DNA from: Sphaerochaeta pleomorpha str. Grapes | Lineage (GTDB): Bacteria; Spirochaetota; Spirochaetia; Sphaerochaetales; Sphaerochaetaceae | Assembly: GCF_000236685.1 (NCBI RefSeq) | Contig: NC_016633.1 | Coordinates: 992,001 to 1,056,000, forward strand | DNA: 64,000 nt | Reading direction: 5' to 3' | Part shown: positions 1 through 64,000 of the stretch, in pieces | Layout of the letters: each line of letters opens with the position of its first letter | Numbering within the stretch: the first letter of the stretch is position 1 | Notes under the pieces: generated by a model | What the model saw: only the letters and a program-made list of their open reading frames with translations | Told to the model about the DNA's origin: nothing | Databases searched by the model: none | Translations under genes and position numbers: made by a program

Positions 1-146
1 CATTCAATGAACTGCAGGATAGCATCGCAGAGGTGCAGAGTGCCAACCTTTCCGTCCTTGCCCAGAATTTGGCCTACACCCTGTCCTTGTACAATCTAGC
101 TGCACTACTTGAAGTCGAACCCTCATCACTGATTATCACCAAATAG
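1..146 (+). CDS. Outer-membrane efflux protein (TolC family), 3' end only
   Basis: Only the last 47 codons are present, in the frame that ends at the TAG at 144-146. The segment reads as an amphipathic helix rich in Ala, Leu, Asn and Gln, including SANLSVLAQNLAYTLSLYN, which is typical of the C-terminal coiled-coil helix of TolC-type channels. The stop lies 9 bases before the ATG of an RND membrane-fusion protein, so this is the first gene of an outer-membrane factor/adaptor/pump operon. The family call rests on context plus the helical character; the fragment alone would be too short to assign. Confidence 0.6.
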   Translation, partial: FNELQDSIAEVQSANLSVLAQNLAYTLSLYNLAALLEVEPSSLIITK

Positions 147-155
147 GAGCCTATC

Positions 156-1094
156 ATGGAAAAAAAACCTCTGTTCGATACAATCGTAACACTCATACTG
201 GTTGCCATCTGCATCATCCTGGCAGCAATCATTGCCAATAACCTGCTTGGAAATGGCACTGAATCAAAGCAAATGCCAATGCAACGTACAGAACAACAGC
301 AAAGTTCGGTGAATGTATCAGTGGAACCGGTTAAAACCGGTATGTTTACGAAAACCACCACAATTGGGGCAGAACTGCAAAACAGCAGGGAAACCGTATC
401 GCTCACCAGCTCCCTGGTAGGCGGGAAACTAACCTCCCTCACCATTAAGGAGGGCGATAGCGTACAAGCCGGGGATAGCATAGGGACCGTCGATCCCTCC
501 ACCCCTGGAAACCAATACAAGGAAACGTCCATTACCGCACCTGTGGGGGGAATTGTATATTCTGTAGATTCCTATGTAGGGGAACAGATTACCACCAATA
601 CAGTGCTTGCAACCCTTGGACAGGGAGGAGACCTCGAAATAATTGCCTACCTGCCCGAACGGTTCCTTTCCACTGTCGAAATAGGAAGCAAGGCAACCTT
701 TACCACGGCGGCCTGGCCTGAAGAATCGGCAGAGGCAACGGTAAAAATGATAAGCCCCAGTATCAATACAAGCAACAGGACCTTCACCGTCACCCTTTCT
801 GTTGACAAGAGCGACCCCCGGTTCAAAGAAGGTATGTATGTCAAGCTGAATCTCATAACCGAGGAAATCGATAATTGCCTTACCATACCTACCGATGCAA
901 TCACTACCTACCTTGGCAATCCTGTGGTTTTCATTGCCCAGGACGGGAAGGCGAAACGTATCGATGTAACAACCTCAAGTTCCGATGGCAACAGGAGTGT
1001 CGTAACCTCTGGCTTGAACGGGGATGAACAAGTAATTGTTGCAGGGTCTGTCGTTGACGGTTCTTCAATCAAGATTATCGAGGAGCAAGTATGA
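156..1094 (+). CDS. RND efflux periplasmic adaptor (HlyD/AcrA-like membrane fusion protein)
   Basis: A 312-residue adaptor linking the inner-membrane RND pump to the outer-membrane channel. An N-terminal membrane anchor (about residues 9-31) is followed by a lipoyl-like half motif with EGDSVQAGDSIGTVD, its second half (TAPVGGIVYSVDSYVGEQI) and a beta-barrel region. Almost no coiled-coil hairpin separates the two lipoyl halves, so it is a short-hairpin adaptor. The start follows a GGAG at a good distance. It overlaps the RND gene by ATGA, showing translational coupling. The substrate cannot be read from the sequence. Confidence 0.85.
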   Translation: MEKKPLFDTIVTLILVAICIILAAIIANNLLGNGTESKQMPMQRTEQQQSSVNVSVEPVKTGMFTKTTTIGAELQNSRETVSLTSSLVGGKLTSLTIKEGDSVQAGDSIGTVDPSTPGNQYKETSITAPVGGIVYSVDSYVGEQITTNTVLATLGQGGDLEIIAYLPERFLSTVEIGSKATFTTAAWPEESAEATVKMISPSINTSNRTFTVTLSVDKSDPRFKEGMYVKLNLITEEIDNCLTIPTDAITTYLGNPVVFIAQDGKAKRIDVTTSSSDGNRSVVTSGLNGDEQVIVAGSVVDGSSIKIIEEQV

Positions 1095-4000
1095 AACTGA
1101 GCGAATTGTCCGTAAGGCGCCCTGTACTCATCACTATGGTATATGTCCTGCTTCTGGTAATTGCTGCGTTATTTGTGACAAACCTGGACATTGCCCTCTA
1201 CCCAACCGTAGAGAGGCCGGTTCTCTCGGTCATGGTCGATTGCAATGACGCAGGGCCCGAAGAAGTAGAGCTACAAGTTTCCAAAGTATTGGAAAATTCC
1301 CTGGGTTCGTTGGAAAACCTCAACACAATCTCCTCGAAGTCTTCTTCTGGAAGGTCACAGATTACGTTGGAGTTCAACTATGGCACTGATCTCGACGAGG
1401 CATCTGATTCTATTACTTCCCTGCTGAGTAGAGTTTCCGGAAAACTCCCCGACTGGGCCGACACCCCTGAGATTATGCGTTTCAATTTGTCCTCCTCGTC
1501 TTTCATGAAACTGGTTATCAGTGGATCACCAGATGAGGATGCCTTGAAGTCAATTGCTGAAGACACCGTCACCCCATTGCTTTTGCGCGTAAATGGAGTT
1601 GCCTCGGTTGATGTTGCCGGTACGGGCACAAAGCAATATACAGTCAAAGTCGACCCTATCAGGCTCGCGTCCTATGACCTTACCCTCAACCAGGTCAAGG
1701 CTGCCCTCGCTTCTCGCAACAGCCAGGGGACAGACGGAACCATCACCCAAAACAATATCGACTATTCTGTTTCATTTGATGAACGCTTCCTCTCTGTTTC
1801 AGATATCGAGGATACGGTAGTAGCGACCATCGACAATGTTCCCATACAGGTCAAAGACATCGGAAAGCTCCAGATTGACACCTCCACCACGTTCGAGGAA
1901 CGATACCTTGACGGGTCTTCAGTCGTCACCCTCTCATTAACCGGGGAGAGCGACAGTAATGAGGCTACCGTAGGCAAAGCCGTACGAGCCCAGCTTTCTT
2001 CCATTAACAGCGAACTACCTGAAGGCATAAAATTGACTGTCCAGCAGGACACGACGACTATGATTAACAGCACCCTCAACGAGGTCTATAAAAGCGCTCT
2101 TGAAGGAGTATTGCTCGCTGCTTTGATTATCTTCCTGTTTTTGAGAAACCTCAAAGCAACCTTGATCATTTCACTTTCCATGCCAATCTCAATTCTCTTT
2201 ACCCTTATGGCAATGTCATGGTTCGACATCTCAGTCAACAGCATGAGCATGAGCGGACTTATCCTCGGCATAGGTATGATAGTCGATGCATCGATTATCA
2301 TTTTGGAAAACACCTATACCTACAGGCAGAAAAACCATGGAAGCGCTGCCTCGGCGATTCTTGGCAGTGAAAACATGAGCACGGCAATTGTTGCCTCCAC
2401 CCTTACTACACTCTGTGTATTCATCCCGCTTTTCATTTTCAAAAACAGACTGGAAATGATCGGTATAATGTTTCAGGACCTAATCATTACCGTTTGCATC
2501 GCCATGATTGCTTCCCTGTTCGTCGCCTTGACACTGGTTCCTGCATTATCTGGCAGCATCCTCCGTCTCGACACCAGGGTACAGAAACCGCTTAGGTTCA
2601 AACCGTTGAAAGCAATTGATTCCCTGTACCTCCGTTTCGAATCTACCATGGAAAAAGCCTATGCAAGCGCCCTTACCTATTTCTTATCCCACAGGCTGCT
2701 TCTGGTCGTGCTGCTGGTCCTCTTACTGGGCTTCAGCCTTATGCATTTCAGCGGTGTCGGTTTAAGCCTTACCCCGTCCATGAATACCGATGACTCAGTA
2801 TCACTCACCCTTACCCTTCCATCAGGAACAAACAAGAACATGACGCGAAGCGAGCTGTTCTCGTTGCAGGCGGAATTGATAAAGGAACTCCCCCTGGATT
2901 CCTACACCCAGATTATGGTCAATGTCGGAAAAACCAATACAGGGACCATGGAAATCAGTTTGCCCGATATTACTGAACAGAAATACAGTGCAACTGAAAT
3001 CAAGAAACTCGTACAACCATTGCTGAATACCAATCCTTCTGCCGTCTGGACCTTCGGGGCAAGCAGAGGACCTGGAAGCAGCACCCCGATTAATATCAGC
3101 ATAACCGGAGATGATATTTCTGCCATAACGGAAACAACAAATTCCATAGCCGCCATCATCGGTTCCTTCGTAAGCGAGGCAACCAACGTTTCCACCGACC
3201 TTGAAAACGGTTCACCGAAGATCAACGTGCAGATACAAAAGGAAGTGGCAAATGATCTTGGGGTATCGATGGATACCATCAATACAGCCATATCCTATGC
3301 ACTCTCGGGAACTACTGCCACGACTATCAGCACCTTTTCCAGCGACACCACCTATAGTTTGGTGGTGGCAATGGATCCCGATTCTATGCAGAGCCTCGAT
3401 GACCTGGGCAATCTTCTTGTTTCCACTTCGAACGGGAAGGTGAGACTTGATAGCCTTGCAACCTTTTCCACAAGCAAGGCCCCCTCTTCCATCACCAGGG
3501 AAAACAAACAACGGGTAAACCATGTGACGGCAAGCCTTGCCGATGGTTATTCTGCAAATGAGGTACAGGCCAAGGTCCAGACAGCACTGGATGAAAACCT
3601 CTTGATCCCGGAAGGTGTCAGCGTAGACCAAAGCGGGGACATGCAGCAATTCACGAACTTTGGTCCAGCCTTGGTCATGATCATCATCCTTGCCCTGCTA
3701 CTGGTCTTTGCTGTCATGGCAGCCCAGTTTGAATCCCTGATAGACCCCTTCATCATCTTTGCAACCATTCCTCTTTTGATGATTGGCGTCGTATTCATCC
3801 ATTTGACCATGGGACAGAATTTCACCTTGTTCTCGATTGTGGGAATTGTAGCGCTCATTGGAGTCGTCGTGAACAATGGCATCGTCCTCGTTGATTCAAT
3901 CAATCAACTCGTAGCCAAGCATGTGCCTATCAGGGAAGCCTGCCTCAATGCATCCAGGACCAGACTCCGGCCAATCATGATGACTACTTTGACCACCGTT

Positions 4001-4219
4001 CTTGGCATGATCCCCCTAGCCTTCTTCCCGGGAAGCGGCGCTGAGATGATGCAACCCATTGCCCTGACCTTTATAGGGGGCTTGGTCACCGGCTCTTTCT
4101 TGACGCTTTTCCTTTCGCCGGTGCTGTACTCGGTTTTCAACAAACGACGTGAAAACCATTATTATGATCCAAACACCCTGGCTAATCAGCTGGAGTTGTT
4201 TGATAAGGAAAGAAGGTAA
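1091..4219 (+). CDS. RND-family efflux transporter (AcrB/MexB superfamily)
   Basis: A full-length 1042-residue inner-membrane pump with the two-fold repeat of the family: TM1 at about residues 11-30, TM2-6 at about 335-485, TM7 at about 530-552 and TM8-12 at about 855-1030, with two large periplasmic loops. In TM4 the proton-relay position reads GMIVDAS (Asp399-Ala400), where AcrB has two adjacent aspartates. In TM10 the sequence VVNNGIVLVD has Asn where AcrB has the relay lysine. Such substitutions occur in several RND subfamilies, but they argue against naming it AcrB. It is the third gene of the efflux operon. Substrate unknown; multidrug or envelope-lipid export are both possible. Confidence 0.88.
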   Translation: MKLSELSVRRPVLITMVYVLLLVIAALFVTNLDIALYPTVERPVLSVMVDCNDAGPEEVELQVSKVLENSLGSLENLNTISSKSSSGRSQITLEFNYGTDLDEASDSITSLLSRVSGKLPDWADTPEIMRFNLSSSSFMKLVISGSPDEDALKSIAEDTVTPLLLRVNGVASVDVAGTGTKQYTVKVDPIRLASYDLTLNQVKAALASRNSQGTDGTITQNNIDYSVSFDERFLSVSDIEDTVVATIDNVPIQVKDIGKLQIDTSTTFEERYLDGSSVVTLSLTGESDSNEATVGKAVRAQLSSINSELPEGIKLTVQQDTTTMINSTLNEVYKSALEGVLLAALIIFLFLRNLKATLIISLSMPISILFTLMAMSWFDISVNSMSMSGLILGIGMIVDASIIILENTYTYRQKNHGSAASAILGSENMSTAIVASTLTTLCVFIPLFIFKNRLEMIGIMFQDLIITVCIAMIASLFVALTLVPALSGSILRLDTRVQKPLRFKPLKAIDSLYLRFESTMEKAYASALTYFLSHRLLLVVLLVLLLGFSLMHFSGVGLSLTPSMNTDDSVSLTLTLPSGTNKNMTRSELFSLQAELIKELPLDSYTQIMVNVGKTNTGTMEISLPDITEQKYSATEIKKLVQPLLNTNPSAVWTFGASRGPGSSTPINISITGDDISAITETTNSIAAIIGSFVSEATNVSTDLENGSPKINVQIQKEVANDLGVSMDTINTAISYALSGTTATTISTFSSDTTYSLVVAMDPDSMQSLDDLGNLLVSTSNGKVRLDSLATFSTSKAPSSITRENKQRVNHVTASLADGYSANEVQAKVQTALDENLLIPEGVSVDQSGDMQQFTNFGPALVMIIILALLLVFAVMAAQFESLIDPFIIFATIPLLMIGVVFIHLTMGQNFTLFSIVGIVALIGVVVNNGIVLVDSINQLVAKHVPIREACLNASRTRLRPIMMTTLTTVLGMIPLAFFPGSGAEMMQPIALTFIGGLVTGSFLTLFLSPVLYSVFNKRRENHYYDPNTLANQLELFDKERR

Positions 4220-4344
4220 CTCTCCATTACCTTTGCGTGAGTATTATACTCAAACATTCCTGTGGCATGCTTTCCTATGAAGGCATGCCATTTTTCTTGG
4301 AAAATACTGTTCTGTTATGTGTAGATATGCTACTGTTTGCCATC

Positions 4345-5262
4345 ATGTATTCAAATCTGATTATCGGCCAGTTCCTCGCGTTGCTTACAGCCGGTTGCTG
4401 GGCACAAAATTCGGTGACCTATCGTTATCTCGGAGAAAAGGTCGGTTCCGATGCCGTGGCACATATCCGCATGTGGATTGCCCTCCCGGCAATCTTTTTG
4501 CTTGCCTACATGACAGAGGGGACCTTTTTCCCCCTTGGCCTTTCAATGCAGACCTATATAGTCCTTTTGCTCAGCGGGGCAATCGGGTATTTTATCACTG
4601 ACATGCTGGTTTTCTATGCCTTTGTCTGGCTGGGAGCCAGGGAATCGATGATTATTTTGACCCTCTCCCCGGTTGCAACAGCCATATTCTCCTATTTCCT
4701 TTTTGGTGAGACGCTCCTGCCTGTACAAATTTTCGGCATCCTTTTGACCATCAGCGGGGTTATCCTCATGGTTGTCCTTGAGATGAGACACCAGAAAGTC
4801 TGTTTTGAAGAAAACTCCAAGGCAAAAGCCAAAGGATTTGCATTTGCCATCCTGGGTTCCGTTTTACAGTCAATTGCCTTGATCCTTGCCAAATATGCCT
4901 TGGATTCTACTGGTCCGGTTTCAACCAACCTGGTGAGAAACGTAGGGGGAATCCTTACCTTCATAATCTATAGCTTTCTGATAAAGAAGAATGCAAAACA
5001 GCAGTTCAAGGCATTTACGAACCCAAAACTCTTTTCCCTGCTCTTTATTGCCGCACTCATCGGCCCGGTTTTGGGAATGTCCTTACAGATGAAGGCCTTC
5101 ACCCTTGCACCGGTGGGCATCGTAACCACCATTTCACAGATATCACCGATTATCCTGCTTCCCATCGATAAATTCATTTTCCACAAAAAACTGACCCTTG
5201 CCAGCATTATTGGCACTTTCGTCTCGATTGGTGGGGTTGCCCTGCTCTTTTTGGCCGCTTGA
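4345..5262 (+). CDS. EamA/DMT-family membrane transporter
   Basis: A hydrophobic protein with about ten predicted helices arranged as two EamA repeats (first starting near LLTAGCWAQNSVTYRYLGEKVG truncated to GCWAQNSVTYRY, second after a short basic linker near KAKAKGFAFAILGS), the usual layout of drug/metabolite exporters. I place the start at ATG 4345, directly before the first helix. The frame is open from GTG 4237, and ATGs at 4267, 4285 and 4327 are alternatives; none has a convincing ribosome-binding site. It lies 18 bases or more after the RND gene and may be co-transcribed. Substrate unknown. Confidence 0.8.
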   Translation: MYSNLIIGQFLALLTAGCWAQNSVTYRYLGEKVGSDAVAHIRMWIALPAIFLLAYMTEGTFFPLGLSMQTYIVLLLSGAIGYFITDMLVFYAFVWLGARESMIILTLSPVATAIFSYFLFGETLLPVQIFGILLTISGVILMVVLEMRHQKVCFEENSKAKAKGFAFAILGSVLQSIALILAKYALDSTGPVSTNLVRNVGGILTFIIYSFLIKKNAKQQFKAFTNPKLFSLLFIAALIGPVLGMSLQMKAFTLAPVGIVTTISQISPIILLPIDKFIFHKKLTLASIIGTFVSIGGVALLFLAA

Positions 5263-5300
5263 TATTGCACCGCATGCCAATTTTTCGGTACGCTTACACA

Positions 5301-7199
5301 ATGAATGTTCTCTCATTGGAATCTATCTCTAAAACTTTGAATGACGAACCCTTGTTCGCTGAGGTCTCCTTCGGCCTCGAAGGTGGCGACCATGTAGGGC
5401 TTATCGGTCATAACGGATCGGGAAAGTCGACTTTTTTGCGGCTTCTCTGCGGATACCTCCGCCCTGACAGTGGCACAATATCTATGGCCCGCGACACTGA
5501 TCTGGTTATGCTTGACCAAGGGGTGCAATTCGATGCGGACGATACTGCACGGACGTTTCTCTACAAAGGGCAGGGAAAACGCATTGCCCTTCTGAATGCC
5601 TACCACGAACTCATCGCCAAAGAACCGACACAAGGGGTGAAACAACAGCTGATCGAGGTAACCGAGCAGATTGAAACAACCGGAACGTGGAACCTGGAAA
5701 ACGACTTCATATCCATTCTCGGCGAACTCGGCCTTTACGATACCCTCGACCAGAAGATGGACACGCTCTCGGGGGGTATGCAAAAAAAGGTTGCGATCGC
5801 TCGGGTCCTCTGTGCCAAACCGACCATGATTCTTCTCGATGAACCGACCAACCATCTTGATATAGAAACCATCGAGTGGCTTGAAAAATACCTTTCCCAG
5901 AATACGGCAACGATGATAATCGTTACCCATGACCGGTATTTCCTCGACTCGGTGTGCAATTCCATCCTTGAGCTCGACCGGGGAAGAATGTACTTCCATC
6001 CGGGTTCCTTTGCCCAATACCTCGAGCGAAGGGCTCAGCGCCTCACCCTTATGCAGAAAGAACAAGACCGGCTCACCACCATTTTACGGCGTGAGTTGCA
6101 ATGGCTCAAGCAGGGGGCAAAGGCAAGGACCGGCAAAGACACGAACAGGAAGGACAGGATCGGGAAAATGCTTGATGCCCAGCACTCGGTTAGCGATGTC
6201 GCCCAGTCGAGTTTTACCTCCAGTTCCCGTCGTCTTGGCAAAAAAATCCTGGAAGTGAAGCATATTTCGAAAGCTTTCGATGGAAAACGCATCATCGAAG
6301 ACTTCTCCTTCAGCTTCACCAAGGGACAAAAAATTGGCGTCGTAGGCCCCAATGGCAGCGGCAAGTCAACCCTGCTTGATATCCTTTGTGGCCATATTCT
6401 TCCGGACAGCGGAATCGTCGATGCCGGGGTTAATACCCTTTTCGCCTATTATGACCAGACGGGAAGAAACCTCGACAGCGACAAGACAATCCTTGAGTAT
6501 GTCGAAGATATCAGCGAACGGATTACCCTCAGTGAGGACCAAATCGTCACAGCCGCCCGCTTTCTGGAAATCTTTTCCTTCCCTGCCTCCATGCACAGGC
6601 TCTCCATCGGCACGCTCTCAGGGGGAGAAAAGCGCAGGTTATACCTCGTTTCCCGCCTCATGTCCAATCCCAATTTTTTGATGTTGGATGAACCGACCAA
6701 TGACCTCGATCTGCAGACCATGGAGAACCTTGAACAATATGTCCAGGATTTTGCAGGTTGCACCTTAGTCGTTTCCCATGACCGTGCTTTCCTCGACTGC
6801 ACCTGTGACCAGTTGTTTGTGCTTGGCGATGATGAGCAGGGAATCCTTTCCTATCCGGGACCTTTCAGCGAATGGCGATTATCCCTGCAGGAAAAGAAAG
6901 AGGAAGAGCAACAAAAGCTGAACCAGCAGAAACGCCAAGGGGCAGCCCCAAGCGAAGAAACCCGGCGGACCGAGAAAAGAAAAGGGCTCAGCTTCAAGGA
7001 AAAAAAGGAGTTTGAACAGCTTTCTGCCGATATGGAGTCCCTGCAGTCCCTGCAAGCAAAACTCGAGGCAAGCTTTTCTGACGCCCAGAATACCGAACTA
7101 GGAACCCTCGGCCAGAGAACCGAAGCCTATCATGACAATATCACCCGTCTTGAGGAGATGGAAAACAGATGGCTGGAGCTTGCCGAAAAAGAGGAATAA
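5301..7199 (+). CDS. uup: ABC-F family ATPase, Uup-like
   Basis: A soluble protein with two ABC ATPase domains and no membrane helices. Domain 1 has Walker A GHNGSGKST, signature LSGGMQKK and Walker B LLDEPTNHLD. Domain 2 has GPNGSGKST, LSGGEKRR and MLDEPTNDLD. A charged inter-domain linker (about residues 230-300) and a C-terminal coiled coil with GLSFKEKKEFEQL match the Uup subgroup rather than EttA. ABC-F proteins act on the ribosome or on branched nucleic-acid structures, and Uup is linked to transposon-excision and replication phenotypes. The start is set at ATG 5301, whose product begins NVLSLESISKTL; an upstream in-frame TTG at 5259 would add 14 unlikely residues. Confidence 0.88.
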   Translation: MNVLSLESISKTLNDEPLFAEVSFGLEGGDHVGLIGHNGSGKSTFLRLLCGYLRPDSGTISMARDTDLVMLDQGVQFDADDTARTFLYKGQGKRIALLNAYHELIAKEPTQGVKQQLIEVTEQIETTGTWNLENDFISILGELGLYDTLDQKMDTLSGGMQKKVAIARVLCAKPTMILLDEPTNHLDIETIEWLEKYLSQNTATMIIVTHDRYFLDSVCNSILELDRGRMYFHPGSFAQYLERRAQRLTLMQKEQDRLTTILRRELQWLKQGAKARTGKDTNRKDRIGKMLDAQHSVSDVAQSSFTSSSRRLGKKILEVKHISKAFDGKRIIEDFSFSFTKGQKIGVVGPNGSGKSTLLDILCGHILPDSGIVDAGVNTLFAYYDQTGRNLDSDKTILEYVEDISERITLSEDQIVTAARFLEIFSFPASMHRLSIGTLSGGEKRRLYLVSRLMSNPNFLMLDEPTNDLDLQTMENLEQYVQDFAGCTLVVSHDRAFLDCTCDQLFVLGDDEQGILSYPGPFSEWRLSLQEKKEEEQQKLNQQKRQGAAPSEETRRTEKRKGLSFKEKKEFEQLSADMESLQSLQAKLEASFSDAQNTELGTLGQRTEAYHDNITRLEEMENRWLELAEKEE

Positions 7200-8486
7200 A
7201 TGAAACGTAGGATCTATTTCCTTCTTATCACTTTTCTATCCTTTTCCAATCTGCTCTTTGCATTTTCCCCCGATAGTCTGATCGTAGGAACCGGAAACGA
7301 CTGGTATACCCTCGGGCTGGGAGTCAATCTCGATGATGGGCTCTCCTTCGGGGGACAGTTGCAGGCCACTGAGAAAAACCTACAGCTGAACGCCGCAATC
7401 TGGGCCATTACCGATAAAGTCGAAAACCTGAAACGCTACGACCTAGGCAAGGCAGATATTTCCTATGCCTTGCACTCGAGCTATCAGGGTTTTCTGGTTT
7501 CTGCAAAGCCGAAACTAGGATTTCTTGCCGTTGGCAATTTTGGATTGGCAACCATACAGAACACCTTCCACACTTGGATAGGGCGGGACAGACTCTTTCT
7601 CGACTATGAGACTCCTTATTCGTTGCTGTATGCTACCATCGGTTCGGATTTTACCCTTTCACGCCGACTGGGAATAATCGAAACTGGAGTCAAGGGGACC
7701 TACGACAAGGTAATAGGCTGGGAAACCAATCGTTCTGCAACATTTTTTATCAGCCTTGGCTCGGTTCTCACCATCCAGGCAGGCTATCTCTCGGTAGTCA
7801 ACCAATTCACCGGCTGGGAAACCCATAACAAACTCAGCGAAAGCTATACAGGCCCCATTTTGGCCTACCGGTTTGACGGAGGTCTTTTCCAGACTGACTG
7901 GATCTACCACGGATCGGGACAGACTTCCTATGGGACGTTAGGCCTTGATGTTATGCAGTTTTTTGCACCGAAGACCTACAAAGAAACCGACTTCACGTTC
8001 AGCTCGGGTTTTCTCTATGATACGCTGGGACAACAGAACCGACTGTTTTCCCTCTCTTTTCATGGTGTTGTCTTTGAAATCAAACACATGAACGGTCCGA
8101 TGTTCAATGCCTTTGACCAACAGGACAAACGCATCACCATCGCCTCCTATATGGTTGGCTATAGCCGGGAATGTACCGATACTGGTTTCGTGAGACCCTA
8201 TGGGAAATTCTTGGCAGGCATCCAGCGATACAATTTAAATGAAAACTATACAGACACAAAAATCGAAGAGCTACGTCCTACCCTCGGTATCGAAAGCGGA
8301 TTGCTCATAGCCCCTGAAGGAACCTGGGTGACAGGAAACAATTCCTATCGGCTCAATTTGGTTCTATCCCTGCAGTATGTGTTCAAAACAGAGGCAATCC
8401 AAGCAATCGATGCAGATTTCGCAGCCCATGCAGAAAACTGGATCCTTATGGCAGGGTTTGCCCTTGAGATCGACCATGATTTATAG
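7200..8486 (+). CDS. Exported hypothetical protein, probable outer-membrane beta-barrel
   Basis: Family not recognised. A 428-residue protein with a clear signal peptide (RRIYFLLITFLSFSNLLFA) followed by alternating hydrophobic/polar strands rich in Gly, Tyr and Phe and without later membrane helices, a pattern expected for a beta-barrel or periplasmic beta protein. The ATG abuts the stop of uup (TAA then ATG), so translation is probably coupled. No catalytic motif is visible. An outer-membrane location is an inference from composition only. Confidence 0.6.
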   Translation: MKRRIYFLLITFLSFSNLLFAFSPDSLIVGTGNDWYTLGLGVNLDDGLSFGGQLQATEKNLQLNAAIWAITDKVENLKRYDLGKADISYALHSSYQGFLVSAKPKLGFLAVGNFGLATIQNTFHTWIGRDRLFLDYETPYSLLYATIGSDFTLSRRLGIIETGVKGTYDKVIGWETNRSATFFISLGSVLTIQAGYLSVVNQFTGWETHNKLSESYTGPILAYRFDGGLFQTDWIYHGSGQTSYGTLGLDVMQFFAPKTYKETDFTFSSGFLYDTLGQQNRLFSLSFHGVVFEIKHMNGPMFNAFDQQDKRITIASYMVGYSRECTDTGFVRPYGKFLAGIQRYNLNENYTDTKIEELRPTLGIESGLLIAPEGTWVTGNNSYRLNLVLSLQYVFKTEAIQAIDADFAAHAENWILMAGFALEIDHDL

Positions 8487-8666
8487 CCTGGAAAAGGAAC
8501 ACAAGGTGCCTTCTGTATGTATAGGTATTTATTAGCAAACCTTCTCGGTTCGCTTGAAAAAAATACCTGCTAATCGTACAATGCATAGTGTATTTACCAT
8601 AATATACTTCATACAGAGGTTCCCCCGACTGCCCCTCTGGCAGTGCCGAATCCAATCAAGGATTGC

Positions 8667-9656
8667 ATGCATACCAATCATTCAATTGTAATTTTATACA
8701 ACAAACCGGGACTGAATGCCCCTGAAGACGTTCTCGACATCGTACGGCAGGCCGAATGGATTGCAGAAATCCTTTCAGCAAAGGGCTATGGAGTCAGCCT
8801 TCAGCCCTTCTCTTTGCAAGTGCTGGAAGAGCTATCGCAAAAGCATACAGAAACCCCGCTTTTGGTATTCAACCTCGTGGACTCTGCACCCGGTGAGGAA
8901 AACCTCGCCTACCTTGTACCGGGAATGCTTGAATATCTGCAGCTGCCCTATACAGGCTGTTCTCTACACTCACTTTATACTACCACAGACAAGATGCTTG
9001 CAAAACGCATGTTGCGAAGCCGAGGCATAGCAACCCCCGACTGGGTTGTTTTCGGTGAAACAAACACCTTTGTGCCCTCGCTTCGGATGCAATACCTGGT
9101 AAAACCGGTTGCTGAGGATGCCTCGATCGGACTCGGTGAAGATTCCCTCGTACAGGCAGACAGCCTGCATTCGGTAGAAGAAGCTATCAAACAAATAGCA
9201 AAGAAGACAAAAAAAGAGTGTTTTGCGGAACAATTCATTGAAGGCAGGGAATTTACCGCCTGCATGTATGGCCCCAAGGACAATCCAGTCATCCTCACCC
9301 CTTATGAGTGGGTATTTAAGGATTATGAGGCAAACAACAAAGCCAAGATTATTACCTATGATGCAAAATGGACGGAAAACTCGTTTGGCTATGACCATAT
9401 CGAGGCCAAATACCATGCCGATGAGAAAGATTTGCCTTTGCTGGATACCCTTTCAGATATTGCCCGCCAATGCTGGGATACCTTTTCCCTCAAAGGCTAT
9501 GCCCGTGTAGATTTCCGCATCGACGAACACAACAAACCCTGGGTGCTCGAAGTAAACTGCAATCCCAGCTTCTACGGTTTCTATCATCTTGCACTGGAAG
9601 GAAAATTCTCCTTCGAGGACCTGGTAGAAACCATTGTTGAGGTAGCCAGTATCTGA
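8667..9656 (+). CDS. ATP-grasp ligase, D-Ala-D-Ala-ligase-like (paralogue A)
   Basis: A 329-residue ATP-grasp protein. Visible landmarks are PYTGCSLHSLYTTTDK and LAKRMLRSRGI (N-terminal/central fold), LVKPVAEDASIGL (ATP-grasp lysine and glycine-rich loop), AEQFIEGREFT and the metal-binding end YARVDFRID...LEVNCNPS. These motifs are shared almost word for word with the ligase encoded at 10611-11588, so the two are paralogues. The start ATG 8667 follows AAGGA; an in-frame GTG at 8643 is less likely. It converges on the GNAT/ligase/aminomutase operon with a 4-base gap. Annotation as cell-wall D-alanine ligase would be unsafe; it more likely joins an amino acid or small peptide in the pathway of its neighbours. 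Confidence 0.75.
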   Translation: MHTNHSIVILYNKPGLNAPEDVLDIVRQAEWIAEILSAKGYGVSLQPFSLQVLEELSQKHTETPLLVFNLVDSAPGEENLAYLVPGMLEYLQLPYTGCSLHSLYTTTDKMLAKRMLRSRGIATPDWVVFGETNTFVPSLRMQYLVKPVAEDASIGLGEDSLVQADSLHSVEEAIKQIAKKTKKECFAEQFIEGREFTACMYGPKDNPVILTPYEWVFKDYEANNKAKIITYDAKWTENSFGYDHIEAKYHADEKDLPLLDTLSDIARQCWDTFSLKGYARVDFRIDEHNKPWVLEVNCNPSFYGFYHLALEGKFSFEDLVETIVEVASI

Positions 9657-9660
9657 CCGT

Positions 9661-10122
9661 TTACAGATATTTGTCGACCCAGACCAGTTTTTCCAGTTCA
9701 AACCCATTCGAACGGTAGAGATCCTGAGCCCTTTCATTAGCCGGGTGCGTCACCATTGCAAAATAGACACACCCGTTTTCCTTTGCCCAAGTCTGGACAA
9801 ACGAAAGGAGTTCGGACCCCAACCCCTGGTTCCTGCATTCAGGGGATACATAGAGTTCATTCAACCAAAGGTAATCCCCGCCATTTTCCATGCCACTGCA
9901 GACATTGCCATAGGCAAAGCCTATTGCTGTCTCATCTTCTTCATAGGCGACAAAGAATATGGAGCGGCTTCCGCTTTTCATGGCGTTTCTCATTACAGCA
10001 ACAATCTCGTCGTTTGTCTTGGTATACCCGATGAATTGCATCTGTTTCTGTATCAGCGTTACCACATGCGGAAAATCGGCAATCTCGAGGGTCTGCCGGT
10101 AGGGTAGTATCGAATAATTCAT
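9661..10122 (-). CDS. GNAT-family N-acetyltransferase
   Basis: A 153-residue single-domain GNAT. The acetyl-CoA-binding motif A reads VSPECRNQGLGSELL, preceded by the beta-4 strand LWLNELY and followed by the usual YRSNGFELEKL end. It has a strong AAGGAG ribosome-binding site and lies 16 bases downstream of another GNAT, as the last gene of a five-gene operon (radical SAM aminomutase, two ATP-grasp ligases, two GNATs). From context it could acetylate the product of the ligases or the epsilon-amine of a beta-lysine moiety. It is shorter than, and not obviously related to, the beta-lysine acetyltransferase AblB. Substrate not determinable. Confidence 0.75.
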   Translation of the reverse strand: MNYSILPYRQTLEIADFPHVVTLIQKQMQFIGYTKTNDEIVAVMRNAMKSGSRSIFFVAYEEDETAIGFAYGNVCSGMENGGDYLWLNELYVSPECRNQGLGSELLSFVQTWAKENGCVYFAMVTHPANERAQDLYRSNGFELEKLVWVDKYL

Positions 10123-10138
10123 ACAGTCTCCTTGTTTC

Positions 10139-10621
10139 TCAGAGCGCTTTTACATACAGCAGTTTGTTATCGCCAGGGGCATAGTAGTCCTTGAGCTCTG
10201 CTTCCAGCATATACCCATTGCGCTCATAAAAGGAACGGGTTGGAACATACAGCGGGGTGGAAGATGTCTCGATATAGACCCGAGTCCCTCCCCTCTTTGC
10301 TATCTCACGCTCACTGCAGTTGAGCAATTCCGTACCCAGTCCTTTGCCCCGAAAATCATTGTCAACGGCGATCCAATAGAGGTCGAAACTTGATTGGGTT
10401 CCTGGAATCGGGCCGAAACAGGTATATCCCAAGACCTTTCCGTTCTGCTCGGAGAATTGGAAGAAATACCCGCACTCCTCCCCTTTTTCCAGGCGTTCCT
10501 CAACCAAAGAAACCCCAACCTGCTGCTCTTGCCCGTTAAAGAATCCGGAGCCCTTTAAAATGGAAGCGACTGCATCTATATCGGAAAAAACGGGTTGCTC
10601 CCGGAAACTACTAGTATCCAT
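10139..10621 (-). CDS. GNAT-family N-acetyltransferase
   Basis: A 160-residue GNAT with motif A at VDNDFRGKGLGTELLN and C-terminal SFYERNGYMLEAEL. An AAGGA ribosome-binding site precedes ATG 10621, and its first 11 bases overlap the end of the upstream ATP-grasp gene, so the two are translationally coupled. This tight coupling to a ligase suggests a direct functional link, such as acetylating or capping the ligase product. It is quite different in sequence from the next GNAT gene, so it is not a recent duplicate. Substrate unknown. Confidence 0.75.
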   Translation of the reverse strand: MDTSSFREQPVFSDIDAVASILKGSGFFNGQEQQVGVSLVEERLEKGEECGYFFQFSEQNGKVLGYTCFGPIPGTQSSFDLYWIAVDNDFRGKGLGTELLNCSEREIAKRGGTRVYIETSSTPLYVPTRSFYERNGYMLEAELKDYYAPGDNKLLYVKAL

Positions 10622-11588
10622 ATATACATCCTTGGATAATCTGTTCGATCATTGCATTGTAGGGAAACCCGGCACGCTCACAGGCAGCAGTAAAACCGCT
10701 ATCCGATGCTATGCAGGGGTTCATATTGACTTCAAGCACGAAAGGATTACCCTGCGAATCAACTCTGAAATCGACCCGGGCATACCCTTTGGCTCCAAAG
10801 AGAGTCCAGCATTGGAGGCTCAATTCCTTGAGCCTGGAAAGGAGGCTTTCATCGGAAAGGGGGAAATCAAAGGTTCTCTTCGTGTGGGTATAGGCAAAGG
10901 AATCTTCTTCCCATTTGGCCTCATAGCCGGCAATTTCCGGTTTCCCCTCAGGATAATCCAAAAACACCATCTCAGCTGGAGGCAACACAGTGGGGACCCC
11001 GTCGACTGACCAGATGGAGATATTGAATTCCCGTCCTTCAATGAATTGTTCTGCGAAAAAGGGCCCACCTTCTTTCGTTGCAAGAACCTGCAACAAGGCC
11101 TTTGGGGAAGAAAAGGTCTGAATTGAGTTATCATTGATCCCTACCGAAGCCTCTTCTGCCACAGGTTTAATAATGAGTGGCATTCCCATTAAATCAGAAA
11201 TATTGCCAGTATCCTGTACTGCAACCCAGAGGGGAGTGGGAATCGAGGAACGTTCCATTAGTTGCTTGGCCAACAATTTATCAGAGGAAAGGAACATCCC
11301 TTTCGGGCCACATCCTGTATAGGGAATGTGCATGGTTTCAAAAAATTCAGGGGCAAGGTGGAGCAAACTGCTCCCTGAGAGAGTCTCCACAAGATTGAAG
11401 ATTACAGCAGGGAGTTTTGCCTCAAGTTGTTCTTTCATTACCTTGAAATCGAGTGAAAACTCAAGCTGGTCAACCTGATGACCGAGGCAAGACAACGCAA
11501 AGGATACCTGCTCGACCTCGAGCAGGGTATCCAATTCGTCTTTCGTTGGGTGATCAAAGAGTTTATCATGGACAACCAATACATTCAT
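10611..11588 (-). CDS. ATP-grasp ligase, D-Ala-D-Ala-ligase-like (paralogue B)
   Basis: A 325-residue ATP-grasp enzyme. It shares PYTGC, KPVAEEASVGI, AEQFIEGREF, YEAKW, KGYARVDFRVD and LEVNMNP with the ligase at 8667-9656, marking the two as paralogues. The ATG at 11588 overlaps the previous gene's TGA by one base (TGATG), so the two ligases of this operon are made together. Two consecutive ATP-grasp enzymes usually imply two successive ATP-dependent amide-bond formations. I see no evidence that it makes D-Ala-D-Ala for the cell wall, since no mur, ddl or mra genes are nearby. Confidence 0.77.
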   Translation of the reverse strand: MNVLVVHDKLFDHPTKDELDTLLEVEQVSFALSCLGHQVDQLEFSLDFKVMKEQLEAKLPAVIFNLVETLSGSSLLHLAPEFFETMHIPYTGCGPKGMFLSSDKLLAKQLMERSSIPTPLWVAVQDTGNISDLMGMPLIIKPVAEEASVGINDNSIQTFSSPKALLQVLATKEGGPFFAEQFIEGREFNISIWSVDGVPTVLPPAEMVFLDYPEGKPEIAGYEAKWEEDSFAYTHTKRTFDFPLSDESLLSRLKELSLQCWTLFGAKGYARVDFRVDSQGNPFVLEVNMNPCIASDSGFTAACERAGFPYNAMIEQIIQGCIYGY

Positions 11589-12574
11589 CAAGCCGATTCC
11601 TTGAGAATCCTAGCCATTGCCGATTCCATTATCCTTTCGATGAGCTGTCTATAATCGACTCCGGAGAGCCTGCAAAGGATGGGTAGGTCGGAATCAACCG
11701 GATTCAAGCCCGCAAGCGGATTCACTTCCAGAAAGTTCACCCTTCCCTGCCCATCTGCCTTCAAATCGATTCGCCCGCCATCCCGGCAGCCTAGTGCCCT
11801 CCAAGCCCCAAGGGCTACGTTCTCACATTCCCTGGCAAGGTCACCCTCAATCAGATTGTATCTTGCATAATGCAGGTACTCCTGTTTTGTCTTATAGGAA
11901 TATACACCCTCATCGCTCTGTGGATCGACAACGATTTCCATAACGGCTACGCAACAAGCCTGTTCCCCGGTTCCGGTAATACCAACGGTAAATTCCCGGC
12001 CCTCAAGGTACGTCTCTGCCAGAACCGGTTGCCCGAAATCCCGAAGCAGGCGAATCGCTTCCCTTTGCAGGGAAGTGTTGTCACGCACGATGGAACTGGC
12101 ACTGATTCCCATGCCTGTACCACCGCCAACCGGTTTAAGGAAGAGGGGAAAGGGCAAATGCATTCGTTCGAGGTCTTTCTCCTTTTCGATAACCAAGTAT
12201 TCGGGAGTCGGTACCCCACTTTTCTGAACAACTGCCTTGGTCATCCCCTTATGGAGGGCAAGGGCCAAAACCAGTGCATCGGAAAACACATGGGGTATAG
12301 AATAAGCATCGAGCAACGCAGGGATCTGAGCCTCCCGGCCCAGACCATAGAGCCCCTCGGCTATATTGAAAACAAGGTCACATCGCTTTCCTTCTGCCAG
12401 AAACTGTACAAGGTGCTTGATGTTTCCGATCCTGACTGTCTCAAAGCCAAGGCTTCTGAGTGAATCATCGATCGCATCGATGGTCTGCAGGTTGTCAAAT
12501 TCTGCGACTTTCTCCAGGGCAAAGCCCTGCTGAAGATAGTCATCTTTCAAGTCATAGGTTATTCCAACCAGCAT
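11588..12574 (-). CDS. ATP-grasp ligase (third, more divergent member of the cluster)
   Basis: A 328-residue protein with an ATP-grasp core: LFLKPVGGGTGMGIS (ATP lysine and glycine-rich loop), AETYLEGREFTVGI and DGGRIDLKAD...FLEVNPLAGLNP. The glycine-rich loop and the C-terminal NPLAGL differ from the two other ligases here, so it probably uses a different acceptor. The start ATG 12574 sits one base after the stop of the aminomutase gene; the frame is open further upstream, but those residues lie inside the aminomutase gene and do not look like ATP-grasp sequence. It may use the beta-amino acid made by the aminomutase as a substrate (inference). Confidence 0.75.
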   Translation of the reverse strand: MLVGITYDLKDDYLQQGFALEKVAEFDNLQTIDAIDDSLRSLGFETVRIGNIKHLVQFLAEGKRCDLVFNIAEGLYGLGREAQIPALLDAYSIPHVFSDALVLALALHKGMTKAVVQKSGVPTPEYLVIEKEKDLERMHLPFPLFLKPVGGGTGMGISASSIVRDNTSLQREAIRLLRDFGQPVLAETYLEGREFTVGITGTGEQACCVAVMEIVVDPQSDEGVYSYKTKQEYLHYARYNLIEGDLARECENVALGAWRALGCRDGGRIDLKADGQGRVNFLEVNPLAGLNPVDSDLPILCRLSGVDYRQLIERIMESAMARILKESA

Positions 12575-12575
12575 A

Positions 12576-13709
12576 TCAATTCTCTGTGCCCTCTTCGGCA
12601 CGGTCGGGATAGGCAAAGACCCTTCCCTCATAATTGCGAAGATACAGGTTGCCTGCATCATGGCCTACTTCATACTCAGGGAGAATAGGCACCTTGCCTC
12701 CGCCTCCCGGGGTATCGATTACATACTGGGGAATGGCATATCCACTGGTAAAACCCCTGAGGCCATGGATCAATTCCTTGCCTTTGGCTACCGTAGTGCG
12801 GAAATGTGCCGATCCTGATATTGGGTCACACTGGAAAAGGTAATAGGGTTTGACGCGCACTTTCAGCAGCTGGTGGTAGAGCTCAGTCAAGGTCTCGACC
12901 GAGTCATTCACTCCCTTGAGCAACACGGACTGGCTTCCCATGACTACCCCGGCGTCAGCAAGGTTGTTGAAGGCCTTTGCCGATTCTTCGGTTATCTCAT
13001 CGGGATGCGTGCAATGCACACTCAAATAAAGCGGTTTGAAACGCTTGAGAATCTTCAGCAACTGAGGCGTTATTCTTTGAGGCAGTACGACAGGGACCTT
13101 TGTTCCTATCCTCACCATCTCGATATGTGGGATGGAAAAGATTTCAGTAAGCAGATACTCGATTCGTTCGTCGGATAAGGTAAGGGGGTCTCCTCCGCTG
13201 ATGACGACATCGCGGATTACCGGGGTATTCCTGATATATTCGATTGCTTCCTTCCAATGCTTTTCCAAAGCCTCGGAATGTCCACCGACAAGTCTGGACC
13301 GGGTACAATACCGGCAATAGACCGAGCAAAAGCTTGTAGTCAGGAAAAGCACCCTGTCAGGATACCGGTGAACAATTCCCGGAACCGGACTGGTATTCTC
13401 TTCATGGAGGGGATCGTCACTTTCACCCTCACAGGTAAAGGATTCCCTGATAGAAGGTATGACGGTTTTCCGTAATGCGCTGTTTTGGTCTTGGAGGTTG
13501 ATGAGACTTAAATAGTAGGGAGTTACTGAAAAGGGAAATTGGGTGACTGAAAGTTCAAGGGCTTGCCGTTCTTCCAAAGTCAGGTCAATATATCTTGTAA
13601 TTTGTTCAAGGGTGGTAATTCTATGGGAAAGTTGCCAGTGCCAATCGTTCCACTCTTGGTTTGTCGCGTCCGGGAAAAAGGCCTTCCTGAACTGTTTGGT
13701 TTTGTTCAT
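12576..13709 (-). CDS. KamA-family radical SAM protein, lysine 2,3-aminomutase-like
   Basis: A PLP- and SAM-dependent radical enzyme of the lysine 2,3-aminomutase family (family knowledge). Counting from ATG 13709 (377 residues), the [4Fe-4S] cysteines are C128, C132 and C135 (FCSVYCRYC), the PLP lysine is K339 in PGGGGK, and the two aspartates that hold the substrate side-chain amine in clostridial lysine aminomutase are present as D295 (QCDPISG) and D332 (VIDTPGG). This agrees with lysine rather than glutamate as substrate. The C-terminal Cys-rich tail of clostridial enzymes is absent. The frame continues 72 codons upstream to 13925, but that part has no family similarity; the 13709 start gives motif positions matching characterised enzymes. 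It heads an operon of two ATP-grasp ligases and two GNATs. Confidence 0.85.
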   Translation of the reverse strand: MNKTKQFRKAFFPDATNQEWNDWHWQLSHRITTLEQITRYIDLTLEERQALELSVTQFPFSVTPYYLSLINLQDQNSALRKTVIPSIRESFTCEGESDDPLHEENTSPVPGIVHRYPDRVLFLTTSFCSVYCRYCTRSRLVGGHSEALEKHWKEAIEYIRNTPVIRDVVISGGDPLTLSDERIEYLLTEIFSIPHIEMVRIGTKVPVVLPQRITPQLLKILKRFKPLYLSVHCTHPDEITEESAKAFNNLADAGVVMGSQSVLLKGVNDSVETLTELYHQLLKVRVKPYYLFQCDPISGSAHFRTTVAKGKELIHGLRGFTSGYAIPQYVIDTPGGGGKVPILPEYEVGHDAGNLYLRNYEGRVFAYPDRAEEGTEN

Positions 13710-14098
13710 CGAGGCACTGTTGTGCGACCTCGGAACAACCCGATTCCAACTCGTCTGGAGATCATTCGAAGACGTACTCGAGAGCACGTCCCCCCGTGTA
13801 AGCGGAGGCTCCTCTTCATCAATAGCAACTACTTGTCTAGTATTGAATTGATCCACGATACACTTCCTTCGATCGCGGTAACCTGAGTCCTTGTTGTCGT
13901 ACCGGAACCAGGTCCCGTAAAACATCTCAGTTATCTTTGTCGCGATTGTAACACTATTACAAAAAAACTACACTCAGCTAACCATTCTTTTTGAAAAAAA
14001 AGTATAAATTCAGAAAAGAAACCAGACTCCCAGCATAGGCAAACCCAAAACTTGAACAAGGACTGACCAAATGCCCCTGAGCACTTCAAACATCCCGT
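13710..14098. other. Long leader / intergenic region upstream of the aminomutase operon
   Basis: No convincing gene. On the minus strand, 13710-13925 is in frame with the aminomutase but has atypical codon use and no similarity to KamA proteins. It can instead fold into several short stems, for example CCTCCG/CGGGGG and GACGT/ACGTC near 13780-13830, so a structured 5' leader is possible. A perfect inverted repeat TTGTAA-CACTA-TTACAA lies at 13946-13962 and could be an operator or part of the promoter. No clear terminator for the gene ending at 14099 was found. Confidence 0.35.
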
Positions 14099-16813
14099 TT
14101 ACCAGGGCAAGGCAGGGGTAATTCCTGTCTGGAATAAGCCTGCTATCCCCACAAACCCTTTCATGTCCCCCGTTGCAGTGCTCACGCTCAAACCAATATA
14201 TGGCATGAATACCGCAGAGGAACCCATTACTATTTCAAAGGAAAGTTTGGCACTGACATACACGTCTTCTTCCCAGCTTACCTCTCCCTCTTGCAAATAG
14301 ATTGCACTTTGCCCGGCAAACGACAGCCCCATTGCAGTCAATCCGCCATACGGGACCGGTTGGTCGAACAAGCCGAGGGGAATCTGGTAGCGCAAGGACA
14401 GCAAGGCCTTTGCCTTTCCGTCTTTCTGCCCATACACAGAACCGTCGAAAGGCAAATAGGAATTGAGGCTCCCGGTATTGGTTGCCAACATGTCGATTGC
14501 CAAAGCCACATTCTGGTGCGTCTTAAAAACCTGCAACGCAGAAAAAAAGCCACCAAAGGGGCGGTACAACCATGCATTTTGCGAGGTATCGAAAAGACCA
14601 ACGATTCCCGCATAGGCAGAAAAAGAAGTAGCCCCAAAGAAATCCTTTGGATCTGAACGTGCACTGATTTGGTAGGAAGTTTGCAAAGCAGAGCCTAGAC
14701 GTAGGGTATCGGGACGGGATATGAATGAAAATGCCAAGTTGGAGGATACCTGCTGAAAAGTCTTGACCCCGGTTCGCAGCCATACGGGTATGAGGGCATT
14801 CACTTCGATCAACTGCTGCCGTTTCTGATCAGTTCCATACAATTGGTTGGCAAACGCATTGCATAAGAGAGAATAGGGACCGGGGGTGTAGCTGTATTCG
14901 AAACGCAAGAGGGGTAGCTGGGCATCAAGGCTGTAGCCTGCCTGGGCAATGAGCTGGTGTTTCCTCAACAGGCTGGTAAAATGCGACCAGACTCCCAAGG
15001 CCAAGGAGTTTCCATCATTGAGAGGAAGGGGAAGGAACAAGTTGAACCGAAGGTAATCATGATACGATTCCACATTGAAAGCCTGCAGGCCTTCACTAAT
15101 ACGTCCAGTAACACTGCTGTCTATCGAAACAGGGGCAAAGGACAGGGCGGAGAAAGGAAGGGAACAGAGTGCATACCCGTTTGCCGTATAGGTTTCATAG
15201 AAAAGCTTGTCGTCTTGCTGTACTGCCCCCAGGATAGAAAGAGAATCGAGAAGGGCCTTCTCTACGGTTTTCGACCCAATCGAAAGTCGGTACAGGCAAA
15301 AAGTGCCTGTCTCATCTGAAGAGAAAAGAAGCGTATCTTCATCAAGGAACCGGGGGTTGCGAATTTCTCCCTTGCCATATCCTACGAGAACTGTCTTTTT
15401 CCCGTTGCCATCTATTTGGATAAGAGCAGATTTTCCCCGGACAATCTCGATGGCAACCACCGAAGAGAAGTCAGCCGATAGCTGCGGTGCATAGACGCTC
15501 CCCTCTTCTGTCTCATAGAGAACAGTGATAGCACCGGTATGTTGGTCTAATGCAACCAACCGGTATCGATCGGCAACCCGCTCAATAGCTACCAAATGCT
15601 GTGCATCTGTACTCAAAGAAGGTTGATACAGTTGTTTCTTGGTAGTAATCCTGTCAAAGGAATCCGATGCCAGAGAATAGCTATAGAGGTCAGCATAACC
15701 GACAGGGGTCAAAGACAGGGATGCCGGATGGGTAGGTTCGGTCCAATACATCGAGAAGACTGCCTTCTGGCCATTTTTTGCCAAAGAAACGGCTTGGCTA
15801 TCGTAAACAGGCAATCGCGTTATAGTGCGGGGACCTTCCTGTCCATAGGAAACAAGGATCCCTCCATCATCGAGAGTCGAGGCAAAACCAAGCAACCCCT
15901 TGTCTGTGGGAAACGGAAGGAAATAGTTGCCTGGACTGTCAGGGGATAGCAAAGAATGGGTAGCCTTTTTCAATTGTGTTTCTTTCTCTTTCAGGGCAAA
16001 GGAGAAAAGCTCTTTACCGCTGTAGCCGGTCTCTTTTTTCAAGGTGTGGGAAACGCCGAGGAAAGGAAACCAGGCAAATGATGCATTTACCTTGGAGAAG
16101 AAGTCCACCCCGTAGGTTCGCATCAAATAGTCGACCATCAGGTACCCGGTCGTGTAGATACGGCCTGAGGGAGGATAGGCCGACTGATAATTTCCTTGGC
16201 TCAAACTCCACATGGCATGTTCCTGCAAGGGAGCTTCATAGGTCAGGGCAAACAGGGAGGAATCGCCTCGGCCCCCTTCTGCAAAGGCCGTCTCAGCATA
16301 GGTGGTAATTCCTTCAATCCACCAGCCATTCATAAAAGGGGTATTCATCGCCGTGACCGCAGGGCCAAAAATCTTTGCAAGATACTTTGCAGGACCAACG
16401 GGCGAAGTCAAGTGAATGTAATGGGTGACTTCATGGACAAACAAACTTTTAAGCCAATCGGAGGAACGAGATCCCAGAAACAGGTCGTCAGGACTGGTTA
16501 CAAAGAGAAAAACAGCTGAGGGAAATGGACTGTAGTACCCATTTGCCCAAGGGGTTCTCCCCGTAATGACAACGGGTATACGTTTTTGGGGAGTATAGGA
16601 TAGCAGACCGGTCAATTGTTGATATACGTCATCGGCAAAAGAAGCGACATGCTGAGCCGATTGCAAATCCACTGGTTCGAAAACCAGAACGAAATGCTGT
16701 GTCTCGATTTTCTCCCAACCAAGGTAGGGATTGTCCGAAGCATACAGCAATCCCTGTGAGAATATGAGGACCGTAAGACTAAAACACAGCCAGTATCTCA
16801 TGTTGCTTCGCAT
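14099..16813 (-). CDS. Exported HExxH metallopeptidase-like protein with beta-propeller and C-terminal beta region
   Basis: A 904-residue exported protein (counted from ATG 16813, preceded by GAGGAG and GGA) with signal peptide YWLCFSLTVLIFSQGLLYA. An N-terminal domain carries a gluzincin zinc motif, H127-E-V-T-H131 in LFVHEVTHYIH, with a likely third ligand E167 in WWIEGITTYAE, resembling the peptidase MA group. The middle third has TolB/WD40-like repeats (DLYSYSL, YRLVALD, LYRLSIG). The last third is beta-rich and ends in Trp, as outer-membrane barrels often do. A protease anchored to or inserted in the outer membrane is the best reading; its target is unknown. It sits downstream of ilvE but is separated from it by a terminator. 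Confidence 0.65.
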   Translation of the reverse strand: MRSNMRYWLCFSLTVLIFSQGLLYASDNPYLGWEKIETQHFVLVFEPVDLQSAQHVASFADDVYQQLTGLLSYTPQKRIPVVITGRTPWANGYYSPFPSAVFLFVTSPDDLFLGSRSSDWLKSLFVHEVTHYIHLTSPVGPAKYLAKIFGPAVTAMNTPFMNGWWIEGITTYAETAFAEGGRGDSSLFALTYEAPLQEHAMWSLSQGNYQSAYPPSGRIYTTGYLMVDYLMRTYGVDFFSKVNASFAWFPFLGVSHTLKKETGYSGKELFSFALKEKETQLKKATHSLLSPDSPGNYFLPFPTDKGLLGFASTLDDGGILVSYGQEGPRTITRLPVYDSQAVSLAKNGQKAVFSMYWTEPTHPASLSLTPVGYADLYSYSLASDSFDRITTKKQLYQPSLSTDAQHLVAIERVADRYRLVALDQHTGAITVLYETEEGSVYAPQLSADFSSVVAIEIVRGKSALIQIDGNGKKTVLVGYGKGEIRNPRFLDEDTLLFSSDETGTFCLYRLSIGSKTVEKALLDSLSILGAVQQDDKLFYETYTANGYALCSLPFSALSFAPVSIDSSVTGRISEGLQAFNVESYHDYLRFNLFLPLPLNDGNSLALGVWSHFTSLLRKHQLIAQAGYSLDAQLPLLRFEYSYTPGPYSLLCNAFANQLYGTDQKRQQLIEVNALIPVWLRTGVKTFQQVSSNLAFSFISRPDTLRLGSALQTSYQISARSDPKDFFGATSFSAYAGIVGLFDTSQNAWLYRPFGGFFSALQVFKTHQNVALAIDMLATNTGSLNSYLPFDGSVYGQKDGKAKALLSLRYQIPLGLFDQPVPYGGLTAMGLSFAGQSAIYLQEGEVSWEEDVYVSAKLSFEIVMGSSAVFMPYIGLSVSTATGDMKGFVGIAGLFQTGITPALPW

Positions 16814-16857
16814 TTGGTTCCAAACTCCTCGATGTAACTGTACTACAGGTTGTGCAC

Positions 16858-16888
16858 AAAAAAAACCCTGTCCAACAAAGGGACAGGG
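16858..16888 (-). terminator. Rho-independent terminator after ilvE
   Basis: A perfect 8-bp stem (CCCTGTCC/GGACAGGG) with a 7-base loop, followed on the minus strand by a run of eight T. It begins about 20 bases after the ilvE stop, so it ends the ilvE transcript and separates it from the peptidase-like gene downstream. Confidence 0.88.
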
Positions 16889-16909
16889 CAAGTGAATGTA
16901 TATTTTCAA

Positions 16910-17935
16910 CTAGACGATGGTATGGATCCAGCCCTCAGGGGCTGGGATTCTTCCCATCTGGATCCCGGTAAGCGTATCATAGAGTTTCTGGATAACAGGA
17001 CCCATCTTCTCCTCCCCGCTGGGGAACGTAATCTCACCTTTGGCTGTCTTTATGGAATATACCGGGGAGATTACGGCAGCTGTGCCACATAAGCCGCATT
17101 CGGCAAACGAGGAAACCTCAGAAAGTGGAACTGCGCGCTCCTCTGTCTCCAGATGAAGATAATCACGGGCAACCTGCATCAAGGAACGTCGGGTTATGGA
17201 AGGAAGGATGGTTTTACTTTTGGGAGTTACGACCTTTCCGTCTTTAGTCACAAATATGAAATTTGCACCGCCGGTCTCTTCAACCAGTGTATGGGTGGCA
17301 GCATCGAGGAACATATTCTCGGCAAACCCGTTCTTATGGGCAACATGGCCTGCATACAGGCTCATGGCGTAGTTCAACCCCGCCTTGATATGGCCAGTCC
17401 CATTCGGGGCAGCTCGGTCATAATCACTGACTTGCAGTCTCAAAGGTTTGACACCTCCTTTGAAATACGGGCCGACAGGGGTACAGAACATCCTGAAGGT
17501 ATATTCAGGGGAAGGGGCAACCCCGATTACAGGCCCACTACCAAAGAGGAAGGGCCGTATGTACAAGGTTGCACCACTGCCGTAAGGAGGTACATAGGCG
17601 GCATTGGCTTTGACTACTTTCTCCAACGCATCGATAAAGCGTTCGTTGGGAAACGAGGGCATGAGCAAACGCTGGGTAGTCTCAGTCATTCGTTGGGCAT
17701 TCATGTCGGGACGGAAGGTTACGATATGCCCATCCTCGGTTGTGTAGGCTTTGAGGCCTTCAAAGCAGGTCTGGGAATATTGAAGCACGCCGGCACTTTC
17801 GCTTATGGTTACATCAGCTTCGCCAATCATGGCTCCATCGTCCCATGATCCATTACGCCAATAAGAAACATATCGGCTATCTGTTTTCATGTAGGCAAAG
17901 CCCAGATTACCCCAATCGATGTTTTTCTTTTCCAT
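16910..17935 (-). CDS. ilvE: Branched-chain amino acid aminotransferase
   Basis: A fold-type IV PLP aminotransferase of 341 residues, which transfers the amino group between glutamate and the keto acids of Leu, Ile and Val. Landmarks are GHIKAGLNYAMSLYA with the PLP lysine, FLDAATHTLVEETGGANFIFV and the C-terminal SFAECGLCGTAAVISPVYSI, all typical of the larger BCAT type II group. A strong GGAG site precedes ATG 17935. It is monocistronic as judged by the following terminator. No other branched-chain biosynthesis genes are nearby. Confidence 0.9.
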   Translation of the reverse strand: MEKKNIDWGNLGFAYMKTDSRYVSYWRNGSWDDGAMIGEADVTISESAGVLQYSQTCFEGLKAYTTEDGHIVTFRPDMNAQRMTETTQRLLMPSFPNERFIDALEKVVKANAAYVPPYGSGATLYIRPFLFGSGPVIGVAPSPEYTFRMFCTPVGPYFKGGVKPLRLQVSDYDRAAPNGTGHIKAGLNYAMSLYAGHVAHKNGFAENMFLDAATHTLVEETGGANFIFVTKDGKVVTPKSKTILPSITRRSLMQVARDYLHLETEERAVPLSEVSSFAECGLCGTAAVISPVYSIKTAKGEITFPSGEEKMGPVIQKLYDTLTGIQMGRIPAPEGWIHTIV

Positions 17936-18044
17936 ACTCCTATCCTTTTGGCCAAAAGAAGGCCCAGAAAACTATAATTGGATAAGAGTGTAGCACCAAG
18001 CGTTGCAAAAATCTATTTCCTTATGCATAAAATGCAAATTTATT

Positions 18045-21000
18045 CTATTTTTCTGCCATATATTTCTGTTCAAAACTCCCAATCGAGATTGGTTTGTCAT
18101 AAAAATAGCCCTGGATCATATCACAACCCATCTGAATGACCATATTTTTCTGGTTTTCTGTCTCAACACCTTCGGCTACCGTGAGAATACCAAGCTTTCG
18201 GCATATCGAGACAAAACCGTCGACAAATACCTGGCTGTTCGTACTGGTACAGAGATTGTCTATCAGGCTTTTATCAAGTTTCAGAATTCCTAGCGGGAGT
18301 GAGGTCAGCGTACTGAGGTTGCTATATTCGGAACCAAAATCATCGATACAGATGCAGAACCCCGCATCGGAAATTGCCTGGACAACTTTTCTGACAAGGT
18401 TTCTCTCCAAGGCCCCGAAACTTTCGGTAATCTCTATTTCTATGTATTTGCTGTCAACTTGATACTCTTCCTTGATTCTCAGCATGGAAGGGACCAGATC
18501 TTCATCCAGAAGTGTTACACGGGAGAAATTCAAGGAAATCGGCAACAAGGTAGTCCCCTCATCAATCCAATGCCGGAGAGTCTGACAGACCTGCCTGAAC
18601 ACGAAAAGATCGATAAATTTTACCAACCCATCCTTTTCAAGCTGCGCAATGAACCGCGAGGGGGAGACCAAACCAAGTTTGGGGTCCAGCCTTCTGATCA
18701 GTGCCTCTGCCCCGCACACCTTTGAGGAAATCGAATTGACCTTCGGTTGGAGGAATACTACATATTCCCCTCGGTTGATCGCCTCTACCAAAGCATTGAT
18801 GGCAAAATGGAAATCTGCCTGCTTTGACGAACGGTCGAGCGTATTCTGCTTACGTGCATCCAACACGATATTCGCCTGATTGAACAAAACAGAAATGTGC
18901 AAGTCATTTTCAGACCAGGCCTGTCCAAGGGTAAAGGAATTCGGTTTTTCTTTCTCCAGGTCACTGGAAAGCCTTGCGATTTTCTTGTTGAAAGACTCAT
19001 AGGTAAGGTCTTGGCAGATGATTACGAACTCATCACCTGAAATACGAAACAGTGCACTGTCTGGAAACAATTTTTGGATTTTTGAGGAAACCAGGCTGAC
19101 CATCTCGTTTCCATATTCTTTCCCATAGTTCTTATTCAAGTCCCTGAGGTTGTTGATATCAACAAGGGCAAGGCCTATGGAAGAAAGTGCATCCTCACGC
19201 AACGTGGAAACATATTGGTTATACCCATTAAAGTTCAGCAACCCCGTTATCGGGTCATGGTAGACCAGATACTCCTGCCGGTCGAGCAACCTGCGCTTGG
19301 TCATTTCACTCGAAACCAGTTGTACCGAATGGTTCAACACCGAAAGATCGCTCGCATTCGGCCCCACCACAACGATATACCCTTTTTCCATCCCCCAGAC
19401 TTTCAGCCTTCCGACCAACAGGTCAAATCCGGCAAAGCACGGAGCCTTTATGTTGATTTCAGACCCTTTGAGATGTACCACCTCATGGGCTTTCAAAATA
19501 AAATCGAAGGGATCGGTTTCAAACAGACCAAAAGAATGGCTAGCCTGGGCAGGTTCCCAGCTGGCGATAATCTCCAGAATCCCTACCCTTTCTTCGGTAA
19601 GCAGGCAAACCCTACGTGCTTTGTAATACATCCCTAACTGGGAGAGCACCAAAGGCAGGGTTGAATCAAGATTATCGGAAGAGAGTGTGGCATCAATGCA
19701 TCCAAGCAAGACGCCTTGCGCATTTTCATCAAGATTGGTTGCCGGGGTGTAATTCTCCCCTGCAAACACCCCATTCGACCAATCAAAGGAAACAATCTGG
19801 TTCCGTCCCCTGTCGTTGGCTTTATCCATGGCAAGGGAGACTTTCTCCAGCAAATCCGTGTAACTTTCATTATTGCAGTAAGAACCAACAAAGAAACCAA
19901 TGTTACTCCAGAATGTTGGTGGCACAGGAACAAACAGATAGGCGTTGGAAATCATCTGGGAAAGTCTTTCAAGTTTCATCCGAATCTGGGAAACACTATC
20001 GACTTGTTCGAAAAACACGAGAAAACGAGAAGTATCGAACCGACCGATGATGCATCTTTCATACAGTCCCAAGCGTAAAAGTTGCGCCAAATGGGGCACA
20101 AGGGAGTGCTTGATAGGTGAAGTAACCTGTTTCAAGGCTTTGATATCGATCAAGGCGATGGCATAGGAGGAACTTGTCCCATTGGTATTCTTCAATGCTC
20201 CTTCAATCATCATGGCAGACGTATTACGGTTGTAGAATCCACTATCTTTGTCCCGGACGGCTTTCTCAGTCAGGGCAAGCTCAACTTTTTTCTTTTCGGT
20301 TATATATCGGGAAAATTCAGCGGCATAGACATCTTCACTCTCACTTTCATACGTGAGAATGACCCGGTTTTCCTGCCACCTGATCACGCCGAATTCATCA
20401 CGGGTCCTAAACTCCATGGAAACACTCAAGCCCCCTTCGGAAGCTACTTCCAGCAGGGATTTCAGGCTGAATTTTTCTTGGAATATCTGTTTTTCTTCCT
20501 CGCTGACAATCGAGTGGATTCGCTGGGAAACCCATTGCGAATAATGATTAGGGGTGGACCCGTGCTTCAAATGCAACCCATATGTATGAATTTTCATCAC
20601 GAGATCCTTTGTCAGGTCTACCTTGACAAAGGAAAGCAGGTCCGGGGATTTCGCCATGCTGAACTGGTCTTCAAAAAATGTATGCCGATGACGTTCAGGT
20701 AAAACCGACACATCTTGGGCCACAGCCAAGGCCCTGTCATGTTCCCTTGTATAGTGCACGTGATAGCAATGGGAATCAGAAGCCAAGGAATTGAGAAACA
20801 ACGTTGCACAACAGGACATCTCACCGTCTTCCAACCTTTGGTGCAAAGGCTGGAGGACCTCAAGGTCTCTATTTGAGAAGGTATGATCGAGAACACATCG
20901 CCGGTCTATAGCGTACTGCCAAACCTGAAACCCGTTTTGCGATAGCGATTGCCTGTACAATTCCAATTCCTGACGCTTTTCAGAATCAAATTCGACACAA

Positions 21001-21536
21001 AAACCTGTATTCTCACCCAAACTGAACAGAAGCGTGGAGACCCCTCCCTCTTCAAGTTGAATGGGAACAACCTGTAAGGAATCAGGGACAAGCAAACCGG
21101 TAAGTGAAGTGAGGTCATTGGAATATTTTTGCAAAAACACTTCTTTGCTACAGCCAATAGAGCGATAAAAAACATCATTTGCAATATCTATCGTATGGTT
21201 CCCGGAAAAATGAAAAAGGCCAATATCAAGCATGTTGGCCACAGAAACGATTTGTTCACCTGGTACTTTATCAAGTGACACAGAAAGCCTCTTTCCATGT
21301 TTCTCAATAAGGCAGTTAGTTATGTTTCCATCAACGTTAAAAATCTGCAGTTCACCGATCGAGGGTTTCTTTTCACTGGGGAAGGTCTTGAGAAAAGAGT
21401 TGAAAAACCGATCCGTAAATTGTTCCTGCGTATAATTGAGGAAAGCTGCCAGTCTCTCGCCGCCCTCGGTAACCGTCCAAAGCTCATCGTCAAGGCAATG
21501 AAACCTCACACTTGGAATATTGGTAGTATAAACCAT
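18045..21536 (-). CDS. GGDEF/EAL protein with a second degenerate GGDEF domain
   Basis: A large 1163-residue cyclic-di-GMP signalling protein without obvious membrane helices. The N-terminal half looks like PAS-type sensor repeats, with a typical PAS/PAC end near residue 410 (WQENRVILTYE). A degenerate GGDEF domain follows near residue 499 (GRFDTSRF in place of GGDEF), then a GAF-like stretch, a second GGDEF reading SGDEF near residue 833, and an EAL domain from about residue 930. The EAL domain keeps its catalytic set (EALIR, NFSR, EITES, IDDFGSEYS, KLDKSL, AEGVET, QGYFYDKP), so phosphodiesterase activity is expected. SGDEF can be active in some cyclases. The gene stands alone. Confidence 0.85.
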   Translation of the reverse strand: MVYTTNIPSVRFHCLDDELWTVTEGGERLAAFLNYTQEQFTDRFFNSFLKTFPSEKKPSIGELQIFNVDGNITNCLIEKHGKRLSVSLDKVPGEQIVSVANMLDIGLFHFSGNHTIDIANDVFYRSIGCSKEVFLQKYSNDLTSLTGLLVPDSLQVVPIQLEEGGVSTLLFSLGENTGFCVEFDSEKRQELELYRQSLSQNGFQVWQYAIDRRCVLDHTFSNRDLEVLQPLHQRLEDGEMSCCATLFLNSLASDSHCYHVHYTREHDRALAVAQDVSVLPERHRHTFFEDQFSMAKSPDLLSFVKVDLTKDLVMKIHTYGLHLKHGSTPNHYSQWVSQRIHSIVSEEEKQIFQEKFSLKSLLEVASEGGLSVSMEFRTRDEFGVIRWQENRVILTYESESEDVYAAEFSRYITEKKKVELALTEKAVRDKDSGFYNRNTSAMMIEGALKNTNGTSSSYAIALIDIKALKQVTSPIKHSLVPHLAQLLRLGLYERCIIGRFDTSRFLVFFEQVDSVSQIRMKLERLSQMISNAYLFVPVPPTFWSNIGFFVGSYCNNESYTDLLEKVSLAMDKANDRGRNQIVSFDWSNGVFAGENYTPATNLDENAQGVLLGCIDATLSSDNLDSTLPLVLSQLGMYYKARRVCLLTEERVGILEIIASWEPAQASHSFGLFETDPFDFILKAHEVVHLKGSEINIKAPCFAGFDLLVGRLKVWGMEKGYIVVVGPNASDLSVLNHSVQLVSSEMTKRRLLDRQEYLVYHDPITGLLNFNGYNQYVSTLREDALSSIGLALVDINNLRDLNKNYGKEYGNEMVSLVSSKIQKLFPDSALFRISGDEFVIICQDLTYESFNKKIARLSSDLEKEKPNSFTLGQAWSENDLHISVLFNQANIVLDARKQNTLDRSSKQADFHFAINALVEAINRGEYVVFLQPKVNSISSKVCGAEALIRRLDPKLGLVSPSRFIAQLEKDGLVKFIDLFVFRQVCQTLRHWIDEGTTLLPISLNFSRVTLLDEDLVPSMLRIKEEYQVDSKYIEIEITESFGALERNLVRKVVQAISDAGFCICIDDFGSEYSNLSTLTSLPLGILKLDKSLIDNLCTSTNSQVFVDGFVSICRKLGILTVAEGVETENQKNMVIQMGCDMIQGYFYDKPISIGSFEQKYMAEK

Positions 21537-21770
21537 TTGCCAGAACCACTCCCTCTGTAGGAAAATCTTTGGGCTACGTTTGGTTTGTATGAGAAACCAT
21601 GCTTATAAGATAACATATAGCTTCTCTACATCGCAAGATAAATTATGGGTCCAAGGGCAACTATTATTATATGTAGGTATGCATGCCCTAGTACCGCATC
21701 CAGTTGATTTTTTTCTGCGTTCTAAAGTACATAGATAACCATTTGTGAAAAATGCTTCACTGAACCTGAC

Positions 21771-21811
21771 AAAAAAGGGACAGCCAGATTTTTTCAAACC
21801 CGTACTGTCCC
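21771..21811 (-). terminator. Probable terminator after the isomerase/epimerase operon side (minus strand)
   Basis: A stem GGGACAG/CTGTCCC with a 21-base loop followed on the minus strand by six T, starting about 27 bases after the stop of the gene at 21839. The 302-base stretch 21537-21838 otherwise holds only the upstream region of the GGDEF/EAL gene; no gene is seen there. Confidence 0.6.
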
Positions 21812-21838
21812 GGTACCTTTTTCATCCTTTTCGTAGGA

Positions 21839-22828
21839 TCAATCGGTTTTCAGGGCACTGTCAAAGGCAATAGAAGAGGGGGTAAAATTCATCTTCTTCA
21901 CATACTGGCAGCTTTCCGTTGCCCCGTATTTTCTGTCCATGCCCGAATCTTCCCATTCCACCGAAAGAGGGCCACAATAGCCACAGCGGTTCAATTCCCG
22001 GACAATACCATCAAAATCGACATTCCCATGTCCGACTGAAACAAAATCCCATGCCCTGCGGGTATCCCCAAAAGGAAGGAAAGATCCAAGGAGGCCACCT
22101 TTTCCGTCGGTATTCATTTTCACGTCCTTCATATGGACATGGTAGATATGGGAACTGAAATTCCGTACAAACCCTACTTCGTCGATACCCTGCCAAAGCA
22201 AGTGGCTTGGGTCGAAGTTCAAGCCCAAGGTAGGGCGATGACCAAACAACTCAAGAAGCCGCTCGGTGGTATAATAGTCAAAGGCAATCTCCGTAGGATG
22301 GACTTCCAGTGCAAATTTCACCTGATACTCGTCAAAAACATCGAAAATCGGGGTCCAGTTATCATAGACAAGGCGAAACCCTTCATCAATCATCTTGGGG
22401 GAAGTCTGAGGATAGGAATACCACCGTGCCCAGATAGGCGACCCGGTAAATCCTGTAACAATATGGATTCCCATCATATGTGCAGCCTTTGCCGTATCCT
22501 TCATCTCCTGGATTGCCCAGAGGCGAATGGCCTCCGGTTGCCCGGCCAATGGTGCCGGTGCAAACGTATCCAATCTTTCATCCCATTGGTCACAGACACA
22601 CTGGCCACTCAAATGGGCACTGAGTGCCAGACATTGCAACCCGTTATCTTTGAGAAGACCAAGCACATAGGGAACATAGGTTGGATCAGAAAGGGCTTTC
22701 TGTACATCAAAATGAGCATGGGTAGCCAACTCCAACCCCTCAAATCCCATTTCTTTCGCCAAAGGGCAGAGCGTTTCCAAACTCATATCTCCAAATTGCC
22801 CCGAGGCAAGCGTTACAATACGTTTCAT
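21839..22828 (-). CDS. Sugar phosphate isomerase/epimerase (xylose-isomerase-like TIM barrel)
   Basis: A 329-residue TIM-barrel protein of the AP endonuclease 2/xylose isomerase-like group. Metal-ligand landmarks are FALEVHPTEIAFD, LGLNFDPSHLLWQG, IYHVHMKDVKM and LSVEWEDSGMDR. Such proteins act as isomerases, epimerases or inosose dehydratases in sugar and inositol catabolism. It is the last gene of an operon with a Gfo/Idh/MocA oxidoreductase and a ribose-type ABC importer; its start abuts the oxidoreductase stop (22829). It probably acts on a keto-sugar made by the neighbouring dehydrogenase. The exact substrate cannot be read. Confidence 0.82.
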   Translation of the reverse strand: MKRIVTLASGQFGDMSLETLCPLAKEMGFEGLELATHAHFDVQKALSDPTYVPYVLGLLKDNGLQCLALSAHLSGQCVCDQWDERLDTFAPAPLAGQPEAIRLWAIQEMKDTAKAAHMMGIHIVTGFTGSPIWARWYSYPQTSPKMIDEGFRLVYDNWTPIFDVFDEYQVKFALEVHPTEIAFDYYTTERLLELFGHRPTLGLNFDPSHLLWQGIDEVGFVRNFSSHIYHVHMKDVKMNTDGKGGLLGSFLPFGDTRRAWDFVSVGHGNVDFDGIVRELNRCGYCGPLSVEWEDSGMDRKYGATESCQYVKKMNFTPSSIAFDSALKTD

Positions 22829-23914
22829 TTATTTCTCCTGTTGGATGCGTACGGGTTTGTTGGTTCTGGCCGACTCGTAGATTGCATCGGTAATTTTCAT
22901 CAGCCGTAATGCCTGGTCAGGGGTATTGAGAGGCTTCGCCCCTTGCGAGACAACCTGGACAAAGTTCATTGCATTGGCAAGACGCCCCATTGTCTCATCC
23001 TTTTCGCAAAGGATCTCCCGGTTGACCTGTTTCCCATACTCCTCTGTATACAACGTACACGTATCGATACTTGTCTCGTCATAGCCATCCCGCTCGAACA
23101 GTCTTTCTATTTTCCCTCCGGCTTTGCTACCCTGGAATACTACCGATACTACTTCACGCTCGTTCATCTCCGCCCAGGAATTGCGCACCGAAAGACACTG
23201 CCCACCTGTAAAAGTAATCATGGCATGGCAGGCAGTCTCGACATCCATTACCCCTGTTCCATCAGCAATACCCCAAGGACCTTTAAATACAGGATTTCCC
23301 ATAAAATCTGAGAACGTCGAAGCCAGAACATATTCAGGCTCCGGAAAACCCATAAAGTAAAGAGCTAAATCGATCATATGCAAAAGGTCGATCACCGGGC
23401 CACCCCCGGCGAACTCCTTATCGGTAAACCAACCGCCGAATCCGGGGATTCCGGCACGCCTGATCCAGGTTGCCTGGGCAGAATTGATGGTTCCAACCTC
23501 CCCCTTCCCAATATAGGTCGCCAGCGCCTGGGCCTCTGCCCTGGCCCGGTTATTGAAATCAAACAATAAGGTTTTCCCTGATTTGAGAGCAGCGTCATAC
23601 ATCTCTTGCATCTCACTGGCATTCCTTGCCGGAGGTTTCTCGCAATACACATGCTTCCCGCTATTAAGAGCTTCCAAGGTAAGTTCTTTATGAAATTTAT
23701 TCGGGGTCACGACAGAAACGGCATCAAGGTCCGGCATAGCTGCCAGCATCTCTTTAAGAGAGCCAAAAGTATTTGCAATATGGTTTTTCTCAGCGAACAC
23801 CTTTGCTTTCAACGGGTTGTTATCAACAACGGCTACCACAGTTGCCCCAGCCTTTACGAACCCTTGGTAATGATAGGAGGCCATACCCCCTGCACCGATA
23901 ATCCCAATATTCAC
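22829..23914 (-). CDS. Gfo/Idh/MocA-family NAD(P)-dependent oxidoreductase
   Basis: A 361-residue sugar dehydrogenase-type protein. The N-terminal Rossmann motif is GIIGAGGMASYH, the conserved catalytic lysine lies in YCEKPPARN, and the substrate-side Asp/His pair lies in GGGPVIDLLHMIDLALYF. The family oxidises or reduces sugars, inositols or sugar acids with NAD(P). It sits between the permease gene (9 bases upstream) and the TIM-barrel isomerase (adjacent). Three such oxidoreductases occur within 8 kb of this window; this one is not especially close in sequence to the two at 28.7-31 kb. Confidence 0.87.
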   Translation of the reverse strand: MNIGIIGAGGMASYHYQGFVKAGATVVAVVDNNPLKAKVFAEKNHIANTFGSLKEMLAAMPDLDAVSVVTPNKFHKELTLEALNSGKHVYCEKPPARNASEMQEMYDAALKSGKTLLFDFNNRARAEAQALATYIGKGEVGTINSAQATWIRRAGIPGFGGWFTDKEFAGGGPVIDLLHMIDLALYFMGFPEPEYVLASTFSDFMGNPVFKGPWGIADGTGVMDVETACHAMITFTGGQCLSVRNSWAEMNEREVVSVVFQGSKAGGKIERLFERDGYDETSIDTCTLYTEEYGKQVNREILCEKDETMGRLANAMNFVQVVSQGAKPLNTPDQALRLMKITDAIYESARTNKPVRIQQEK

Positions 23915-23923
23915 ACTTGCCTC

Positions 23924-24901
23924 CTACTTTCCTTTCTTGCTTGATTGGGCAAGGACAGCCACGATGATAATAACACCTGTTACCAACCCATTGAGGAATG
24001 GCGGGACATTTGCCATTATCAGTACCGTGTTTATTATACGTAACATTAGCACACCAAGGAAGGTACCGATTATTTTCCCTCGCCCCCCTTCCATGGAGGT
24101 TCCCCCAATCGCTACTGCAGCGATGGCATCCATTTCATACCCACTGCCGGCACTGGCAGCCTGAATTGAGGTCAGGCGACTGGCAAGCAGAAAGGCAGCC
24201 AACCCGTAGAGAGTTCCGGCATATGTAAAAATCAGGGTTTTTACCCGATCGACATGTATACCCGAAAGCCGTGCAGCCTGTTGGTTGGACCCAACTGCAT
24301 AGACGTAGGTTCCGAACTTCGTCTTGGACATCAAAAGAGCGGTCACAACCGTAACAATGATGAGAAAAAGCATCAGATTGGGAATACCCAGAGTGCGCCC
24401 TGCTGCAATATTGCGGAAAGAAGCATACATAGTCTTGTCAACTGTGAAAGGACCACCTTGACCCAACTGGTTTATGACAGACCTCCAGGCAGACATTGTT
24501 GCCAAGGTAACAATGAACGGGGCTATTCGCCCTTTGGTGACCAGCAACCCGTTGATTAAGCCAACGAGCATACCTGCAACAAGACAGAATACCAGGCAAA
24601 GCAAGAGGCTATGCTGGCTATTGAGCACATTTACTCCGAGTGCGCTGATCAGTGCAACGGAAGACCCAACGGACAGGTCAATCATTCCAGATGATATAAT
24701 CAGACTCATTCCCATAGCGCATATGCCAACTACCGCCCCCTGGACGAACTGGTTGGTAATATTATTCCAGGACAGGAAGGAAGGGCTGACTATGACTGCG
24801 ACTATCATCAAAAGGATGAAACTCAGCCAATGACTATAATTCGTAGTCAAGTTTCTCCATGACGCTTTTCCCAACTTGCCATTCAATGCTAGTGCCTTCA
24901 C
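23924..24901 (-). CDS. Ribose-type ABC transporter permease (RbsC-like, CUT2)
   Basis: A 325-residue integral membrane protein with about nine to ten helices. It carries typical CUT2 permease sequences: SSGMIDLSVGSSVALISAL, GRIAPFIVTLATM and AIAAVAIGGTSMEGGRG. It overlaps the ATPase gene by four bases (ATGA). It forms the membrane channel for the sugar bound by the protein at 26474-27487. A single permease, two fused ATPase domains and one binding protein is the standard RbsABC arrangement. Confidence 0.9.
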   Translation of the reverse strand: MKALALNGKLGKASWRNLTTNYSHWLSFILLMIVAVIVSPSFLSWNNITNQFVQGAVVGICAMGMSLIISSGMIDLSVGSSVALISALGVNVLNSQHSLLLCLVFCLVAGMLVGLINGLLVTKGRIAPFIVTLATMSAWRSVINQLGQGGPFTVDKTMYASFRNIAAGRTLGIPNLMLFLIIVTVVTALLMSKTKFGTYVYAVGSNQQAARLSGIHVDRVKTLIFTYAGTLYGLAAFLLASRLTSIQAASAGSGYEMDAIAAVAIGGTSMEGGRGKIIGTFLGVLMLRIINTVLIMANVPPFLNGLVTGVIIIVAVLAQSSKKGK

Positions 24902-26400
24902 TTGTGCGCCTCCCTATGCGTACCGGTAGAACATGCCATAATCAATTCTTCCGAGAATTCTTCCCTCGTGAGTTGAGCCGATATTTCTCCCTTGTATAAC
25001 ACAAAGCAGCGATCGGCCAATTGGTGGATTTCTGGATATTCACTGGTAAAGAAAAGTACCGATTTACCCTGTTCGGCCAATTCCACTACCAATTTATAGA
25101 TTGCAAATTTCGCCCCGACGTCGATTCCCTGTGTCGGGTTGTCCATGATATAGACATCGGAGTCGAGTTCAAGCCAACGGCTGAGAATAACCTTCTGCTG
25201 GTTGCCACCCGAAAGGGAGGTTATCAAATCAAGGTCGCTGGAAACTTTGATTTCAAGCCGTTTTCGGCTCTTTTCGAACCGTTCGATCTCTTCTTTTCTG
25301 TTCACAAACGGCTTGTTATGTTTTGCGGTAAAGAAAGCCAATGAATTATTGTTGCGAATACTCAGATCCGGCAAAATCCCTCTTTCTTTTCGATTCCTGG
25401 GAATCATTCCGATACCGCTTCGCATGACATCGCGAATCGAGCGCATGTCCAACAGCCCGTTTTTCGTTTCTACCGTACCGCCGGTCAATCTGCTTGCACC
25501 GAACAGGGAAGTAGCCAACTCATCGGTGCCAGAACCCTGCAGACCGGTAAACACAACAATCTCACCTTGGTGTAGGGTGAAAGAAATATCCTTGAAGCTC
25601 GCACCACACAGATTCGTTGCCTTGAGTACCATACCAGAAGTTGCAGGCACAGCCCGGGCAGAGCGGATAGTTGCTGCCACGAACCGCTTTCCAATCAATA
25701 ATTCAGTCGCTCCCTGCTCATTGATATCCTTAAAGAAGCCTGACTGGATAAATTCCCCATCCCTGAGTACCGTATAGCGGTCGCATATGGAAAAGAGTTC
25801 AGGCATTTTATGGGAAATATAGATAAAACTGACTGATTTTTCCTTCAATGCAGACATAATCGAGAATAGTTTTTCGATTTCCTTGCTGTTGAGGGCAGTT
25901 GTCGGTTCATCCATGATGATGAGTTCTGATTCAAACAGGAGAGCCCTTGCAATTTCAACCAATTGTTTCTGTGCCGTATCGAGCTCTGAAACCACGGTCG
26001 ATGCATCGATACCGGTGTTCATGGAATCGAGCACCTGCTGGGCATGTATCAGTTCCCGTTCTTTGTCTACTTTCCAGCCATGTTTAGAGTATTCCTCACC
26101 GAGGAACATATTCTGATATACTTTCAAATCATTACATAGATTCAATTCCTGATGGATAAACCTTATTTTCAAATCATTGGATTTTTTCGGTGTCATACCG
26201 AAAACTTCCTTTCCATCAATTATAATATTGCCTGAATCCTGGGGGAAGGTACCGGCCAACACGTTCATCAACGTTGTCTTGCCTGCCCCGTTTTCCCCTA
26301 GCAGCCCATGGATTTCCCCGCTTTGCACATCAAAGGAAACGTCTTTCAATGCCCTTACCGGACCGAAAGACTTCGAGATGTGTTTCATTTCCAATCTCAT
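24898..26400 (-). CDS. Ribose-type ABC transporter ATP-binding protein (RbsA-like, CUT2)
   Basis: A 500-residue duplicated ATPase. The N-terminal domain has Walker A GENGAGKTT, a signature region with DTAQKQLVEIARAL and Walker B IIMDEPTTAL. The C-terminal domain has a degenerate Walker A (GLQGSGTDELA, no GKT) but a good signature LSGGNQQKV, which is normal for CUT2 ATPases. The start is ATG 26400, preceded by AGGGAG; the 17 codons upstream of it in frame fall in the hairpin that follows the binding-protein gene. Substrate is probably a pentose, hexose or inositol-like compound, judged from the dehydrogenase and isomerase in the operon. Confidence 0.9.
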   Translation of the reverse strand: MRLEMKHISKSFGPVRALKDVSFDVQSGEIHGLLGENGAGKTTLMNVLAGTFPQDSGNIIIDGKEVFGMTPKKSNDLKIRFIHQELNLCNDLKVYQNMFLGEEYSKHGWKVDKERELIHAQQVLDSMNTGIDASTVVSELDTAQKQLVEIARALLFESELIIMDEPTTALNSKEIEKLFSIMSALKEKSVSFIYISHKMPELFSICDRYTVLRDGEFIQSGFFKDINEQGATELLIGKRFVAATIRSARAVPATSGMVLKATNLCGASFKDISFTLHQGEIVVFTGLQGSGTDELATSLFGASRLTGGTVETKNGLLDMRSIRDVMRSGIGMIPRNRKERGILPDLSIRNNNSLAFFTAKHNKPFVNRKEEIERFEKSRKRLEIKVSSDLDLITSLSGGNQQKVILSRWLELDSDVYIMDNPTQGIDVGAKFAIYKLVVELAEQGKSVLFFTSEYPEIHQLADRCFVLYKGEISAQLTREEFSEELIMACSTGTHREAHK

Positions 26401-26422
26401 GAAGTTGTTTCTCCCTACATAA

Positions 26423-26457
26423 GGCAAGTGCCCGGGTTTCGTCCCAGGCAACTTGCC
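26423..26457 (-). other. Stem-loop between binding-protein and ATPase genes
   Basis: An inverted repeat GGCAAGTGCCCGGG/CCCAGGCAACTTGCC with one mismatch and a 6-base loop, starting 17 bases after the stop of the binding-protein gene. There is no T-run, so it is more likely an mRNA-stabilising or partial-termination element than a full terminator. It would raise binding-protein levels over ATPase and permease. Confidence 0.65.
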
Positions 26458-26473
26458 AACATACTATTACACC

Positions 26474-27487
26474 CTAGAGGCTGTAACGGGTCTTGTACAT
26501 ATCACTCTGCATGTAAGCCTTGAAATTGGTCTTGTCTATCATCTCCGTAGGAACCTTGTAGTTCTTTTCAAGTGTTTCGCCTTTCATTACCTTGTAACCA
26601 AGATCGACGGCATCACGAACCATTGAAGGAGAGAAGGTATAGGTCATGAAATCAATACCCTTCAAGCCGGAATTCTCGAACAGATCCATGAATCCCATCC
26701 CTGCTGATACACCGTTGATCAAACGAATGTTAATCTTTGCAGAACCATGGTAATTCTTCAGGGCTTCGACAATGCCAAAGACAATTTCATCGTCATGGGT
26801 CCAGATTGCCTTGATGGATTCAATCTCTGCAACACTCTTGGTGTTGAGGAAGTTTTCCATCTGTTCCATAGCAGTCTGCTGGCTCCAGTTGGTTACGAAG
26901 GACTGGTCAAGTGTAAAGTTTTTATCTGCAGTTGAAAGAAAACCATTGGTCCTTTCCATAGGTACCGTCGAGCTATCACCCTTGAATTCAAGGTAATTTA
27001 CCGTTCCCTTGGCAAGATCTGCCTTGAAGAAATCATTGAAATATCGTCCAGCACCTTCACCAATGGCAACATTGTCGCCAGAGATCTCGGCAGTCGGGGT
27101 AAGCCCTTCAATGAAACGATCATAGACAATCAAGGGTACTTTCGCTTCCATCACCGACTGGGCTGCACTGCGCAGTTCATCTCCGGTCACCGGCCAAAGA
27201 ACCATTACCGTCGGTTTCATACCGAGTATGGTTTCGACAGCATTACTCTGCTCCCCAGACTCAGCAGCTGTCATGAACCGGTAGTCAAACCCGTTGGCAG
27301 CAGCAAGGGCCTTCACCTGGGCTTCGCAATGACGGATAGACTCAGCGGTAAAGCCATGGTCTGCACTGGGGGTTACCACACCCATCAACTGTTTCTTGGT
27401 ACTTTTTCCCTGTTCACCTGTTCCTGCAGCAAAAACAAAGCTTGTTGCAACCAGCATAATTGCGAGTCCTACGAGAACTTTCTTCAT
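26474..27487 (-). CDS. Sugar ABC transporter substrate-binding protein (RbsB-like)
   Basis: A 337-residue periplasmic binding protein of the ribose/galactose type I fold. The signal peptide KKVLVGLAIMLVATSFVFA is followed by GTGEQGKSTKKQ and then the mature fold with MGVVTPSADHGFTAES, VLWPVTGDEL, PLIVYDRF and IKAIWTHDDEIVFG. It is the first gene of a five-gene operon (binding protein, ATPase, permease, oxidoreductase, isomerase) with a good promoter and strong ribosome-binding site (GGAGG). Transport substrate unresolved. Confidence 0.88.
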   Translation of the reverse strand: MKKVLVGLAIMLVATSFVFAAGTGEQGKSTKKQLMGVVTPSADHGFTAESIRHCEAQVKALAAANGFDYRFMTAAESGEQSNAVETILGMKPTVMVLWPVTGDELRSAAQSVMEAKVPLIVYDRFIEGLTPTAEISGDNVAIGEGAGRYFNDFFKADLAKGTVNYLEFKGDSSTVPMERTNGFLSTADKNFTLDQSFVTNWSQQTAMEQMENFLNTKSVAEIESIKAIWTHDDEIVFGIVEALKNYHGSAKINIRLINGVSAGMGFMDLFENSGLKGIDFMTYTFSPSMVRDAVDLGYKVMKGETLEKNYKVPTEMIDKTNFKAYMQSDMYKTRYSL

Positions 27488-27535
27488 ACTAACCTCCTAT
27501 CAAACATGGTTAATTCTTCATGTCTGCTTTTTTGC

Positions 27536-27563
27536 AGTATAAATCTTTCTGAAAATCTGTCAA
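27536..27563 (-). promoter_or_regulatory. Sigma70-type promoter of the ribose-type ABC operon
   Basis: On the minus strand, TTGACA (27563-27558) is followed after 16 bases by TATACT (27541-27536), an excellent vegetative promoter about 50 bases upstream of the binding-protein ATG. A small inverted repeat CTGC-6-GCAG overlaps the expected transcription start. Confidence 0.7.
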
Positions 27564-27639
27564 CTTTTTTCGTGTTTTTATGAAATATTAAGGATTTCTT
27601 CTGAAAGAATGCGATATTAACAAGGAAAAATTCCATAGT

Positions 27640-27657
27640 TTATGAAAATTTTCATAA
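27640..27657. promoter_or_regulatory. Perfect 18-bp palindrome, candidate LacI-family operator
   Basis: TTATGAAAATTTTCATAA is a perfect palindrome in the divergent region between the ABC operon and the LacI-type regulator. It lies just upstream of the regulator's -35 box. Its central AT step rather than CG is unusual for LacI-family operators, so binding by the neighbouring regulator is a guess. Confidence 0.45.
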
Positions 27658-27671
27658 GTTTTCATTTTTTC

Positions 27672-27700
27672 TTGAAATAATTAGCTGTTCGTTTTATGCT
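27672..27700 (+). promoter_or_regulatory. Promoter of the LacI-family regulator gene
   Basis: TTGAAA (27672-27677), a 17-base spacer, then TATGCT (27695-27700), followed by AAGGAG and the ATG at 27721. The same TTGAAA/TATGCT pair recurs at two sites in the peptidoglycan island (50646 and 51943). Confidence 0.6.
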
Positions 27701-27720
27701 TTGGGGCAAGGAGTGAAAGG

Positions 27721-28758
27721 ATGGTCAAAGAAGCGAACAAGATTACCTACTCAAAAATAGCCGAACTGTCAGGAATTTCCATGGCTACCATTTCACGAGT
27801 AATGAACAATTCTACCAACGTGAAGGAAGAGACCCGAAGGACCGTGATGGATGCTATGCGCCAATTAGGGTACGATACCACAGACCTTGAGGCTATTGCG
27901 GCAAAATCCAATGATCTCCTCATCTTCAACATCCCTTCACTTGACAACCCGTTTTACAGCCTTATCATCAAAGGGGCAAAAGCCTCTGCAGAGCGAAATG
28001 GCTACAATATGCTCATCAATGAAGACCCCATCGATGATCGTTCCATCGATACTTTTATTGCCCTGCTAAAAAAAACCAACGCAGCAGGCATTCTTTCTAC
28101 AAATTGCATTTCCAAACAAAACCTGATGAAACTCGATGCTATCCTGCCTATCGTACAATGCTGCGAATGCGACCCTTCCCTTGATATTCCGTTTGTAACC
28201 ATCGACGATGTATCGGCAGCGCGCAATGCAGTGGAATATATACTTTCTCTGGGAAGACGGAGAATTGCGTTTATCAATGGTCCCTTGCAGTACAAATATG
28301 CGAGAGACCGCCTTAAAGGGTATCTGGAAGCCCTTGAGGATGCCCATATAGAAAGAGACCCCGATATAATCATCCAACTGCAGGAAATCAATTATGATAT
28401 GGCAGTATCGGCAGTATTTCAATTGCTGAATTCAGAAAAACGACCTGATGCCTTTTTTGCCAGCAGTGATGTCTATGCAGCGGCCGCTATCAAGGCAACG
28501 AAACGTACGGCCTTGAAGGTTCCAAGAGATATTGCAATTGTCGGGTTTGACAATATTGAGCTTTCTTCAATGTGCAGCCCTTCCATTACTACAGTCAATC
28601 AACCGAAATTCCAGTTAGGCCTGCTTAGTTGTGAAATGCTCATAAAAAGGATCTGCAAAGAGCAGATCCCTATCAGGAGCATGTATATGGATACGGAATT
28701 GATCGTACGGGAAACCACCCAGAAGCAGTCGCCTATCAGTAGGTCCCCGTTGCAATAA
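27721..28758 (+). CDS. LacI-family transcriptional regulator
   Basis: A 345-residue regulator. The N-terminal helix-turn-helix reads ITYSKIAELSGISMATISRV with hinge helix start MNNSTNVKEETRRTV, followed by a type I periplasmic-binding-protein-like effector domain (IVGFDNIELSSMCSPSITTV near the C-terminus). It is divergent from the ribose-type ABC operon and probably represses it until the sugar or a derivative binds. Its 3' end overlaps the end of the convergent oxidoreductase gene by 23 bases. Confidence 0.88.
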   Translation: MVKEANKITYSKIAELSGISMATISRVMNNSTNVKEETRRTVMDAMRQLGYDTTDLEAIAAKSNDLLIFNIPSLDNPFYSLIIKGAKASAERNGYNMLINEDPIDDRSIDTFIALLKKTNAAGILSTNCISKQNLMKLDAILPIVQCCECDPSLDIPFVTIDDVSAARNAVEYILSLGRRRIAFINGPLQYKYARDRLKGYLEALEDAHIERDPDIIIQLQEINYDMAVSAVFQLLNSEKRPDAFFASSDVYAAAAIKATKRTALKVPRDIAIVGFDNIELSSMCSPSITTVNQPKFQLGLLSCEMLIKRICKEQIPIRSMYMDTELIVRETTQKQSPISRSPLQ

Positions 28759-29827
28759 CCTCTGCCATCCTGTCGGCATCGATCGCAAGGTCCATGGCAA
28801 GGAGTGTATGGTCTTGGCAAATAGCCAGCTCGGTTCGATTCATACAATCGAGTATCATTTTGCCGAAGAACTCAAAACCAACCTTGCCTGTTGCCTCAAT
28901 CTTGTGTTCACCTTCTTTGTCGACAAAATAGACATGGTCTCCTTCACTCGATTGTGCAACATCAATGTATTTACGTATCTCAACGGTTCCCTCGGTCCCT
29001 ATGACAAAGACCCGGCCATCCCCCCAGGCTTTCAGTCCATCTGGGGTGAACCAGTCAACCCGGAAATAACAGGTTGCACCATTGTCGGCGACCAGGTTTG
29101 CATCACCGTAATCAAAAAAAAGAGGGTTTTCCGAATTGTTATAATTAGCTTTGCAACTATGGACAACCGTTGCCGATTTTGCCCCTGCGAAGGAAAGGAA
29201 TTGCTCTATCTGATGACTTCCGATATCTACCAGGATGCTTCCGTTCTGTTTTGGGTTGAAGAACCAGGAAGGCCTTGAAGGTGCATTAAGCCGATGGGGA
29301 GCCAGAATAACAACTGACAGGATTCTTCCCAAAGCCCCTGATTGTATCAGCTTTTCAGTATAGACTGCCCCTTCGACATGAATCCTTTCCCCAAAATAAA
29401 TAAAATATTTTTGCCCGGTCCTGTTGCAAGCTTGCCTGACTCGCTGGACCTCATCTTTTATAAGCATACCGGGCTTGTCGGCAAAGAAATCCTTACCGGC
29501 CTCCATAACCCTCAGACCAAGGTCGCAGCGAAGAGAGGGAAGAATGGCGCTGACAACCAGTTTAACCTCTTTGTCCTGTAGGATGGTTTCTATTGAATCT
29601 ACACCCTTTGCCTGGGGATACCGTACAAGGAAGTCAGCAACTTTGCTGTCGTTTGAGTCATAGACTGACGTCAATGTAGCGCCGGCTTCCAGCAGTCCGT
29701 TGGTCATGGCAAAGACATGCCCATGATCAAGGCCTATTACGGCAAATTTGAATGCCCCCTTTTTGACGACAATATCGACTTTACCTGTAGAAACAGGGGC
29801 ATAATTCATTCCATCCATCTTCTGCAT
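28736..29827 (-). CDS. Gfo/Idh/MocA-family oxidoreductase
   Basis: A 363-residue NAD(P)-dependent oxidoreductase. It has an N-terminal extension of about 25 residues before the Rossmann strand FKFAVIGLDHGHVFA, in which the usual GxGxxG is replaced by GLDHGH, so cofactor binding may be atypical. The catalytic lysine is kept in FADKPGML and the Asp/His pair in VDIGSHQIEQFL. It is the last gene of the lacI-tctCBA-oxidoreductase operon, 6 bases after another member of the same family. Likely substrate is a sugar acid or related compound brought in by the Tct transporter (inference). Confidence 0.83.
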   Translation of the reverse strand: MQKMDGMNYAPVSTGKVDIVVKKGAFKFAVIGLDHGHVFAMTNGLLEAGATLTSVYDSNDSKVADFLVRYPQAKGVDSIETILQDKEVKLVVSAILPSLRCDLGLRVMEAGKDFFADKPGMLIKDEVQRVRQACNRTGQKYFIYFGERIHVEGAVYTEKLIQSGALGRILSVVILAPHRLNAPSRPSWFFNPKQNGSILVDIGSHQIEQFLSFAGAKSATVVHSCKANYNNSENPLFFDYGDANLVADNGATCYFRVDWFTPDGLKAWGDGRVFVIGTEGTVEIRKYIDVAQSSEGDHVYFVDKEGEHKIEATGKVGFEFFGKMILDCMNRTELAICQDHTLLAMDLAIDADRMAEVIATGTY

Positions 29828-29833
29828 ATGCGT

Positions 29834-30985
29834 TTACTCCAAAAAAAATCGTTTACCACTTCCGGCAGAGGCATAGGAAGCATATAACACTTTCATAGTA
29901 TCATAGGCAAGCGGGAACCCAGACTCTGGCTCTTTTCCCGTATCTGCACAGATAAGGAAATCCTCCAATTCACCGACATAGCCACGCATTTCTTCCTCAC
30001 AAAGAAACACATGTTGCCACCCGGCCTTGGTCTCGACTTTCTCGGTAAAATAGACGTCTTTCAGTTTGGAATCGTCAGTATGGTAACAGATAAATGAATC
30101 GTTTGGAGCAATATTTGCCTTGTAGCATCCATTGGAAGTATAGGCCTCAACACTGTTGCGGACACCTCCGACTATCATATCACCGCTGGAGACGACAGCT
30201 TTCGTCCCATCGGTAAACGTGATGATAGTCTCAGACCAGTCCTCTACATCCACAGGGTTTGAAAGAACCGACCCTCTCTCATTAGCCGGCAAGGATTCTG
30301 TCACTACCGATGCATCGCAGAGAACCGAGCGAACACCAATGGTTTCCCCCCGTTTCTTTGCTTCCGCCTGCTTGAGATACAACAAAGCACTGAGCGGGTG
30401 ACACCCCTGCCTGATAAGGCACCCTCCCCCGTTCACCGACCAAAGGGCGGCATGCGGGGCGTGGCTTCCGCTATGGGCCTCTTCGCCCTTGAAGAGCAAA
30501 ACTTTATCGCCGGTAGCTTTCAGAATTTCCTTTATTTTAACAACTGAAGGTGCATAGATATAATTTTCCGCATAGAAAAGTTTGCTCTTCTGATGAGAAA
30601 GAAATTCCTTGAAGTCGTCCAACTCTGCACAGACCTGTGTGAACATTGCCTCTTTATTGTCGCTACCTTTCCCAAAATAACCGTTGAAAGGTTTTTCACA
30701 GACAACATGCTTGCCTTTTTCCATAGCCTGCTTAACCAGGCTAACATGGTATTTGGGAGGAACAATGACATCTACGATGTCAATCTCCGGGTCATCAAGC
30801 AATTCTTCGACAGTGTCATATACTTTGGAAAAGCCGTATCTCTGGGCAAATTCCTGAGACTGCTGTAAATCAGCAGAGCACACTGCATGCATATGTGCAT
30901 CATATCCAGGGACCCTTCTATATGCATTTACATGCAAGCCTGCAGCAAAACCGCAGCCGATAAAACCTATCTTGAACTGTTTCAT
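29834..30985 (-). CDS. Gfo/Idh/MocA-family oxidoreductase
   Basis: A 383-residue family member with Rossmann motif GFIGCGFAAGLH and catalytic lysine in VVCEKPFNGYFG. The substrate-side motif reads GGCLIRQGCHPLSALLYLK, where Arg-Gln replaces the commoner Asp two residues before Gly-Cys-His. The start overlaps the tctA stop by four bases (ATGA), so it is co-translated with the transporter. Pairing of two dehydrogenases of this family with a carboxylate transporter suggests catabolism of a sugar acid or lactone. Confidence 0.84.
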   Translation of the reverse strand: MKQFKIGFIGCGFAAGLHVNAYRRVPGYDAHMHAVCSADLQQSQEFAQRYGFSKVYDTVEELLDDPEIDIVDVIVPPKYHVSLVKQAMEKGKHVVCEKPFNGYFGKGSDNKEAMFTQVCAELDDFKEFLSHQKSKLFYAENYIYAPSVVKIKEILKATGDKVLLFKGEEAHSGSHAPHAALWSVNGGGCLIRQGCHPLSALLYLKQAEAKKRGETIGVRSVLCDASVVTESLPANERGSVLSNPVDVEDWSETIITFTDGTKAVVSSGDMIVGGVRNSVEAYTSNGCYKANIAPNDSFICYHTDDSKLKDVYFTEKVETKAGWQHVFLCEEEMRGYVGELEDFLICADTGKEPESGFPLAYDTMKVLYASYASAGSGKRFFLE

Positions 30986-32472
30986 ACTTTCGCCTTTTTG
31001 AATTTTTTCAGAAGCCCTGTCTGTCCAAGGACCATAAATACGATAATCACGAGAAAGAACACACAGATGGGACGACCGAACATAGGAGCAAACGAACCGT
31101 CAGAGAGTCTCAGGGCACGCCTGAGATTTGAATCAGCCATGGGTCCGAGAATAACACCGAGCAAGAACGGGGCGACCGGGAAGTCAAAGGATGATAAGGC
31201 CAGCCCTACGAGGCCAAACATGAACATTACCTTAATATCGAACATAGTATAGTTGATCAGGTAGGACCCGATTACACACAAGGTAAAGATGATTGGCATA
31301 AGGATTTTCTTATTTACTCCCAGGACTTTGACAGTAACCTTCGAGAGTCCCATTGCGATTATCCACATAAACAAGGATGCAGCAATAAGATATATACTTA
31401 TGTTATAGACAAATGATGGTGATTCTGTCATCAAGAGGGGCCCTGGCCTGTATCCATGCATCAAAAAAGCTGCAAGCAATACGGCAGCAGGAGCCGACCC
31501 TGGTACAGCCAGACTCAAGATGGGAATGATAGCTCCCCCTACACAAGCATTGTTACCTGCCTCGGCAGAGATGATACCTTGGTCGTTTCCTTTACCGAAA
31601 CTCTCGGGATCCTTGCTTTTTGTCTTGCTCGCCCAATAGGAAAGCCAACCGCCTACATCCTCGCCGACCCCCGGGATAATACCGACACAAACCCCGATGA
31701 CACTCGAGCGGAAAATTGCACCAAAGTTCTTCACTATGCGCTTCAAACCCTCACGGACATGAAACTTGGAAAGCTGTAAAACCTCTTCACCTTCTTGGTT
31801 TTTAAAGCCTTTCACGATTTCGGGAAAGCCGAATAATCCAATCATAACAGGGATAAGCTGGATTCCTGACATCAAATTCACGTTCCCATAGCTGAACCGT
31901 GCAAAGGTATCGACCGTATCGAGGCCAACCATTGCTACCAGTAAGCCAAGGACGCCGCTGATCCATCCCTTAAGTGCATTACCCTGAGCGGTAATCGCCC
32001 CACAGATCAAGATGCCAAAAATGGAAAGCAGGAAGAATTCCCAGCTTGCAAACTTCAGAGCAAGGCTGGTCAACAAAGGGGTAAGGGTCAGCACAAACAC
32101 AACGCTGATAAGTGTGCCGAGACAACTGGCAGAGGTTGCAAGGAAAATTGCAAGGCCACCTTCACCGCGTTTCGCCATCGGGAACCCATCCAGCGCCGTT
32201 GCAGCCGAAGCAGGGGTCCCGGGAATATTCAAAAGGATTGCAGACTGACACCCTCCGGAAATGGAACCTACATATACTCCGATCAGGGCAATCAATGCCG
32301 ACTGAGTCGGAAAGTTATAGGTCAAACCGGTCAACAAGGCAATTGCCATTGTTGCGCTCAATCCGGGGAGCATGCCCATTACGAGTCCGGAACCAACAGA
32401 GAGTACCAAAACCAACATATTCAGGGGTGTCAGGACAATCATCAGTGCCTGACCAAGGTATTGTAATGCCAT
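30982..32472 (-). CDS. tctA: Tripartite tricarboxylate transporter large permease (TctA)
   Basis: A 496-residue polytopic membrane protein with about twelve helices. The two family hallmark repeats are visible: GMLPGLSATMAIALLTGL near the N-terminus and GIIPGVGEDVGGWLSY in the middle, with NIPGTPASAATALDG between. It works with TctB and the periplasmic TctC to take up carboxylates using an ion gradient (family knowledge). It lies 13 bases after tctB. The substrate is not necessarily a tricarboxylate; family members carry many organic acids. Confidence 0.92.
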   Translation of the reverse strand: MALQYLGQALMIVLTPLNMLVLVLSVGSGLVMGMLPGLSATMAIALLTGLTYNFPTQSALIALIGVYVGSISGGCQSAILLNIPGTPASAATALDGFPMAKRGEGGLAIFLATSASCLGTLISVVFVLTLTPLLTSLALKFASWEFFLLSIFGILICGAITAQGNALKGWISGVLGLLVAMVGLDTVDTFARFSYGNVNLMSGIQLIPVMIGLFGFPEIVKGFKNQEGEEVLQLSKFHVREGLKRIVKNFGAIFRSSVIGVCVGIIPGVGEDVGGWLSYWASKTKSKDPESFGKGNDQGIISAEAGNNACVGGAIIPILSLAVPGSAPAAVLLAAFLMHGYRPGPLLMTESPSFVYNISIYLIAASLFMWIIAMGLSKVTVKVLGVNKKILMPIIFTLCVIGSYLINYTMFDIKVMFMFGLVGLALSSFDFPVAPFLLGVILGPMADSNLRRALRLSDGSFAPMFGRPICVFFLVIIVFMVLGQTGLLKKFKKAKV

Positions 32473-32485
32473 GGAAAAACCTCCT

Positions 32486-32983
32486 TTATCTGGGTAATGC
32501 CGCGTTGAACCCTACTTGGAACAACAAGACTACGGCACCGATTGAAAGAAAGGAGATCAACAAGATCTTCCAGAATTTCGTTGCCTTGAGATAGGTCATC
32601 AGGGAAGCAAGGAAAATGATCGAAGCAATCCAAAACGGCAAGATTGCCATCAATACAAATGTATAGATACCAAGAATGACTGTGCCAAAAAACATAGCCT
32701 TTATATCTTGGTTTGTTTTCGCACTTTTAAACGATGACCCTACAATTTTGAGTTGGGTCATGAAATCAGTACCCTTCAGGCTCTTTAAAAAGAGAATGCA
32801 ACTGAGGAGAACCAAAACAACTCCGAGAATAATCGGGAGAAAGGCAGGGGAAATGGAGAGTGTCTCAATATTATACGGGGGTTTTGAGGCCTTTTTATAC
32901 ATGAGAATCCCTTCCACTGTCACGTAAAACCCTATGAGGATAAGGGACAGGGAGAAAGTGAAATCTTTTTTATTGTTTTCCAT
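32486..32983 (-). CDS. tctB: Tripartite tricarboxylate transporter small permease (TctB)
   Basis: A 165-residue protein with four hydrophobic segments (first at about residues 8-28, then 44-64, 95-117 and 120-160), the usual size and layout of TctB. Its sequence is poorly conserved, and the call depends on this topology plus its position between tctC and tctA. The start is ATG 32983 with AGGA upstream; the frame is open for 24 more codons, which cover the stem-loop region and are unlikely to be translated. Confidence 0.85.
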   Translation of the reverse strand: MENNKKDFTFSLSLILIGFYVTVEGILMYKKASKPPYNIETLSISPAFLPIILGVVLVLLSCILFLKSLKGTDFMTQLKIVGSSFKSAKTNQDIKAMFFGTVILGIYTFVLMAILPFWIASIIFLASLMTYLKATKFWKILLISFLSIGAVVLLFQVGFNAALPR

Positions 32984-33029
32984 CTGAATTGTTCCTGGTT
33001 GAATTTCTGTGGGGGAAGAGGAACGATGA

Positions 33030-33063
33030 TTTCTGCTATGGGGAATTACCCCCACAGCAGAAA
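33030..33063 (-). other. Stem-loop between tctC and tctB
   Basis: TTTCTGCTATGGGG and CCCCCACAGCAGAAA pair across AATTA, starting 14 bases after the tctC stop. A second copy of the left arm (CTGTGGGGG at 33007-33015) could pair alternatively with CCCCCACAG. There is no T-run, so it is probably an RNA-stability or attenuation element favouring the binding protein. Confidence 0.6.
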
Positions 33064-33076
33064 CATACTATTTGTA

Positions 33077-34087
33077 TTAGCGCATTATTCCAAACTTGGC
33101 TGGGTCGATAGCAACAGCACCTGCATCATACATCAGGTAACAAGCTTTGCTGGCGAAAGAATCGAGGAAGGCCTGAGATTCTGCACGTCCCTTGGGGATG
33201 ACAGAGAAACTCTTGACCTTTGCAAAGTCAAGGAAGGCCTGGTCTTTGGAAGCATAGGCAAAAGCTGCGTCAAGTTTTGCAAGGATATCCTCACTAAGCC
33301 CCTTGGGAACCAAGATACCGGTCACTTCACCCATTGGTACAAATTTCTTTGCCTCAGGGTAAAAATTAAGGATAGAGGGAACTACTACACCAGGTGCGAG
33401 TTCAATATCCTCTGCAGCCAAGGTTGCAAGGCATTTCACATCACCACTGATGATAAGGTCTTTGTACTCTGCAAGCAACTGTGGGCAGAAGGCAACTTCG
33501 CCTGCAAGGGTTGCAGTAAGGGCAGGACCACCGCCGGCATACGTGATATGCTTGTAAGGAGCACCTGCAATAGCCTTAACGATTTCGGCACCAAAGTGTC
33601 CGCCAGATCCGATACCGGCAGTTCCAGCTGTGATTTTGCCTGGGTTTGCCTGAATGGCCTCGATCAAATCCTGAATAGTATTGTACGGTGAATTCTTGGG
33701 AACAATGATTGCATTCGGAGCAAAGGTTGCAATCCAAATATCCCAATCCTTATAGGTCTTGTCAGTAAAACCGTTTACAGGCATGGTTGAGAAAGCAAGC
33801 ATTCCGTTTGCGAGCAAGGTATATCCGTCAACCTTGGAGTTCAGAACATTGAGGGTTCCTGCACTACCACCGGCTCCGGGGGTATTGACGACATTGATCG
33901 TTCCACCGAGGTTTCTTGCCATTGCATTGGCCAAGGCCCTTCCGGTCAAGTCAGTCGTACCACCGGCCCCATAGGGAACCGTCAGGTTGATGGTTTTTGT
34001 CGGATAGGTTTCTTCTGTGGTGCCCTGGGCAAAACAGAGTCCGACAGCGAGCAGAAGCACAGAGCATACAGCTAGTGTCTTTTTCAT
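33077..34087 (-). CDS. tctC: Tripartite tricarboxylate transporter substrate-binding protein (TctC/Bug family)
   Basis: A 336-residue periplasmic binding protein with signal peptide KKTLAVCSVLLLAVGLCFA. Bug-family landmarks are YPTKTINLTVPYGAGGTTD at the start of the mature fold, NTPGAGGSAGTLNVLN, and TAGTAGIGSGGHFGAEIVK. The start is ATG 34087 with AGGAG upstream; nine more in-frame codons upstream are discounted. It is the first structural gene after the LacI-type regulator, 10 bases downstream of it. The bound compound is unknown. Confidence 0.9.
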   Translation of the reverse strand: MKKTLAVCSVLLLAVGLCFAQGTTEETYPTKTINLTVPYGAGGTTDLTGRALANAMARNLGGTINVVNTPGAGGSAGTLNVLNSKVDGYTLLANGMLAFSTMPVNGFTDKTYKDWDIWIATFAPNAIIVPKNSPYNTIQDLIEAIQANPGKITAGTAGIGSGGHFGAEIVKAIAGAPYKHITYAGGGPALTATLAGEVAFCPQLLAEYKDLIISGDVKCLATLAAEDIELAPGVVVPSILNFYPEAKKFVPMGEVTGILVPKGLSEDILAKLDAAFAYASKDQAFLDFAKVKSFSVIPKGRAESQAFLDSFASKACYLMYDAGAVAIDPAKFGIMR

Positions 34088-34097
34088 TACATTCTCC

Positions 34098-35114
34098 TTA
34101 TTTTCTGATATCACAAACAGAACTACCTTCTACCAAGGTACAGTCCTGAATTATGTGCTGGAAGGGAATCTCATCATCGCTCTGGATTTGGTCGAGCAAC
34201 AAATTTGCAGCTTTTCTACCAAGTTCAAGGTCATTCATATCGATATGGGTAAAATCATTCTTTCCTGCCATAACCCATTCGGGGCTACCGATGATCATCA
34301 CCGAAAGATCCTCGGGAATCGAAATATTACGTTCGGTAAGGCATTTGATACCACCGAGGGCTTGGATATTGAACCCATAGAAAACGGCAGTCATATCAGG
34401 ATGTTGCTCAAGGAGTTTTGCGGTGAGCCGGCAACCTTCTGCAGCTGAAAATTCACCTTCCTCCACGAAAACCTCGGCACCATTTGCCCTGGCCACTTCC
34501 AATACAGCTTCGCGTCTTGCCTCGAGATCCGGTATCTTGCTATCCCAACCGATATACCCAATTTTCCTATGGCCCTTTGCCATAAGGTAATGGGCTCCGA
34601 CATACCCACATCCGTAGTTATTTGTCGCAACCCAGAAAAAGTCCTTCAGACCGACAAGGGGACGGTCGACTACGACCATCTTCATCCCCACCCTTCTCAT
34701 TAGTTCAGTGTTTTGGGTACCTTCCTTGGTTGGTGTCAAAATAATGCCGTCTACCCGTTGTTGAATCAGTCGATTCAGGATTGCTCGCTCCCTTTCCGGC
34801 TTATCTAGAGTGTTGCAGATGACCAGGTCATACCCATGTTTGACAAAAACATCTTCACTGGAAATGATAATCCTGGTAAAAAACTGGTTCTCAAACTGAG
34901 GGATCAATATCCCGATGAGCTTCCGTTCCTTTCCTTTGAGTGAAGAAGCCCCATTGCATTTTACATAGTCGAGCTCTTTTGCTGCTTCAAGGACTTTTCT
35001 CTTTGTTTCTTCACTTATATAGCGCCCTTTTTTCTCATTGAGCACGTAGGATACCGTAGCGGCAGTGGTGCCAGCCAGTTCAGCTACATCTTTCAAGGTT
35101 GCATAGTTTTTCAA
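34098..35114 (-). CDS. LacI-family transcriptional regulator of the tct operon
   Basis: A 338-residue repressor-type protein. The helix-turn-helix is ATLKDVAELAGTTAATVSYV followed by LNEKKGRYISEETKRKV, and the effector domain follows (IGILIPQFENQFFTRIII, GYIGWDSKIPDLEARREAV). It is the first gene of the operon containing tctCBA and two oxidoreductases. Two matching palindromes sit between its promoter and start codon, so it almost certainly represses itself and the whole operon. Confidence 0.9.
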   Translation of the reverse strand: MKNYATLKDVAELAGTTAATVSYVLNEKKGRYISEETKRKVLEAAKELDYVKCNGASSLKGKERKLIGILIPQFENQFFTRIIISSEDVFVKHGYDLVICNTLDKPERERAILNRLIQQRVDGIILTPTKEGTQNTELMRRVGMKMVVVDRPLVGLKDFFWVATNNYGCGYVGAHYLMAKGHRKIGYIGWDSKIPDLEARREAVLEVARANGAEVFVEEGEFSAAEGCRLTAKLLEQHPDMTAVFYGFNIQALGGIKCLTERNISIPEDLSVMIIGSPEWVMAGKNDFTHIDMNDLELGRKAANLLLDQIQSDDEIPFQHIIQDCTLVEGSSVCDIRK

Positions 35115-35138
35115 GGAAGAACCTCCAGTTCAGGATAG

Positions 35139-35183
35139 GCAAACGTTTGCTTACAGGGTTAAAAAAATAGGCAAACGTTTGCC
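35139..35183. promoter_or_regulatory. Paired LacI-type operators (two GCAAACGTTTGC palindromes)
   Basis: GCAAACGTTTGC occurs at 35139-35150 and, as part of the longer perfect palindrome GGCAAACGTTTGCC, at 35170-35183. Both have the central CG typical of LacI/GalR operators. Their centres are 32 bases apart, close to three helical turns, so two repressor dimers would bind on the same face of the DNA. The upstream copy sits at the predicted transcription start. Confidence 0.88.
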
Positions 35184-35188
35184 TGTTT

Positions 35189-35217
35189 AGAATCGCATAA
35201 GAATTACACTCTGTCAA
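35189..35217 (-). promoter_or_regulatory. Promoter of the lacI-tctCBA operon
   Basis: On the minus strand TTGACA (35217-35212) is followed by a 17-base spacer and GATTCT (35194-35189), a weak -10. The predicted start falls inside the upstream operator palindrome, which would give direct steric repression. Confidence 0.6.
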
Positions 35218-35718
35218 CACATATTTATTCATTTTCGAGAGGTAGCTCCAGAGCCCATTTTGAGCAAACCAAACCGGTAGGAAAGAATTGGTACCTTGCT
35301 CGAACCCATTGGGTAAAACCAAGGTTTCTGCCTTAGCTAGACAGTACCTGATGCCCTACCTGTAGTAATGCACATGAAAATTTCCTCATCCGCGCAATAC
35401 CGTTCGGATTTTGCCCATGTCGGTAATTACAGGCATATTCCTAAATGCAGCAAAACATGATTCGAACTGAACACTACTTCCGAATCGGCGGTAAAAGCTT
35501 ACTAACGGTATTACCGTGCAGTGAAAACATTGGAGAAAGATCAGTGGATGCATCTGCAAAAACCCCAAGTAGTATCATTTAGTGGAAACTTACGCTTGCT
35601 TATGAAAATACTGTGCTTGTTTTTCAAGTTTATTTAAAAATTATTTTTAAATAAAAAAGCTAATTTTATGAAAATTTTTATTGTTTTGTAGAGCAAACCA
35701 TTTTACACTAACCGGGTA
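35218..35718. other. Gene-free divergent region between lacI and murQ
   Basis: About 500 bases without a supportable gene in any frame. The first half has ordinary base composition and contains small dyads (ACCTTG...CAAGGT around an inner ACCC/GGGT at 35292-35325, and ACGGTATTACCGT near 35509). The last 130 bases are extremely A/T-rich and hold the murQ promoter region: a 27-bp palindrome, an ATGAAAATTTTT motif at 35668 and a possible promoter TTGTTT-17-TACACT at 35681-35709. Confidence 0.5.
35629..35655. promoter_or_regulatory. 27-bp A/T palindrome upstream of murQ
   Basis: Two perfect 13-base arms (TTTATTTAAAAAT and ATTTTTAAATAAA) flank one central base, about 65-90 bases before the murQ ATG. 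It could be an operator for a MurNAc-6-P-responsive regulator such as the RpiR-type protein at 51063, or simply a bendable UP-element-like tract. Confidence 0.45.
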
Positions 35719-36636
35719 ATGCATACACAACTATTAGATACAGAAAAAAGAAACCCCTTGTCCTATCGAATCGATTCCAAGAGCACAAGGGAAATATTGA
35801 CAATAATCAACAACGAAGACCAGAAAGTCCCGTTTGCCGTAGAGACAGCCATTCCCCAGATCACAACAATCGTAGAAGACGTAGTAGCTTCTTTTAACAA
35901 TAATGGCAGATTGTTTTATATCGGGGCCGGAACCAGCGGACGGCTGGGGGTATTGGACGCCTCGGAATGCCCCCCGACCTATGGGGTATCCCCGTCAATG
36001 GTCCAGGGTATTATAGCCGGAGGGAAAGAAGCACTCACAACTTCAGTGGAATGGGCTGAAGACGATGGGCAAGCCGGAATCGAATCACTGAAAACGGTCA
36101 ACTTTTCAAAGAATGATGTTCTTATCGGCATTACCGCAAGCGGAGGAGCCGCCTTCGTAATTGAAGCATTGAAATATGCCCGGTCGATTGGAGCAAAAGT
36201 AGGAGCCATCAGCTGCAATAAGGATTCTTCTGTTTTTACAATAATTGATGAGGATCACCGGGTATTCATTCCGGTAGGGCCAGAGATTATCACAGGTTCG
36301 ACCAGGATGAAATCTGGGACAGCCCAGAAACTTGTACTCAATATGATAACCACAACGGCGATGATTCGAATCGGAAAGGTATTTAACAACCTTATGGTTG
36401 ATTTACGCCCTGTAAATGGAAAACTAATTTTGAGAGCACAAAGACTGATTCAAGAAATAACAGGCTGCGATGAACAGACCTCCGTCGAATTGTTTCGGCA
36501 GTCAAAAGGCAATACAAAACTTGCCATAACCATGGGCTTATTCAATGCGGACAAAGAAGAAGCAGAAGAAATGCTGGAAAAAGCAAAAGGGAGCATTTCG
36601 AGGGTGCTTGAGCAGAAGGATTCTCCAGTTCGATAG
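35719..36636 (+). CDS. murQ: N-acetylmuramic acid 6-phosphate etherase
   Basis: A 305-residue SIS-fold enzyme that cleaves the lactyl ether of MurNAc-6-P to give GlcNAc-6-P and D-lactate in the cytoplasm. The sequence IGAGTSGRLGVLDASECPPTYG and the block EWAEDDG are diagnostic, and the catalytic glutamates fall at E83 and E114, the same numbers as in the E. coli enzyme. The C-terminal helical domain includes LRAQRLIQEITGC. No good Shine-Dalgarno precedes ATG 35719. It leads an operon with an ABC importer, a HAD phosphatase, a dipeptide epimerase and an amidase-like hydrolase. A decayed second copy lies at about 50.8 kb. Confidence 0.95.
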   Translation: MHTQLLDTEKRNPLSYRIDSKSTREILTIINNEDQKVPFAVETAIPQITTIVEDVVASFNNNGRLFYIGAGTSGRLGVLDASECPPTYGVSPSMVQGIIAGGKEALTTSVEWAEDDGQAGIESLKTVNFSKNDVLIGITASGGAAFVIEALKYARSIGAKVGAISCNKDSSVFTIIDEDHRVFIPVGPEIITGSTRMKSGTAQKLVLNMITTTAMIRIGKVFNNLMVDLRPVNGKLILRAQRLIQEITGCDEQTSVELFRQSKGNTKLAITMGLFNADKEEAEEMLEKAKGSISRVLEQKDSPVR

Positions 36637-36696
36637 TAGTAAAACAAATTATAGTAGTACTCCTGCTTGCAGGAATAAAAAAAAAGAGGTGAACAA

Positions 36697-38001
36697 ATGA
36701 AAAAACTAGGGTTGGGGCTATTTTTGTTGGTTGCATTACTATTGCCGACATTTGCTCAGGGAACTGCAGAGAAAACTGTAGACTTATCGGAGCCTGTAAC
36801 GCTAACGCTCTGGACACATGAAGATGCAAACAGGGCCGCATTGGAAAAAGGACTCATCGAGGAATTCACCAAACAGAATCCCAATGTTTCGGTTGATTAC
36901 CAGACCTACCCTTCAGGGAAAATGAGTGAACTGCTTACGGTCGCGTTCAGCGCCAACCAAGGCCCGGATGTTTTCAACCAGAGCCAATCGGTTATCAGGA
37001 GATTTGTAGTTGAAGGCCGTACCAGTACACTCAATCCTACCTGGATTGGCGCCAAGAGCACGAAAGAAGTGCTGGACAGGTATATTCCAGGTTCTCTGGA
37101 AGCAGTTATGCTCGATGGAGGAATCCATGGACTACCCCTTGAATACACAAACCTTTGTTTGTTTGTGAACAAACAGATTTTCCGTGAAGCAGGACTTGAT
37201 GCAGAAAAGGATTATCCAAAGACCTGGGAAGAAGTCATGTCCTTGAGTGAGAAACTTGTCCAACGGAATGGTGAAATCATTACGCGCCGAGGCTTTGACT
37301 TCCGCTATCCTTCCTATACCCAGCAATTTTTGCCAATGGTTGAACAATTGGGAGGAAAGCTCATCAGTGATGATGGTAAAAAAGCCGTTATCGGAGATGC
37401 TGCCTGGATTCAGTTCTTCGACTACATGAAAGCGTGGGGACCCAAAGGCAAAAACCTTGGAGGCCCTACCTATACTGCAGCAAGGAAAGCTTTTGACCTG
37501 AACGACAACCAGATTGCCATGAGTGAAAGCGGACTCTACCAGGAAGCAAGAATCCAGACTGCCAATCCTGAATTCTACAATAGCGGAGATTGGATGGTAG
37601 TCCCGTACCCACAATGGGAAAACGCAATCCAACATGTCGCCGGAAAAGTAAGTTGCCATTACTACCTCGTCAATGGACAAAGCTCAGAAGCAAAGCAAAT
37701 CTGGTCGTGGAGACTTGTCGATTTCATGCTGAGCCACGGAGAAGACTACCTTGCCAAAGTCAACCTTGTCCAACCAACGTACAAGTTGTTCAAGAGTAAA
37801 GCGTTTAGTGAGACTCCTTACTCATCCGTGTTTGAAGATGATATGAACTATGCCAATCTGGTATTCTATGCAGAAAACAGCGGTGCCATCAATGACAAGT
37901 TCAAAGCTGCCGTTGAGAGTTCTATGCTCCAGGGAAAAGACTCGAAGGAAGTTCTCGATTCTTTCAGGGCTTCTGTCCAAGATATTTTGAACGAAGAGTA
38001 G
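36697..38001 (+). CDS. CUT1-type ABC substrate-binding protein, candidate MurNAc/muropeptide binder
   Basis: A 434-residue extracellular solute-binding protein (family 1) with signal peptide KKLGLGLFLLVALLLPTFA and mature start QGTAEKTVDLSE. Typical features are LTLWTHEDANRAALEKGL, a hinge region with GLPLEYTNLCLFVNK and the C-terminal helical repeats. AGAGGTG precedes the ATG. It follows murQ by 60 bases with a short TCCTGC/GCAGGA dyad between them. Its place in the murQ operon makes MurNAc or a MurNAc-containing fragment the best ligand candidate; this is inferred from context, since CUT1 binding proteins do not reveal ligand by sequence. Confidence 0.82.
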   Translation: MKKLGLGLFLLVALLLPTFAQGTAEKTVDLSEPVTLTLWTHEDANRAALEKGLIEEFTKQNPNVSVDYQTYPSGKMSELLTVAFSANQGPDVFNQSQSVIRRFVVEGRTSTLNPTWIGAKSTKEVLDRYIPGSLEAVMLDGGIHGLPLEYTNLCLFVNKQIFREAGLDAEKDYPKTWEEVMSLSEKLVQRNGEIITRRGFDFRYPSYTQQFLPMVEQLGGKLISDDGKKAVIGDAAWIQFFDYMKAWGPKGKNLGGPTYTAARKAFDLNDNQIAMSESGLYQEARIQTANPEFYNSGDWMVVPYPQWENAIQHVAGKVSCHYYLVNGQSSEAKQIWSWRLVDFMLSHGEDYLAKVNLVQPTYKLFKSKAFSETPYSSVFEDDMNYANLVFYAENSGAINDKFKAAVESSMLQGKDSKEVLDSFRASVQDILNEE

Positions 38002-38013
38002 GACCATCTGTTA

Positions 38014-38048
38014 ATGTGGTTTCTCCCCTGCGGGGAAACCACATTTTT
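38014..38048 (+). terminator. Intra-operon terminator-like hairpin after the binding-protein gene
   Basis: ATGTGGTTT/AAACCACAT arms enclose an inner CCCC/GGGG stem with a small loop, and five T follow. It starts 12 bases after the stop of the binding-protein gene and ends before the permease ribosome-binding site. Partial termination here would set a high ratio of binding protein to permeases. Confidence 0.75.
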
Positions 38049-38065
38049 AACCTAGGAGCTTTACC

Positions 38066-38971
38066 ATGAAAACCGCTTATATTGGAATTGAAAAGAAAAA
38101 AGCCCGTTGGGGATGGATATTCGTTACACCAGCAGTTCTTCTTTTTCTTTTGTTCTCGCTCTATCCAATGCTCAATGCATTCTTCAACACGTTCTTTACT
38201 ATGAAATTACTGTCTTTGAGAGCTCCTAAGTTTGTAGGTTTGAAAAACTATGCCTATATCCTACAGTCAAAGGACTTTTGGAACTCTGCTAAGGCCACAC
38301 TCTTTTTCACCTTCGGGGCCTTTGTTCCTTTGACCATCTTATCAATGGTCCTGGCTCTTGCTATTACCTCAAGGAAAAAATCTGGGCGAGCTATCCAGTT
38401 GATCATCTATTCCCCTGCCATTCTTTCCTCGGTAGTGGCAGCGTTGATCTGGATTTTGATATTCGACCCAAGGGGTTTGGGAAATTCAGTGCTTAATTTC
38501 CTCATGAGAAGCCCGGGAGTCGACCATCAGTGGCTGACAGACCCTGTAATGCTCAGAATCTGTACCAGCACCATCTATGTCTGGAAGTACGTTGGTTACT
38601 TTACTATCATCTTCGTGACAGGTATTGCCAAAATCCCTACTTCCGTACTAGAAGCTGCAACAATTGACGGAGCCCAAAAGCACCAGATAATCCAGCGGAT
38701 AATATTCCCACTGATAAAACCGACAACAGTGATGGTCTCTATCGTTGCAATGCTCAACTGCTTGAAATCCTTTTCTACCCAGTACCTATTCACCCAAAGG
38801 GGTGCGCCTCTGGAGCCGATCAATGTTATTACCCTCAATATCTATAATACGGCAATGCGTGATTTAAATATCAGCAGGGCTTGCGTAATGAGTGTCCTCT
38901 TATTCTTGATAATGATGGGGCTTACGCTCATCCGTCTGAAATCTTCCGAAAAAGAAACAGTATCCTACTAG
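38066..38971 (+). CDS. CUT1-type ABC permease (MalF/UgpA-like)
   Basis: A 301-residue membrane protein with six predicted helices and the binding-protein-dependent transport EAA loop EAATIDGAQKHQIIQRIIFP near residue 210. The first helix is LLFLLFSLYPMLNAFFNTFF. AGGAG precedes ATG 38066. It pairs with the next gene to form the channel for the ligand bound by the protein at 36697-38001. No ATPase gene is present in this operon, so, as is common for CUT1 systems, a shared MsmX-type ATPase encoded elsewhere must serve it. Confidence 0.88.
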   Translation: MKTAYIGIEKKKARWGWIFVTPAVLLFLLFSLYPMLNAFFNTFFTMKLLSLRAPKFVGLKNYAYILQSKDFWNSAKATLFFTFGAFVPLTILSMVLALAITSRKKSGRAIQLIIYSPAILSSVVAALIWILIFDPRGLGNSVLNFLMRSPGVDHQWLTDPVMLRICTSTIYVWKYVGYFTIIFVTGIAKIPTSVLEAATIDGAQKHQIIQRIIFPLIKPTTVMVSIVAMLNCLKSFSTQYLFTQRGAPLEPINVITLNIYNTAMRDLNISRACVMSVLLFLIMMGLTLIRLKSSEKETVSY

Positions 38972-38981
38972 GAGGCTACAA

Positions 38982-39830
38982 TTGAAAACTACAAAAACAG
39001 CTCTAGTTGGCAGCCTGGCAGTGAATATATTTCTCATAGTTTGCTGTTTGGTAATACTTGTACCCATTGCCTTTATGCTTACCGCATCATTTATGAGTCC
39101 AGCAGAGATATTCTCAATGCCCTATAGGTGGATACCGAAACAATTCCATGCAATAAACTATTTCAATGCCATTGCAGGGAATGACCGTTCCTTCATCTTT
39201 ATCCGTAATGTTATCAATTCGCTGGTAGTTGCCCTTAGCACAACTATTCTTTCGGTTATCGTTAGTGCCTTTGCTGGATACGGCTTGTCAAAATTTCAGT
39301 TCAAGGGAAGAACGACAGTATTCATGATGATCATGGGAAGGATGATGATTCCCTTTGAAGCCATCATGATTCCTATGTATATCACTGCAGTGAAACTGGG
39401 GATGCAAAACACCTATTACGGTTTGGTCCTCCCCTTCTTGCTGAATGCTTTCGGGATTTTCCAGATGAGACAGTACCTGATGTCCTTTCCAGACGACTTG
39501 TTGGATGCCGGTCGTATCGATGGGCTTGGAGAAATGGGTATTTTCTGGAAATTGGTTTTTGGAAACAGCACCCCGGCGATTGCAACGTGTGCAATCCTTT
39601 GTTTCAAAGGACAGTGGGACAACCTCCTTTGGCCGCTTTTGATTGCACAAAAAGAAACGATGAAAACCATTCCAACCTACATAGTCAAATTTACCGAAGA
39701 AAAAACCTCTGACGAAGGAGCCATGATGGCAGTAGCTGTCATTGCTTGCATACCAATCGTGATCCTCTTCACAACCATGTCTAAGTACTTTCTTGGCGGA
39801 AGTTCTATGTATAGTGCTGGTAAGGAATAA
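38982..39830 (+). CDS. CUT1-type ABC permease (MalG/UgpE-like)
   Basis: A 282-residue six-helix permease. The EAA loop is present in modified form as DAGRIDGLGEMGIFWKLVFG. Translation starts at TTG 38982, placed by a strong AGGAGG seven bases upstream; no ATG is available at a suitable place. It lies 10 bases after the partner permease and 2 bases before the HAD phosphatase gene. It completes a murQ-linked ABC importer that would replace the PTS transporter MurP used by enteric bacteria and Bacillus (context inference). Confidence 0.87.
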   Translation: MKTTKTALVGSLAVNIFLIVCCLVILVPIAFMLTASFMSPAEIFSMPYRWIPKQFHAINYFNAIAGNDRSFIFIRNVINSLVVALSTTILSVIVSAFAGYGLSKFQFKGRTTVFMMIMGRMMIPFEAIMIPMYITAVKLGMQNTYYGLVLPFLLNAFGIFQMRQYLMSFPDDLLDAGRIDGLGEMGIFWKLVFGNSTPAIATCAILCFKGQWDNLLWPLLIAQKETMKTIPTYIVKFTEEKTSDEGAMMAVAVIACIPIVILFTTMSKYFLGGSSMYSAGKE

Positions 39831-39832
39831 AT

Positions 39833-40429
39833 ATGAAATTATGCATTTTTGACATGGGTGGCGTACTGATCAGGAACTTTCATATAGCCCCGAAGCTTCT
39901 TCCCTTTCTAGGTCTCAAGACCAGTACCCTGCAAGAATATGACCCAAGACTCGGAACAGCCCTGACACTTCATAGCGAGGGAAAAATCAGTGAGGAAGAA
40001 TTTTGGAAATACTATAGGGAAATCACCCACAGGGAAGTCCCCCATATCCAAGGTTCCCTATTGGGAAAATTCTTCACCCCGACATTGGACGATCCAACGG
40101 TAGCCTTGGTAAAAAGGCTTAAGGAAAAGAATCTCAGGGTTGTTTGTGGAACAAACGTTATTGATGCCCATTTCAAGATTCATCATCAGCTCCACCAATA
40201 TGATATATTTGATGCTGTATATCCTTCTCATATCCTTGGGATTGCTAAACCTAAACTGGAATTTTTCCAGAGAATCTGTGAGGCTGAGCAGGTACATCCC
40301 GAAAAAGCTTTTTTCACCGATGATATGCAGGCAAATGTAGATGCTTCTCTGAAAGCCGGCCTAAAAGGATTTCGCTATGTTGATGCAAAAACCCTCGAAT
40401 CCCAACTAAAAGGACTCAATTTGCTATGA
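39833..40429 (+). CDS. HAD-superfamily hydrolase (YihX-like subgroup)
   Basis: A 198-residue HAD phosphatase-type protein. Motif I reads FDMGGVLIRN: the nucleophile Asp is present, but the second Asp of the usual DxD is Gly, as in YihX-type sugar-phosphate phosphatases. Motif II is CGTNVIDAH, motif III lysine lies in LGIAKPKLEFF, and motif IV is FFTDDMQANVDAS. It overlaps the epimerase gene by four bases (ATGA). Within a MurNAc operon it may dephosphorylate a surplus amino-sugar phosphate; this is a guess from position. Confidence 0.8.
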   Translation: MKLCIFDMGGVLIRNFHIAPKLLPFLGLKTSTLQEYDPRLGTALTLHSEGKISEEEFWKYYREITHREVPHIQGSLLGKFFTPTLDDPTVALVKRLKEKNLRVVCGTNVIDAHFKIHHQLHQYDIFDAVYPSHILGIAKPKLEFFQRICEAEQVHPEKAFFTDDMQANVDASLKAGLKGFRYVDAKTLESQLKGLNLL

Positions 40430-41514
40430 AATGTTCTTTAATACATCGAAAGATCCCGTTAAAGCATCCATTCAAAACCGCCTTGCGAACAGTATATTCT
40501 GTAGATGACCTGGTATTCAAACTTGAAACAGATGGCTTTGTAGGGTACGGAAGCGCATCCCCTACCGTCGCCATTACCGGTGACAGCATAGAAAAAATCT
40601 CTGATACGGCACGCTATAAAATCACACCTTCGCTGAGCAAAGGGGTGATGCATCAGAAACCGTCACCCTTGCCTTTCACAGGATGCACAAGTGCAAATTA
40701 CCTAGTTGAGACAGCCTTGTATGATCTCTGGGGAAAAAGGGAGGGGAAATCAATCGCCTCATTGCTTGGACAGTCTTATGACCATCTGCTTAGTGATATT
40801 ACAATCAGCATGAATAGTGCTGAGGAAATGGTTAAAGACTCCCAGCAAGCAATTGAAAATGGCTTCTCAATCCTTAAAATCAAAGTAGGCGGAGATCTCG
40901 AGGCTGATATGCATAGACTGGAAGCAATTTGTGCAGTGCTGCCAGATACGGTGAAACTTCGTGTTGATGCAAACCAAGGCTGGGATGCACCTACTGCGAT
41001 CAAAATTATCAGAGAGTACGAAAGGAAAGGCTATCCTATCGATCTGATAGAACAACCGCTTCCTGCAAAGGACCTGAAGGGAATGGCTGCTGTCAGGAAT
41101 GCCGTTGGACTTCCCATAATGGCAGATGAAAGTATTTTCAATTCCAACGACGTTAAAAAAGTCCTTGATTTGGGTTGCGCAGATATTATCAATATCAAAC
41201 TTGCGAAATGCGGCGGCCTTACAGAAGCCTTACACATGTGCTCCTTGGCCGAAGAAGCTGGGGTTTCCTGCATGCTAGGTTGCATGATGGAAGGTCCGAT
41301 AGGTATCTTGGCCGCTTGCCAGGTGGCTGCGAGCCAACCGATAATTACGAGAATAGACCTCGATGGCCCCATGCTTTATGAGAGATTGCCAGGAAGGTAT
41401 GCTACCCTTTTCAAGGGTCAGGATATATTTATTGGAGCTGCTCCGGGACTTGGCATCCTTGACTGTGCCTTGGAGGAGATCGGAAATGAAACACTATGGA
41501 CAGTAACGCTCTAA
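40426..41514 (+). CDS. L-Ala-D/L-Glu (dipeptide) epimerase, enolase superfamily
   Basis: A 362-residue muconate-lactonising-subgroup enzyme. The acid/base lysines are K153 (KIKVGGD) and K258 (NIKLAKCGG), and the metal ligands are D181 (DANQGW), E209 (DLIEQPL) and D234 (MADES). The DxD motif D311-L-D313 (RIDLDG) is the feature that binds the dipeptide ammonium group in characterised L-Ala-D/L-Glu epimerases. It converts L-Ala-D-Glu from peptidoglycan into L-Ala-L-Glu so that ordinary peptidases can use it. It overlaps its neighbours on both sides (4 and 19 bases), placing it firmly in the murQ operon. Confidence 0.9.
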   Translation: MKCSLIHRKIPLKHPFKTALRTVYSVDDLVFKLETDGFVGYGSASPTVAITGDSIEKISDTARYKITPSLSKGVMHQKPSPLPFTGCTSANYLVETALYDLWGKREGKSIASLLGQSYDHLLSDITISMNSAEEMVKDSQQAIENGFSILKIKVGGDLEADMHRLEAICAVLPDTVKLRVDANQGWDAPTAIKIIREYERKGYPIDLIEQPLPAKDLKGMAAVRNAVGLPIMADESIFNSNDVKKVLDLGCADIINIKLAKCGGLTEALHMCSLAEEAGVSCMLGCMMEGPIGILAACQVAASQPIITRIDLDGPMLYERLPGRYATLFKGQDIFIGAAPGLGILDCALEEIGNETLWTVTL

Positions 41515-42536
41515 ATCTCTATCTGCAGGAAATCCAGGACCAGGCTTCCCCCTGTGTCAGCGCTGTGGTACTCAGTGATTCTTCTGTGCTCTATCGAAAA
41601 GACCTCGGATACAGGCAACTTGTCCCACAAGCGCTTCCTCTTACAAAGCATACGCTTTTTGATCTTGCTTCCTTGACCAAGGTTGTCGGAACGTTGATGG
41701 CAACCCTTCGCCTCATGGAGAAAAAAGAGCTTTCTTTAGCTATGAACCTGGGTTTTCTGCTCTCTGATGCCGGAAATTACAAAGAAACAACCCTTGGTCA
41801 ATTGCTCACACACACTGGCGGATTTATCCCAGAAATGCGTTTGGAACTGTATCTGCAAGACTGCGAAGATGCCCTTACCTTCATGCTAAGCCAGCCGGTT
41901 CGATACAAACCCGGTACGAAAGTAGAGTATAGTTGCTTTGGCTATATAATCCTTGCCAAAATCCTGGAAAAAATAACCGGAATTCCCTTTGAAAAACTAG
42001 TCAAGCAAGAAGTCTCAGACCCTCTGGGAATGCATAAAACTGTCTTCAACCCTCTCTTGAAATTTCCCGAGGCTCAGTATGCAGCAACGGAAAGACTCGA
42101 AAACACCAATGAAATTCTCTGTGGAATCGTACATGACGAGAACAGCAGGTTCTTGGGAGGCATTGCAGGCAATGCAGGTTTATTTTCCACTGCAGAAGAC
42201 CTTACCCGGTTCTGCAGGATGTTCCTCTGTAAGGGACAAAGCGAACAGGGAACGTATCTTAGCACGGAAACAATGAATCTGTTGTTCAATCTCCAGACAG
42301 GAAACTGTGAAGGAGAAAAAAGAACGCTTGGTTTTAAAATTGCGGATGCTCGGCTCCTGGGAACAAATGCCAGTGCACAAGCAATAGGCCATACGGGATT
42401 TACCGGTACCTCGATTGCAATTGACCCTCTACTCAACAGGGCAGCCATTTTACTCTGTAACAGGGTTCATCCCTCAAGGAAGAATAACGTGCTGCTAGGC
42501 ATGAGGCAAGGATTCCATACCCTTGCCTTCCAATAA
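41496..42536 (+). CDS. Beta-lactamase-fold serine hydrolase, candidate cytoplasmic muropeptide amidase (AmiE-like)
   Basis: A 346-residue protein of the class C beta-lactamase/DD-peptidase fold. It has the SxxK motif S59-L-T-K62, YxN-type motif Y145-S146 (EYSCFGY), an HTGGF segment and the C-terminal GHTGFTG in the position of KTG. There is no signal peptide, so it is cytoplasmic. In Bacillus subtilis the MurNAc operon carries a relative, AmiE, an N-acetylmuramoyl-L-alanine amidase. The position here, overlapping the dipeptide epimerase by 19 bases, favours the same job: releasing peptide from MurNAc-peptides. An esterase or D-amino-acid peptidase role remains possible. Confidence 0.75.
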   Translation: MDSNALNLYLQEIQDQASPCVSAVVLSDSSVLYRKDLGYRQLVPQALPLTKHTLFDLASLTKVVGTLMATLRLMEKKELSLAMNLGFLLSDAGNYKETTLGQLLTHTGGFIPEMRLELYLQDCEDALTFMLSQPVRYKPGTKVEYSCFGYIILAKILEKITGIPFEKLVKQEVSDPLGMHKTVFNPLLKFPEAQYAATERLENTNEILCGIVHDENSRFLGGIAGNAGLFSTAEDLTRFCRMFLCKGQSEQGTYLSTETMNLLFNLQTGNCEGEKRTLGFKIADARLLGTNASAQAIGHTGFTGTSIAIDPLLNRAAILLCNRVHPSRKNNVLLGMRQGFHTLAFQ

Positions 42537-42550
42537 GGCAGCTTAGGTCC

Positions 42551-43435
42551 CTACCCTTTCACAGCCCCTATCATTACCCCTTTTACAAAGAACCGCTGCA
42601 AGAAGGGATACAGGACAATGATTGGAAGCGTGCTGGTAATGATGACTGCGCTCTTGATCGAGATGGCGATGGTTGTCTTGTCCCCGGAGCCGGCAGCGTC
42701 GCCGACCATGCTTGTCCCGTTTACGATATTGCGTAAAAAGAGCATAACAGGGAATTGCGAGCTCTTGAGGTAAATCAAACCATTGAACCAGTCATTCCAG
42801 AAAAACACTGCCGTGTAGAGTCCTACGGTAGCCAACGCTGCCCCGGAAAGCGGAAGGATTATCCGGCGCAGGATTCCAAAATAGTCCAGGCCATCGATGA
42901 TGGCAGCCTCCTCGAGGTCCAAAGGAATCGAGCGGAAAAAATTAATCATGAGAATCAGATTGAACTGATTGATAGCAAATGGAAGCAGCATGGCCCACCG
43001 GGTATTTATCAGGTGCAACGAGGAAACCAGCAGGTAGTTGGGAATAAGGCCCCCGGAAAAAAACATGGAAAATATGACCAGTTTCATGAAAAAAGCATTG
43101 CCCCTGAGCCTCGATTTGCTCAATGGATATGCAAAGAGAATCATCATTGTCAATGAAATAGCAGTTCCTAATACCGTATAGAAAATAGTATTGCCATAGG
43201 CATGGAAGAAATTCGGATAAGAAAAAATCTGTCGGTAGGACTCCCAGTTGAATCCTTTGGGTAACAGAAAAACCTCATTGTTTATAATTGCCTTGGGGCT
43301 GGAAAAGGAAAGGGCAATCATGTAGATAAACGGCGTCAGGCAAGCAAAAAGGGTGAACACCATCACCAGGTTTACCAAAGCAGTGAATACACTGTTCGAA
43401 CGTGTCTTGTACTCTCTCATATCAATATATCCCAT
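42551..43435 (-). CDS. CUT1-type ABC permease (LplC/YtcP-like)
   Basis: A 294-residue six-helix permease with EAA loop EEAAIIDGLDYFGILRRIILPLSG. The pattern SFSSPKAIINNEVFLLPKGF near the start is typical of the LplC/YtcP subgroup that works with large binding proteins. It is the last gene of a three-gene importer operon and overlaps its partner permease by 14 bases. It converges on the amidase-like gene with a 14-base gap. No ATPase gene is linked. Confidence 0.87.
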   Translation of the reverse strand: MGYIDMREYKTRSNSVFTALVNLVMVFTLFACLTPFIYMIALSFSSPKAIINNEVFLLPKGFNWESYRQIFSYPNFFHAYGNTIFYTVLGTAISLTMMILFAYPLSKSRLRGNAFFMKLVIFSMFFSGGLIPNYLLVSSLHLINTRWAMLLPFAINQFNLILMINFFRSIPLDLEEAAIIDGLDYFGILRRIILPLSGAALATVGLYTAVFFWNDWFNGLIYLKSSQFPVMLFLRNIVNGTSMVGDAAGSGDKTTIAISIKSAVIITSTLPIIVLYPFLQRFFVKGVMIGAVKG

Positions 43436-44357
43436 CGCCGGTAAGGCGCTTGCTCATTGCATTGCTTCCTGCAACCAGAATGATACCGATAATCCCGCTG
43501 AACAACCCAATTGCCGTCGCATACGAGTAGTTCTGGTTTGCAAGCCCGGTGCGATACACCAAAGTATCGATGATATCGCTGACCATACTGTTATCCGGCG
43601 TATACATAAGCAAGACCTTTTCGAACCCCAACGAAAGCAAACGGCCCACATTGAGTATCAACATGACCATGATAGTCGGCATAATTGAGGGAATCGTTAT
43701 AAACCAGATCTGCTGGGTCTTGTTTGCCCCATCGATCGTAGCGGCCTCGTACAGGTCGGCAGGGATTCCCGTAATGGCGGCCAGGTAGATAATTGCTGTC
43801 CAGCCTGTGTATTGCCAGGTGTCTACCAAGACATAGATCAAGCGGAAATACTTGCTGTCATTCATAAAGTAAATTGCATCCTGTCCAAAGAATTTGACCC
43901 TGAGAAGATTGAATATTCCGGTCGAAGGCGAAAGCAATTCACCCAAAATGGCAATTACAACAACCGTGGAAATAAACCGGGGCATATAGGAAACAGTCTG
44001 GACCAGTTTCTTGAAGGCGAGGTGATGAACCTCATTGACCAATATGGCAAAGAAAATGGGAATCGGAAAGTTGACGACCAGATTCAGAATGCTTAGCAAA
44101 AGCGTATTACGGAAGGCCCTCCAGAAAGCAGGATCCTGCCAGAAACGTTCGAAGTATTTCAAACCGACCCACTCGGTCCCGAATGACCCCATGCCTGGAC
44201 GATAGCGCCTGAAAGCCAGGACATTGCCAAACATCGGGACATACTTGAAAACTATAAAATAAACCAGAGGAATGACCATCATTGCATAGAGTTGCCAATA
44301 CCTGGCGAAATACTTTCGGTTGGACATCGTATTGCCACCAAGTTTCTGCTGTTTCAT
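43422..44357 (-). CDS. CUT1-type ABC permease (LplB/YteP-like)
   Basis: A 311-residue permease with about six helices and EAA loop YEAATIDGANKTQQIWFITIP. The N-terminal YVPMFGNVLAFRRYRPGMG is a hallmark of the LplB/YteP subgroup. GGAGG lies five bases before ATG 44357. It lies 77 bases after the binding-protein gene, with a perfect stem-loop in between. Subgroup members carry oligosaccharides or glycan fragments in known systems, which fits a peptidoglycan-fragment importer. Confidence 0.88.
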   Translation of the reverse strand: MKQQKLGGNTMSNRKYFARYWQLYAMMVIPLVYFIVFKYVPMFGNVLAFRRYRPGMGSFGTEWVGLKYFERFWQDPAFWRAFRNTLLLSILNLVVNFPIPIFFAILVNEVHHLAFKKLVQTVSYMPRFISTVVVIAILGELLSPSTGIFNLLRVKFFGQDAIYFMNDSKYFRLIYVLVDTWQYTGWTAIIYLAAITGIPADLYEAATIDGANKTQQIWFITIPSIMPTIMVMLILNVGRLLSLGFEKVLLMYTPDNSMVSDIIDTLVYRTGLANQNYSYATAIGLFSGIIGIILVAGSNAMSKRLTGDGIY

Positions 44358-44385
44358 CAAAACCTCCGTTGTTCGGCACTATACA

Positions 44386-44412
44386 ACTCTGCCGGATAGA
44401 ATCCGGCAGAGT
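44386..44412 (-). other. Perfect stem-loop between binding-protein and permease genes
   Basis: ACTCTGCCGGAT and ATCCGGCAGAGT form a perfect 12-bp stem with a 3-base loop, 22 bases after the binding-protein stop. There is no T-run on the minus strand, so mRNA stabilisation or partial attenuation is more likely than full termination. Confidence 0.8.
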
Positions 44413-44434
44413 ATAGACAAAGTGATGTAAAACC

Positions 44435-45982
44435 TTACAGGTTAGTGTTATAGAGCTCAGTAAACTTATCGATACCAAGAGTCTTCATTTCCTTGACATA
44501 GGAATCCCAGTCTCTGGTAATGTCCTTGTTACCGGTCAAAAAAGCAGAATTCCAGCGCTCGAAAGCATCGAAGAGCGGAGTCTGCAGTGTGCCTGCCTCC
44601 TCGGCCTGCATATCATCGAATTTCGGGGTCGGGGGAATAGCCTGGATTACATCACCCATTGCTTCGACTGCAGCGTTGATCTTTGCATAGTTCTCATCAT
44701 ATTTGGTCATCTCACGGGCATTGACCCAGACCATCTGGGTTACATCGCTTCCACAGCCGTATTTGACCTGGAGGCTCTTGTAGATACCCTCGGAGGAGTT
44801 GCGAATCTCATCAGAGAAAACAACCTTGCCATTTACCTGGCTATAGGTGGTTCCTTCCACGCCAAGGCACCAGAGTTTGGCATTGTCTGCAGAGAAGAAC
44901 ATCTCGTCGACAGTTCTGACCAACTGCTCGAAATCAGCACGTTTGGAAGTCTTGACCGGGAACATGATACCTGAACCAGTCTTGCTCTTCGGCTGGTGGT
45001 GTGCACCATCGGGACCGGCGAGGGCTGGATACATCTGGAGCTTGAACCCAGGGATAGTGCTTGTGGCGGTAACCCCTCCGATCTGGTCATAGTAGGCATA
45101 GGAAGCCATTGCCTTGCCGGTTGCCAGTTTCTGGGACCATTTGTCCCCGTCAATCGGTTCAGCCATCTCAGGATCGAGCAGGCCTTCAGCATAAAGCTTA
45201 TGGAAGAAGGTCACATAGCTCTTGTACTTATCGCTGATTGCCCCCGCAAAATACTGTTTCTTCGTATAGTCCCAACTCAGCGTATTGCTTCCGCTTGCAC
45301 CATTCTTTCCAAGGGATATGCCCCAGGAAGGCATAGTCATACGATAGAGTACGCGAGGTCCCGCAAGGATGGTAAGGGGATAGGAAGAAGGGTCATTCTG
45401 CTTGAAAACCTTCAATACAGTATAGAGGTCATCAAAAGTCTTGGGCACTGCAAGGCCATATTTTTCCAACAGGTCCTGCCTGAGGATCAAACCGCCATCA
45501 TAGAAAGGAACATCAAACAATGCAGGCATGAAATAACGCTTGCCATCTTTCAGCTTCAAAGCATTGACATCGTCTTCAAGCTTGAACTCTTTCACCCGTT
45601 CGTTGAAGTTGGGTGTCCACGCTGAATAGTCACTGATCGGAACCAACGCACCATTAAGTGCAAGGGCAGCGTTCTCTCCCTTGGTCGATTGATACAGGAT
45701 GACATCCGGGGCATTCGTGCCGGTATTCAGTGCCAAGGAAACCTTGGTCTGGTAATCGGCAATGGGAATGACCTCAAAACTGACATCTGCATTCACCCGT
45801 TTCTGGACCTCGGTTACAGTCAACCAATCCTGCTTGAACGGCAAGGTTGCGTTGTCGCTGTAAAACACGGAGAATTTAATCGGGGCGGTACTACCACCCT
45901 TTGCTTCCTGAACACCCCCGGCAAACAGGAAAAGCGACGTTGTCAGACAAATCACAAGAGAAACCAACAGGGTTTTCTTCAT
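44435..45982 (-). CDS. Large CUT1-type substrate-binding protein (LplA-like)
   Basis: A 515-residue extracellular binding protein with signal peptide KKTLLVSLVICLTTSLFLFA followed by GGVQEAKGG. There is no lipobox cysteine, so it is probably a soluble periplasmic protein. Features such as FSVFYSDNATLPFKQDWLTV and DVILYQSTKGENAALALNGALVPIS shortened to STKGENAALALNGALV match the large LplA/YtcQ class. It is the first gene of an importer operon in the middle of the peptidoglycan-catabolic genes; candidate ligands are MurNAc-GlcNAc, anhydro-muropeptides or glycan fragments. The ligand is inferred from context only. Confidence 0.82.
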   Translation of the reverse strand: MKKTLLVSLVICLTTSLFLFAGGVQEAKGGSTAPIKFSVFYSDNATLPFKQDWLTVTEVQKRVNADVSFEVIPIADYQTKVSLALNTGTNAPDVILYQSTKGENAALALNGALVPISDYSAWTPNFNERVKEFKLEDDVNALKLKDGKRYFMPALFDVPFYDGGLILRQDLLEKYGLAVPKTFDDLYTVLKVFKQNDPSSYPLTILAGPRVLYRMTMPSWGISLGKNGASGSNTLSWDYTKKQYFAGAISDKYKSYVTFFHKLYAEGLLDPEMAEPIDGDKWSQKLATGKAMASYAYYDQIGGVTATSTIPGFKLQMYPALAGPDGAHHQPKSKTGSGIMFPVKTSKRADFEQLVRTVDEMFFSADNAKLWCLGVEGTTYSQVNGKVVFSDEIRNSSEGIYKSLQVKYGCGSDVTQMVWVNAREMTKYDENYAKINAAVEAMGDVIQAIPPTPKFDDMQAEEAGTLQTPLFDAFERWNSAFLTGNKDITRDWDSYVKEMKTLGIDKFTELYNTNL

Positions 45983-46158
45983 AGATCCCCTCCTTCAGTA
46001 TTCGAAAAACCGGAAAACCGGTTTCAGCGTGCATACAAACAAGGAATTTCTAAAAATACAACTCGATACAGTCACCTAGGTAAAGTGCTTCCATCACCAT
46101 TATAATCACCGAAAGCAAAAGCTATCAACAAACATTTTTACTTTTCACAATTTGCACC

Positions 46159-46175
46159 ATGAAAATTATTTTCAT
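46159..46175. promoter_or_regulatory. 17-bp palindrome ATGAAAAT-T-ATTTTCAT upstream of the LplA-like operon
   Basis: Perfect 8-base arms around one base, directly beside the anmK stop codon and about 180 bases upstream of the LplA-like gene. It resembles the 18-bp palindrome at 27640 and the ATGAAAATTTTT motifs at 35668 and 50690, so it may belong to a shared operator family. Confidence 0.4.
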
Positions 46176-47363
46176 TTAGAGAAGTATTTTACCCATAACC
46201 ACAGCATGAGAGGCGCCTGTAGCCCCAATCAGGGTATTTGGCCTTCCTGCAATAGCCTCATTGGCTAGAACCGCAAAGGCTACAGCCTCCTTGCTATCGC
46301 TATTGAATCCAAGGTCCTCTTGCGTATTGACGGGCATATGGGGCAAAAGCTGCTTCAGTTCATCCATCAAAAAAGAATTGTGAATTCCCCCTCCCCCCAC
46401 GGTCAACCGGTCGACAGGAACAGGGCAGAAATGCGAGAGGGAATAGGATATGCAAAATGCCGTATAGTAGGTTGCCGAGGCTATGATGTCGAAAGGAGAA
46501 AGACCAAGGGCAACTCCCTGGTGCTCAACCAAATCTACAAAGGGTATTCCATACCGTTCTCGCCCAGTTGTCTTGGGAGGGAACCGGGTAAGGTACCCGT
46601 CGTTTTCCAGCATCCACTGAACCAAGGAATTCGAAATCTTTCCCTTCCTCCCTAAGTCACCGTTTTTATCATAGCTCTCTACCCCTGAGGAATACCGATA
46701 GACCAATTCGTCAATAACCATATTGCCGGGACCCGTATCAAAGGCAAGGATTTGTTCGGGAAGCGCATGTTTTGGAATAACGGTAAGATTCCCGATACCA
46801 CCAAGATTCTGCAGGGCAACCGTCTCCGTTTCGCTTCTATAGAGAAGATACTCCGTATAGGGAACCAAGGGTGCCCCCTGCCCCCCGGCTGCCATATCAC
46901 GGACACGGAAGTCACTCACTACAGGACAACCGAAGGCTTCACTCAAAAGCGAGGCTTCCCCTAGCTGCATGGTTGCCGAGACCGGCTTCCCAAAATAATC
47001 TTGCGCCTCGGGGATATGATAGAACGTATGGCCGTGCGACCCGATGAGATCAATTTCACTGGTGGAAACCTTTGCTTCTTTACACACAGCCTTGGCTGCT
47101 GAAACAAACAACTGGCCCAACGTAAAATTCATCAGGCAGAGTTCCCTGCTCCCACCTTCTTCACCACGTGATAGTGTCAGCAATCTTGCCCTGAACTTTT
47201 TTTCATACGGAATGGAAACAAACGCGAGTTCTGTTACTTTCAGCTTCGTTCCACGTCCCTCGATGGCAACCAAGACGGCGTCTATCCCGTCACAACAGGT
47301 TCCACTCATCAACCCAATACAAAGTTTTCTTGATTTGGAAGCCAATGGCTGTACGGTGTTCAT
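46176..47363 (-). CDS. anmK: Anhydro-N-acetylmuramic acid kinase
   Basis: A 395-residue ASKHA-fold kinase that opens the 1,6-anhydro ring of anhMurNAc while phosphorylating it to MurNAc-6-P, which MurQ then uses. Diagnostic sequences are GLMSGTCCDGIDAVLVAI (phosphate 1), IGSHGHTFYH, QLGEASLLSE, FDTGPGNMVIDE and TVGGGGIHN. The start is ATG 47363, whose ATGA overlaps the stop of the upstream GNAT gene; the open frame beyond it lies inside that gene. Its presence implies that lytic-transglycosylase products (anhydro sugars) are consumed. Confidence 0.94.
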   Translation of the reverse strand: MNTVQPLASKSRKLCIGLMSGTCCDGIDAVLVAIEGRGTKLKVTELAFVSIPYEKKFRARLLTLSRGEEGGSRELCLMNFTLGQLFVSAAKAVCKEAKVSTSEIDLIGSHGHTFYHIPEAQDYFGKPVSATMQLGEASLLSEAFGCPVVSDFRVRDMAAGGQGAPLVPYTEYLLYRSETETVALQNLGGIGNLTVIPKHALPEQILAFDTGPGNMVIDELVYRYSSGVESYDKNGDLGRKGKISNSLVQWMLENDGYLTRFPPKTTGRERYGIPFVDLVEHQGVALGLSPFDIIASATYYTAFCISYSLSHFCPVPVDRLTVGGGGIHNSFLMDELKQLLPHMPVNTQEDLGFNSDSKEAVAFAVLANEAIAGRPNTLIGATGASHAVVMGKILL

Positions 47364-47839
47364 TCCTTTGCCCCCAGATAATCCTTGTAGATTCCCGGCT
47401 TTGAATCTTCGATCAAAGTAGCTGCTACACACTTCTCATAGAATTGTTGCGGCCCGACCCCTCCGATAATGGCATAGGCATACCCCTCGTCATGCAAGGC
47501 ATGCAAGCTACGGAGCAAAAGTGCTTTGCCAATCTGTTTTCCCTGCTCACTGTCCAAAACCCTTGTAGGACCAAAAAAATCAGGGGCGGTCGCGTTATAG
47601 CAGGCATAGCCGACAATTTCTTTGCCCCTGGTGGCTACGAATAGGGAAATGGGAGTATGGGAAAAACAAACATCGGCTTCCCCTGAGGCGGAAAGCGAGG
47701 AATGGGTCTTAACCCATTCCACTATACGCGGTTTATCAGGAGCCATTGCCCGTCGGATGGTTATCCCTTGGTTCTCCACTGCAGCAAGAACTGGGGATAC
47801 GGGCGGAAGTGCATAGAGTTTAACCAACATATCGCTCAT
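47360..47839 (-). CDS. GNAT-family N-acetyltransferase linked to anmK/nagZ
   Basis: A 159-residue GNAT with core strand SLFVATRGKEIVGYACYN, acetyl-CoA loop DSEQGKQIGKALLL and C-terminal GPQQFYEKCVAAT. AGGAG precedes ATG 47839, and the gene overlaps anmK by four bases and follows nagZ by 9 bases. Such tight placement suggests it acts in amino-sugar or muropeptide handling, for example re-acetylating de-N-acetylated sugars or acetylating a released peptide, but no substrate can be read from the sequence. Confidence 0.72.
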   Translation of the reverse strand: MSDMLVKLYALPPVSPVLAAVENQGITIRRAMAPDKPRIVEWVKTHSSLSASGEADVCFSHTPISLFVATRGKEIVGYACYNATAPDFFGPTRVLDSEQGKQIGKALLLRSLHALHDEGYAYAIIGGVGPQQFYEKCVAATLIEDSKPGIYKDYLGAKE

Positions 47840-47848
47840 CAACGTCTC

Positions 47849-49378
47849 CTATAGTTGGACCGGAAGACTTCCGGTTGCCTCAATCTCTTTTCTCAATAAT
47901 CTTGACAGGGCCTCAAAGCAGTCCTGGGTATATTCATAGGCGGCTATCGCAGTCACCCCCTCCCCTACCAAGGCAAGGTCATAGGGGTTTCTCAAAGCAA
48001 TACAGGTCACAGGGATCTTCCCTTTGACAAAAGCATGTACCAGATCAATCTGTCCAGGGCGCAGATGTGCATTGTACGTTCCGATAATGATGGAGGTTGC
48101 ATCTTTTCCCGTTGCCTTGATCTTGTCTATTTCCGTCGAATCAGGGTTGTCAGAGCAGACAAAATAATCGCCTCCAAGCAATTCGGCCATAGAGGAGGCA
48201 AAAAGCGGCACATTCCGCTCATTGGACACATTGGTTGCCAAAAAACACCTTGGCCCGACAAAATAGGGGTTGGTGCCGAGCGGTAGGATGTTTCCCCTGA
48301 CCAAGGTCAACGACTTTTCGCGTAGCTTCTGGGCAGTTGCCTTATGTTCTTTTGAACCCACCTCAGAAAAGGGTACATTTTTTTCCAGGGAAAGCATCAC
48401 CTTGGCCTTGATGATTTTGTCAGTCGAAGCAGTAAATTCACTTTTGTCCAGTCTCCCCGTGGCAAGGGCCTCCTTGACTAACGCTATTGCCTGTATTGCC
48501 AATTCCACATGGTGGCTTATACAGACAAGGTCTACCCCTGCTTGCAGGGAAGCCAAAGAACCCGAAGCAGTGCCGTAATAGTTTGCAATCGCCTGCATTT
48601 CCATGCAATCACTGAAAACCAGGCCTTTGAAGCCCATTTCTTTTTTCAGAAGGTCCGTAAGGATCGAACGGCTCATCGTTGCAGGCACCTTTTCTTTTTC
48701 GAGGGCAGGAAACAGGATGTGGCTGCTCATAATCCCCTGGACACCGGCAAAGGTTGCCAACCTGAAAGGATACAGATGTTCCTCAAGGGCCTGCAGGTCA
48801 CCTGCTACCCAGGGAAGGTCGAGATGGGAATCCAAATGGGTATCCCCATGACCGGGAAAGTGCTTGGCTACGGACATTACCCCTTCGCTCTGCAACGCTT
48901 CGACCATGGCACACCCAAAGGAAGAAACCGTCTTTTCGGAATCGCCGTAACTTCTGACCCCGATAACCGGATTATTTTTGTTGCTGTTTACGTCAAGGCA
49001 GGGAGCAAGATCGCAGTTGATACCCAAGGCTCTCAGTTCCCGCCCGGTCAGGGCCCCGGCTTCAAAAACCGAGTTCACCTCGCCTGTGGCCGATAATGCC
49101 ATTGCCCCAGGGACATTGGTGCAGTCACTGCTCAGGCGGGTGACCATACCTCCTTCCTGGTCTATGCAGATCAAGGCAGGCGTGCCACATTCTTTCTGCA
49201 CAAGCTCTTGAATATCCTGACAAAGTTGCCTTACCTGCCCTTTGCTCTCGATATTCCTGGCAAAGAGAATGATATTCGCTATCTTATAGGTATGTACCGC
49301 TTCCTTGAAGGATTCATCCAAGGAAGTACCAGGGAAACCGCAGACAAAATGCTGTCCTATTTTTTGTGCATCATCCAT
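47849..49378 (-). CDS. nagZ: Beta-N-acetylhexosaminidase, GH3 family (NagZ, two-domain type)
   Basis: A 509-residue glycoside hydrolase family 3 enzyme that removes GlcNAc from peptidoglycan fragments. The signature KHFPGHGDTHLDSH carries the catalytic Asp-His dyad (D183 and H185) and the nucleophile is D257 in VFSDCMEM. After the GH3 barrel (about residues 1-330) a C-terminal domain of about 150 residues follows, as in the Bacillus YbbD/NagZ and unlike the short enteric NagZ. There is no signal peptide. The start is ATG 49378 with AGGAG eight bases upstream. It lies between namZ and the GNAT/anmK pair. Confidence 0.92.
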   Translation of the reverse strand: MDDAQKIGQHFVCGFPGTSLDESFKEAVHTYKIANIILFARNIESKGQVRQLCQDIQELVQKECGTPALICIDQEGGMVTRLSSDCTNVPGAMALSATGEVNSVFEAGALTGRELRALGINCDLAPCLDVNSNKNNPVIGVRSYGDSEKTVSSFGCAMVEALQSEGVMSVAKHFPGHGDTHLDSHLDLPWVAGDLQALEEHLYPFRLATFAGVQGIMSSHILFPALEKEKVPATMSRSILTDLLKKEMGFKGLVFSDCMEMQAIANYYGTASGSLASLQAGVDLVCISHHVELAIQAIALVKEALATGRLDKSEFTASTDKIIKAKVMLSLEKNVPFSEVGSKEHKATAQKLREKSLTLVRGNILPLGTNPYFVGPRCFLATNVSNERNVPLFASSMAELLGGDYFVCSDNPDSTEIDKIKATGKDATSIIIGTYNAHLRPGQIDLVHAFVKGKIPVTCIALRNPYDLALVGEGVTAIAAYEYTQDCFEALSRLLRKEIEATGSLPVQL

Positions 49379-49410
49379 CACACTTCTCCTAACATAGTGC
49401 CACTGACCGG

Positions 49411-50556
49411 TCATCGATAGAGATGATAGATTTCTTTCTCTTTGGCAAAGACACTGCTCTGCTCAGAGCATTGGTTCAGTAGTATTTCAATATTTGTGGT
49501 TACCACATCCTGCGAGGTAAGGCCCATCAGGTTTTCAAAAGGACTTCTCTGCGTAGGGGCCAAAGGGGGCAGGAATGCAAAATCCTCGCTATAGAGACGG
49601 GCAATGAGTTGAATCAGGCGCAAAGCACTTTCAACCGGGCGAAAAGCTTCCTTGTCCAGGACATGGGCATACAGCCCCTTGCAGGTTTCACCCTGGTATT
49701 TACTCGCAGTAGGGGTGAAGTAAGCGGGGGTGAATACGATTCCTTTGAGGTGGAGCTCATTAGCTGCCCTACAGAGGGGCTCGGCATGGAGAAACGGGGA
49801 CCCGATTAGTTCGAAAGGACAACTAGTCCCTCTGCCCTCACTTAGGTTCGTACCCTCAAACAAGCACATGCCGGCATACAACAAAGCACTCTCGAAATGC
49901 CCGATAGCAGGGCTCGTCATAATCCAAGGCAATCCAAGGCTGTCGAACAAGTCGCTCCTTTTCCATCCGTTCATCGGGATAATGGTCAGCTTGCATCCAT
50001 ATTGCAGTTCAGCGTTAAGGAGAAGTGCCAGCTCGCCAATGGTTAAACCATACCTGACAGGCAGGCTGTACGGTCCTACAAAACTAAAAAATTCCGGGGC
50101 GAGCCTATTTCCCTCGACGACCACACCCCCCAGCGGATTGGGCCTATCGAGAACGATGAGGTCCTTGCCAAAGTGGGCACAGTCCTCGATAAGATTTTTT
50201 AAGGTAGCGATGTAGGTATAGAAACGCAGGCCAAGATCCTGAATGTCAAAGAGTATGGCATCGATGCCGGAAACCATATGTTCGGTGAGATGCTGGCCAT
50301 CTTTGCGGTACAGGCTGAAAAGAGGAATGCCATCCACAAATTCTGCATCTTCATCGATGCAGGAACCAGCTCCTATTTCACCGCGGATACCGTGTTCCGC
50401 CCCAAAGAGGGCAACCAAATCATATTGTGTCCTGACTACAGAAAAGGACGAGACAAACGAGGTATTCATGGCACTGTTGTTCGTCACCAAGGCAAGTCGC
50501 TTATGGTTTAAAAGCGAGGAATAGTCTCCTATCCGGTCCAATCCAAATTGAATCAC
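49411..50556 (-). CDS. namZ: Exo-beta-N-acetylmuramidase NamZ (DUF1343)
   Basis: A 381-residue protein of the DUF1343 family. Bacillus subtilis NamZ (YbbC) of this family splits MurNAc from the non-reducing end of peptidoglycan chains. Landmarks are LVTNNSAMN, LFGAEHGIRGEIGAG, DAILFDIQDLGLRFYTYI, VLDRPNPLGG and GTNLSEGRGTSCPFELIGSP. No signal peptide is present. The start is GTG 50556, preceded by AGGGAG at eight bases; the open frame continues to TTG 50619, but that part has no family similarity. It stands next to nagZ as in the Bacillus MurNAc operon. Confidence 0.9.
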   Translation of the reverse strand: MIQFGLDRIGDYSSLLNHKRLALVTNNSAMNTSFVSSFSVVRTQYDLVALFGAEHGIRGEIGAGSCIDEDAEFVDGIPLFSLYRKDGQHLTEHMVSGIDAILFDIQDLGLRFYTYIATLKNLIEDCAHFGKDLIVLDRPNPLGGVVVEGNRLAPEFFSFVGPYSLPVRYGLTIGELALLLNAELQYGCKLTIIPMNGWKRSDLFDSLGLPWIMTSPAIGHFESALLYAGMCLFEGTNLSEGRGTSCPFELIGSPFLHAEPLCRAANELHLKGIVFTPAYFTPTASKYQGETCKGLYAHVLDKEAFRPVESALRLIQLIARLYSEDFAFLPPLAPTQRSPFENLMGLTSQDVVTTNIEILLNQCSEQSSVFAKEKEIYHLYR

Positions 50557-50645
50557 CGTCTTTACTCCCTCTTGTGTATGGTAGAACAGGTTCCCCTGGA
50601 CTGCAATACACCTGTACAACCGATGCCATCGACTTTCTCTTTCCT

Positions 50646-50673
50646 AGCATAGCATAATGTAAAATTTTTTCAA
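50646..50673 (-). promoter_or_regulatory. Shared 28-bp promoter/operator element, copy 1 (namZ operon)
   Basis: Plus-strand sequence starts AGCATAGCATAATGTA and ends AATTTTTTCAA. Read on the minus strand it offers TTGAAA, a 16-base spacer and TATGCT, followed about 90 bases later by the namZ GTG. It matches the element at 51943-51970 at 26 of 28 positions, in the same orientation. Confidence 0.7.
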
Positions 50674-50749
50674 TTATTAAAATGATTTTGATGAAAATTT
50701 TTGTTGTATCCATAGTTATTTTCTCATACTGCTTTTGCAATATAACAAC

Positions 50750-51000
50750 TAGTGGAATCAGAACAGAAAAATCCTTAGGATTATCAACACAGAGGACAAG
50801 AAAATCGCTTTTGCCGTTGAAAGCTTCCCCAACCAGATTGAGACTATTGCAGAAGCTATTGCTTCCTCCTTCAAACAGGAGGCGATGATTGTTTTACATC
50901 GATGCAGGGACCAGTGGAAGGCTCAATGTCCTCGGTGCCTCACGGTGCTCCCCGACCTATGGGGTAGATCTTAACAGTCCAGCTTATCATTACAGGCAGA
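50750..51000 (+). pseudogene. murQ: Decayed second murQ (N-terminal fragment)
   Basis: Translation from 50771 gives ILRIINTEDKKIAFAVES followed by NQIETIAEAIASSFKQ, aligning with residues 27-59 of the intact MurQ at 35719 (ILTIINNEDQKVPFAVET...). A one-base frameshift near 50892 then shifts the similarity to the next frame, FYIDAGTSGRLNVLGASRC and SPTYGVDLN, aligning with residues 66-91. The catalytic glutamate (E83 in SECPPTYG) is Arg here, the start region is missing and similarity ends near 50970. Upstream it retains the ATGAAAATTTTTGTTGT motif seen before the intact murQ. It lies between namZ and the MurR-like regulator, where murQ would be expected in a Bacillus-like order. Confidence 0.88.
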
Positions 51001-51062
51001 GTACAAGCATTGGCAATCTTACAAAGGCACAAAACCCTTCCTGAGGAAAAAACGGACCAACA

Positions 51063-51935
51063 CTATTTCTTTTGTTTTTCCCCAGGGCTGTTGGCATGGG
51101 TGACAGCCTTCCATGTGGCAGTAATAAACTGCCCTGCATCGCCCTTGTTCACGATTAGGCTGCTGTACAGGATATCGACTACTACCAGCTGGTTAAGCCT
51201 GGACAACGTAGCCCCTTGTCGATAAAGAGCCTCACTATCAGGTACGGTCAATACAATATCGGCAAGCTTGGAGAGAGAATTCCCCCCTACCCTGGTTACG
51301 GCAATGATGATAGCCCCAGCTTTCTTGGCTTGCTGGGCAACCTGGCGCATGGTTTTGGTTTCCCCCGAGTAGGAAAACACAATGCATACACTTTTATTGT
51401 TCAATGCACAGGCATTTACGATCTGCAAGTCAGGTTCATTGGGGAAACTTGAATAGATGCCAAGCCTTCCCAGTTTCTGGTACATATCCATTGCAGCAAG
51501 CGCCGATGCCCCGATTCCTGCAAGCAATATCTTTTCCGCATTTGCCAAGGCTTCCACGGCCAGTTCAACCTGCCGGGTTGACAACACACTTTTCAGCGAA
51601 GTTATGCTTTCACAGACAGTGTCGACCATCATGGAGGTTATCGATCCGGCCCCATCCGTTTTGGAGAGGTCGAACATAAAGGGCCCCTCAGAAGGGGGAC
51701 TATTTCCATACACTTCCTTAGCAAGGGCAAGTTTCAAATCACTATAGCCGTCGAACTTCAGTCGTTTGCAGAGCCTTACCACTGCTGCGGTACTGCTTCC
51801 ACTCTCCTGAGCCAGTATGGTAATGCTATGTTGGACTGCATCCTGTGGATTTTCCAAAAGATATTTTGCTACCTTCCTCTCCGAGGGGGACAGATACGAC
51901 AGAGCTTGTTTTAATAATGTAGTACATCCTTCCAT
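51063..51935 (-). CDS. RpiR-family transcriptional regulator, MurR-like
   Basis: A 290-residue regulator with an N-terminal RpiR helix-turn-helix (SPSERKVAKYLLENPQ, then ILAQESGSSTAAVVRLCKRL) and a C-terminal SIS sugar-phosphate-binding domain (LLAGIGASALAAMDMYQKL, CIVFSYSGETKTMRQVAQQA). In E. coli, MurR of this family senses MurNAc-6-P. Neighbours namZ, nagZ, anmK, murK-like and the murQ remnant support the same role. The ATG at 51935 has no Shine-Dalgarno, and the predicted -10 (TATGCT) ends seven bases before it, so the message may be leaderless. Confidence 0.86.
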   Translation of the reverse strand: MEGCTTLLKQALSYLSPSERKVAKYLLENPQDAVQHSITILAQESGSSTAAVVRLCKRLKFDGYSDLKLALAKEVYGNSPPSEGPFMFDLSKTDGAGSITSMMVDTVCESITSLKSVLSTRQVELAVEALANAEKILLAGIGASALAAMDMYQKLGRLGIYSSFPNEPDLQIVNACALNNKSVCIVFSYSGETKTMRQVAQQAKKAGAIIIAVTRVGGNSLSKLADIVLTVPDSEALYRQGATLSRLNQLVVVDILYSSLIVNKGDAGQFITATWKAVTHANSPGEKQKK

Positions 51936-51942
51936 ACTGCAC

Positions 51943-51970
51943 AGCATAGCATATTGTATAATTTTTTCAA
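51943..51970 (-). promoter_or_regulatory. Shared 28-bp promoter/operator element, copy 2 (murR-like gene)
   Basis: Plus-strand sequence starts AGCATAGCATATTGTA and ends AATTTTTTCAA, differing from copy 1 at two positions. On the minus strand it gives TTGAAA-16-TATGCT immediately before the regulator ATG. Its outer end also forms an inverted repeat with the following TTGAAAAAAATT (arms around AAATAA, 51961-51988), a possible site for autoregulation between the divergent regulator and kinase genes. Confidence 0.7.
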
Positions 51971-52025
51971 AAATAATTGAAAAAAATTGTTGCACATTCC
52001 CATTAGGTCAATCAATATTAATTGC

Positions 52026-52940
52026 ATGAAAGGTTTATTTTACGGTCTTGATGGCGGAGGGACCCGTTGCCGGCTGGCAATATGGGACGAAAACAAACGG
52101 CTGATTTATAAAGATGAGGGCGAAAGTTCAAATGTCTATGCAGTAGGATTCGAGCAAGCCAAATCAAATGTACGCTCTTTGCTCGAAAAAGCTGCAAAAA
52201 ACCCTTTGGTAGAGGTCAGTAAAATACGAGCCCTCTGCTTTGGTAGTGCCGGCCTTGCCCGGGATACCGAAAGAAGCCGATGGCTCAGCTTCTTTGAAAG
52301 TCAATTTCCAGAACCGATTGCCCTGTTGCTCTGCACTGATGCAGAAATTATGCTCGCTGGCTCTCTGAACGAACCAACCGGCATTGGGTTGATCGCAGGG
52401 ACCGGTTCGATCTGCATAGGAAGAAATGAGGACGGGGTTGTCGTACGTGCAGGGGGCATGGGCACAGCTCTCGGAGATGAGGGCTCGGCCTGGTGGATTG
52501 CAAAAGAAGCGGTCAGAAGAACCCTCAGGAGCAAAGAAAACCGAGACCTTCCCACTACTATGGAAACAACGATTCACGCTTTCTTCCACCTTGAATCCCT
52601 CTATGACTGCATACCCTTCTTTAATGACAAAAGCCTTACCAAATCTGCTGTGGCTGAGTTTGCACCGTTTGTATCGGTTGCTGCAGAACAAGGAGACCAA
52701 TTGGCCTTGGCAATTCTCGAAGAGGCAGCCACGGAATTGGCATCGCTGGTCAATTCCGTGGAGTCAAGACTCGGAGGGCAATTTTTGCATCGCATCACCT
52801 TGGGTGGCGGGGTCTTGGAACATGACAAGCTTATCAGAAAATTATTCCTGGAAAAACTTACCCCGACCTTGATCGTATGCCCAAGCAGGGGAACTGCCCT
52901 CGACGGGGCAGGAATACTTGCATTTTCACTGGTACAATAA
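52026..52940 (+). CDS. BadF/BadG-type sugar kinase, candidate MurNAc/GlcNAc kinase (MurK-like)
   Basis: A 304-residue ASKHA-fold kinase. The phosphate-1 loop is GLDGGGTRCRLAIWD, phosphate-2 is LIAGTGSICIGRN, and GDEGSAWWIAKEAVR is the typical BadF/GlcNAc-kinase motif. MurK of Clostridium acetobutylicum, which phosphorylates MurNAc and GlcNAc, belongs to this family. With no PTS here, a kinase of this kind is needed to make MurNAc-6-P for MurQ. It is divergent from the MurR-like gene. The start is ATG 52026, without an obvious Shine-Dalgarno; an upstream in-frame TTG at 51987 is unlikely. GlcNAc kinase alone is the alternative. Confidence 0.82.
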   Translation: MKGLFYGLDGGGTRCRLAIWDENKRLIYKDEGESSNVYAVGFEQAKSNVRSLLEKAAKNPLVEVSKIRALCFGSAGLARDTERSRWLSFFESQFPEPIALLLCTDAEIMLAGSLNEPTGIGLIAGTGSICIGRNEDGVVVRAGGMGTALGDEGSAWWIAKEAVRRTLRSKENRDLPTTMETTIHAFFHLESLYDCIPFFNDKSLTKSAVAEFAPFVSVAAEQGDQLALAILEEAATELASLVNSVESRLGGQFLHRITLGGGVLEHDKLIRKLFLEKLTPTLIVCPSRGTALDGAGILAFSLVQ

Positions 52941-52984
52941 TCTTTGTTGCATGCAAATCATGGAGGAAATATTGTGGAATCATT

Positions 52985-53416
52985 ATGGCAAAAATGAGTG
53001 GCAGGGAGAATGTTCTCCAGTTTCTAAAATTTACCGCCTTTTCTATCAGTGCAGGACTTGTCCAGGTTCTTACCTTCACCCTGTTTGAACAACTTTTCAA
53101 GCTTCCCTATTGGCCCAGTTACCTTACCGCCCTGATTGCGAGTGTGGTATTCAATTTTACAGTCAACCGACGTTTCACCTTCAAGAGTACCAACAACATT
53201 CCCAAGGCAATGATGCAACTTGCAATCTACTACCTTATCTTCACCCCGCTCTCGACCTGGTGGGGCGATGCTTTGGTCTCAATAGGCTGGAACGACTACC
53301 TCGTACTCGGAGGAACCATGGTGATCAACTTCATCACTGAGTTTTTGGTAAACAGATTGGTTATCTATAGGAATTCCATGAATACCCGCGTAGAGGCCGT
53401 AGCACATACCAGATAG
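52985..53416 (+). CDS. GtrA-like family membrane protein
   Basis: A 143-residue protein with four predicted helices. The sequence FLKFTAFSISAGLVQVLTFTLFE followed by FNFTVNRRFTFKST is the GtrA-like pattern (N-terminal helix, then VNRRFTF between helices 2 and 3); quoted here in parts, FTAFSISAGLVQVLTF and FNFTVNRRFTF. GtrA-like proteins are thought to flip or help move polyprenyl-linked sugars across the inner membrane. The start at ATG 52985 has a weak GGA; ATG 52994 is an alternative. It follows the kinase by 44 bases and may share its transcript, ending at a strong terminator. Confidence 0.83.
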   Translation: MAKMSGRENVLQFLKFTAFSISAGLVQVLTFTLFEQLFKLPYWPSYLTALIASVVFNFTVNRRFTFKSTNNIPKAMMQLAIYYLIFTPLSTWWGDALVSIGWNDYLVLGGTMVINFITEFLVNRLVIYRNSMNTRVEAVAHTR

Positions 53417-53437
53417 TACACAGAAGCACTGACAAGC

Positions 53438-53466
53438 AAAAAGTGTCCCGAAGGACACTTTTTTTA
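53438..53466. terminator. Bidirectional terminator between gtrA-like and peroxidase genes
   Basis: A 7-9 bp stem (AAAGTGTCC/GGACACTTT) around a four-base loop that reads TTCG on the minus strand, giving a stable UUCG tetraloop there. A T-run follows on the plus strand and an A-run precedes it, so it can end both convergent transcripts. Confidence 0.9.
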
Positions 53467-53479
53467 TGCTAAGGTATTT

Positions 53480-54025
53480 TTAGAGCAACGCTTCAATCTT
53501 TTTGGTCACGTCCCCGAGGTCATGGGTAGGTTCAAACCGGGTAACGACATTGCCTTCCCTATCAATGAGGAACTTTGTAAAATTCCATTTGATCGAAGGG
53601 TCTTTCTCATAATTCGGGTCTGATTTGCTCAATATATCAACAAGGACTGGCCCGATTTTGTGTTTCAGGTCAAAACCTGCGAAACCCTTCTTGCTTTTCA
53701 GATATTTGTAAAGGGGATTGGCATTCTCACCGTTGACTTCAAGTTTGCCGAACTGGGGAAACTTGGTCCCATAGTTCAACTGACAGAACTCATGGATTTC
53801 CTCATTGGTTCCAGGAGCCTGTTCTTTGAATTGATTGCAAGGAAAATCGAGAATTTCCAAGCCTTTGGAGCTCAATTTCTCATATATTTTTTCCAATTCT
53901 TCGTATTGGGGGGTAAATCCGCAACGGGTTGCAGTGTTCACGATAAGCAATACCTTGCCTTTATACGACGAAAGGGAAACTTCCTTACCTGCCCTGTCCT
54001 TTACTGTAAAATCATATACACTCAT
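53480..54025 (-). CDS. Glutathione peroxidase-family thiol peroxidase
   Basis: A 181-residue peroxidase of the thioredoxin fold. The active-site Cys lies in NTATRCGFTPQYEELEKIY, so it is a cysteine rather than selenocysteine enzyme. The conserved LDFPCNQFKEQAPGTNEEI and IKWNFTKFLID (Trp-Asn of the catalytic tetrad) are intact. Bacterial members usually use thioredoxin as reductant, and the Cys in FPCNQF is the expected resolving residue. It protects the cell from peroxides. Monocistronic, with its end at the bidirectional terminator. Confidence 0.92.
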   Translation of the reverse strand: MSVYDFTVKDRAGKEVSLSSYKGKVLLIVNTATRCGFTPQYEELEKIYEKLSSKGLEILDFPCNQFKEQAPGTNEEIHEFCQLNYGTKFPQFGKLEVNGENANPLYKYLKSKKGFAGFDLKHKIGPVLVDILSKSDPNYEKDPSIKWNFTKFLIDREGNVVTRFEPTHDLGDVTKKIEALL

Positions 54026-54181
54026 ATTAAACTCCTTATATATTGTCCACTATTAAATCAATCACAATCTATATTATGACAATATACCTCCTTCCCTCAG
54101 ATGTCAAGGGAAGGAAATAAGAAAGCTATAGATAAACCTAAATCATTCCAAACGGAAAATGTGAACCCTCAGGCAAAAAAC

Positions 54182-55105
54182 CTAGTTCATCCAGCTTTCT
54201 TTCTCGTCAACAACCGTGTAATTCTTCTTTTCATCCATCGATACTTTCACATTTCCGTCATTGCGAGTCAGGTGATACGCTGCGCCGTATTTCTTATAAT
54301 TATTATACACTGTCATACTCGATACGTCATCGTGCATGGCAACCACGACGGTAGCTTTCAGATTCTTTATCCACTTCAAGGAATTGGAGGTATCGCCACC
54401 ATGATGATTTGCCTTGGCAACATCAGACTGCAGGGCCTCACCGTACTTCATCACCAAAACCCTCTCCTGCGGAACATACAAGTCACCGGAAAACCATGCC
54501 GTCGATTCCCCGTAGGAGAATTTCAAGGCCAGTGAAGTATTGTTTACAAACTGGGTACTATTGTCCGGATAGTTCGACGGATAGGTAATTTCAAGAGAGG
54601 GGTTGAAAACCTCGACGGAAATCTGGTCTCCGAATGAAAAGGCATCACCCTCACTGAGCATTTCAACAGGAATATTTTTTTCACTGATTGCAGAGACAAA
54701 TCGTCTGTAGATATCAGTAGGATATTCAAGCGCAGTACGATACACCTTTCCGATAGGAAAATTCTCCGCTATTTCGGGAAAACCACCGATGTGGTCTATA
54801 TGCGGATGGGAAGCAACAAAATAATCAATTTTCTCTATGCCCAACGCGTGCAAGGCATCGACTACCTGCCTTCCACTCTCAGGATGCCCGCAATCGAGGA
54901 GCATCACCTTACCATCAGGCGAGATGAGTACAGTAGAGTCCCCGCTCTTGTCCGTTGCCTCAGCGCTTACCTCCAAGTCTAAAAAATACAGGTTGAACTT
55001 TCCGGCATCCCGCGTAAAGACATTTTGATTCCCAGCTCCAAAAGCCAACAGGGGAAGCAGTAGCATAATAAGGAGAAAAAATTGGATCTTCAGTGTTTTT
55101 TTCAT
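54182..55105 (-). CDS. Exported metallo-beta-lactamase-fold hydrolase (ComEC C-terminal-like)
   Basis: A 307-residue protein with signal peptide KTLKIQFFLLIMLLLPLLAFG. The metal motif HPHIDHIGG (HxHxDH) follows a LISPDGKVMLLDCGHPESG strand typical of the ComEC/Rec2-like MBL group, and a later Asp (WFSGDLYVPQE) and His (AKNHHGGDTSN region, KANHHGG) complete the metal site. It lacks the competence membrane domain. It overlaps the start of the glycerophosphodiesterase gene's stop by four bases, so it is the last gene of that operon. It may act on a periplasmic phosphodiester or nucleic acid; substrate unknown. Confidence 0.82.
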   Translation of the reverse strand: MKKTLKIQFFLLIMLLLPLLAFGAGNQNVFTRDAGKFNLYFLDLEVSAEATDKSGDSTVLISPDGKVMLLDCGHPESGRQVVDALHALGIEKIDYFVASHPHIDHIGGFPEIAENFPIGKVYRTALEYPTDIYRRFVSAISEKNIPVEMLSEGDAFSFGDQISVEVFNPSLEITYPSNYPDNSTQFVNNTSLALKFSYGESTAWFSGDLYVPQERVLVMKYGEALQSDVAKANHHGGDTSNSLKWIKNLKATVVVAMHDDVSSMTVYNNYKKYGAAYHLTRNDGNVKVSMDEKKNYTVVDEKESWMN

Positions 55106-55827
55106 TTTTGTTTTACCCAGGCTGCAACGATGTCAGGGAAATCAGTAATGACCCCATTGACACCCCACAGCGTAACCTGCTCAAGGCTTTTCATATCGTC
55201 AACCGTCCATACGTTCAAGCCAATTCCATGTTCCTTGCAGTCTTGGACAGTTTCTTCTGTCAGAGAATTGAAATCCGGATGATAATATTCCATACCGAAG
55301 GTCTGTGCATAATATCCGATGTTTCCCATCCCAGCCTTTCCGACCAGAAGACCACAGGCAATTTCAGGTGCGATTTGTTTTGCACGCAGTACCGTGGGGT
55401 GGTTGAAAGAAGAAAAAATCACCTTTTCCTCCAAATGGAAATTGCGAACCATTGCAATCAGTTTTTCTTCTATACGCGTATAATAATAAAGGTTTGTCTT
55501 TATCTCTACATTCGTGAATATGGGCAAGGGGCTCACCCATTGGCAATACTCCTCGAAACTGGGAATACCAGTAAACCCATAGGTATCACCAAAGACAGAA
55601 CCTGCATGGATCTGTCTCAGTTCAGACAACGTGTAGTCTCTGACAAATCCTTTCGCATTGGTAGTCCGGTCAAGCATCTCATCATGGATTACCACCAACT
55701 GGCCGTCCTTGGATAGATGTACATCAAGTTCAATGCCGTCACATCCTACTTCGTAGGCTTTCTTGAACGACAGCATGGTGTTCTCCGGGTATCGGCCAGA
55801 GAACCCCCTATGTCCAACAGTTTTCAC
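55102..55827 (-). CDS. Glycerophosphodiester phosphodiesterase
   Basis: A 241-residue TIM-barrel enzyme that hydrolyses glycerophosphodiesters to glycerol 3-phosphate and an alcohol. Catalytic landmarks are GHRGFSGRYPENTMLSF (both His-Arg and Glu-Asn), GIELDVHLSKDG and VVIHDEMLDRTT. It has no signal peptide, so it works in the cytoplasm like UgpQ. It lies 18 bases after a CUT1 permease gene; together with the binding protein and two permeases it resembles the ugpBAE-ugpQ system that imports and splits glycerophosphodiesters. Confidence 0.92.
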   Translation of the reverse strand: MKTVGHRGFSGRYPENTMLSFKKAYEVGCDGIELDVHLSKDGQLVVIHDEMLDRTTNAKGFVRDYTLSELRQIHAGSVFGDTYGFTGIPSFEEYCQWVSPLPIFTNVEIKTNLYYYTRIEEKLIAMVRNFHLEEKVIFSSFNHPTVLRAKQIAPEIACGLLVGKAGMGNIGYYAQTFGMEYYHPDFNSLTEETVQDCKEHGIGLNVWTVDDMKSLEQVTLWGVNGVITDFPDIVAAWVKQK

Positions 55828-55845
55828 GTCTCACCCTTCCCTTGC

Positions 55846-56742
55846 TTATTTCATTGCGGTTTTTTCATAACCGGTAAGCATATATTTCTGGAAAATAAAG
55901 AATAGGACAATAACAGGGAGGACAGCCATCACAGCCCCAGCCATAATCTCATGGTTGTTCATCGTATCCTGGCCTGCAAAGGTATTCCGAAGTTGTACCA
56001 AACCAACGGTCAGCACTCTTCTCACTTCATTCTTTGCAATGATTTTAGGCCAGAAGTAGCTATTCCACCCGCTGGTAAAGGTTACGAGGGTAATGGTGAT
56101 GAGCGTTGACTTACACATCGGCACAAGAACGCGGGAAATGATTCCAAGCCGACCCATTCCATCCATCTTTGCCGCCTCGATATAACTGTCATCGACGGAT
56201 AGGAAAGCCTGCCTCATCATGAAGATATAATAAGGTGAGACAGCCTCGGGGAGGATCAAGCCAAGGAAGGTATCGGTGAGTTTCCAATGGGCGAACATTA
56301 CATACAAAGGAATGAACGTAACCTGAAGGGGAATCATCAAGGCTCCCAGAACCAAGACGAACAGAAGGTTTCTGCCCTTGAACTTTCCTTTTGCGAATCC
56401 ATAGCCAGCAAGGACTCCGGTCACTACCTGGCTCATGACAATTCCAAAGGTCATGACAATGGTATTCAGATAGTACTTACTGAAATTGGCCTTTTGGAAC
56501 ACATTGCGATAGTTCTCAAAATGCCACTCCCTCGGCCAAAAAGTTGGTACGGTCAACAATATTTCTTCCTGTGACTTTACCGATGAGATAACCATCCAAT
56601 AGATGGGGAACAACATCACCAAGGTGATGCCAACGGCAAGTATGAACTGGAGGACTTTCATGGTTTTCCTTCTGGAAACCGCGCGCTGGTTCAGTAACAG
56701 CGCTTTTTCATTTTCGACCGCTGTTGTTGAATCATACATCAT
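55846..56742 (-). CDS. CUT1-type ABC permease (UgpE-like)
   Basis: A 298-residue permease with six helices after a 25-residue cytoplasmic N-terminus. The EAA loop reads EAAKMDGMGRLGIISRVLVP. AGGAG precedes ATG 56742, which overlaps the end of the partner permease by 11 bases. The following gene is a glycerophosphodiesterase, which points to glycerol-3-phosphate or glycerophosphodiesters as the cargo, although a sugar cannot be excluded. No ATPase gene is linked. Confidence 0.87.
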   Translation of the reverse strand: MMYDSTTAVENEKALLLNQRAVSRRKTMKVLQFILAVGITLVMLFPIYWMVISSVKSQEEILLTVPTFWPREWHFENYRNVFQKANFSKYYLNTIVMTFGIVMSQVVTGVLAGYGFAKGKFKGRNLLFVLVLGALMIPLQVTFIPLYVMFAHWKLTDTFLGLILPEAVSPYYIFMMRQAFLSVDDSYIEAAKMDGMGRLGIISRVLVPMCKSTLITITLVTFTSGWNSYFWPKIIAKNEVRRVLTVGLVQLRNTFAGQDTMNNHEIMAGAVMAVLPVIVLFFIFQKYMLTGYEKTAMK

Positions 56743-57634
56743 AGTTCACGCTCCTATTTGAGACTTTCATTGTTGCAGCAGTGAGGGCCAGGAGAATGAC
56801 AAAGAAAAAGACAGCTACGGTAGAAGCCCTATCCATCCTGAAATCAACCATGGCATATTTATAAATCATATAGACAATTACCTCTGTCGAACGATAAGGT
56901 CCACCGGCTGTAAGAACATCAACTGACTGGAAGACCTTCATTGCTGAGATAAACGTAGTTACAAAGAGAAAAAGGGTTGTAGGGGAAAGCAGGGGGATTG
57001 TAATTTTGGAGAACTTTGTCCAGGAAGTAGCCCCATCGATGGAGGCAGCCTCATAATAGGTTTTGCTGATTCCCTGCATGGCTGCAAGGTAAATCATCAT
57101 TCCATACCCTATTGTCCTCCAACCGGTCAACATCAAAATGGAAAACAGGGCGTTGTTTTTATCCCCGAGCCAATTGACCTTAGTGCCACCTATTTTGGCA
57201 AGGAAATAATTTAAAATACCATTATCCTGATTGAGGATCCAAATAAATACAACGGCTGCCGAGGACATGGCTACATATTTTGGAAGAAAGACTACAGCGC
57301 GCATAATCGAGAATGATTTAGAAAGACGGTTGAAAACCAAAGCCAGTAACATGCCACCAAAAAGGGTAACAAACAGTTCCCCAAGGGTGTAGAGAAAGGT
57401 AACCTTTAGCGAGTTTAGCAAATATTTGGTACCAGACCCCTGGAACAGCCATTTCCAGTTCTTGAACCCGACGTTCTTGAAGTTGTCGTTAATAAGGTTC
57501 CAATCGGTAAAACTTATCCTGACAACCTGAACAACCGGATAATAAACAAATATACTCAGGAACATCAGGGCCAAAAAAACAGTCGAAAAGTCTTTGACCT
57601 GGGCACTTGCGCGGTGATTTAACAGTGGTTTCAT
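56732..57634 (-). CDS. CUT1-type ABC permease (UgpA-like)
   Basis: A 300-residue permease with first helix VFLALMFLSIFVYYPVVQVV and EAA loop YEAASIDGATSWTKFSKITIP. The start is placed at ATG 57634 with AGGA ten bases upstream; the 26 codons open before it run through the preceding stem-loop region and are not credible. It forms the channel with the UgpE-like protein and serves the binding protein encoded 94 bases upstream. Confidence 0.87.
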   Translation of the reverse strand: MKPLLNHRASAQVKDFSTVFLALMFLSIFVYYPVVQVVRISFTDWNLINDNFKNVGFKNWKWLFQGSGTKYLLNSLKVTFLYTLGELFVTLFGGMLLALVFNRLSKSFSIMRAVVFLPKYVAMSSAAVVFIWILNQDNGILNYFLAKIGGTKVNWLGDKNNALFSILMLTGWRTIGYGMMIYLAAMQGISKTYYEAASIDGATSWTKFSKITIPLLSPTTLFLFVTTFISAMKVFQSVDVLTAGGPYRSTEVIVYMIYKYAMVDFRMDRASTVAVFFFVILLALTAATMKVSNRSVNYDV

Positions 57635-57670
57635 GCTAGGGATTCCTTTGGAAAAGCAATGGAAGAAGCT

Positions 57671-57701
57671 CGTACGGCACAGAATAAGCCTGTGCCGTAC
57701 G
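57671..57701 (-). other. Perfect stem-loop between binding-protein and permease genes
   Basis: CGTACGGCACAG and CTGTGCCGTACG form a perfect 12-bp stem with a 7-base loop, 26 bases after the binding-protein stop codon. There is no T-run. It is the fifth such element in the window in the same relative position. Confidence 0.82.
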
Positions 57702-57727
57702 ATATTGAACAAGTTAAGAAACAGGAC

Positions 57728-59044
57728 CTAGAGAGAATCAGACAATACTTCGTTTATCTCTTCGGCCATGAGAGGAAGCTGTGCACTGACATCCCCACCC
57801 TCAATCATGAGCTGATCGAGATAGGATTTCCAAATCGTAGCGAGTTGGTTCCAACCTGGATGCTGGATACGGGGATTGATCTCGTCAAGATTATCAAATA
57901 CACATTTGAAAGCCGGTTTTCTGCTGAGGAAATCCAAACCTTCCTGGGTATTGAGTACGGAGTTTCTGGTAGGAATATATCCAGTACCGTCAGCCCATTT
58001 CATGTTGACATCTTTACCGATCATATACTGGAGGAACTGCCAGGATGCATTTTTGGTTTCCTGGTCGTTCTTCGCAGGGATCAAGAGGACACATCCGCCA
58101 ATCTCTGATTTCTTGGTTGCGGCACCGGGAAGCCATGCCATCCCTACTTCGAAATCCTTGCAAAGTTTTACATAGGTGTTATACAGGGAGCTGGTATGGA
58201 TTACCGAGAAAGTCTTCCCATCAATGAAGTTCTGCCTCATATTCGAGGAAGCACTCGTACCGGAAGCCCAATACGTATACCCTGAATTCACCCATTTCTG
58301 AATGGTCTTGGTCAGATCTTGTGATACTTTTCCATCCAAATCGGTGGACACTCTGTCAGCGTTTACGATTTTGACTCCGGAATTCAGGAACAAAGGTTCA
58401 AAATACCATTGGTCCCAACCAGGGAATACGGTTGCCCAACGTTCTGTACTTCCATCAGCAGCGATTTTGGAAGCTGACTTCATGAAAGCATCCATATCGG
58501 AAATCTTCGAGGGAATTACAATTCCTTCGGCATCGGCCATGTCCTTGTTGTAATACATCACCTGGGTGGAAATCAGGAAGGGAAGAGAAACCTGTTGGCC
58601 TTCAAAGCTGGAAGCGGTAATCATGCCTTCACCAAAGTCATCGATATCATAGCCGGTTGCCTTGATATACGGGTTCAGGTCTTCACAAAGACCACTTTTG
58701 CCATATTCCGCTACATAGGGAGTATTGGCGACAACCAAGCCGGGAAGACCTGTTCCTGCAGCCTGTGCAGCTACGAGCGTTTCATTGACTGTTGCGTAGT
58801 TCCCGATATATTTGGCCTCTACGGTAACCTTATCCTGTGAGGTATTGAAGCCATTGACAATTTCATCGACCAACGGCCAATACTGCTGCTCAAGGGCATG
58901 CCACCATTCAATCGTAATCGGTGCGGTTACTTCGTACGATACAGAAGCCTTTGTACTCTCAGCTTTGGTTTCGGTTGCCCCACCGGCAAAGACGAATCCG
59001 CTGATTACACAAAGTACGAGAACGAGAACTAATCCTTTTTTCAT
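57728..59044 (-). CDS. CUT1-type substrate-binding protein (UgpB-like)
   Basis: A 438-residue extracellular solute-binding protein. The signal peptide KKGLVLVLVLCVISGFVFA is followed by GGATETKAES. The mature start PITIEWWHALEQQYWPLVDE resembles the UgpB pattern (FWHSM... in E. coli), and IPAKNDQETKNASWQFLQYM is the usual C-terminal helix block. GGAGG precedes ATG 59044. It is followed by two permeases and a glycerophosphodiesterase, so glycerol-3-phosphate or glycerophosphodiester uptake is the best reading. Confidence 0.84.
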   Translation of the reverse strand: MKKGLVLVLVLCVISGFVFAGGATETKAESTKASVSYEVTAPITIEWWHALEQQYWPLVDEIVNGFNTSQDKVTVEAKYIGNYATVNETLVAAQAAGTGLPGLVVANTPYVAEYGKSGLCEDLNPYIKATGYDIDDFGEGMITASSFEGQQVSLPFLISTQVMYYNKDMADAEGIVIPSKISDMDAFMKSASKIAADGSTERWATVFPGWDQWYFEPLFLNSGVKIVNADRVSTDLDGKVSQDLTKTIQKWVNSGYTYWASGTSASSNMRQNFIDGKTFSVIHTSSLYNTYVKLCKDFEVGMAWLPGAATKKSEIGGCVLLIPAKNDQETKNASWQFLQYMIGKDVNMKWADGTGYIPTRNSVLNTQEGLDFLSRKPAFKCVFDNLDEINPRIQHPGWNQLATIWKSYLDQLMIEGGDVSAQLPLMAEEINEVLSDSL

Positions 59045-59220
59045 GAAAAAAACCTCCAATAGTATTCTTTCCGTTTGCAGTAGTCTAAGGCGGATGTATC
59101 CTGCTGTCAAAGAAAATTATACCGATTGGACTCAAAACAATGATTTATTTTGTATATATTGAGAATATTTAACAAAAATTGAATACAAACAATACAAATA
59201 CGACCATAAAAGTACCGTAT

Positions 59221-59841
59221 CTATTCATTTTTCAACAGATGTACGTATTTCTCATAGAGAAACGAAAGGAAAAACGACGAGAGCATAGCACTGAAGCCAG
59301 TACTCACAAAAATAGTAATCGGAACGTAATATAAAAGAACTGCCTGCAAAGCAAAAATAACCAAAAGGGTCACCGAATAGTGCAGGTTTCCCAGACCGAG
59401 GATAAACGAGCGCTTTATGGTTTCCATGACAGTCAGATTATATTGTACAAGAAGAGGGAATATATGGACCATCATGACTAATGCGATAAAGGAGAGAGAA
59501 AGGAGAGCAAAGAAGATGACATTTCCGAGCAAACTGCCCATTTTTCTGGTAATCCAGATATCGAAGAGAAGAAAAGCGGAAAGGGCCACCATGCAAGCCC
59601 AGAGAATCGTAGCTTTCTTGAAGTTCTTTCTGAATGCGGCAAAGAAAGTTTTTCCTACATATCCCTCCTCGCCCTTCACCAGTTGCAGGGTATATTGATA
59701 GAGGGCTACCGTAGAGGCACCCATCGTTACCAAAGGGATACTGGTTGCAAACCAGAGAAACCCTGCGTATGCGACATTGAAAAACTTTGTCATGAATCTC
59801 CAAAAGGGATTTTCCTGATCGAACATACCATTTGACTGCAT
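59221..59841 (-). CDS. DUF624 (YesL-like) membrane protein
   Basis: A 206-residue protein with about five hydrophobic helices. The start FWRFMTKFFNVAYAGFLWF followed by IPLVTMGASTVALYQYTLQL is typical of the DUF624/YesL family, which is usually found beside CUT1 importers of carbohydrate fragments and whose function is unknown. It lies 177 bases upstream of the UgpB-like gene in the same direction. Either an assembly factor for the transporter or a regulator-type membrane protein has been suggested by such linkage; nothing in the sequence decides. Confidence 0.8.
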   Translation of the reverse strand: MQSNGMFDQENPFWRFMTKFFNVAYAGFLWFATSIPLVTMGASTVALYQYTLQLVKGEEGYVGKTFFAAFRKNFKKATILWACMVALSAFLLFDIWITRKMGSLLGNVIFFALLSLSFIALVMMVHIFPLLVQYNLTVMETIKRSFILGLGNLHYSVTLLVIFALQAVLLYYVPITIFVSTGFSAMLSSFFLSFLYEKYVHLLKNE

Positions 59842-60093
59842 AGAGACCTTCCTTCACTTGCATTTTACCACAGGGTTTTCCAAGAAGGAACTCACAAACA
59901 AAAAGAACAAGGTATTCTGAGGTTCCCTGCATGCTATTTTTCCATCCACCTCCCCTTTTTTATCAAGAATTGAACATGGTAATCGTCCTACCCACCTTCG
60001 AGAATGTCACTCTTTGCTGTATACTTTGTTTATCGATATAGTTACATACAGGAAAGACAGTTTATAGCTGTATGGAAAAAGGAAGGATTGGAC

Positions 60094-60648
60094 ATGAAAA
60101 AGACCAAAATACTCTTACTATCGTTGGTTTTAGTATCTGTTCTGGGAATTGGAAATCTCTCAGCAAGAGAAAGCACCGTTGCAGTTGGTATTCAAGCGGG
60201 CTTTGTGGCAACAGGGGTCGTGCTCGACTTACAATTGGGGAGTCTAGGATTTAGTGCCGGTCTCAATTATCCGATTGGGTATACCTATATCGCTTCACTT
60301 GCAGAGGCTTCAGACGAAGATCTCTTTGCCAATGCTGCTACAGTAACCGCCGATATAACCACTGCATTTGACTTGAGCGATTCTTTTTCCCTGAAAGTCG
60401 GAATCTGTACTATCGCACTCACAAACTTCGGCCCAACCTTTGGAGGAGTCGCAGGTCCTTGTCTGAAAGGCGAGTACTGGATACCTAACAAAAGAACAGG
60501 ACTGTTCGTCAATCTCAATGCACCTGTGATGCTCTATGGAGTAGCTGTTTCGGAGTTCGGTGAATCTGATTCCGCAGTTGTATTCAGCCCCTGGCTTCCC
60601 CTGGCTGGATTGTTTACTACAACCTTTGGAGTTCTTTACGGGTTCTAA
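60094..60648 (+). CDS. Small exported protein, probable 8-10-strand outer-membrane barrel
   Basis: Family not recognised. A 184-residue protein with signal peptide KKTKILLLSLVLVSVLGIGNLSA and then Gly-rich amphipathic strands, ending TTFGVLYGF. A terminal Phe after alternating residues is the usual C-terminal signature of outer-membrane barrels. AAGGAAGG lies before ATG 60094; an upstream in-frame ATG at 60004 is ignored because the signal peptide begins at 60094. It is monocistronic with a strong terminator. Confidence 0.65.
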   Translation: MKKTKILLLSLVLVSVLGIGNLSARESTVAVGIQAGFVATGVVLDLQLGSLGFSAGLNYPIGYTYIASLAEASDEDLFANAATVTADITTAFDLSDSFSLKVGICTIALTNFGPTFGGVAGPCLKGEYWIPNKRTGLFVNLNAPVMLYGVAVSEFGESDSAVVFSPWLPLAGLFTTTFGVLYGF

Positions 60649-60673
60649 GAAAGGCTTTGCAGTATAGTACCCC

Positions 60674-60708
60674 AATATATATCCAGTGATACTGGATATA
60701 TATTTTTT
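60674..60708 (+). terminator. Rho-independent terminator after the small exported protein
   Basis: AATATATATCCAGT and ACTGGATATATATT form a perfect 14-bp stem with a 3-base loop, followed by a T-run. It starts 25 bases after the stop codon. Confidence 0.9.
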
Positions 60709-61033
60709 ACCATTTTTTTCACAAAATTATTTTCATACAGTCACGAAATATTGACAACCAGCACATTCTGTACAAGGATAGATCATGGTGGGAGATAAAA
60801 AATGCCCTTTTTCATTCCGACAAATAGGATTCCCTTTTCTGGTAGAGACCTATTTTTTTATATGCATTTTTTACCCATACAGAGACCCCTACCCTTCAGA
60901 GACTAACAACCAATACAGGTTGGAATATACATCCTTCCTCATATAGCAATATTCCCTACTTGGTACGATTTTTTTTTGCATAGGCAAAGAGACTAGGAGA
61001 AACAAAAGGCATTTGTAGCAATGGAGGTTTTGT
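60709..61033. other. Intergenic region upstream of the giant repeat protein
   Basis: About 325 bases with no gene. A TTGACA at 60751-60756 is followed after 17 bases only by a weak -10 (AAGGAT). The stretch is A/T-rich and ends with a good GGAGG at 61024-61028. No operator-like palindrome was seen. Confidence 0.45.
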
Positions 61034-64000
61034 ATGGCAAAGAGTTCACCACGTATGTCGTATGCATTTTGCAAAAGAGGATTTGTTGTAGTGGTTATCC
61101 TACTTCTTCTCTGCAACCCTGCCTTTGCGAAAGTGAGGAAAGCAACCTCTCGGGTACTTTCCATTCCCTATGATGTAGTGACTACCCGCAAAGCCAACTT
61201 CAAGCCCGGCGACATTCTGGGAACCCCTTTGATCAGCATGACTATCAACAATGATGAAACGCCTGCCTTCCTCCTGCTTCAGCTTGACATTGATTTCGGC
61301 GGTACGTGGGAGAGTGAATCTGCGAGTGTTGAACTGGTCAAAAAATTTGCATCCAATGAGAATCTCACGTTCTCGAATACCGACCTCCTGGATTATGTAG
61401 CGGATATTCGCAGTGGGCAAACAAGCGAAGGGCTTATGGATGCCGTAGGGATTTCAAGCTTTTCCGATGCAGAGACCGTCATCTCAAGTATCACCTCCTT
61501 TCCTGAAGGCACCTATACCATTGGCCTGAAGGCCTTTGAAATCACTCTCTCGGACCCAAACAATATAAGATCATCAATCATACAACAAGGCTCTGCGCTC
61601 AAATCGGAAGAAGTAACTTTCAACGTCGTCACTATTGGGTCCATCTCCATTCTCAAAACCCCGACCGTCGAGGATCCAAGCCTTACTTTTCAAGTCCCGG
61701 AGATTCCCTTTTACAACGATGCTTCCATTGCGACCAATTCAAGCACCAAAGTAACCATAACGGGAGCAGGGGTTTCAGAGACCCTATCCAAGAACCATGG
61801 CCGAAGCAGGGCTGCCTTTTCCACGGCAATCAAAGGGTACCCATCGGATCTTCCTGACGGAGAAGTCACCTATGACCTATCCTCAATTCCCTTTAGGGCA
61901 GGAGAACGATATACAGTAGCAATAGAGTACAATGATGGATATGGGTATTCCATTACCTCAAAGACCATTGCCCTGACCTCCTTTACAGCTCCAAGGCTGA
62001 CAACTTCTATTGACACAACCTCACCTTATCAACCGGAATTCGTCTGGAATTTCTCCGGCCTTGACTACACCCCCTGGGTAAAGGAATATAGGATTTACCT
62101 CAACGGGAATTACCTTGGGTACACAACGGCAAATAGCTATAGCGTGAGCTCCCCACTTTCCCCAGGTACCGCCTATAGCTGGTATGTCATGCCAATAAAC
62201 AAAGACGGGACGCCCTTCTTCTCATCCCCCTCAGCCCTGTCAAAAAGTTTTACCACCAAAAACCATGACCAACTGGAAATCCGACTTATCTCCCCGAATT
62301 CGAACGCAACGCTTCTTACAGGTGAATCATATACTTTCGAGGGGATTGCAACCTTCTTTGATGAAGCCACGCAAAAAAGTGCAACCTGGAAAATAGGTAC
62401 TGAAAGTAAAAACGGGACAGCGATCAACTACACACCCACCAAACGCTATACGGCCAACTCACTGGTAGCGCAACTCAACGTGACAGACTCGCTGAATTTG
62501 AGCAAGAACTCTGCCAATCTGTATTGCACGGTACTTGACCCTGCAATAGCGATAGAGGGAGGAAGTTTCCGTACCATTAACAAAGAAGTATCCACTTGGT
62601 TGTCCATCGACTCGCAGAAAACCAGGGACCTACAAAAGGTCGAATGGTTCGCCAATGGCGAACTCTTGGGGACGGGAAACCAGATCAACCCCTCCTTTTC
62701 GGAAAGCAAATCCTATGATATCTATGCAGAAGGAACCAGTATTGCCGATTTTGATGGCAAAACAAAGAGTGTGCAGTCACCCACGATTAAGGTTACCGTT
62801 GTAGGGGAAGGTCCCGTAATCTCGATTACCCGTCCGACTTTTGTAGTGGAAGTCCCGGTGGGCAATTCCCTTGAACTGCTTTCTGAAATTTCCCACGAAA
62901 ATGAATTGAGTTCGGTTACCTGGTCCATGACGGGAACAGAAAACGGAAATCTGGGGACTTCACCCTCCAGGGCAACGTTTACACCAAACAAAGAGGGAGA
63001 ATATACCATTTCTGTCCAGGCAGTGGATATCCATGGCAAGGATGCCACGGCTTCGATCAAGGTTATGGCCATAGATCCCAAAATAAGTTTGACCAGCCCG
63101 ACAGCAAACACGGTCTTTGCCCTTAATTCCATATTGACTCCGGTTATACAGGCGCCCAATGCAAAGAGAATCACTTGGTTTGTAAACAACAGGGAAATCC
63201 CAGGGACTTCCCTTGCCCTTTCCTCTTTCGGGATAGGCACCTACGAACTGTATGCAAGGGCATCCTGGGATGCCGTCGATTCACAGGGAAACCCAAAGGT
63301 TTTCACCAAGGACTCTTCCAAGATTACCTTTACTGTTAAAGATTTGGTGCCACCCTCTGTCACGATACAATTCCCTCGAAACGACATGCAGCTGAAAACA
63401 GGGACTACCTATACTTTGCAAGCCTCAGCCCAGAGTTCCTCGCTTCGTCAATCCTGGTGGGAAGTCGAGGGGGTAAGACTCGGCTCAAATACGTTTACCC
63501 CTTCCCCTTCTTTGGGAAAAAAGGTCCTGACCCTCACCTACAAGGCGCTGAACAGTGACGGCATTATTGGGTCCAAGAGCGTATCAGTGAAACTTGCAAA
63601 CCCTGCAGTCTATCTTACAAAACCTGCCTCTTCCTCCTTCCTGGTAGGATCTACCATCCCAATAGGGGCCTCGGTCGTTGATGGGGAACTCTTTTGGGTC
63701 GTAGATGACAAAGAAATAGCAGACTGGGATAAAACCATAGGGACAACAGGAAATCACACCATACAGGCAGGATGGTCCCTCAATGCGGTGGATTCCAACG
63801 GAAACCAAAAAACCTTCAAGGAATTATCAGAAAAAGCCACTGTGACCGTTTTCAGTGACAAACCGCCCCAGATTATAGCAAAAACCCCAAGTGAAGACAT
63901 TATCCACCAGCTTTTTGATGTCCCGGTTATCTTTTCAGTGACAGCGTCCAGCGAGAATACCCTGGAACAAACCAAATGGAACATCTACAGCGAGGGAACT
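61034..64000 (+). CDS. Giant exported protein with Ig/PKD- and fibronectin-like repeats (5' part, runs off the window)
   Basis: An uninterrupted frame of 989 codons from ATG 61034 (GGAGG six bases upstream) to the window edge. A signal peptide (CKRGFVVVVILLLLCNPAFA) leads into beta-sandwich modules of roughly 85-100 residues. One, near residues 320-390, looks like fibronectin type III (EYRIYLNGNYLG, SPGTAYSWYVMP). Later ones repeat an Ig/PKD-like pattern: a strand with VxWxxxG (VEWFANGELLG, ITWFVNNREIPG, LFWVVDDKEI), then a YxxxxxAxD/AxN segment (YTISVQAVDIHG). Probably a surface, periplasmic or secreted structural or adhesive protein. Family and C-terminus unknown. Confidence 0.8.
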   Translation, partial: MAKSSPRMSYAFCKRGFVVVVILLLLCNPAFAKVRKATSRVLSIPYDVVTTRKANFKPGDILGTPLISMTINNDETPAFLLLQLDIDFGGTWESESASVELVKKFASNENLTFSNTDLLDYVADIRSGQTSEGLMDAVGISSFSDAETVISSITSFPEGTYTIGLKAFEITLSDPNNIRSSIIQQGSALKSEEVTFNVVTIGSISILKTPTVEDPSLTFQVPEIPFYNDASIATNSSTKVTITGAGVSETLSKNHGRSRAAFSTAIKGYPSDLPDGEVTYDLSSIPFRAGERYTVAIEYNDGYGYSITSKTIALTSFTAPRLTTSIDTTSPYQPEFVWNFSGLDYTPWVKEYRIYLNGNYLGYTTANSYSVSSPLSPGTAYSWYVMPINKDGTPFFSSPSALSKSFTTKNHDQLEIRLISPNSNATLLTGESYTFEGIATFFDEATQKSATWKIGTESKNGTAINYTPTKRYTANSLVAQLNVTDSLNLSKNSANLYCTVLDPAIAIEGGSFRTINKEVSTWLSIDSQKTRDLQKVEWFANGELLGTGNQINPSFSESKSYDIYAEGTSIADFDGKTKSVQSPTIKVTVVGEGPVISITRPTFVVEVPVGNSLELLSEISHENELSSVTWSMTGTENGNLGTSPSRATFTPNKEGEYTISVQAVDIHGKDATASIKVMAIDPKISLTSPTANTVFALNSILTPVIQAPNAKRITWFVNNREIPGTSLALSSFGIGTYELYARASWDAVDSQGNPKVFTKDSSKITFTVKDLVPPSVTIQFPRNDMQLKTGTTYTLQASAQSSSLRQSWWEVEGVRLGSNTFTPSPSLGKKVLTLTYKALNSDGIIGSKSVSVKLANPAVYLTKPASSSFLVGSTIPIGASVVDGELFWVVDDKEIADWDKTIGTTGNHTIQAGWSLNAVDSNGNQKTFKELSEKATVTVFSDKPPQIIAKTPSEDIIHQLFDVPVIFSVTASSENTLEQTKWNIYSEGT

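Follow-up and report, generated by a model that had tools for sequence, protein, structure and literature searches.

Beta-lysine is the modifier of EF-P in the EpmA/EpmB system. During the synthesis of the osmolyte NAGGN (N-acetylglutaminylglutamine amide), an ATP-grasp enzyme and a GNAT produce a capped dipeptide, and we know of no aminomutase taking part in it. A 2009 survey of amidoligases may list related neighbourhoods. The osmolyte logic of beta-lysine is already known (PMC3543383; PMC9337991). The Aravind group described operons of ATP-grasp peptide ligases with GNAT caps, and ATP-grasp ligases can also modify proteins (PMC4431377).

We analysed a 64,000-nucleotide stretch of the Sphaerochaeta pleomorpha str. 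Grapes genome (the window), in which KamA, LigA, LigB, GNATa and GNATb follow one another on the minus strand, with LigC as a sixth, convergent gene. With a probability of roughly 60%, this block encodes an uncharacterised pathway to a cationic amide or peptide that contains beta-lysine and is capped with an acetyl group. Pfam assigns LAM_C and Radical_SAM to KamA, Dala_Dala_lig_C to the three ATP-grasp proteins, and GNAT domains to the remaining two. The features, in window coordinates, are:

12576..13856, minus strand: KamA, radical SAM/PLP aminomutase family, 426 residues, GTG start
13800..13820, minus strand: D-E-E-E-P-P-L motif, residues 13-19 in the N-terminal tail of KamA, conserved in homologues
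11588..12574, minus strand: LigA, ATP-grasp ligase of the FNIAEG / NPLAG..SDLP type, Ddl fold family
10611..11588, minus strand: LigB, ATP-grasp ligase of the FNLVE / NxNPC type, Ddl fold, pLDDT 92
10139..10621, minus strand: GNATa, acetyltransferase of the 2R7H family (profile against PDB 2R7H)
9661..10122, minus strand: GNATb, acetyltransferase distinct from GNATa, lineage-specific
8667..9656, plus strand: LigC, third ATP-grasp ligase, on the LigB side, lineage-specific

A single base separates the KamA stop codon from the ATG of LigA. LigA and LigB overlap by 1 base and LigB and GNATa by 11 bases, a gap of 16 bases lies between GNATa and GNATb, and 4 bases separate the convergent GNATb and LigC. 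The six genes, their order, strands and spacing are all present as described in the initial annotation, apart from the start of KamA, which had been placed at 13709. Because homologues align through the tail, which contains a conserved motif, we moved it to the GTG at 13856, with GAAGGAAG upstream. For LigC, either the ATG at 8667 or the GTG at 8643 may be the start codon. Promoter and terminator scans returned about as many sites as in shuffled sequences, or fewer. We regard the nearby genes for an acyl-CoA synthetase, a response regulator and a LysA-like protein as separate from the pathway because they lie outside the operon and recur in only a few loci.

The arrangement is not due to chance, since the full six-gene block recurs within the genus at no more than 40-58% LigB identity and the four-gene core extends across phyla. 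The core KamA-LigA-LigB-GNATa, with its order kept, was found in Spirochaetota, Deltaproteobacteria, Bacteroidales, WOR-3, KSB1, Planctomycetes, Acidobacteria and Dasania, so that the neighbourhood is conserved well beyond this strain. The hosts are many unrelated bacteria, mostly anaerobic. LigC-GNATb is an addition of the Sphaerochaeta group and is sometimes unlinked from the core. The general unit is thus KamA with two ligases and one GNAT; the third ligase and the second GNAT of the larger unit proposed initially are lineage-specific extras. The earlier statement that no transporter, NRPS or cell-wall partner lies nearby has to be modified for related loci, since a transporter-like DMT_6 gene lies within the cluster in some of them. 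Other clusters are joined by a deacetylase, an agmatinase or an S58 (beta-peptidase-family) peptidase, the last adjoining KamA-LigA in two WOR-3 loci and being fused to a LigA-like ligase in another locus (L040). Further fusions comprise two ligase domains in one frame (L091) and LigB-GNATa (L097). The catalytic domain of KamA is missing from three Bacteroidales clusters, and in two of them a full-length KamA adjoins a lysine-fermentation dehydrogenase, where it would also be a source of beta-lysine.

Judged by its cluster-motif, PLP and substrate residues, KamA qualifies as a predicted member of the lysine 2,3-aminomutase catalytic family. The CxxxCxxC cysteines and Arg134 (2A5H numbering) are present in 73 of the 75 KamA rows, with gaps in the other two, and Asp293 and Asp330 of the lysine pocket as well as the PLP lysine Lys337 are found in all 75. 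KamA scores above TIGR00238 and below the cut-offs for AblA (TIGR03820; 465 bits against 525.4), EpmB (TIGR03821; 270 bits against 369.3), glutamate 2,3-aminomutase (EAM, TIGR04368; 431 bits against 650) and ArgAM. Glutamate 2,3-aminomutases are reported to differ at the positions of Asp293 and Asp330; both residues are kept here, and together with the TIGR04368 score this led us to reject that assignment. These two aspartates suit other cationic amino acids as well, and arginine is therefore also a possible substrate. We likewise rejected AblA, given the TIGR03820 score, a separate AblA and AblB pair elsewhere in the genome, and the failure of both GNATs to match the AblB model (TIGR03827). 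Nor is KamA an EpmB, and another KamA lies elsewhere in the genome, 5.6 kb from an EpmA-like gene. We identified the block with neither the AblA/AblB nor the EF-P pathway, as genes or candidates for each of these two pathways are present elsewhere in the genome.

On their retained residues, LigA, LigB and LigC can be assigned to the ATP-grasp carboxylate-amine ligase superfamily. We scored the residues binding ATP and Mg2+ (K97, K144, E187, R255, D257, E270 and N272, Ddl numbering). All seven are invariant in 75 LigA and nine LigC sequences and kept in 64 LigB sequences, except for Glu270, which is replaced by Asp in three of these. The acceptor sites are altered: LigB has an invariant Cys at the position of Ddl Gly276 and lacks the Ser/Leu pair holding the acceptor carboxylate in Ddl. 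LigA keeps Ser281, part of that site. In the tree, LigA forms its own clade outside Ddl, LigC forms one clade within LigB+LigC, itself a single clade, and nine true Ddl rows split from the ligases, each with 100/100 support. It is hardly credible that these are ordinary D-Ala-D-Ala ligases clustered incidentally with an ordinary lysine-fermentation or AblA KamA, as the best HMM names (Ddl and lysine 2,3-aminomutase) would have it. The tree and the neighbourhoods already contradict this: all ligases score under every Ddl/Van cut-off, true Ddl stand apart, a separate Ddl and AblA are encoded elsewhere in this genome, and gene order is kept across phyla.

GNATa matches PDB 2R7H by profile comparison with E=2e-53. 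LigC+GNATb could be taken for a duplicate of LigB+GNATa, which we rejected for the GNAT because GNATb is just 23% identical to GNATa, although LigC groups with LigB. Taken together, the conserved neighbourhood, the non-Ddl ligases and the non-EpmB KamA support the candidate pathway put forward in the initial annotation, in which ATP-grasp ligases and GNATs are combined with a lysine-type aminomutase, and the acetyl-capped beta-lysine amide or peptide predicted there fits the gene content. KamA would convert L-lysine into beta-lysine, a step well supported by its residues. LigA, with the Ddl fold and an intact active site, would form an acyl phosphate and then join beta-lysine to a partner, and LigB, with its changed acceptor-carboxylate site, could form another amide bond, perhaps with an amine. 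GNATa would acetylate a remaining free amine, and the acetylpolyamine-amidohydrolase-like deacetylase of related clusters could undo this acetylation. In Sphaerochaeta, LigC and GNATb may modify the product further. The indications on ligation order are divided: the arginine decarboxylase/agmatinase sister clusters described below favour an amine as the acceptor, and the S58 neighbours favour an N-terminal beta-lysine.

An osmolyte role of the product, also suggested initially, has a precedent in the known beta-lysine osmolytes (PMC3543383; PMC9337991) and is consistent with GNAT capping and with a deacetylase that would permit turnover in some clusters. A plain osmolyte is nevertheless unlikely because the genome already carries ablA-ablB; many host genomes, by their record titles, are from freshwater, groundwater, peat or digester samples, and scans of 9 kb of the window and of ten other loci gave no Rfam riboswitch match. 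Slightly less unlikely is a polyamine-type conjugate, in which the ligases would aminoacylate a diamine or polyamine-like molecule, with beta-lysine or putrescine/agmatine as interchangeable cationic parts, and the product would replace polyamines or store nitrogen. About ten deltaproteobacterial genomes contain sister clusters in which arginine decarboxylase and agmatinase take the place of KamA (Agmatinase-PvlArgDC-LigA'-LigB'-(GNAT)), a KamA cluster encodes a GNATa-agmatinase fusion (L125), the deacetylases are nearest to acetylpolyamine amidohydrolases, and the missing Ser/Leu pair of LigB would agree with an amine acceptor. However, LigA retains Ser281, the minimal KamA-LigA clusters have no adjoining polyamine gene, and LigA and LigA' form separate clades, so their substrates may differ. 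Attachment of KamA-made beta-lysine to a protein or tRNA, for which EF-P beta-lysylation and the protein-modifying ATP-grasp ligases (PMC4431377) are precedents, is very improbable, as KamA falls under the EpmB cut-off, the EpmA-like gene and another KamA occur together elsewhere, and the ligases belong to the small-molecule Ddl type and have no linked target protein.

The capped beta-lysine pathway may also include a means of holding its enzymes together. KamA has a disordered N-terminal tail, with a pLDDT below 50 for residues 1-47 in the predicted structure, and this tail bears an EPP[S/G/L] motif. [ED]PPx occurs in 59 of 60 non-redundant KamA tails, against an average of 4.4 in shuffles; the acidic residues preceding PP are also conserved, and PP is followed mostly by Ser, Gly or Leu. 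In clusters whose KamA is without the tail or the catalytic domain, the motif sits in LigA' when this comes first (L248, L253) or in a stand-alone KamA fragment (L073, L076, L102). The carrier is the first operon gene in the arrangements examined, and a translational role thus fits equally as well as docking. These positions would agree with a proline-dependent, EF-P-sensitive translational brake on the first gene instead of a docking site. We consider such a brake doubtful, given that the strongest ribosome stallers after PP are residues other than Ser, Gly or Leu, that the preceding acidic residues are conserved too, and that the motif is absent from the first genes of the arginine-decarboxylase clusters. 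Most likely, the tail docks KamA to a pathway partner, which would hand beta-lysine over and spare it from AblA/AblB or fermentation routes. Going further, a KamA-LigA-LigB-GNAT assembly joined by the docking peptide could produce a widespread, undescribed class of small molecules, namely beta-lysine amides or peptides with an acetyl cap. A sister version would use an arginine-derived diamine instead of beta-lysine, which would make this a ligase system with interchangeable cationic building blocks. We place this tentative proposal a little below even odds.

If correct, these proposals would imply an unrecognised beta-lysine metabolite common to many phyla, including several major anaerobic groups, whose pathway has escaped notice through the annotation of its ligases as D-Ala-D-Ala ligases. 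They would also provide a function for a GNAT family whose structure (2R7H) is solved but unassigned, new amide ligases accepting beta-amino acids, and a short motif possibly linking a radical enzyme with its downstream ligases. In the open literature, we found no paper describing the pathway, none with both 3-aminomutase and ATP-grasp, and nothing relevant on arginine decarboxylase, agmatinase and ATP-grasp together. The gene set matches no pathway that we found described, and it is separate from the established beta-lysine pathways that the genome also encodes.

Compared with NAGGN synthesis, the block lacks an asparagine-synthase-type amidotransferase. It resembles the Aravind-group operons in its linked ligases acting in sequence and its GNAT cap, but contains an aminomutase, of which PMC4431377 makes no mention. 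Fold and catalytic residues are common to Ddl/Van and the block ligases, whereas the latter fall into separate clades with altered acceptor-site motifs, and the true Ddl is encoded elsewhere. EpmA-EpmB also relies on a KamA-family enzyme supplying beta-lysine; unlike that system, the block has no EpmA homologue, its KamA scores under the EpmB cut-off, and another KamA lies near the EpmA-like gene. With AblA-AblB, the producers of N-epsilon-acetyl-beta-lysine, it shares a KamA-family aminomutase, a GNAT and beta-lysine as the likely intermediate. In contrast to this separately encoded pair, the block has GNATs outside the AblB model, adds two or three ATP-grasp ligases, and its KamA is a paralogue under the AblA cut-off with an EPP tail.

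The initial annotation had described a six-gene block at 8667-13709, in which a lysine 2,3-aminomutase family radical SAM/PLP enzyme (KamA) is accompanied by three ATP-grasp ligases (LigA-C) and two acetyltransferases (GNATa and GNATb). All six genes were found where it had placed them. The start of KamA was moved from 13709 to a GTG at 13856, because an RBS-like site (GAAGGAAG) lies upstream and relatives align over the additional 49 residues. Pfam assigns LAM_C and Radical_SAM domains to KamA, identifies the two GNATs and classifies the ligases as follows:

11588-12574, minus strand: LigA, Dala_Dala_lig_C ATP-grasp protein
10611-11588, minus strand: LigB, Dala_Dala_lig_C ATP-grasp protein
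8667-9656, converging with the other genes: LigC, Dala_Dala_lig_C ATP-grasp protein

The block is flanked by a 428-aa protein without a Pfam match (7200-8486, plus strand) and a 936-aa protein (14099-16909, minus strand) with no Pfam match and only a weak TolB-propeller match.

The host is a spirochaete with a complete genome of 3.59 Mb. The block is also carried by locus L009 of the same genus and by L054, and occurs in about half of the genus genomes sampled (LigB identity 40-58%), with LigC and GNATb absent or unlinked in several of them. Scanning a LigA alignment against 84,980 species yielded at least 519 relatives; among the 80 loci listed, KamA is found in 74, LigB in 66 and GNATa in 58, nearly always arranged as KamA-LigA-LigB-GNATa, with genes that overlap slightly or are a short gap apart. 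Conservation beyond the strain, on which the initial annotation had made its proposal depend, extends across Spirochaetes, Bacteroidales, Syntrophales and other Deltaproteobacteria, KSB1, WOR-3, Planctomycetes, Acidobacteria and the gammaproteobacterium Dasania, LigC and GNATb being confined, among these 80, to four Sphaerochaeta-like loci. A LigB profile (E<1e-90) matched 20 of 296 Spirochaetota genomes, the phylum of the window, and 46 of 247 in the phylum to which the deltaproteobacterium G063 belongs, counts which are lower bounds taken from samples. KamA or LigA lies within 1.5 kb in 19 of the 20 Spirochaetota matches, and KamA is present in all 20 loci retrieved from the phylum of G063. 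Only the Bacteroidales genome G061 passes in its own phylum, where the core is therefore rare. LigB-like ligases at E 1e-60 to 1e-86 were observed in about 52 of 296 genomes of that phylum (e.g., G679, G675 and G729), often two per genome; the similar loci L232 and L233 lie downstream of a conserved gene of ~337 aa.

LigA, LigB and LigC each score below all Ddl/Van cut-offs. A 62-row tree separates nine true Ddl, including the one encoded separately in the host genome, from all the ligases with a support of 100/100, so that the ligases do not group inside true Ddl clades, as the initial annotation had considered. Among 75 LigA, 64 LigB and 9 LigC there is no variation at the Ddl residues Lys97, Lys144, Glu187, Lys215, Arg255, Asp257 and Asn272, and Glu270 is replaced by Asp in three LigB only. 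LigA retains Ser281 with Asp at the Leu282 position; LigB has lost this Ser/Leu pair and carries an invariant Cys at the Gly276 position, which is Ser in LigC. The predicted structure of LigB (pLDDT 92) resembles Ddl structures.

KamA remains below the cut-offs of the models for AblA (465 bits, cut-off 525), glutamate aminomutase (431, 650), arginine aminomutase (368, 600) and EpmB (270, 369), the last speaking against a mere EpmB. Identification of KamA with its best-named homologue is excluded by these cut-offs, and that of the ligases with Ddl both by cut-offs and by the tree split. KamA retains all catalytic and lysine-pocket residues checked against 2A5H; Asp293, Asp330 and Lys337 are present in 75 of 75 cluster KamA rows. 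The same genome encodes AblA and AblB elsewhere (684 and 297 bits, both above cut-off) and a further KamA, located 5.6 kb away from an EpmA-like gene, which scores just under its cut-off. Other genes therefore account, or plausibly account, for the known β-lysine roles. A simple osmolyte is a possible product, weakened by this coexistence of ablA-ablB and by the non-saline sources of many hosts. A further KamA-like gene, the fourth, is remote (30% identity) and lies in a 718-residue frame (G000:C1:1910814-1911845; L004, L228).

The N-terminal tail of the cluster KamAs is variable (median 78 residues), predicted to be disordered and missing from AblA and the fermentation KamA. Of 106 tails, 99 contain EPP, mostly followed by S, G or L, against a mean of 4.7 and a maximum of 14 in shuffles; when D is allowed for E and relatives >75% identical are removed, the count is 59 of 60 (shuffles: mean 4.4, maximum 13). 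In L248 and L253, where LigA and LigB relatives (LigA' and LigB') occur together with a tail-less KamA, the motif is located in a LigA' loop. The Bacteroidales loci L073, L076 and L102 lack the KamA catalytic domain, and the N-terminal fragment left alone (129-157 aa) retains EPPS; a full-length KamA is encoded at another site in all three genomes, and in two of them it adjoins 3,5-diaminohexanoate dehydrogenase of the lysine-fermentation pathway, which likewise produces β-lysine. We read the motif as a putative docking site. A translational pause sensitive to EF-P is a real alternative to docking, given that the first gene is invariably the one that carries the motif.

Ten deltaproteobacterial sister clusters (L230, L231, L236, L238, L240, L241, L244-L247) encode agmatinase and/or pyruvoyl-dependent arginine decarboxylase, above cut-off where checked, followed by LigA' and LigB', without KamA and with or without a GNATa relative. 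The EPP motif is absent from the arginine-decarboxylase clusters examined, the sole match lying in a LigB' of L235, the upstream part of which is cut by the contig end. These clusters suggest that cationic building blocks are interchangeable, and are a candidate for an undescribed polyamine-conjugate pathway. LigA and LigA' form separate clades, and the sister clusters are therefore no proof of common chemistry.

Fusions join two ligase domains in one reading frame (L091), LigB with GNATa (L097), and GNATa with agmatinase (L125; agmatinase 221 bits, cut-off 174). In at least 15 loci, a protein of ~580 residues lies inside the cluster or at its edge; it starts like a GNAT and has a histone-deacetylase domain nearest to acetylpolyamine amidohydrolases. 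A DMT_6 (DUF486) membrane protein between or beside LigB and GNATa (L104, L119, L129, L205, L207 and L217) is a possible transporter for the product. An S58-family peptidase, whose relatives include the aminopeptidase 1B65 and a β-peptidyl aminopeptidase (3N2W), adjoins KamA-LigA in the WOR-3 loci L109 and L123, where these two genes are all that is present of the core. A LigA-like ATP-grasp domain is fused to such a peptidase domain in L040:5726-7879 (minus strand), followed by a deacetylase-like gene (L040:4705-5736), possibly a related ligase/hydrolase system. Another LigA-like domain is fused to a methyltransferase (L039:5604-7544, plus strand), an architecture recurring in 636-730 aa frames of several Spirochaetota.

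As judged from sequence comparison, the core is shown to be a conserved gene set with intact active sites and a separate evolutionary identity. KamA would convert lysine to β-lysine, LigA and then LigB would form two successive ATP-dependent amide bonds, and GNATa would acetylate the product, which the deacetylase would turn over in those loci that encode it. Hints on the direction of ligation conflict: the S58 neighbours favor β-lysine at an N-terminus, and the arginine-decarboxylase clusters favor an amine acceptor. In the open-access literature, we found no paper joining a 3-aminomutase with ATP-grasp and nothing relevant with other term combinations. Because the search was confined to open access, we regard the putative pathway as a new form of ATP-grasp ligase pathway, not as a system of a new category; ligases linked in one such set are generally expected to act sequentially, with a GNAT as the cap (PMC4431377).

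Follow-up and report, generated by a model that had tools for sequence, protein, structure and literature searches.

The Bacillus enzyme through which NamZ was first recognised acts outside the cell, and Mueller 2021 is reportedly the founding NamZ paper. The window, a stretch of 64,000 nucleotides from Sphaerochaeta pleomorpha str. Grapes (NC_016633.1, positions 992,001 to 1,056,000), encodes NamZ, NagZ and an AmiE-like hydrolase. In B. subtilis, the cluster is murQ-murR-murP-amiE-nagZ-namZ (ybbI-ybbH-ybbF-ybbE-ybbD-ybbC), and Bacillus AmiE and NagZ act extracellularly, as described in PMC5061867. NamZ is termed extracellular in a 2026 review (PMC13204101), and deletions of B. subtilis namZ and nagZ are cited in PMC10936207 as releasing fragments into the medium. 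The sequence-only reading noted that all three protein starts in the window lack a signal sequence.

This observation is confirmed. We read every candidate start of the three genes back to the previous in-frame stop, and no start available in these frames, assigned or upstream, encodes a real signal peptide. NamZ (49411..50556, minus strand) starts at GTG 50556 with GAGGGAG ahead of it. Its single upstream start, TTG 50619, gives an extension that begins MYRCIAVQGNLFYHTQEG and has no hydrophobic core; since the namZ promoter is found again in relatives (see below), a longer NamZ would be limited to about 27 codons at most upstream of GTG 50556. The frame of NagZ (47849..49378, minus strand) continues for 16 codons upstream of ATG 49414, and the better-placed start is ATG 49378, which has AGGAGA ahead of it. 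For the AmiE-like gene (41496..42536, plus strand), only two codons separate the stop from ATG 41496. The maximum 10-residue Kyte-Doolittle mean near the N-terminus is 0.88-1.43 for NamZ, 1.22 for NagZ and 1.07-1.93 for the AmiE-like protein, compared with 2.91 and 3.12 for LplA and SBP2, two binding proteins of the same window, at their annotated starts. The value of 1.93 belongs to ASPCVSAVVL, from residue 17, which follows an n-region without positive charge and was called by neither of our scans. Signal calls were made with a home-made scripted scan, not SignalP. Its strict version called 6/6 binding proteins and 0/39 cytosolic proteins used as controls. A looser version, used for the survey below, called 13/13 binding proteins and 4/98 cytosolic proteins (two of the four being one gene fetched twice); it replaced a first scan that missed Tat-type and short-n-region signals. 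Alignments to a Bacillus locus of the B. subtilis type (L085) begin at L085 residue 37 for NamZ and residue 60 for NagZ. Together, these data support the prediction that all three enzymes are cytosolic.

NamZ contains NamZ_N and NamZ_C domains above the Pfam cut-offs (PF07075, 230.2 bits, cut-off 26.9; PF20732, 142.5 bits, cut-off 25), and EHG and further columns are invariant across 19 aligned homologues. It shares 41% identity with a secreted Bacillus NamZ, and NagZ shares 30% with a secreted Bacillus NagZ. NagZ has a GH3 domain (PF00933, 274.8 bits) with the motifs KHFPGHGDTHLDSH (Asp-x-His loop) and VFSDCMEM (nucleophile), both presumably catalytic. The AmiE-like protein belongs to the beta-lactamase/PBP4B superfamily (PF00144, 174 bits) and carries the SLTK, YSC and HTG motifs of an SxxK serine-hydrolase core. 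Its gene lies in a separate plus-strand operon with that of an enolase-superfamily protein (40426..41514, plus strand) resembling the L-Ala-D/L-Glu epimerase 1jpm (E 4.8e-74; NCBIfam models below cut-off). Also present are AnmK, an anhydro-MurNAc kinase (46176..47363, minus strand; PF03702, 299.4 bits; NCBIfam PRK09585 models), the MurNAc 6-phosphate etherase MurQ (35719..36636, plus strand; TIGR00274, 360.9 bits, cut-off 302), a GNAT acetyltransferase-like protein encoded between nagZ and anmK (47360..47839, minus strand; PF00583, 21.9 bits, cut-off 20.7) and a HAD-family phosphatase-like protein (39833..40429, plus strand; PF00702, 50.7 bits). A MurK-like MurNAc/GlcNAc kinase (52026..52940, plus strand) has 8zo3, an N-acetylmuramic acid/N-acetylglucosamine kinase, as the best of five solved relatives (E 5.4e-32).

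Two sugar-type ABC importers accompany these genes. The LplA-like binding protein (44435..45982, minus strand; PF01547, 59.6 bits), in which an N-terminal signal sequence was found, is encoded with two permease ORFs on the minus strand that are named by resemblance only, LplB-like (43422..44327) and YtcP-like (42551..43435). The second importer adjoins MurQ and comprises SBP2 (36697..38001, plus strand; PF01547, 100.9 bits; signal sequence found) and two permease ORFs (38066..38971 and 38982..39830, plus strand), homologues of which occur in Paenibacillus loci, flanked by MurQ and NamZ. The nearest solved relatives of LplA include 5gx8 and the AlgQ1/AlgQ2 binders; AlgQ1 and AlgQ2 bind alginate oligosaccharides. 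A structure model of LplA was unusable (mean pLDDT 45). PTS EIIC was found in 0/21 genus genomes, S. pleomorpha included, which leaves the genus without a MurP-type importer; the Bacillus locus L085 carries a PTS EIIC. Uptake through ABC transport fits the locus. The earlier proposal of a cytoplasmic route fed by import stands to this extent and by the linkage of lplA-lplB-ytcP; its import of sizeable fragments found no support, no result pointing to anything larger than a disaccharide.

Within the host genus, NamZ is present in 12/21 genomes, and none of the 11 readable starts has a credible signal peptide, two automatic flags having been rejected. In all genus loci in which both genes were read, namZ directly precedes nagZ, and lplA-lplB-ytcP stands beside the pair in most loci read. 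The same genes, again with gnat, also occur together in a genome from another family of the class (L042). Within the genus, conservation of the locus is highest in lplABC, at 77-88% identity (LplB 82-88%, YtcP 80-85%) versus 42-56% for NamZ. The GNAT-like protein was found in 13/16 loci (62-77% identity), and an RpiR/MurR-type gene adjoins murQ/namZ in several genus loci. Of the remaining genus loci that were read, 11 in all and some of them truncated at contig ends, none was found to carry the AmiE-like gene. Given this absence and its separate operon, it does not belong to the conserved unit; of the three enzymes once read as a single route, it is NamZ and NagZ that are linked.

Signal-less NamZ also occurs in other genomes. 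The survey covered 148 NamZ genes, not randomly sampled, of which 65 are without a signal peptide (labels set by hand: L034 and L022 signal-less, L147 secreted). The signal status of NamZ agrees with that of neighbouring NagZ in 37/38 pairs and with that of AmiE in 20/21, L090 being counted twice in both tallies. The discordant loci are L115, with secreted NamZ and signal-less NagZ, and L088, with secreted NamZ and an AmiE scored signal-less. A CUT1 ABC permease lies beside NamZ in 19/32 signal-less versus 3/56 secreted cases, and AnmK in 11/32 versus 0/56; among the 32 signal-less genes with full flanks, the permease is not nearby in 13 and NagZ is not nearby in 20. Because there were few signal switches, these tallies are not independent events. 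An independent-pairs count gave 1-2 pairs on starred branches and 5 at most, too few switches for this test to serve as a phylogenetic correction, and it was set aside. The window NamZ falls into a 14-row clade that is entirely signal-less (SH-aLRT 97) and includes six Paenibacillus sequences, three second copies from genomes of the same class and four family members. All six Paenibacillus loci contain MurQ, permeases and a kinase, five an RpiR-type gene, five AnmK and two NagZ (in L073, the SBP and the kinase were identified by Pfam). A tree with a single switch was not rejected (AU p 0.060), and loss and gain of signals cannot be told apart in the unrooted NamZ tree. Hence, of the idea that the route moved into the cytoplasm, the predicted cytosolic location of the enzymes is retained and the direction is not.

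The minus-strand stretch TTGAAA-16-TATGCT (50646..50673) resembles a promoter for namZ, and similar stretches occur upstream of namZ in L032, L163, L165 and L166. A copy with 26/28 identical bases (51943..51970, minus strand) lies upstream of the gene for the RpiR/MurR-type regulator (51063..51995, minus strand; NCBIfam RpiR-type models, all below cut-off). This element has two matches in the window versus none in 100 shuffles; a search for a palindromic RpiR operator gave nothing above chance. With a promoter that matches that of namZ, the regulator probably controls the gene set.

Gene content, missing signal peptides, conservation and matched promoters lead us to consider it probable that the locus encodes the MurNAc-salvage route of Bacillus in a cytosolic form, supplied by LplA-LplB-YtcP and followed downstream by the MurK-like kinase, AnmK and MurQ. 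We infer transport specificity, enzyme activities, step order and regulation from this arrangement. The importer would take up small pieces of peptidoglycan, either still carrying peptide or free of it; probably these are GlcNAc/MurNAc disaccharides or short oligosaccharides. Cytosolic NagZ would then remove non-reducing GlcNAc and cytosolic NamZ non-reducing MurNAc; in S. pleomorpha itself, peptide removal may fall to the AmiE-like hydrolase, and L-Ala-D-Glu may be a substrate of the dipeptide epimerase. The MurK-like kinase would phosphorylate MurNAc and AnmK anhydro-MurNAc, and MurQ would convert MurNAc-6P to GlcNAc-6P.

Could the importer and the AmiE-like protein be mere neighbours, LplABC carrying another substrate and the hydrolase being an esterase or D-peptidase outside the route? 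We regard this as unlikely, albeit worth bearing in mind. The solved relatives of LplA and SBP2 are a diverse set, and the AmiE-like protein shares 30% identity with the protein in the AmiE position of L085, reaches only 158.8 against a cut-off of 385 in its best NCBIfam match and is missing from the other genus loci read. However, LplABC stays with namZ-nagZ-gnat in the genus and in another family, the AmiE-like gene follows that of the dipeptide epimerase, and the block GHTGFTGTS is common to the AmiE-like protein and homologues at other NamZ loci. Export without a classical signal peptide, or activity after lysis, would leave degradation outside the cell. A missing signal peptide, here predicted by script, is no proof of location, but such export would be needed by three proteins and their relatives, and the absence of signals correlates with the presence of genes for ABC permeases, AnmK and the kinase. 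Moreover, window NagZ has 14 cysteines and the AmiE-like protein 8, unlike most secreted homologues, making this explanation very improbable. For NagZ, the median cysteine content is 1.76% in signal-less (n=24) versus 0.00% in secreted proteins (n=22). As independent evidence for NamZ, cysteine content was not upheld: in a comparison of copies within each of eight genomes, the one without a signal has more cysteines in two, fewer in four and equally many in two. Throughout this cysteine analysis, the eight later genus loci carried a signal-less label by default.

Quite doubtful, too, is ordinary Gram-negative-type recycling, in which cytosolic NagZ, AnmK and MurQ would serve an AmpG-like import and NamZ would play a side role, acting on the occasional fragment that ends in MurNAc. 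NagZ and AnmK are normally cytosolic in the E. coli-type pathway (PMC5061867), and this state is ordinary for NagZ; the cytoplasmic location noted as unusual is so for NamZ and the AmiE-like protein. MltG, found in S. pleomorpha and in 19/21 genus genomes, is a possible source of anhydro ends and, with the one transpeptidase-domain protein of the genome, makes own-wall turnover possible. Against this stand the invariable order of namZ and nagZ in the genus loci read and the higher conservation of the linked lplABC. The notion of a genus without peptidoglycan synthesis that must feed on foreign wall was rejected as stated on account of the same two proteins, although the class-A PBP domain PF00912 was found in 0/61 family genomes, SLT in 1/21 genus genomes (not S. 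pleomorpha) and SpoIID in 0/21. Foreign wall is a possible substrate source but not a required one.

The cytosolic salvage route we favour shares the NamZ, NagZ, AmiE-like, MurQ and RpiR/MurR-type regulator families with the B. subtilis cluster. There, the enzymes are secreted and MurP is a PTS importer, whereas in S. pleomorpha the three enzymes have no signal peptides, PTS EIIC was not found, and AnmK, a MurK-like kinase and ABC importers are encoded in the window. In S. aureus, MurNAc-GlcNAc likewise enters the cell intact and is cleaved in the cytosol ahead of the MurQ step (PMC6262408), but MurP phosphorylates at entry and MupG (DUF871) is a 6-phospho-muramidase; in the window, we propose ABC import without phosphorylation and cleavage by NamZ. 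The E. coli AmpG-NagZ-AmpD-AnmK-MurQ pathway similarly has cytosolic NagZ, AnmK and MurQ (PMC5061867), to which the window adds NamZ, the AmiE-like hydrolase and a clustered ABC importer. Agrobacterium YejBEF-YepA delivers muropeptides by ABC import to cytosolic NagZ (PMC9790009); YejBEF, however, belongs to the peptide-type transporters and has a different kind of binding protein, whereas the window encodes sugar-type importers together with NamZ. A published cytosolic NamZ was not found in the literature searched, which is short on subscription papers, and the available part of PMC13041923 has no NamZ for mycobacteria.

That relatives from other groups of bacteria look the same suggests a further way in which cell-wall sugars are recovered. 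We give even chances to a salvage architecture additional to AmpG recycling and to PTS-MurP uptake: intact glycan fragments would enter by dedicated sugar-type ABC import, and all glycosidic cleavage would be intracellular, by paired cytosolic NamZ and NagZ. It would be widespread, in Sphaerochaeta-like and Treponema-like spirochaetes, Paenibacillus and several uncultured Bacillota, and the enzymes would switch compartment as a set, not singly. The large signal-less branch of NamZ flags ABC transporters that are expected to carry peptidoglycan saccharides, and implies that in many bacteria the release of MurNAc is probably a private affair inside the cell, with no loss of sugar to neighbours.

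NamZ (49411-50556, minus strand), NagZ (47849-49378, minus strand) and the AmiE-like hydrolase (41496-42536, plus strand) were examined for all candidate starts back to the preceding in-frame stop. The genome is a single contig of 3.59 Mb, of which the window covers positions 992001-1056000; its genes and related genomes suggest Sphaerochaeta, and the f3 family of the class is probably Treponema-like. NamZ starts at GTG 50556, preceded by GAGGGAG; the single upstream alternative, TTG 50619, yields an extension in which a hydrophobic stretch is absent. NagZ may start at ATG 49378, with AGGAGA upstream, or at ATG 49414, and the ATG of the AmiE-like protein lies only two codons after its frame opens. 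Our scripted scan detected no signal peptide on any of the three from any candidate start. Both sugar-binding proteins of the same cluster carry a signal sequence. The sequence-only reading that the three enzymes lack signal peptides is thus borne out with every available start read, and the search for alternative upstream starts encoding real signal peptides returned none.

A promoter-like element (TTGAAA-16-TATGCT; 50673-50646, minus strand) precedes namZ. Transcription beginning directly after this element would allow no more than ~27 codons ahead of GTG 50556, among which TTG 50619 is the sole start. A near-identical element (26 of 28 bases) lies before rpiR (51970-51943, minus strand), and 100 shuffles gave no match. 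This common 28-base stretch suggests that namZ and rpiR are under joint control. Similar stretches occur upstream of namZ at the genus loci L032, L163, L165 and L166.

NamZ is present in 12 of the 21 genus genomes searched. We read all 12 loci (the window, L032-L034 and L163-L170), of which L170 is truncated at the NamZ N-terminus. Among the 11 readable NamZ proteins, the loose scan found nine without a signal and flagged two (L034 and L165). We judge these flags to be spurious, since both candidates lie upstream of the conserved NamZ start and the L165 frame passes through the promoter element. None of the 11 genus NagZ proteins read gave a signal. The typical cluster comprises a kinase, RpiR, MurQ, NamZ, NagZ, GNAT, AnmK, LplA, LplB and YtcP, with some genes missing at some loci and some loci interrupted by contig ends. 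The operon of a second binding protein (SBP2), two permeases, HAD, epimerase and AmiE was seen in the window only among these 12 loci, some of them cut by contig ends.

The identities of MurQ and AnmK are secure from sequence. The nearest solved relative of the BadF-type kinase is a MurNAc/GlcNAc kinase, that of the epimerase an L-Ala-D/L-Glu epimerase, and those of LplA are 5gx8-type and AlgQ binders. The importer genes lplA, lplB and ytcP (42551-45982, minus strand) share 77-88% identity within the genus (77 being a partial LplA in L168) and 64-73% with L036 and L042, the latter from another family of the class. Within-genus identity is far lower for NamZ (42-56%) and NagZ (54-62%), and this better conservation of the transporter points to a ligand that has stayed the same. 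A PTS EIIC/EIIB protein is encoded at the Bacillus locus L085; PTS EIIC was found in none of the 21 genus genomes. Between nagZ and anmK lies a GNAT-like protein (47363-47839, minus strand). It is conserved at 62-77% identity in 13 of the 16 loci examined, and it matched neither an NCBIfam family nor, significantly, any solved structure; an N-acetyltransferase acting on glucosamine or muramic acid would be a fitting role. The Paenibacillus locus L073 includes GNAT and a PIG-L deacetylase.

PF07075 matches 112 of 392 phylum genomes. Our wider sample is non-random, as it joins selected loci from the phylum search to the best 80 relatives listed from the genome collection. Removal of duplicates (L001, L015, L016, L117) left 150 NamZ, and of two truncated genes 148, of which 65 are signal-less and 83 carry a signal. 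As a control on the loose scan, all 13 binding proteins scored as having a signal, as did 4 of 98 cytosolic proteins. Labels of NamZ and NagZ (within 8.5 kb) agree in 37 of 38 cases (signal-less together in 16, secreted together in 21), L115 being the exception, and those of NamZ and AmiE in 20 of 21 (exception L088), with L090 counted twice in each tally. Neighbours were counted for the 88 NamZ with 5 kb on each side (32 signal-less, 56 secreted). CUT1 permeases accompany 19/32 signal-less versus 3/56 secreted NamZ, AnmK 11/32 versus 0/56, a kinase 13/32 versus 4/56 and MurQ 13/32 versus 8/56, while NagZ presence does not differ (12/32 versus 16/56, p 0.48); the raw Fisher values are to be taken with few independent contrasts in view.

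On a tree of 124 of the 148 NamZ (near-copies, short and weak sequences dropped), the signal label requires 6 changes, versus ~41.7 in shuffles. The starred branches force only two changes and offer one or two contrasts, so that no corrected significance can be claimed. The window NamZ falls in a signal-less clade of 14 rows (support 97), which it shares with six Paenibacillus proteins, with three NamZ that are second copies in same-class genomes, and with four from the family. A constraint grouping all signal-less rows was not rejected (p 0.060).

Elsewhere in the window, three ATP-grasp ORFs resembling D-Ala-D-Ala ligases, none of which reaches an NCBIfam cut-off, adjoin a KamA-family radical-SAM aminomutase above the TIGR00238 cut-off (8643-9656, plus strand; 10611-11591, 11588-12661 and 12576-13925, minus strand). 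The product of this set may be a modified dipeptide or amino acid. The class-A PBP transglycosylase domain PF00912 was found in none of 61 family genomes, and a transpeptidase domain was matched in 34 of them, with one such protein in the organism's own genome. PBPs are reportedly absent altogether from Sphaerochaeta.

In published accounts, AmiE and NagZ of B. subtilis act in sequential extracellular degradation and in E. coli both NagZ and AnmK reside in the cytosol (PMC5061867), and Staphylococcus aureus takes up MurNAc-GlcNAc and cleaves it intracellularly by MupG (PMC6262408). Further texts describe an ABC transporter as able to serve as the muropeptide importer (PMC9790009), and term NagZ and NamZ of the Bacillus-type route extracellular, NagZ being allowed also as cytosolic (PMC13204101). 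Dead biomass is described as food of environmental spirochaetes in a text from which the word peptidoglycan is absent (PMC6052044). A cytosolic NamZ was not found in the literature searched, which did not include the founding NamZ paper.

Eight phylum genomes with two NamZ copies read have one secreted and one signal-less copy (L061/L062, L067/L066, L058/L057, L027/L060, L030/L070, L051/L012, L052/L013 and L053/L010), and therefore one cell may use both compartments; in a further genome (G256), all three copies read are signal-less. Taken together, the signal-less state first noticed for NamZ, NagZ and the AmiE-like hydrolase is real and extends beyond the window, and we infer a cytosolic version, with the AmiE-like protein a possible member, of a route that is known in secreted form.
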